Assembly (NCBI GenBank): GCA_030592625.1
Contig: JAUVIY010000024.1
Location: 1 to 16,007 of the forward strand
Origin: Spirochaeta sp.
Lineage (GTDB): Bacteria; Spirochaetota; Spirochaetia; DSM-2461
Reading direction: 5' to 3'
DNA length: 16,007 nt
Part shown: one piece after another, positions 1 to 16,007 of the stretch
Layout: every line of letters starts with the position of its first letter
Numbering within the stretch: the stretch's first letter is position 1
Notes under the pieces: model-generated
The model's database searches: none
What the model was told of the DNA's origin: nothing
What the model saw: the letters and a program-made list of their open reading frames with translations, nothing else
Program-made: the position numbers and the translations under genes

Positions 1-262
1 CCCACTCGCCGAAATCCATCTCAGCCAGGCCTTCTGAGACAATCACCTCGAGTCCACTCTTCCGGGCCGTCGGAGCGATAGTTTCACCGGCTCTTTTGAG
101 TGGGCTTGAATAGAGCCGGTCCGGTTTCTCCTTCGAAAGAACCGAGGAAATCTCTTCGGCATCACAGAGTCCTTTAGGGCTCAAGCCCGGGTCGCTTCCC
201 CTTCCTATATACAAACCGGCAGATTCCGGTTCGGCATGTCGGATGAGGAGAATCTCGATCAT
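1..262 (-). CDS. cobC: CobC-like alpha-ribazole phosphatase, histidine phosphatase family (3' end outside window)
   Basis: This is the N-terminal 87 or so residues of a histidine phosphatase, and the rest lies beyond base 1. The frame opens MIEILLIRHAEP; the RHAE at residues 8-11 is the RHG-type catalytic motif. It continues with an LYSSPLKRAGET segment typical of the family and an LAEMDFGEW segment matching the conserved L-E-x-DFGxWE stretch. The family removes the 5' phosphate from alpha-ribazole phosphate or adenosylcobalamin 5'-phosphate during nucleotide-loop assembly. Its ATG (262-260) overlaps the cobS stop as ATGA, so it is the third gene of a translationally coupled cobT-cobS-cobC operon. 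The assignment rests on both the motifs and the neighbours; a broad-specificity phosphoglycerate-mutase-like phosphatase cannot be excluded from the fragment alone. Confidence 0.88.
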   Translation of the reverse strand, partial: MIEILLIRHAEPESAGLYIGRGSDPGLSPKGLCDAEEISSVLSKEKPDRLYSSPLKRAGETIAPTARKSGLEVIVSEGLAEMDFGEW

Positions 263-1089
263 GGTATCAAGCTCAGGAGTCCCGGTGAGGACAGATCGAG
301 GCGATAAAGCAGCAGAATGCCGAAAAGAGCCAGCAAGTCGCCGGTTTCAATCAGGGCGCCGTAGACGTCTCCGGTATGTCCCCCCAGTCGCCGGGAGATT
401 CCGGCAGCTATGCAAAGGATGATGCCGGTTACTACCGCGGTGAGTATAAGACCGGCGACTCCGTAGAAGAACGCGGTAATGAGAAGTACTGAGATAATCG
501 CCGAAATGACGGCGGCAGGACTTGCAGAGGCGCGGTTTCTGTCTCCCATGCCCCCGGGTCTGGCCGAGGGGAATAAGCGCATCATCAGAGGTATTATACC
601 ACGAGAAAGCGCTGGGGCTGAAATGAGAGGGTAGAGATCTTCCAAGCTCAGGCTCAGGTGGCCAACCGGACCGGTCGATGACTTCGGAGTTGCGGCATAA
701 CCTTGCAGTGATATCAATTCGGCGATTACCGCTATCTGCAGGGCGCACATCACCAGGAGGGCCAGGGCACCGAAGGAACCCAGGCGGCTGTCGGCCATGA
801 TGGTTAAGCATTTTTCCCGGTCCTTTCCGCCACCCATACCATCGGCCAAATCGGCCAGCCCGTCCATGTGCAGCCCGCCGGTAATGCCGATGCGGACGGC
901 GACGATAATCACCGCCGTTCCCGCCGCACCGAAGATCCATCCTCCCGCCCAGGCGGCAGCGGCGGCGATGATTCCCAGGATGAGGCCGGCCCAGGGATAA
1001 GCGGCCGGAACCCGGGATGCTTTTTTCGGGGGCCGGCCGGGCACCGGGATGATGGACAGGAAGCGCAGGGCCTCGGCAAGGGCTCTCAT
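259..1089 (-). CDS. cobS: Adenosylcobinamide-GDP ribazoletransferase (cobalamin synthase)
   Basis: This 276-residue integral membrane protein joins adenosylcobinamide-GDP to alpha-ribazole (phosphate), the last condensation of cobalamin synthesis. The family's conserved stretch GGLHMDGLADLADG is followed by a conserved aspartate-serine-arginine segment (IMADSRLGSFGAL) that belongs to the metal and substrate site. Near the C-terminus, GHTGDVYGALIE matches the family's GDVYGA-type motif. Several hydrophobic membrane segments alternate with these loops. Length is slightly above the usual 245-260 residues; the extra appears as a loop around residues 130-155. The ATG overlaps the cobT stop (ATGA, 1089-1086) and its own stop overlaps the cobC ATG, so it is the middle gene of a tightly coupled operon. 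Confidence 0.95.
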   Translation of the reverse strand: MRALAEALRFLSIIPVPGRPPKKASRVPAAYPWAGLILGIIAAAAAWAGGWIFGAAGTAVIIVAVRIGITGGLHMDGLADLADGMGGGKDREKCLTIMADSRLGSFGALALLVMCALQIAVIAELISLQGYAATPKSSTGPVGHLSLSLEDLYPLISAPALSRGIIPLMMRLFPSARPGGMGDRNRASASPAAVISAIISVLLITAFFYGVAGLILTAVVTGIILCIAAGISRRLGGHTGDVYGALIETGDLLALFGILLLYRLDLSSPGLLSLIP

Positions 1090-2168
1090 GAGGGGTCCTG
1101 CAGTATTATCAGCTCTTCAGCCAGGGTTCCCATCTCGCTCAGGAGGGCCGCACCGGCCTCCACCAGGGGCATCACCGCGGCGGCGCCTGTACCTTCTCCC
1201 AGTCGGAATCCCAGATCCAGAACAGGTTTGAGTTCCAGCTTCGCCGCCATGGCCCGATGACCCGGCTCAGCGGAGAGGTGACTGAGTACCATCCTCTCCC
1301 TGATTCCCGGGGCCATGGCGAATGCGGTGAGGGCCGCGGCGCCGCTGATGAACCCGTCGATTAGAACCAGGGCTCCATCAGCCGCGACTGCAAGCATGGC
1401 ACCGCACATGGCGGCGATTTCCAATCCTCCCAGTTTTGCCATGACACTAATCGGATCGGCAGTATCCGGCTGGTGGAGCTCGATGGCGTCCTTTATGACA
1501 CGGATCTTCTTCTTTTGACTGGCATCCCCGATGCCGGTACCTCCCCCGGTGACGGTGGCCGAATCCCGGCCGGTGAAAACGGCGGTGAGGGCGGCGGCGG
1601 AAGTCGTATTGCCGATGCCCATCTCGCCGATACCGATAATTTTCGCTCCGGTTTCGTCGATGGCATCCCGGGCGGTTTCGATACCGGCGGCCATAGCCAG
1701 TATGGCCTCATCCCGGCTCATTGCCGCTTCCACCCGGATGTTGCCCGTACCCTTCCTGATACGACGGACGATAAGACCCTCGGGCTCTTCATAAGGGGTG
1801 GCGACCCCGACGTCGATGACTTTAATGACGGCACCGGCTTTCCCGGCCAGAACGTTGATTCCCGCCTTACCGGCACAGAATGCTTTTATCATAACCGCGC
1901 TGACGAAAGGAGGGGAGGCGCTCACCCCTTCGGCGGTGACACCGTGATCCCCGGCATAGATAAGGGACAGTTTTGAATCAGTGACGGGGTGCTCTGTTCC
2001 CTGAATACCGGCCAGTTTGATTCCCAGTTCTTCCAGACGTCCCAGGGACCCCGGGGGTTTGAGCAGGGCGTCCATGCGTTCGGCAGCCGCTTGTAGAGCT
2101 TTACCATCTAAGGGTTTGACTGCGGCTGTGGTATCGTTGATGAGTTTTTCGGCTTCGGTAGCTGTCAT
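1086..2168 (-). CDS. cobT: Nicotinate-nucleotide--dimethylbenzimidazole phosphoribosyltransferase
   Basis: A 360-residue cytosolic enzyme that transfers phosphoribose from nicotinate mononucleotide to the lower-ligand base, giving alpha-ribazole phosphate. Family signatures seen in order are LKPPGSLGRLEELG (residues 36-49), YAGDHGVTAEGVSA, GEMGIGNTTSAAAL and, near the C-terminus, RLGEGTGAA, which holds the catalytic glutamate. Length is normal for CobT. The start is supported by an AGGAG at 2182-2178, nine bases upstream of the ATG. The stop overlaps cobS by four bases. It is now the first cob gene of this block: cobU, usually nearby, lies about 12.8 kb away on the same strand. No clear promoter of its own was seen directly upstream, so read-through from the higBA promoter is possible. 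Confidence 0.96.
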   Translation of the reverse strand: MTATEAEKLINDTTAAVKPLDGKALQAAAERMDALLKPPGSLGRLEELGIKLAGIQGTEHPVTDSKLSLIYAGDHGVTAEGVSASPPFVSAVMIKAFCAGKAGINVLAGKAGAVIKVIDVGVATPYEEPEGLIVRRIRKGTGNIRVEAAMSRDEAILAMAAGIETARDAIDETGAKIIGIGEMGIGNTTSAAALTAVFTGRDSATVTGGGTGIGDASQKKKIRVIKDAIELHQPDTADPISVMAKLGGLEIAAMCGAMLAVAADGALVLIDGFISGAAALTAFAMAPGIRERMVLSHLSAEPGHRAMAAKLELKPVLDLGFRLGEGTGAAAVMPLVEAGAALLSEMGTLAEELIILQDPS

Positions 2169-2174
2169 GTTTGG

Positions 2175-2312
2175 TTACTCCTGTATGTCGGAATCGGATG
2201 TTATCAGGGGCGGTGAGTTTTCGCTATGTTTACCATATCTCATGGTGATCCTTGCATCAGCTACAATGATATAACCAACGGAAACCTGAGATATGCATGC
2301 TACAGTAAATGA
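2175..2312 (-). pseudogene. Possible fossil 3' end of a gene that once preceded cobT
   Basis: Between higA and cobT an open minus-strand frame of 45 codons ends with a TAA at 2177-2175, embedded just after the cobT Shine-Dalgarno, as an upstream operon gene usually would. The conceptual product includes GYIIVADARITMRYGKH and then SENSPPLITSDSDIQE. It has no convincing start codon or ribosome site of its own. I do not recognise it, and it shows no similarity to the cobU tail. It may be the remnant of a gene truncated when the higBA and ATPase block arrived, or a chance open frame; the length alone does not settle this. Confidence 0.22.
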
Positions 2313-2358
2313 CTATTAAAGATGCTTTTTGGATTCTCCATATAGCAGCACATCCGGA

Positions 2359-2685
2359 CTAGGCATTTACAGTATTCTGAGCTTGTGGCTGAACAATATG
2401 TGATTTTACCTCTTGATCTATTTTGTCGCCCAGTTTGCTTTTGGCTATTTTCACATTGTATCTCACTTGCAAATTGAGCCAGAACTCAGGTTCAATTCTA
2501 AAATATTTTCCGAGGCGCAATGCTGTATCTGCCGAAATATTCCGTTTCCCGTGAATGATCTGACTGATTCTGTTGGGTGGTACGTTAATATCTTTCGCCA
2601 ATTGTGCCTGTGAAATATTCAAAGGCTCCAGAAACTCTTCAAGAAGAATCTCACCAGGTGTAATTGGTGTCAATTTGTTTTCCAT
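2359..2685 (-). CDS. higA: HigA-type antitoxin, XRE-family repressor
   Basis: A 108-residue protein of the HigA/VapI family. It opens with a typical TPGEILLEEFLEPLNIS stretch, followed by a helix-turn-helix (about residues 24-51, with QLAKDINVPPNRISQIIHG) and the family's WLNLQVRYNVKIAK tail. Known members bind the HigB toxin and repress their own promoter. It starts with ATG at 2685 behind AGGGGG at 2697-2692; that ribosome site overlaps the end of the ancestral higB frame, indicating translational coupling. The gene looks intact although its toxin partner upstream is frameshifted. It is also the gene immediately upstream of cobT on the same strand, with no evident terminator between. Confidence 0.92.
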   Translation of the reverse strand: MENKLTPITPGEILLEEFLEPLNISQAQLAKDINVPPNRISQIIHGKRNISADTALRLGKYFRIEPEFWLNLQVRYNVKIAKSKLGDKIDQEVKSHIVQPQAQNTVNA

Positions 2686-2688
2686 AAC

Positions 2689-2953
2689 TTACCCCCTATG
2701 ATAATCAACGATTTCAACCTGAATGGCATTTCCATCACTCCTGATTATTGATTCTGATGCTATATTGACCTTTTCTATCTCCCTTCAGTTGTTCAAGATG
2801 GTTGCCGGGTGGGACCCTCAGGTTATGTATTGAAACGGCTGCGAGTAAAATTTCCAGTTTAATCCTTGCTTTACGCGAAAATTCCCGAAATCTTCGAACG
2901 TCAATATCATTAAAGAGCCTTTTTGTATCCTTGCATCTAAAAGACTTGATCAC
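2689..2953 (-). pseudogene. higB: HigB/RelE-family toxin, frameshifted by a small internal deletion
   Basis: The frame starts at GTG (2953-2951) with MIKSFRCKDTKRLF, the canonical HigB N-terminus, and runs through RVPPGNHLEQLKGDRKGQYS to SIRINNQ. It then stops prematurely at 2737-2735 after one extra residue. The expected C-terminus continues in another frame: SDGNAIQVEIVDYHRG, ending at TAA 2691-2689. Family members have a WRICFRW-like segment exactly at the junction, and it is absent here. A deletion of about 20 bases therefore explains the shift; the size is inferred from the family pattern. Rejoined, the ancestral protein would be about 94 residues, close to the usual 92. The DYH near the end, part of the ribonuclease active site in HigB, is out of frame, so the toxin should be inactive. 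Confidence 0.88.
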
Positions 2954-2959
2954 ACTGTA

Positions 2960-2988
2960 ATTATATGACGAGTTACGTCAATCGTCAA
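2960..2988 (-). promoter_or_regulatory. higBA promoter with overlapping palindromic operator
   Basis: On the minus strand TTGACG (2988-2983) and a perfect TATAAT (2965-2960) are separated by 17 bases, a near-consensus sigma-70 promoter. The spacer holds a perfect inverted repeat TGACG-AGTTA-CGTCA (2966-2980), placed as expected for autorepression by HigA. Transcription should begin near 2954-2953, at or beside the higB GTG, so the message would be almost leaderless. The promoter faces higB, higA and, with no visible terminator, cobT-cobS-cobC. Confidence 0.75.
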
Positions 2989-3025
2989 TTATTAAACGGT
3001 TTTTTCAGTAATAGCTACCGGACTC

Positions 3026-3175
3026 ATGTATCCCTCTTTAGGGGTGGTTGTTGATACTGAGCTAGAACCAAAAAAAGTGATAATATCTTCAGATATCGAG
3101 CAAAATACTATATTATACCTGAAAAACGGTGATGAAAACATTGAAAATCAGGATAAAAGGAACTATACTCAATAA
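3026..3175 (+). CDS. Small hypothetical ORF just upstream of the ATPase (possible gene remnant)
   Basis: A 49-codon frame from ATG 3026 to TAA 3173-3175. The product contains GVVVDTELEPKKVIISSDI and ILYLKNGDENIENQDKRNYTQ; it is not recognised. The stop lies two bases before the ATPase ATG (TAATAATG), an arrangement typical of termination-reinitiation coupling. The ATPase itself has no well-placed ribosome site: its nearest AAGGA is 16 bases upstream of the ATG. No Shine-Dalgarno precedes this small ORF either, so it may be the surviving 3' end of a larger gene, or chance. Confidence 0.28.
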   Translation: MYPSLGVVVDTELEPKKVIISSDIEQNTILYLKNGDENIENQDKRNYTQ

Positions 3176-3177
3176 TA

Positions 3178-4413
3178 ATGGAATATCAATATCGATTTAT
3201 ATCGGAGAAATTACTGAGATACATTGATCACTTCCCCGTCCTTGTTCTTACGGGGGCAAGGCAGGTGGGAAAATCAACCCTGTTGAAAAAGCTACTGGGA
3301 GACCGTTATGAAATAGTAGTGTTTGACCCGGTAACGGATGTAGAAAACGCCGGAACTGAGCCGGAACTGTTCTTTAAAAATCATCCGGGTCCTCTGATTC
3401 TTGATGAAATTCAATATGCGCCCGAGCTTGTTCCAGTCATAAAGCGTCTGGTTGATGAGAATCATCTACCGGGGAAGTACATCCTGACGGGCTCTCAGCA
3501 ATGGGGGATGATGAAAAATATTTCAGAAAGTTTAGCCGGCCGAGCCGTATTACTCACTCTGATGGGGTTTCATCTTCCGGAATGTGCTGGGGAATTACAT
3601 AAGAAACGATGGCCTGAAAAAATAATGGAAAATGGAATGAACGAACTTCTCCAACCTGATTTTCTGCACCTTCCCTTCTCCCTGTCGGAGCACATATATC
3701 GAGGACAGATGCCGGCAATTCAGAGACTTCCCCTGGAAGTCATTCCCGGCTATCTGAATTCGTACCTTGCAACGTATATTGAGCGAGATGTTCGACTGAT
3801 GGCGGAAATCTCAGATCTTCAACAGTTTGGAAGATTCTTCAGACTCTGCGGGGCCTTAAGCGGACAGGAGATCAATTACAGTCAATTAGGTAGAGATATT
3901 GGAATTACACCTCAGACGTCCAGGCGTTGGCTGGATATCCTCAGGGCTACTTTTCAGTGGATTGAAATCCCCGCCTATTCAGGGAATACCTTAAAAAGAG
4001 TGAGCGGCAAACCCAAAGGATACATGGCCGATACGGGTATGTTGACACAAAGCCTCTATATTTCCACTCCACAAGCCCTGGCGTCCCACCCATCCTGGGG
4101 GAATATCGTTGAATCCCTGGTGGCTACGGATATTCTTAAAACATTCTCTACAATAACATCGCCACCGGCGGTTTATCACTGGCGGAGCCATAGTGGAGCG
4201 GAGGTGGATCTTATCCTCGAACAGAATGGAAAATACTTTCCCATTGAGATTAAATCCACCACTCGACCAAGCAAAAAAGACACTCGAGGAATTAAAGCCT
4301 TCAGAGAGACCTATCCGAATTTAAATATTCAGCCCGGTGTTGTGATCCATCTGGGTGATAAAAACCTGTGGCTGTCGGAAGATGCGGCCGGAGTGTCTTA
4401 TTTCACCCTGTAG
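3178..4413 (+). CDS. AAA-type ATPase with C-terminal DUF4143 domain
   Basis: A 411-residue protein of the common AAA_14/DUF4143 class. The N-terminal ATPase domain has Walker A GARQVGKST (residues 26-34), Walker B LILDE (73-77), a sensor-like ILTGSQQ (102-108) and an arginine in SESLAGR (116-122). The C-terminal half has the DUF4143 pattern with a winged-helix-like stretch, YSQLGRDIGITPQTSRRWLDIL. A PD-(D/E)XK-like motif, AEVDLIL followed by FPIEIKST, suggests a nuclease-like fold. Its cellular role is not established; such genes are frequent in accessory DNA. It stands alone on the plus strand, opposite to higBA, and its stop lies six bases from the cobU relic. Length is normal for the class and no frameshift is seen. 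Confidence 0.9.
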   Translation: MEYQYRFISEKLLRYIDHFPVLVLTGARQVGKSTLLKKLLGDRYEIVVFDPVTDVENAGTEPELFFKNHPGPLILDEIQYAPELVPVIKRLVDENHLPGKYILTGSQQWGMMKNISESLAGRAVLLTLMGFHLPECAGELHKKRWPEKIMENGMNELLQPDFLHLPFSLSEHIYRGQMPAIQRLPLEVIPGYLNSYLATYIERDVRLMAEISDLQQFGRFFRLCGALSGQEINYSQLGRDIGITPQTSRRWLDILRATFQWIEIPAYSGNTLKRVSGKPKGYMADTGMLTQSLYISTPQALASHPSWGNIVESLVATDILKTFSTITSPPAVYHWRSHSGAEVDLILEQNGKYFPIEIKSTTRPSKKDTRGIKAFRETYPNLNIQPGVVIHLGDKNLWLSEDAAGVSYFTL

Positions 4414-4419
4414 ATTATT

Positions 4420-4507
4420 TTATTTCAATTTCTGGGCCAAACCCGAGCTCATCAGATATACCTCATCGGCAGCGGCGGCGAACATCTGGTGTGTGAATCT
4501 GCTGAGG
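4420..4507 (-). pseudogene. cobU: Relic of the 3' end of cobU
   Basis: The last 28 codons and stop of a cobU gene, without the rest. The minus-strand translation LSRFTHQMFAAAADEV then YLMSSGLAQKLK differs from the C-terminus of the intact cobU at 14987-15562 at only three residues. At base level 77 of 88 positions match. Homology starts exactly at the stop codon (4422-4420) and ends abruptly after 4507. Seven of the eleven differences are silent, so the copy derives from a functional cobU that had been diverging under selection. It is in the same orientation as the intact gene and forms a direct repeat with it. Confidence 0.9.
4420..4507. repeat. Left direct repeat of the sugar island (88 bp, partner 14987-15074)
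   Basis: Direct repeat of 88 bp matching 14987-15074 at 77 positions, with a perfect core of 29 bp around 4464-4492. The two copies are the outer limits of about 10.5 kb of sugar-utilisation genes, consistent with attachment-site-like ends or with recombination at a duplicated cobU tail. Confidence 0.85.
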
Positions 4508-4921
4508 CATTCGGCTTGATAGGGATGGATTGATGATGTTCACGGGCCGTGTCTTGCTGATCTACGCGCTAAAGATCTTATCCAAAAGCTCTATAGATGC
4601 CATATCGATCGAGCTTCACTTAAGTGGAAGCCCTCTGGGGATTCCCGCCTCCTATGGTGGCGGTTAAGGAAAAACGATACCGAATCCTCAAATATTTCCT
4701 TGACAGAGTCTTAATGACAGGGTTCATTGTAAATAACATTAAGTAACGACGTCCCTTGTCTGATTGGTCAATGGAGCCGAAAAAGGATAATTCCATAAAC
4801 AAAGGGATCCCATAAGGTGATACTACCAACTGACGAGATCTTCAGAGATCGATTCCTGTTCAGCCCCTGGAGAAGAGTATTGCAGTGATGAGAATCCTTG
4901 AAAAAGGACGGAGGAGTAGTA
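4508..4921. other. Intergenic leader between the cobU relic and the oxidoreductase operon
   Basis: About 410 bases with no supported gene; short open frames here have no coding character I recognise. It should hold the promoter of the downstream operon. A TTGACA lies at 4700-4705, but the hexamer 17 bases further (TTCATT, 4723-4728) is a poor -10. A palindrome sits at 4613-4631 and a small TCCTT-GAAA-AAGGA hairpin at 4895-4908, just before the ribosome site. The cobU homology does not extend past 4507. Confidence 0.5.
4613..4631. repeat. Imperfect palindrome upstream of the oxidoreductase operon
   Basis: The sequence GCTTCACTTAAGTGGAAGC contains a perfect 10-bp palindrome CACTTAAGTG flanked by GCTT and GAAGC, with one extra base on the right side. 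It lies about 290 bases before the oxidoreductase start. It could be a regulator site for one of the two ROK proteins or a chance palindrome. Confidence 0.3.
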
Positions 4922-5941
4922 ATGATACGAATAGCTGTTGTCGGATTGGGATTCATGGGAAAGACCCATATAGGGGCTTACAACCAATTACCCAACGCCA
5001 AAATCACCGCATTGTGTGATAGAGACCCGGATCGGGTTAATCTGACATCCCTTGATGCCGGAGGTAATATTGAGACATCGAGCGGGTCGGTCGACTTCTC
5101 TGATGTCCCGAAATATACGGATTACGATGAGATGCTCGCCAAAGGGGGGTTCGATGCGGTGGATATCACTCTTCCGACGGATGTCCATGCAGCTTTTGCC
5201 ACCAAGGCGCTCAAGGCCGGTTATCATGTTTTTGTAGAAAAGCCCCTTGCCATGGATTATGAATCGGCAATGCTTATAACCGCGGCCGCAGAAGAGAGCG
5301 GAAAGGTTTGTTCGGTTGGTCAGTGCTTGCGATTCTGGCCTTTGTATACCGAGGTTAAGAAGGTTCTGGACAGCGGGGAATACGGGGCGACCCGTCATGC
5401 GGAATTCGGGCGATACTCACCTCCTGCCACGTGGATTGTAGACGGTTGGTCCGAGAACTCTTCCCGCTCGGGGAACGCTTCGCTGGATCTCCATATCCAC
5501 GATGTAGATATAATATTATTCCTCTTCGGCAAGCCCCAAAGCGTACGTTCCGTCGGTGTTCCGGACGGGAATGGCTTTTTTACCCATATATCAACGGTGT
5601 ATCAGTATCCTGAAGTTTCCGTAACATCCACTGGTGGATGGGGTTTCTCCCCCGATTTCCCGTTTAGCATGCGGGCCCTCTATGTTTTGGATAAAGCCAC
5701 TATCGAGATGGATATTTCCAAGGATCACCCTGTTATGGTATTCCCGTACGGAAGAGAACCTTTTCCCCTGGAACTTCCGGAGGGTGACGGTTACCGCAAT
5801 GAAATCATTGATTTTGTGGAGCGGTGCGAAAGTGGAAAAATATCGGAAATAGTTTCGCCCTCGGTGGCTGCCGAATCTGTCCGTCTTACCCGGTTGGAAA
5901 TCCAATCAGCCAGGGAGAATCGTGAAATCGTGATGGATTGA
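4922..5941 (+). CDS. Gfo/Idh/MocA-family NAD(P)-dependent oxidoreductase
   Basis: A 339-residue cytosolic dehydrogenase. The N-terminal Rossmann fold has GLGFMG at residues 8-13, and the hallmark EKPLA motif is at 106-110. A downstream DLHIHDVD (189-196) supplies the conserved histidine and aspartate of the catalytic site. The family oxidises or epimerises sugars, inositols and their derivatives, often through 3-keto intermediates. ATG 4922 is chosen over the upstream TTG at 4898 because GGAGGAG lies seven bases before it and family homology begins at MIRIAVVGLG. It is the first gene of a plus-strand operon and ends seven bases before the ROK regulator. The substrate cannot be read from sequence; the neighbours suggest an amino sugar or its deacylated product. 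Confidence 0.92.
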   Translation: MIRIAVVGLGFMGKTHIGAYNQLPNAKITALCDRDPDRVNLTSLDAGGNIETSSGSVDFSDVPKYTDYDEMLAKGGFDAVDITLPTDVHAAFATKALKAGYHVFVEKPLAMDYESAMLITAAAEESGKVCSVGQCLRFWPLYTEVKKVLDSGEYGATRHAEFGRYSPPATWIVDGWSENSSRSGNASLDLHIHDVDIILFLFGKPQSVRSVGVPDGNGFFTHISTVYQYPEVSVTSTGGWGFSPDFPFSMRALYVLDKATIEMDISKDHPVMVFPYGREPFPLELPEGDGYRNEIIDFVERCESGKISEIVSPSVAAESVRLTRLEIQSARENREIVMD

Positions 5942-5948
5942 ATTCGGA

Positions 5949-7283
5949 ATGCATACGGTACGAATGACCGGGGCGGCCAATGCGAATGTTCAGAATCAAA
6001 TCAACGTATCGCTGATATTCAACTTTCTCAGACATCACGGGGAAACGTATCGGGCCGAGATATCCCGTAAAGTCGGCCTGAGTCCTCCGGCCGTATCTCG
6101 AGCCATTGAGTCTTTGCTTGAGCAAGGATATCTCAGTGAAAGCGGAAACCTCGTCACCAGAAACGGAAAGAAAGTCGCCCGATTAATTGTCAATCCCGAC
6201 AAAGGCTGCGTCATTGCAATCGATTTCCTGAAAGGTCGTTCCAGATTCGGTTGTTTCGATTTTACAGGAGATCTGATCTACCAGACTGTCGGAGATTACT
6301 TCAGTGAAAATGGCGATGTCCTCAAGGCGCTTGTTGAAAAGATCAAACAGTTTATCGGGGAGGCCAGTCTCATCGATAAAAGCAGGCCTCTACCTGAAAT
6401 CAAAGCCATATGCCTCGGTGTTCCCTGTGCAGTTGATACAAAGAGTGGTAAAACAACCGGAGCGTGGTTGTACGATTTCCTGGTTGATCTTAACTTTAAA
6501 ACAGAACTTGAGTCGGTGTTTGACATACCGGTTTTCATTGAGAACGATATCAAGCTTGCAGCGTTTGCCGAAAACCGTCTCGGCAAGGGAATGCAGCATC
6601 ACAATCTGGTTTATATCGATATTAACAAGTATGGGATTGGTTCCGGTATAATCCTGGATGGTCACATCGTCAGAGGTGCACTCGGACTTGCAGGGGAAAT
6701 CGGATACTCGATAATTCCAGGGGTCAAAACAGACAAAAAATATCACCCAATGGGGTATCTGGAGTCCCAGGCATCACTTAAATCCATCGTTGGGAAGGTT
6801 CTCGAGTGCCTTGAAGCCGGAGAGATATTCTCATTAGCCGGATCACCCGGGGATGATCCTGGTACCGACACGAGTTTGACGGCTCGGAAGGTGTTCCAGG
6901 CCGCCGTTGATGGTGACAGCCTATGCCGTCGTGTCATCAATCAGGCCGTCGAGCTACTTATTTCCATTACAACAAACCTCATTCTTGCTGTGAATCCCGA
7001 GATAGTCATTATCGGCGGGGATATCTACGACATGCCCGGTGCTGAAGAACTCTTCCTGGTGCCGTTGAAACAGAAAATGGGGAAAATATTGCCTTTCGAG
7101 GCTCCTATCGTTGAATTCTCTATACTTGGTTCGGACGCATGTATGAGAGGAGCCTCCCTCTTCGGGGTGGAATCCATTTTATCCGGTTTATATCCTTTTA
7201 CAGTAGACTCTCTCAGCTCTTCAGATTCATTAGATAAAGCTAGTAGTAAAATCAACAATCAGGAGAATATTTATGCCTCGTAA
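5949..7283 (+). CDS. ROK-family transcriptional regulator (first of two)
   Basis: A 444-residue ROK regulator. A winged helix-turn-helix (about residues 18-65, with [22 protein letters not shown]) is followed by a ROK sugar-binding domain containing [23 protein letters not shown] and [12 protein letters not shown]. The glycine-rich phosphate loop normally near residue 90 is not recognisable ([12 protein letters not shown]). The cysteine-rich zinc motif usually after AGEIG is replaced by a stretch without cysteines. It is therefore likely a sugar-responsive repressor rather than a kinase, binding its ligand atypically. It sits inside the catabolic operon, seven bases after the oxidoreductase, and overlaps the next gene by 11 bases. 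A second ATG at residue 6 is also possible as start; neither has a strong ribosome site. It is a paralogue of the protein at 9030-10280. Confidence 0.92.
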
Positions 7284-8205
7284 AATGAGCACGATAAACC
7301 CGCAATGGTGGGACTACACAACCTTGGACCCTCAGATTCTGGAGGATGCGGTAAAGCTGACGGCCAAAGATTTGGAACAGTTACAACGGCCGGGTTTCAA
7401 AGTCACTTTCTTCGATTCTATCGAAGAATTCTTCGTGGCTGAGGCCATAGAATACATTCGGGTCTGGCAAGCATCGACTCCGGACGATCCCAGGGGTATC
7501 TGCGGGCCTATCGGACCGACAGAGCAACTTCCATTGGTAGCGAGGATTATTAACGATATGGATATCGACGTTCGCGATGGTTACTTCTGGGGGATGGACG
7601 AATGGTATATTGATGGGAAGGAAGCCTCTGTTGATCATCCTTTAAGTTTTGCCCGGGCAGACCTTGAACTCTGTTTCAATCGTATCAGACCGGAACTGCG
7701 CATGAGTGACGATCATCTCCGTTTTCCTTCAGCCGACGGCTTGGCGGAATACACCTCCAGTTACGACGAGGTTCGTTGCATGGTGATGCAGGGAGGGCAG
7801 GGCGATGTGAAGCATTGGGCCTTCAACGATCCGCCTATGAGGAAAGGAGTCTATGCCGATGTGCCGCCGAGTCCAGAAGAGTATCGGAAACTCTCGACAC
7901 GCATCGTCGATCTGCATCCGATGACATTGATTCAGAACGCCCGGACCTCTTATGCCGGCCGTGTTCACGATGTACCTACTCAGGCATTATCGGTTGGACC
8001 CGTTGAGACGTGGAAATCCGATCGTGTTTCAATTTGGCATCCCGGGACCCATGACAATCCATTTGGTTTACGTCTGACATCCTTGATGATATCCAAAGGT
8101 TTAGCGGATTCAAGCGTACCGATGTCTTTGCTGACGGATCATCCGGATGTTCATTTCAATTTCCTGCGTTCCGCGGTCGGGACAACCGATAGCGAAATGC
8201 ATTAG
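7273..8205 (+). CDS. Divergent NagB-like (glucosamine-6-phosphate deaminase/isomerase superfamily) protein
   Basis: A 310-residue protein whose whole length can be matched by eye to the NagB fold, with an N-terminal extension of about 45 residues. MDE at 108-110 matches the Nag[18 protein letters not shown] at 174-186 aligns without gaps to the Nag[24 protein letters not shown] aligns to VPKYALTVG. Key positions differ: the catalytic Asp141 of NagB is V179, with an aspartate one place earlier; His143 is kept (H181); Glu148 is D186. The phosphate-loop PTGGTP is PIGPTE (79-84), and the GSQK that brings the phosphate-binding lysine is GTHD (258-261). It may isomerise or deaminate an unphosphorylated or differently substituted amino sugar. 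The ATG follows AGGAG by seven bases. PIG-L follows by ten bases; Bacteroidetes are known to fuse these two domains. Confidence 0.8.
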
Positions 8206-8215
8206 AAGGTGCAGT

Positions 8216-8983
8216 ATGGTTGTTTTTGCTATTCACAGTCATCCCGACGATATTGAATTTGTTATAGCCGGCACACTGTTCCTCCTCAAGAGGGCAGGAT
8301 GTGAAATTCATTACATGAATATTGCCAACGGTAGCTGCGGTACTGCTGAATACTCAAGGGAGGACATCATACGAATTCGCCGGGAGGAATCCCTGGCGGC
8401 CTGTCGGTGTATTGGAGCCGTTCATCACGAGAGCGTTTGCGAGGACATGGGTGTGTTCTACAATGACGATCTCATTCGCAAAGTGTCGGCGGCCGTCAGG
8501 AATGTCAATCCGGATATAATTCTCACCGCATCCCCGGAAGATTACATGGAAGACCACATGAACGCCTGCCGGCTGGCATTGGGGGGAGCGTTCGTCAGAG
8601 GAATGGCGAATTATGTATCCGAGCCACCACGTACTCCTGTTGAAAAAGACGTGACAATTTACCATGCGGTTCCCCACGGCCTGCAGGACGGTCTGAGACG
8701 GCCGATTGATTCCGATTTCTACATCGACATCGGCTCGGTGATTGAGAATAAAGTCGAGATGCTGGCCTGCCATGAAAGCCAGAAGAATTGGCTGGATGTC
8801 TCGCAAGGTTTTGATTCCTACTTGACTACCATGAAGGACCTCAATTCTCGTGTGGCCGAAGGGCTTGCCGGTATCGATTACGCAGAAGGTTTCCGGCGAC
8901 ATCTCCACTTCGGTTATTCCCGTGAGGAAGGAAATCCTCTTGTTGATCTCCTCGGTGACTATGTCCATCTTGGGATAAAGTAA
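8216..8983 (+). CDS. PIG-L/LmbE-family zinc deacetylase
   Basis: A 255-residue zinc-dependent N-deacetylase. The metal motif HPDD is at residues 9-12 with a following glutamate (HSHPDDIEF), and the second zinc-ligand motif, EDYMEDH, ends at H114. The family removes acetyl groups from N-acetylglucosamine moieties, for example in GlcNAc-phosphatidylinositol, mycothiol and bacillithiol precursors, or diacetylchitobiose. ATG 8216 is preferred over an in-frame ATG at 8147 because AAGG stands six bases before it, the family begins at this residue, and the upstream start would overlap the NagB-like gene by 59 bases. It is the last gene of the operon that starts with the oxidoreductase. The convergent ROK gene ends 46 bases further on. 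Coupling to a NagB-like protein suggests deacetylation of an N-acetylated sugar as an early step. Confidence 0.92.
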   Translation: MVVFAIHSHPDDIEFVIAGTLFLLKRAGCEIHYMNIANGSCGTAEYSREDIIRIRREESLAACRCIGAVHHESVCEDMGVFYNDDLIRKVSAAVRNVNPDIILTASPEDYMEDHMNACRLALGGAFVRGMANYVSEPPRTPVEKDVTIYHAVPHGLQDGLRRPIDSDFYIDIGSVIENKVEMLACHESQKNWLDVSQGFDSYLTTMKDLNSRVAEGLAGIDYAEGFRRHLHFGYSREEGNPLVDLLGDYVHLGIK

Positions 8984-9029
8984 TATCGAATCGAAATGCA
9001 GAATGAAGTCTTGGTGGCAACTCAATCGC

Positions 9030-10280
9030 TTACTGAGATACTTTCCGATGATAGGGATATTCATTATGCAATATCGAGTCAATCGCCAATGTTGCCGCTC
9101 CCAGTATCCCCGATTCGGAACCCAATGATGAATAGGAAATTTCAGGCGGCGTGAATGGCAAAGACATTGCAAGCCTTTCTTTAATTGGATTCAAGAGGAG
9201 CTCTGTCGCACCCGGCATAGAACAAACATCCCCGCCGATGATGATGGCATCAGGGTTGATGATAATCGCCATATTATGAAGTGCCGTGGATAGATGGCGT
9301 ACCATGGTCGATATCGCCATCAAACAGAGATTATCTCTATTCAGGGCATGTTCAAATATCATGTGGGGTGTGATGGACGATGGGTTGGTATGAAATAAGG
9401 GAGTCAGTGTGGACACAACTCCGCAGGATAACTCATGGAGTATGCTGCCCTTCAACGCCGATAAAGACGCCTTTTTTTCGAGGTGGCCGATTTTCCTTCC
9501 TAGAAAGGCCACGTCATCACTTTCTGTAAGGGAAAATCCGATTTCTCCTGCAAAACCGTTTCCTCGGTATACAGAACCATCCAAAAGAATCCCCGAGCCA
9601 ATTCCGGCACCGATTTCAACGAGTACAAGAGTTTCTTCGGGGTTCCTCTCTCCATACCTCTTTTCACCAAGCGCAGACAGTGAACTGATATTTTCCATGA
9701 ACACCGGAATACCGGAATGATGTTCAAGGACATTCTTAAAATCAACGGATTCGTAATCTTCATAATAAGAAAGTGTCAGTTTACCGGTATTTCGATCGAC
9801 AATGGCCGGGATGCCGAGACAGATCGCTTTGATCTTATCCTTCGTCGTATTGGAAAAATCCGTGAATCCACTAATGCATTTATCGATCAGGTCGTTCAGA
9901 TCTCGTATGACATCACTGGATTCCTCCGGTTTAAATCCCTTTTTCCGGAATTTGATCTGTCCGGAGAAATCCACTACGGCAGCTTCTGTCTGAATACTGA
10001 AGAGATCAACGGCCAGGACGAATCCATATAGTGGATTGACTGTATAAACCAGAGTCCCCTTGCGTGCCGTTCCCATGTCGTTTTTTTGTTTGATGATGAG
10101 ACCCGACTCCCCGAGTGTTTCTACGATCCGGGATACGGCCGGGATACTCAATCCCAAATCCTTTGCGATGCGGGATCGATTCACCGATCCTGAGTTCCTT
10201 ATGTAATTAAAGACTAGCGAGAGGTTAATGTGACTCTGCTGTGATGCATTGACGGCATAATTGATCGACAGCTTTTTCAT
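9030..10280 (-). CDS. ROK-family transcriptional regulator (second of two)
   Basis: A 416-residue ROK regulator, paralogous to the one at 5949-7283. An N-terminal winged helix-turn-helix (about residues 17-64, SRIAKDLGLSIPAVSRIVETL) precedes a ROK domain with IGAGIGSGILLDG and GNGFAGEIGF. The position of the ROK kinase aspartate (END in kinases) reads VFMENIS, so the catalytic aspartate is lost, and no zinc-binding cysteine cluster follows AGEIG. It is therefore a regulator only. It is transcribed divergently from the sugar ABC transporter, which is the usual place for its repressor. It has its own near-consensus promoter, and a 19-bp palindrome lies in its leader. It converges on the PIG-L gene. 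Confidence 0.93.
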   Translation of the reverse strand: MKKLSINYAVNASQQSHINLSLVFNYIRNSGSVNRSRIAKDLGLSIPAVSRIVETLGESGLIIKQKNDMGTARKGTLVYTVNPLYGFVLAVDLFSIQTEAAVVDFSGQIKFRKKGFKPEESSDVIRDLNDLIDKCISGFTDFSNTTKDKIKAICLGIPAIVDRNTGKLTLSYYEDYESVDFKNVLEHHSGIPVFMENISSLSALGEKRYGERNPEETLVLVEIGAGIGSGILLDGSVYRGNGFAGEIGFSLTESDDVAFLGRKIGHLEKKASLSALKGSILHELSCGVVSTLTPLFHTNPSSITPHMIFEHALNRDNLCLMAISTMVRHLSTALHNMAIIINPDAIIIGGDVCSMPGATELLLNPIKERLAMSLPFTPPEISYSSLGSESGILGAATLAIDSILHNEYPYHRKVSQ

Positions 10281-10291
10281 TTCTTTCCTAG

Positions 10292-10310
10292 TGAATCGGT
10301 AGGCGATTCA
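10292..10310. repeat. 19-bp palindrome in the leader of the second ROK gene (candidate operator or hairpin)
   Basis: TGAATCG-GTAGG-CGATTCA is a perfect inverted repeat with seven-base arms, lying 11 bases upstream of the ROK start. It could be an autoregulatory operator or fold in the mRNA next to the ribosome site. No second copy was found in the window. Confidence 0.5.
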
Positions 10311-10351
10311 ATTGCTGGATGCAGCCCTGCTCAGGACTCTACTCTAATACT

Positions 10352-10381
10352 ATTATTATATGAAGTTACTCAAAATGTCAA
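10352..10381 (-). promoter_or_regulatory. Promoter of the second ROK regulator
   Basis: On the minus strand a perfect TTGACA (10381-10376) is followed by TATAAT at 10360-10355 with a short 15-base spacer, or by AATAAT at 10357-10352 with 18 bases. Either gives a good sigma-70 promoter reading toward the ROK gene, with a leader of about 65 bases. Confidence 0.6.
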
Positions 10382-10415
10382 AATAATCATCTTTTACCCG
10401 TAACACACATTTTCC

Positions 10416-10469
10416 TTGACACAAAAGGCCGCTCAGACTAACGTGATATTAGTATAATCTGTTTGTTAG
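10416..10469 (+). promoter_or_regulatory. Candidate promoter/operator region of the sugar ABC transporter operon
   Basis: A TTGACA lies at 10416-10421 and a perfect TATAAT at 10453-10458, but the 31 bases between them are too many for one promoter. The TATAAT is therefore either poorly provided with a -35 or activator-dependent. Around it are repeated half-sites: ACTAACGTGATATTAGT (10437-10453) is an imperfect palindrome with five-base arms, and GTTAG follows at 10465-10469. TTAGT/ACTAA half-sites resemble those of XylR-type ROK repressors, making this a likely target of a ROK regulator. Confidence 0.45.
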
Positions 10470-10555
10470 GGTATCTTGTTTGAATCAGTGGGTACCTCCC
10501 TGGAATTGGTCTTCGGGAGTTACTGATATAAGCATTTCTATGAAGGAGAAGGAAA

Positions 10556-11557
10556 ATGAGAAAAGTCAGCGTCGTATTGATCGTGCTTCTGCTCATCCCG
10601 ATGAGCGTGTTGTGGGCCACCGGCGGTAAAGACAAGGCCGCGGACGATACAATCGTGTTTGGAATTATCCCGAGTTCAATGTCCGATGAATGGAACGGGT
10701 ACAGTGTTGAGAATTTCAAATATGCGGCAGCCAAAAAGGGTGTGGAAGTTGTGGTTCTGGATCCGGAATGGGATGGTGAGAGAGCCCAGAATAATCTGGA
10801 GGATCTGATTACCAGAGGTGTTGACCACGTAGGCGTTTATGTTTACACGCCTGAACAGGCCCAGGATTTCATCAACAGGGCAAACGACGCCGATGTACCG
10901 ATTTCATTCGAGAACACGAAACTGGTCGGTAATATTTCCGGTGATATCGTGGTGAATGTTGCCTTTGAATATTATGACTTCGGCTATGAAGCCGCGAAGT
11001 ATATCAGCCAGACCTACCCCGGAAGCAAGCTGTTCTATGTGAGAGGATTACCTGGTATGGGTATCGTGGAAGAATACATGCGCGGTATTGAGGATGCCAT
11101 CAAAGAGTTCGGCACAATTGAGATGACCATCTACCGGGATACAAGCTGGGATACCGAAACGGCACTCAATGCAACCCAGGATGTCATCGCTTCAGGCGAA
11201 AAGTTTGATGTTATTTTTGCCAATAACGAATCCATGGCCGTTGGCTGCTACAATGCACTTAAAGATGCCGGAATGGATGGGGATATTCCCATTGTTTCCA
11301 CCGGCGGTGGACCCACCGGGGTGCAGATGCTGAAGGACGGGATTATTCAGGCGACCATAGCCGGACCGGTTTCCCTGCAGGGGCTTTATCTTTTCAAGGC
11401 AATGTATCTTTATACTGTTAATGGTATAACACCACCGGAAACTTATATCGAACCACCGGGAGTGCAAGCCATTACATTAGACAATCTGGATGATAATATA
11501 CCATGGAAACCTTCCGATGATCTGATCGAAATGATCGGCGGTCTGGATTCATGGTAG
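10556..11557 (+). CDS. Sugar ABC transporter, periplasmic substrate-binding protein (RbsB-like)
   Basis: A 333-residue periplasmic binding protein of the ribose/galactose type. A signal peptide covers about residues 1-22 (positive MRK, hydrophobic core, cleavage near LWA-TGG). It has no lipobox cysteine, so it should be a soluble periplasmic protein or held by an uncleaved signal. The mature part starts TIVFGIIPSSMSDEWNGYS, the usual first strand and ligand loop of the Peripla_BP_4 fold. The central DVIFANNESMAVG and the VSTGGGPTGVQ stretch match the conserved second lobe. An AAGGAGAAGGAAA ribosome site directly precedes the ATG. It is the first gene of the transporter operon, and a strong stem-loop separates it from the ATPase gene. 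The ligand is unknown; context suggests an N-acetylated amino sugar or its glycoside. Confidence 0.93.
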   Translation: MRKVSVVLIVLLLIPMSVLWATGGKDKAADDTIVFGIIPSSMSDEWNGYSVENFKYAAAKKGVEVVVLDPEWDGERAQNNLEDLITRGVDHVGVYVYTPEQAQDFINRANDADVPISFENTKLVGNISGDIVVNVAFEYYDFGYEAAKYISQTYPGSKLFYVRGLPGMGIVEEYMRGIEDAIKEFGTIEMTIYRDTSWDTETALNATQDVIASGEKFDVIFANNESMAVGCYNALKDAGMDGDIPIVSTGGGPTGVQMLKDGIIQATIAGPVSLQGLYLFKAMYLYTVNGITPPETYIEPPGVQAITLDNLDDNIPWKPSDDLIEMIGGLDSW

Positions 11558-11583
11558 GCTTCAATACTAAAATATAGTTCCGA

Positions 11584-11613
11584 CAACCCCGGTGGCAGCC
11601 GCCACCGGGGTTG
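11584..11613 (+). terminator. Strong intercistronic stem-loop after the binding-protein gene
   Basis: Perfect 13-bp inverted repeat, CAACCCCGGTGGC and GCCACCGGGGTTG, with a four-base AGCC loop, placed 26 bases after the binding-protein stop and 14 bases before the ATPase start. No run of T follows, so it is more likely an mRNA-stabilising or attenuating hairpin that keeps binding-protein message in excess than a full terminator. Confidence 0.75.
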
Positions 11614-11627
11614 AGAGTTATTCTGAA

Positions 11628-13124
11628 ATGAAAGAACCGATCATTCAAACGATAAACATCACAAAGAGTTTTCCCGGCACCATTGCGCTGGCTCAGTTCA
11701 ATTTCGAACTTCTTCCCGGGGAAGTTCACTGTCTGATCGGTGAGAATGGAGCCGGGAAATCTACCTTTATCAAGATATTATCCGGTGTTTATTCGCCTGA
11801 TTCAGGAGAAATCATCATTGATAATAAGCGGTATGACAGCCTGTCCACCCAACTGGCCAGGGGAATAGGTATTCATACTGTATATCAGGATGATGTTCTT
11901 GTTCCTCACATCAGTGTAGCGGAAAATATCTATCTCGGATCGGAAATCATGCGAAAAAGAATTTTCATGAATTATCGAACCGTGTATGAGAATGCAGAGG
12001 AACTTGCCCGACATTACGGTATAGATCTGGATGTTAAAGAGGTTTACGAGAATCTCAATCCGGCAGATCAGCAATTTACCAAGATCCTCAAAACACTGGC
12101 TCAATCACCTAAAATTCTTGTTCTGGATGAACCGACTCAAGTTTTCAGTATTAACGAAACCGACTTGATTCTGAACATCGTTAAGAAAGTTTCTGCAACA
12201 GGTACAGGTGTCGTTTACATTGCTCACGATTTAGATGAAATCATCAAGGTGGCACACCGTGTTACCGTGCTTAGAGATGGGAAGAAGGTTGCAGGTCACG
12301 ATGAAGGAATAAACAAGTTGGATTCAACGCTTCTGGCTAAGGAAATGGTAGGACGTCCGGTGGAGCTATTCTACAAAAAGAAGAAACACACCATCGGTGA
12401 TATCGTGTTTGAAGTCAAGAATTTGAGGCTGGCATCAACCTCAAAGCCAATTGAGTTCTCGGTGAGAAAGGGTGAAATCCTCGGGATAGCAGGATTAAAA
12501 GGTTCGGGACGTTCTGCTATTGCCAGGTCAATCTTTGGAGCCCTCGATCGGTATTCCGGACAGGTTATATATGAAGGGAATGACATTACCCCAAAAAATC
12601 CGATTGAGGCCGTCCGGCATGGACTTGCATATCTCACGGAAGATAAAAAAGCGAACGGTCTGTTTCTCAGTATGCCGGTTGACCAGAATATTACCATTGT
12701 AGGACTGAGTTCCATTCATCGCTCCCTGATCAAATTAAAAAGGGAACAGGATATAGCTGGTAACTTCATCAGCAGAATGAAGATAAAGACTGCCGGTCTC
12801 AACCAGGAAGTGCAATACCTCAGCGGTGGGAATCAACAGAAGGTTGTAATCGCAAAATGGCTTTTCAGAGATGCCAACATTCTCATCGTTGACGAACCAA
12901 CTCATGGAATTGACGTAAACGCAAAAACTGAAGTGTACGAGTTATTCACCGAACTCGCATCAGCGGGAAAATCCATTATAATGATTTCGTCGGAAATGCC
13001 TGAGATTATCTCAATGAGCGATCGTGTAATAGTAATAAGGAATTGCGAGATTTCAAAGGTGTTGTCCGGGGATGACATCACTGAGCACAATATTCTAGCA
13101 GGATATCTAGGGGGAACCGATTAG
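11628..13124 (+). CDS. Sugar ABC transporter, tandem ATP-binding protein (RbsA/MglA-like)
   Basis: A 498-residue cytoplasmic ATPase with two nucleotide-binding domains. Domain 1 has Walker A GENGAGKST (38-46), Q-loop YQDD (86-89), a degenerate signature LNPADQQ (143-149) and Walker B ILVLDEPT (163-170). Domain 2 has GLKGSGRS (289-296, where RbsA proteins also have arginine for lysine), a good signature LSGGNQQ (398-404) and Walker B ILIVDEPT (418-425). It energises import together with the permease downstream. ATG 11628 is chosen because homology starts at MKEPIIQTINITKSF; an in-frame GTG at 11592 lies inside the stem-loop. The ribosome site is weak. The stop overlaps the permease GTG by one base. 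Confidence 0.94.
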   Translation: MKEPIIQTINITKSFPGTIALAQFNFELLPGEVHCLIGENGAGKSTFIKILSGVYSPDSGEIIIDNKRYDSLSTQLARGIGIHTVYQDDVLVPHISVAENIYLGSEIMRKRIFMNYRTVYENAEELARHYGIDLDVKEVYENLNPADQQFTKILKTLAQSPKILVLDEPTQVFSINETDLILNIVKKVSATGTGVVYIAHDLDEIIKVAHRVTVLRDGKKVAGHDEGINKLDSTLLAKEMVGRPVELFYKKKKHTIGDIVFEVKNLRLASTSKPIEFSVRKGEILGIAGLKGSGRSAIARSIFGALDRYSGQVIYEGNDITPKNPIEAVRHGLAYLTEDKKANGLFLSMPVDQNITIVGLSSIHRSLIKLKREQDIAGNFISRMKIKTAGLNQEVQYLSGGNQQKVVIAKWLFRDANILIVDEPTHGIDVNAKTEVYELFTELASAGKSIIMISSEMPEIISMSDRVIVIRNCEISKVLSGDDITEHNILAGYLGGTD

Positions 13125-14101
13125 TGACTGATAATAAAACCAGGATGAAACCATCTGCAGCCAACCCCTTTTTCTCACTGCTCAGTAGTCAAACCGGTTA
13201 CCTGATATTAGTTATAATTGCAGTTTCTGTTATTGCGACAATTCTGAATCCACGTTTCCTGAGTGCGCGCAATATTTTTAATGTCATGCAGCAGATTTCA
13301 GTGCTGGGGATTCTCACCATGTGTATGGCTCTCCTCATGATATCCGGCAATCTTGATATCTCAATCGGAAACATGGCGGGTCTTGTCGGTATGTTATTCA
13401 CCCGTATGGTTCTTTCCGGTCGTCCTCAGGGCATTGCTGTTATAACGGTTATGATTCTTTCAACAGTCCTGGGTCTGATTAACGGACTCATTATATCGAA
13501 AAGCAAAACAACTCCCTTAATTATCACTCTTGGAATGTCGTATGTTTATTATGGTATTTCATTAATCATATCTAATGGCAGACCTCATTCCCTGGGAGGG
13601 CAATTCGAGTTCCTGGGGCGTGCAAAAATTGGACCGGTTCCCATCACAATCATTATTTATATAGTCGTTTTCGCTTTAGCGTACCTGTTCCGAAAGTACA
13701 CAACTTACGGCAGGAGGATAAACGCAATAGGCGGAAATAAAGAGGCTGCTTTTCTCTCAGGAATTAATGTCGATCGCCATATCATTTATCTCTATGGTAT
13801 AAGCGGAATGATCACCGGACTGGCCGGACTGGTCCTGATTTCCCGACTGGGTATGGTTCGAGCCGACAGTGGGAGCAATTATGCACTTCAGGCACTGGCG
13901 GCCGCAATTATTGGCGGGATCACATTTGAGGGCGGAAGAGGCAGTCTTGTAGGCGCGTTTTTAGGTGTTCTTCTCCTGGGCATCATGTACAATGCCATGA
14001 ATATTATTGGAGTTTCCTCTTATATGCAGACCATATTTCTGGGTGCAGTCATTGTGATTGCAACAGTTATCAGTAATATTGGTAAAATAAAAAAACAATG
14101 A
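13124..14101 (+). CDS. Sugar ABC transporter permease (RbsC-like)
   Basis: A 325-residue inner-membrane protein of the BPD_transp_2 family with roughly nine to ten hydrophobic segments. The family motif around ISGNLDISIGNMAGLVGM, near residues 74-91, is typical, as are the cytoplasmic coupling loop GRRINAIGGNKEAAFLSGI and the glycine-rich AIIGGITFEGGRGSL stretch near the C-terminus. It would form the channel with the preceding ATPase. The start is GTG at 13124, overlapping the ATPase TAG by one base, with AGGGGG nine bases upstream (13109-13114), so translation is coupled. Length is normal. Confidence 0.94.
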   Translation: MTDNKTRMKPSAANPFFSLLSSQTGYLILVIIAVSVIATILNPRFLSARNIFNVMQQISVLGILTMCMALLMISGNLDISIGNMAGLVGMLFTRMVLSGRPQGIAVITVMILSTVLGLINGLIISKSKTTPLIITLGMSYVYYGISLIISNGRPHSLGGQFEFLGRAKIGPVPITIIIYIVVFALAYLFRKYTTYGRRINAIGGNKEAAFLSGINVDRHIIYLYGISGMITGLAGLVLISRLGMVRADSGSNYALQALAAAIIGGITFEGGRGSLVGAFLGVLLLGIMYNAMNIIGVSSYMQTIFLGAVIVIATVISNIGKIKKQ

Positions 14102-14162
14102 ACGGATAAAGGCATCCTTTATACGTTTGTATGAGAATTATCTTAAAAACCAAAGGATAATA

Positions 14163-14966
14163 ATGATGAATAACAAAATCGGCGTGGTCACCTCAACCTA
14201 TCCAAATTACAATGCGGATGAAGCCATGGCAGGTATTTCTGCCGCTTCCTTCAAGTATGTTGAACTCGCTTCAGCACCCAGTTATTTTGAACACATCCTG
14301 CCACGGCCGGAAGAAGCTAAAGAATCGGATGTACAGGATCTTTTAAAGAAATGTGCGTCTTATAACCTTGATCTATATTGCATTGCCGGCCATACGCGTC
14401 TTTTAACAGAGAACGGCGTCGCCACTTTCAAGAAGGTACTTGATTATGCGAATGCCGCCGCTGTCCGGTTTGTGACAACCGATGTTGGTGAGATTAAAGT
14501 CGAAGACGATAAGCGGCGATTTTACAAGGATATTGCACAAATTGCAGACTATGCAAAATCAATGAACGTAATTGTGTGTTTAGAAATGCATGGAAGCTGG
14601 TGCAATAATGGTAAAACAGGCGCGGAAATCATTCAAAAAGTCAATCATCCCAACATTCGACTTAACTACGATATTGCAAACGTATCTTTTTATGGTGGAG
14701 TCTGGGCGGTTGATGACATCAAGTACGCCCTTCCTTATATGGACTTCATGCATATAAAAGAAGTCGGCAGTGAGCTGAAAAAATGGGACTTCCCGGCATT
14801 GGGTGAAGGGAAAGTAGATTTCAACAAGATTATGGAATTGATTAAAGACTACGCAGGACCAATCAGCGTCGAAATAGAATTTGATGGTAAGGAACGATCT
14901 CTTCAAGAGATTAATAATGCTGTACAAAAATCCTACAATTTCCTTTCTGAACACGGTTTTGTATAG
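14163..14966 (+). CDS. Sugar phosphate isomerase/epimerase-type TIM barrel (xylose-isomerase-like)
   Basis: A 267-residue protein of the AP endonuclease 2 / xylose-isomerase-like TIM-barrel superfamily. The expected metal ligands are present in order: a glutamate in VCLEMHGSW, an aspartate in RLNYDIANV, a histidine in DFMHIKE and a glutamate in ISVEIEFDG. Such enzymes isomerise or epimerise sugars, keto-sugars or inosose-type compounds and often accompany Gfo/Idh/MocA dehydrogenases. The start is ATG 14163 or 14166: AAAGGA ends five or eight bases before them. An upstream TTG at 14127 is not needed. It is the last gene of the transporter operon, 61 bases after the permease, and its stop is only 20 bases from the convergent cobU stop. 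Confidence 0.9.
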   Translation: MMNNKIGVVTSTYPNYNADEAMAGISAASFKYVELASAPSYFEHILPRPEEAKESDVQDLLKKCASYNLDLYCIAGHTRLLTENGVATFKKVLDYANAAAVRFVTTDVGEIKVEDDKRRFYKDIAQIADYAKSMNVIVCLEMHGSWCNNGKTGAEIIQKVNHPNIRLNYDIANVSFYGGVWAVDDIKYALPYMDFMHIKEVGSELKKWDFPALGEGKVDFNKIMELIKDYAGPISVEIEFDGKERSLQEINNAVQKSYNFLSEHGFV

Positions 14967-14986
14967 GGAAATAGTATGTAAGGATC

Positions 14987-15074
14987 TTATTTCAATTTTT
15001 GCGCCAGCCCCGCGCTCATCAGATACACTTCATCGGCAGCGGCGGCGAACATCTGGTGGGTGAGGCCGCTGAGG
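14987..15074. repeat. Right direct repeat of the sugar island (inside the cobU 3' end)
   Basis: The final 88 bases of intact cobU, matching 4420-4507 at 77 positions in the same orientation. Homology begins exactly at the stop codon in both copies; bases on the island side of the stop are unrelated. Confidence 0.85.
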
Positions 15075-15562
15075 TCCTGGAAGATGCGGCCCAGGGGCCA
15101 GGGGGATATGAGTCCGGTTTCCACCTGATTGGACACCATCAGGGTTTCCCGAGAGCCTTTCGGCGCCGCCTCTTCCCAGTTCAGGACGGCCTCGAGCAGG
15201 CGGCGCCCTTCTTTCTCACCGAGGGACAGGGCTTCTTCACGGTTGGGGGTGTCGCCGAAGGGCGCCAGCAGATTGGTGAGCCAGAGGGTAATGCAGTCGA
15301 AGAGGACCGTGGACGTGGAATCTCCTGAGAGGGCGCCAGAGGTCATCGTTACAAAAAATCCGGCGGGATTCTCAGGTTCCTCAACGGTAATCCAGGAAGA
15401 GGGACGGTCGGCCTTATGGCGTCGGATACGATCTTTCATTTCATCATCCCCGGCCCGGGCGGTGGCCAGATAGGTGACGGTTCCGACAGATTCACGTTCG
15501 GCCGCAAGATGGGCGGCGAATGAGCTTTTTCCGCTTTTGACTCCGCCGAGAATGAGTATCAT
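14987..15562 (-). CDS. cobU: Adenosylcobinamide kinase / adenosylcobinamide-phosphate guanylyltransferase
   Basis: A 191-residue bifunctional enzyme that phosphorylates adenosylcobinamide and then activates it with GTP, feeding the CobS reaction. The P-loop GGVKSGKS is at residues 6-13. RIRRHKADRPSSW contains H49, matching the guanylylated histidine of Salmonella CobU. FDCITLWLTNLL, a NQVETG motif and a C-terminal AAADEVYLM complete the family pattern. ATG 15562 is preferred over the upstream ATG at 15676 because AAAAGGA lies seven bases before it and the protein family starts here. Its final 88 bases are duplicated as a relic at 4420-4507. It now stands alone, about 12.8 kb from cobTSC on the same strand, and is divergent from the unknown gene at 15611. 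Confidence 0.95.
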   Translation of the reverse strand: MILILGGVKSGKSSFAAHLAAERESVGTVTYLATARAGDDEMKDRIRRHKADRPSSWITVEEPENPAGFFVTMTSGALSGDSTSTVLFDCITLWLTNLLAPFGDTPNREEALSLGEKEGRRLLEAVLNWEEAAPKGSRETLMVSNQVETGLISPWPLGRIFQDLSGLTHQMFAAAADEVYLMSAGLAQKLK

Positions 15563-15610
15563 CAGTAATTCCTTTTCATGCATCCTTATGTTACCCGCAT
15601 CGGTGATAAG

Positions 15611-16007
15611 ATGGAATTCACCATGCCAATCGATGTCCATGTACATTTTTTTACGCGATCCCTCATGTCCGAGCAAGTCGGCCGTCTGCTGGTGCTTCTC
15701 CGCGCAGCCTATGCCGCCGAGGGTCTGGTGGACATGATGGAGACCGGTCTGAGCGATACATCTGAAGCCGTTATGCTCTCACTGGATCATGCTTACGGAC
15801 CCGGCTGGAGTTATGCCCCGTTGGCCATGGATCTGGAATATGCCATGGGTGGAGAAGACGAAGGTTGGAATCCCGGTCAGCAGGGCTCGCCGGGTCTGCC
15901 GGGTGAAATCGAGGGAGAACCCGGCTTTCGTCGCAGGTTCCTGAACAGAGTCGAGGAAGCCTGGAAAGTGGTTTTCGGAGAAGGACTCGAATGGGGTGCC
16001 CGAAGAC
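15611..16007 (+). CDS. Unrecognised hypothetical protein (3' end outside window)
   Basis: An open plus-strand frame of at least 132 codons running off the window end. It opens MEFTMPIDVHVHFFTRSLMS, then continues with LLVLLRAAYAAEGLVDM and a Gly/Glu/Pro-rich stretch, WNPGQQGSPGLPGEIEGEPG, followed by a basic FRRRFLNRVEEAW segment. I do not recognise a family. Base composition is GC-rich, like the cob genes, suggesting native chromosome rather than island. ATG 15611 follows GGTGAT, a match to the distal part of the extended ribosome site; ATG 15623 and an upstream in-frame ATG at 15578 are alternatives. It diverges from cobU with 48 bases between start codons, so the two probably share a compact promoter region. 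Confidence 0.55.
   Translation, partial: MEFTMPIDVHVHFFTRSLMSEQVGRLLVLLRAAYAAEGLVDMMETGLSDTSEAVMLSLDHAYGPGWSYAPLAMDLEYAMGGEDEGWNPGQQGSPGLPGEIEGEPGFRRRFLNRVEEAWKVVFGEGLEWGARR

Follow-up and report, generated by a model that had tools for sequence, protein, structure and literature searches.

The locus analyzed here raises the question of how a block of sugar genes came to lie beside cobU, a cobalamin gene, and why that block is bounded by two copies of the gene's 3' end. The window, i.e., the whole stretch of DNA that was analyzed (16,007 nucleotides), is one entire contig of its source genome, G000, a draft of 438 contigs that is 73% complete with 3.3% contamination. A sequence-only reading had proposed that the last 28 sense codons and the stop codon of cobU occur twice, at 4420-4507 and 14987-15074, with all of the sugar genes between them. 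This description was borne out, as 77 of the 88 bases were identical, the gene matched PF02283 (E 2e-43), and the sugar genes do lie between both copies, together with 390 bases in which no gene is listed (4508-4897). In our own comparison, the direct repeat spanned 4417-4507 and 14984-15074 (79/91 identical) and scored 111 bits. When the window was shuffled 100 times with its dinucleotides preserved, the strongest direct repeat per shuffle scored no more than 38.3 bits. The features of the window are as follows, with dS values given relative to the sister species, G004.

1086..2168, minus strand: cobT, the other border of the variable slot, with homologues beside cobU
2359..2685, minus strand: HigA-type antitoxin (TIGR02607, above its cut-off), with a homologue in the cobU-cobT gap of G004
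3178..4413, plus strand: AAA_14/DUF4143 ATPase (PF13635, PF13173), convergent with the relic
4417..4507, minus strand: displaced cobU tail (relic), left copy of the repeat, ending 88 bases inside the gene
4508..4897, no strand: stretch with no gene listed, between the relic and the first sugar gene, holding a 56-nt dispersed repeat at 4615-4670
4898..5941, plus strand: Gfo/Idh/MocA oxidoreductase, module B (PF01408; dS 1.29)
5949..7283, plus strand: ROK-family regulator ROK1, module B (PF00480)
7273..8205, plus strand: glucosamine-6-phosphate deaminase-like protein, a weak assignment, module B (dS 2.25)
8219..8983, plus strand: PIG-L family deacetylase, module B (PF02585, on a longer frame from 8147; dS 1.43)
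9030..10280, minus strand: ROK-family regulator ROK2, module A (PF00480; dS 0.49)
10556..11557, plus strand: sugar-binding protein, module A (PF13407; dS 0.42)
11592..13124, plus strand: sugar ABC transporter ATPase, module A (PF00005 twice; dS 0.48)
13124..14101, plus strand: sugar ABC transporter permease, module A (PF02653; dS 0.51)
14127..14966, plus strand: xylose-isomerase-like TIM barrel protein, module A (PF01261; dS 0.58)
14984..15074, minus strand: 3' tail of intact cobU, right copy of the repeat, by sequence comparison
14987..15562, minus strand: intact cobU, 191 aa (PF02283, E 2e-43; the ATG start agrees with relatives)

The direct repeat thus derives from the 3' end of a target gene that has itself been kept whole; the open frame of the intact cobU continues upstream to 15676. 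The relic retains its reading frame and its stop codon and has no internal stop, and the two tail copies share only short exact stretches. The deaminase-like protein had no Pfam or NCBIfam match, and its best solved structure was 2ri0 at E 0.018. No tRNA was found in the window, nor was there any Rfam match at E up to 1, including in the stretch at 4508-4897. In 1-kb windows, G+C was 39-51% from ~2 to 15 kb, 58-62% across cobS-cobT, and 58% in the final kilobase, which holds cobU. Since the low-G+C region extends beyond the sugar island and to the left of the relic, as far as ~2 kb, the HigA gene and the ATPase also appear to be part of the variable stretch.

The cobU-bearing congeners used for comparison were MAGs filed under Spirochaeta, Spirochaetaceae, Spirochaetales or Spirochaetes. 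The cobT homologues beside cobU were 62-90% identical in G004, G008, G007, and G005, and 59% identical in G003. As had been suggested as a check on insertion, near-empty sites were found in three of these congeners, where the cobU-cobT gap measured ~150 bases (G007), 58 bases (G005), and <20 bases (G003). The accompanying suggestion, that other cargo might occupy the same position, was also confirmed: the gap of G008 holds GNAT-like and molybdopterin-oxidoreductase-like genes, named by reading their translations, and that of G004 (~3.7 kb) holds a HigA homologue, a protein without a Pfam match, and another AAA_14/DUF4143 ATPase. The contig of G006 ends at cobU, and no match to cobU was obtained in G001 or G002. 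A minimal mobile element or an integrase-free hotspot is recognized by conserved flanking genes that enclose differing cassettes, or nothing, in relatives; the cobU-cobT gap shows this pattern and is best read as a variable recombination slot of this Spirochaeta-like genus.

In G004, module A (ROK2, binding protein, ABC ATPase, permease, and TIM barrel protein) was found on a contig other than that of cobU (87% over 5,958 aligned bases), followed by the Gfo/Idh, deaminase-like, and PIG-L genes (76-77% to G000). No ROK1 orthologue occurs in this block, the sole match in L070 being one of 36%, to ROK2. The block is flanked by an alcohol-dehydrogenase-like gene (PF08240) and by the 3' end of an AEC-type permease gene (PF03547), and at its dehydrogenase side lies a 73-nt copy of the AEC permease tail (88% identical), all within one contig. 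G008 provides the empty site for this block, its AEC permease gene being followed directly by the dehydrogenase gene, and a G006 contig with the dehydrogenase gene and the permease tail agrees; in G000, the AEC permease gene is followed by other genes. A truncated copy of the end of the anchor gene, beyond the cargo, is therefore present at cobU in G000 and also in G004. A third tail copy (102 nt, 98% identical to the window's cobU) lies in the cobU-cobT gap of G004 beside the HigA homologue, with its 3' part missing or rearranged; the contig ends inside cobU, which places an assembly break near this copy. The inner ends of the copies lie 88 bases from the cobU stop in G000, ~164 bases in the G004 cobU copy, and ~70 bases at the AEC gene. 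Two further candidates were set aside. Two G006 contigs end in the same 123-nt AEC tail, which may be strain variation or an assembly branch, and this was not counted as another duplication. A putative cobU remnant at the junction of the TIM barrel and Gfo/Idh genes in G004 matched the G004 relic with a score of 26, reached by 1 of 300 shuffles in one of nine comparisons, and for the window's cobU the match was at chance level (281 of 300 shuffles), so it was rejected.

The island proved not to be a single unit in the comparison with G004, as its two halves differ in divergence and lie there in the opposite order. The five genes of module A had dS values of 0.42-0.58, commensurate values for cobT, cobS, higA, and the AEC gene were 0.32-0.51, and those of module B were 1.29 (Gfo/Idh), 2.25 (deaminase-like), and 1.43 (PIG-L). 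We considered the swapped order as proof of circular permutation and dropped it, because dS of 1.3-2.3 for module B versus 0.42-0.58 for module A indicates that this is not one permuted unit; taken together, swapped order and unequal divergence require several events and not one. By these sequence comparisons, module A looks to descend from a common ancestor, with relocation in one or more of the lineages, and module B has a history separate from it. Of 26 family genomes, two, G000 and G004, had a binding protein match at E 1e-60; of 392 phylum genomes, sampled from a larger group and with scoring confined to the few best candidates of each, one had a match at E 1e-80, namely G000 itself. Protein searches also returned relatives of the binding protein (86%) and of the Gfo/Idh protein (75%), each on a contig of 9,279 bases; if both share one such contig, the same imbalance between the modules would hold there.

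We then asked how the two cobU tails have diverged. Relic and intact tail differ by 11 changes in 84 bases, amounting to 7 silent and 3 amino-acid-changing codons. When neutral decay was simulated by random mutation of the intact tail (20,000 trials at each of three transition biases), silent codons averaged 2.2-2.6 and the observed 7:3 split was reached in 0.09-0.32% of trials (P 0.0009-0.0032). Since the divergence is silent-biased, most of it arose with both tails still in function; this speaks against duplication of the target, or of the local region, followed by decay. The copies differ as would a donor and a recipient copy from two functional lineages. The AEC tails, with 4 silent and 3 changing codons, did not depart significantly from neutral decay (P 0.07-0.09). 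Of the relic's three changed residues, one (F) is shared by P0281 and P0282 among the 43 cobU proteins compared, and the other two fall at positions that are G and A in all 42 alignable tails (P0278 does not align), as expected after loss of function. None of the 43 combines all three, and no donor locus for the relic was found. The dS to G004 was 0.68 for the relic, 0.17 for the intact tail, and 0.22 for the cobU body; a value so far above that of the body would suit a foreign relic and not a native one. In a tree of the tails based on 84 bases only, positions of the relic beside the G000 tail and outside G000 plus G004 were both accepted; this alignment, like the local identity along the tail, is too short to reveal a crossover. 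The intact tail was also considered as a recent import, given that the last 147 bases differ less between G000 and G004 than the rest of cobU does (P 0.05), but this was too weak to retain and the comparison contains an artefact of joining two G004 contigs.

With these data, several explanations of the locus can be weighed. Had the cobU region been duplicated locally in this lineage, with subsequent decay and insertion of sugar genes between the copies, a truncated in-frame tail would likewise remain, and the best tail tree places the relic, weakly, beside the G000 tail. However, the silent-site bias rejects plain neutral decay, no further cobU remnant is reported between the copies, and the AEC tail copy in G004 is left unexplained, such that we regard this as very improbable. 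Stepwise accretion, in which the sugar genes already lay beside cobU and a foreign fragment consisting of a cobU tail and the ATPase was joined at the far side, draws on the ATPase ending six bases from the relic's stop codon, on the absence of any homologue of it exceeding 39% identity from the 26 genomes of the family that were searched, and on the relic's apparently greater distance to G004 compared with the intact tail. The genomes searched, however, included no relative with the sugar genes beside cobU and without the relic, nor one with cobU adjoining this ATPase, and 84 bases do not fix the relic's place; we would give accretion a slim chance. The contig might instead be a chimera, with two strains misjoined near the relic and the repeat never present in one chromosome, and both the 438-contig draft assembly and the breakage of G006 and G004 contigs at gene tails are compatible with such an error. 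Considering, on the other hand, that cobT and cobS (dS 0.32-0.51), cobU (0.22), and module A (0.42-0.58) all stand at about the species distance from G004, and that the separately assembled G004 has this anatomy at a different gene within one contig, a chimera seems improbable.

Site-specific integration was the explanation emphasized in the sequence-only reading: an integrase would have recognized the 3' end of cobU, the element would have brought a substitute cobU tail, and the integrase would since have been lost or have acted in trans, leaving a CIME-like remnant. Insertion at a gene's 3' end with cobU kept whole, and the near-empty sites in relatives, agree with that proposal and stand; an att site made by an integrase is not supported. 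As that reading had stated, no integrase was seen on or beside the element when the proteins of the window were scanned, and G000 had no match to PF00589 or PF00239, a weak negative given a completeness of 73% and the absence even of housekeeping recombinases from this genome. Of 9 genus genomes, 8 hold PF00589 proteins, and many of these proteins occur as close pairs, which is in favor of integration. Against it, there is no single attachment core, since module A is found beside cobU in G000 and at the AEC gene in G004, although this comparison is not a clean one because modules A and B differ in history. Two unrelated anchor genes and tail copies ending at different depths do not support an integrase-made att site, and we consider site-specific integration rather unlikely. 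Recombination with a related cobU locus, which had been offered as the alternative, fits better. The statement that cobU is not a commonly cited integration target needs a caveat, as a review of E. coli islands lists cobU as an island site in seven strains.

On balance, we favor the explanation, with some reserve, that the sugar block entered the cobU-cobT slot by homologous recombination without an integrase, with the final ~90 bases of cobU as its anchor, probably as the single crossover of a circularized fragment. Donor DNA from a related lineage would have carried a trimmed cobU tail with adjoining sugar genes; the fragment would have been ligated into a circle, with the joint proposed at 4507/4508, and integrated through one crossover within the cobU tail. 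The product would be ordered as intact cobU, cargo, ligation joint (4507/4508), truncated tail copy, and old downstream genes. A linear one-sided event, i.e., homology-facilitated illegitimate recombination, would yield a similar product. Circularization, the crossover, the donor, and which tail is native are inferences here. A ComEC-family gene in 9 of 9 genus genomes makes DNA uptake plausible and proves nothing. Counting against homologous recombination, 73-91 bases at 87-88% identity is short for RecA-type exchange. Furthermore, the sugar block lies twice beside a tail copy, which could mean a more specific process. It is conceivable, if improbable, that an integrase-free process in this genus moves metabolic operons preferentially to where host genes end (3'), with duplication of roughly 70-165 bases of the tail; the target gene would vary and be left whole, and insertion would be independent of any single attachment site.

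To gauge how common such repeats are, self-comparisons were performed at E 1e-6 on sequence from G000 (206 kb in 27 loci), G004 (144 kb in 23 loci), the family member G011 (240 kb in 12 loci), and five other congeners (95 kb). Direct repeats were recovered at all three tail places (cobU in G000, and the AEC gene and cobU-cobT gap in G004), in a survey that is not unbiased, as its loci were partly chosen because of the finding. Besides these, G000 had a near-tandem repeat of 43 nt and two short pairs lying 423 nt apart, G004 had two long repeats with identities of 67 and 77%, G011 had another two, and G003 had one. When 40 cobU loci from the genome collection were compared, a set that is mostly from other phyla and from which the window's own genome is absent, only the contig of G004 (L118) showed a cobU tail repeat.

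Taken together, the displaced-tail insertion is real and lies in a variable slot; recombination without an integrase explains it best, and its general interest is modest. No published description of it was found in a narrow literature search. The footprint of a displaced gene tail, known from laboratory single crossovers and from toxin arrays, now appears in uncultured spirochaetes with ordinary catabolic genes. If general, truncated 3'-end copies with silent-biased divergence would mark integrase-free acquisition in draft genomes, and would caution against taking every 3'-end direct repeat for an attachment site.

Comparison with known systems, as described in the parts of the reports cited here, places the locus among several of them. 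Like the minimal mobile elements of Neisseria (PMC3082526), it has differing whole-gene cassettes between two conserved genes among relatives, but species and not strains are compared here, and displaced tails fall outside that definition. It shares with hotspots lacking recognizable mobile elements (PMC5635113) a variable slot between core genes and no visible integrase; there, a double crossover at both flanks leaves no tail copy. The Pseudomonas stutzeri nitrogen-fixation island (cobS-gshP; PMC4174501) is likewise a large cargo by a cobalamin gene, with some flanking repeats and no integrase or transposase, although its repeats are intergenic and no gene-tail copy is described in the part of that report used. 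For displaced effector 3' ends and orphan immunity genes of Vibrio T6SS loci, and for orphan Rhs 3' regions, homology-facilitated illegitimate recombination was proposed by the authors (PMC5361080). There, as here, a new tail and its cargo displace the old 3' end downstream; those cargoes are toxin-immunity modules at polymorphic toxin genes, whereas here sugar metabolism genes lie at a cobalamin gene, cobU. In E. coli conjugation, partial duplication of a homologous gene end was detected by PCR in 56 of 60 clones, duplications of 109-950 bp were seen in 14 sequenced clones, with 4 true illegitimate events, and the incoming DNA had often lost part of its homologous end, been ligated to a circle, and entered by a single crossover (PMC3240628). 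Those experiments used laboratory plasmid constructs, whereas our donor would be natural and diverged; in both, the cargo lies between a whole gene and a truncated copy of its end, of 109-950 bp there and of 73-91 nt, or more in the third case, here.

The cobU-cobT gap, a slot whose contents vary among the relatives, carries an AAA_14/DUF4143 ATPase gene both in the window's genome (G000) and in that of the sister species (G004), a different ATPase in each, and slots of this kind may often carry a member of this family. The ATPase genes and the regions adjoining the HigA antitoxin gene are as follows:

window 3178-4413, ATPase, G000
L038 4490-5812, ATPase, G004
window 2686-2989, HigA-adjoining region, G000
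L038 7835-8134, HigA-adjoining region, G004

No open frame for the toxin partner expected beside HigA was found in the ORF lists (at least 80 aa in the window, at least 70 aa in G004); gaps of ~20 and ~24 nt set G000 and G004 apart there. Near the 3' side of cobT in the related genome G003, a 252-nt near-tandem repeat (L043 566-1045) is 83% identical.

The AEC permease gene, which anchors most of the same sugar genes in G004, is also variable on its 3' side (L093 7183-13349; L089; L090). In G000 it is followed by a gene for an iron-sulphur protein and by a URO-D/permease/ABC operon. In the related genome G006, two different contigs share one AEC tail at their ends.

A GC-rich motif, at most 56 nt long and containing short inverted repeats, lies between the displaced cobU tail and the first sugar gene (window 4615-4670). 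Whole or partial copies occur at five other places in G000 (contigs C36, C431, C290, C435, and C88), with 81-96% identity across 26-56 nt. G004 has a dispersed repeat of ~130-160 nt, the copies of which are 78-87% identical to each other:

L176 6691-6854
L178 6381-6560
L185 3641-3800
L186 1161-1345

Its predicted fold comprises three hairpins, and the repeat looks like a MITE-type element.
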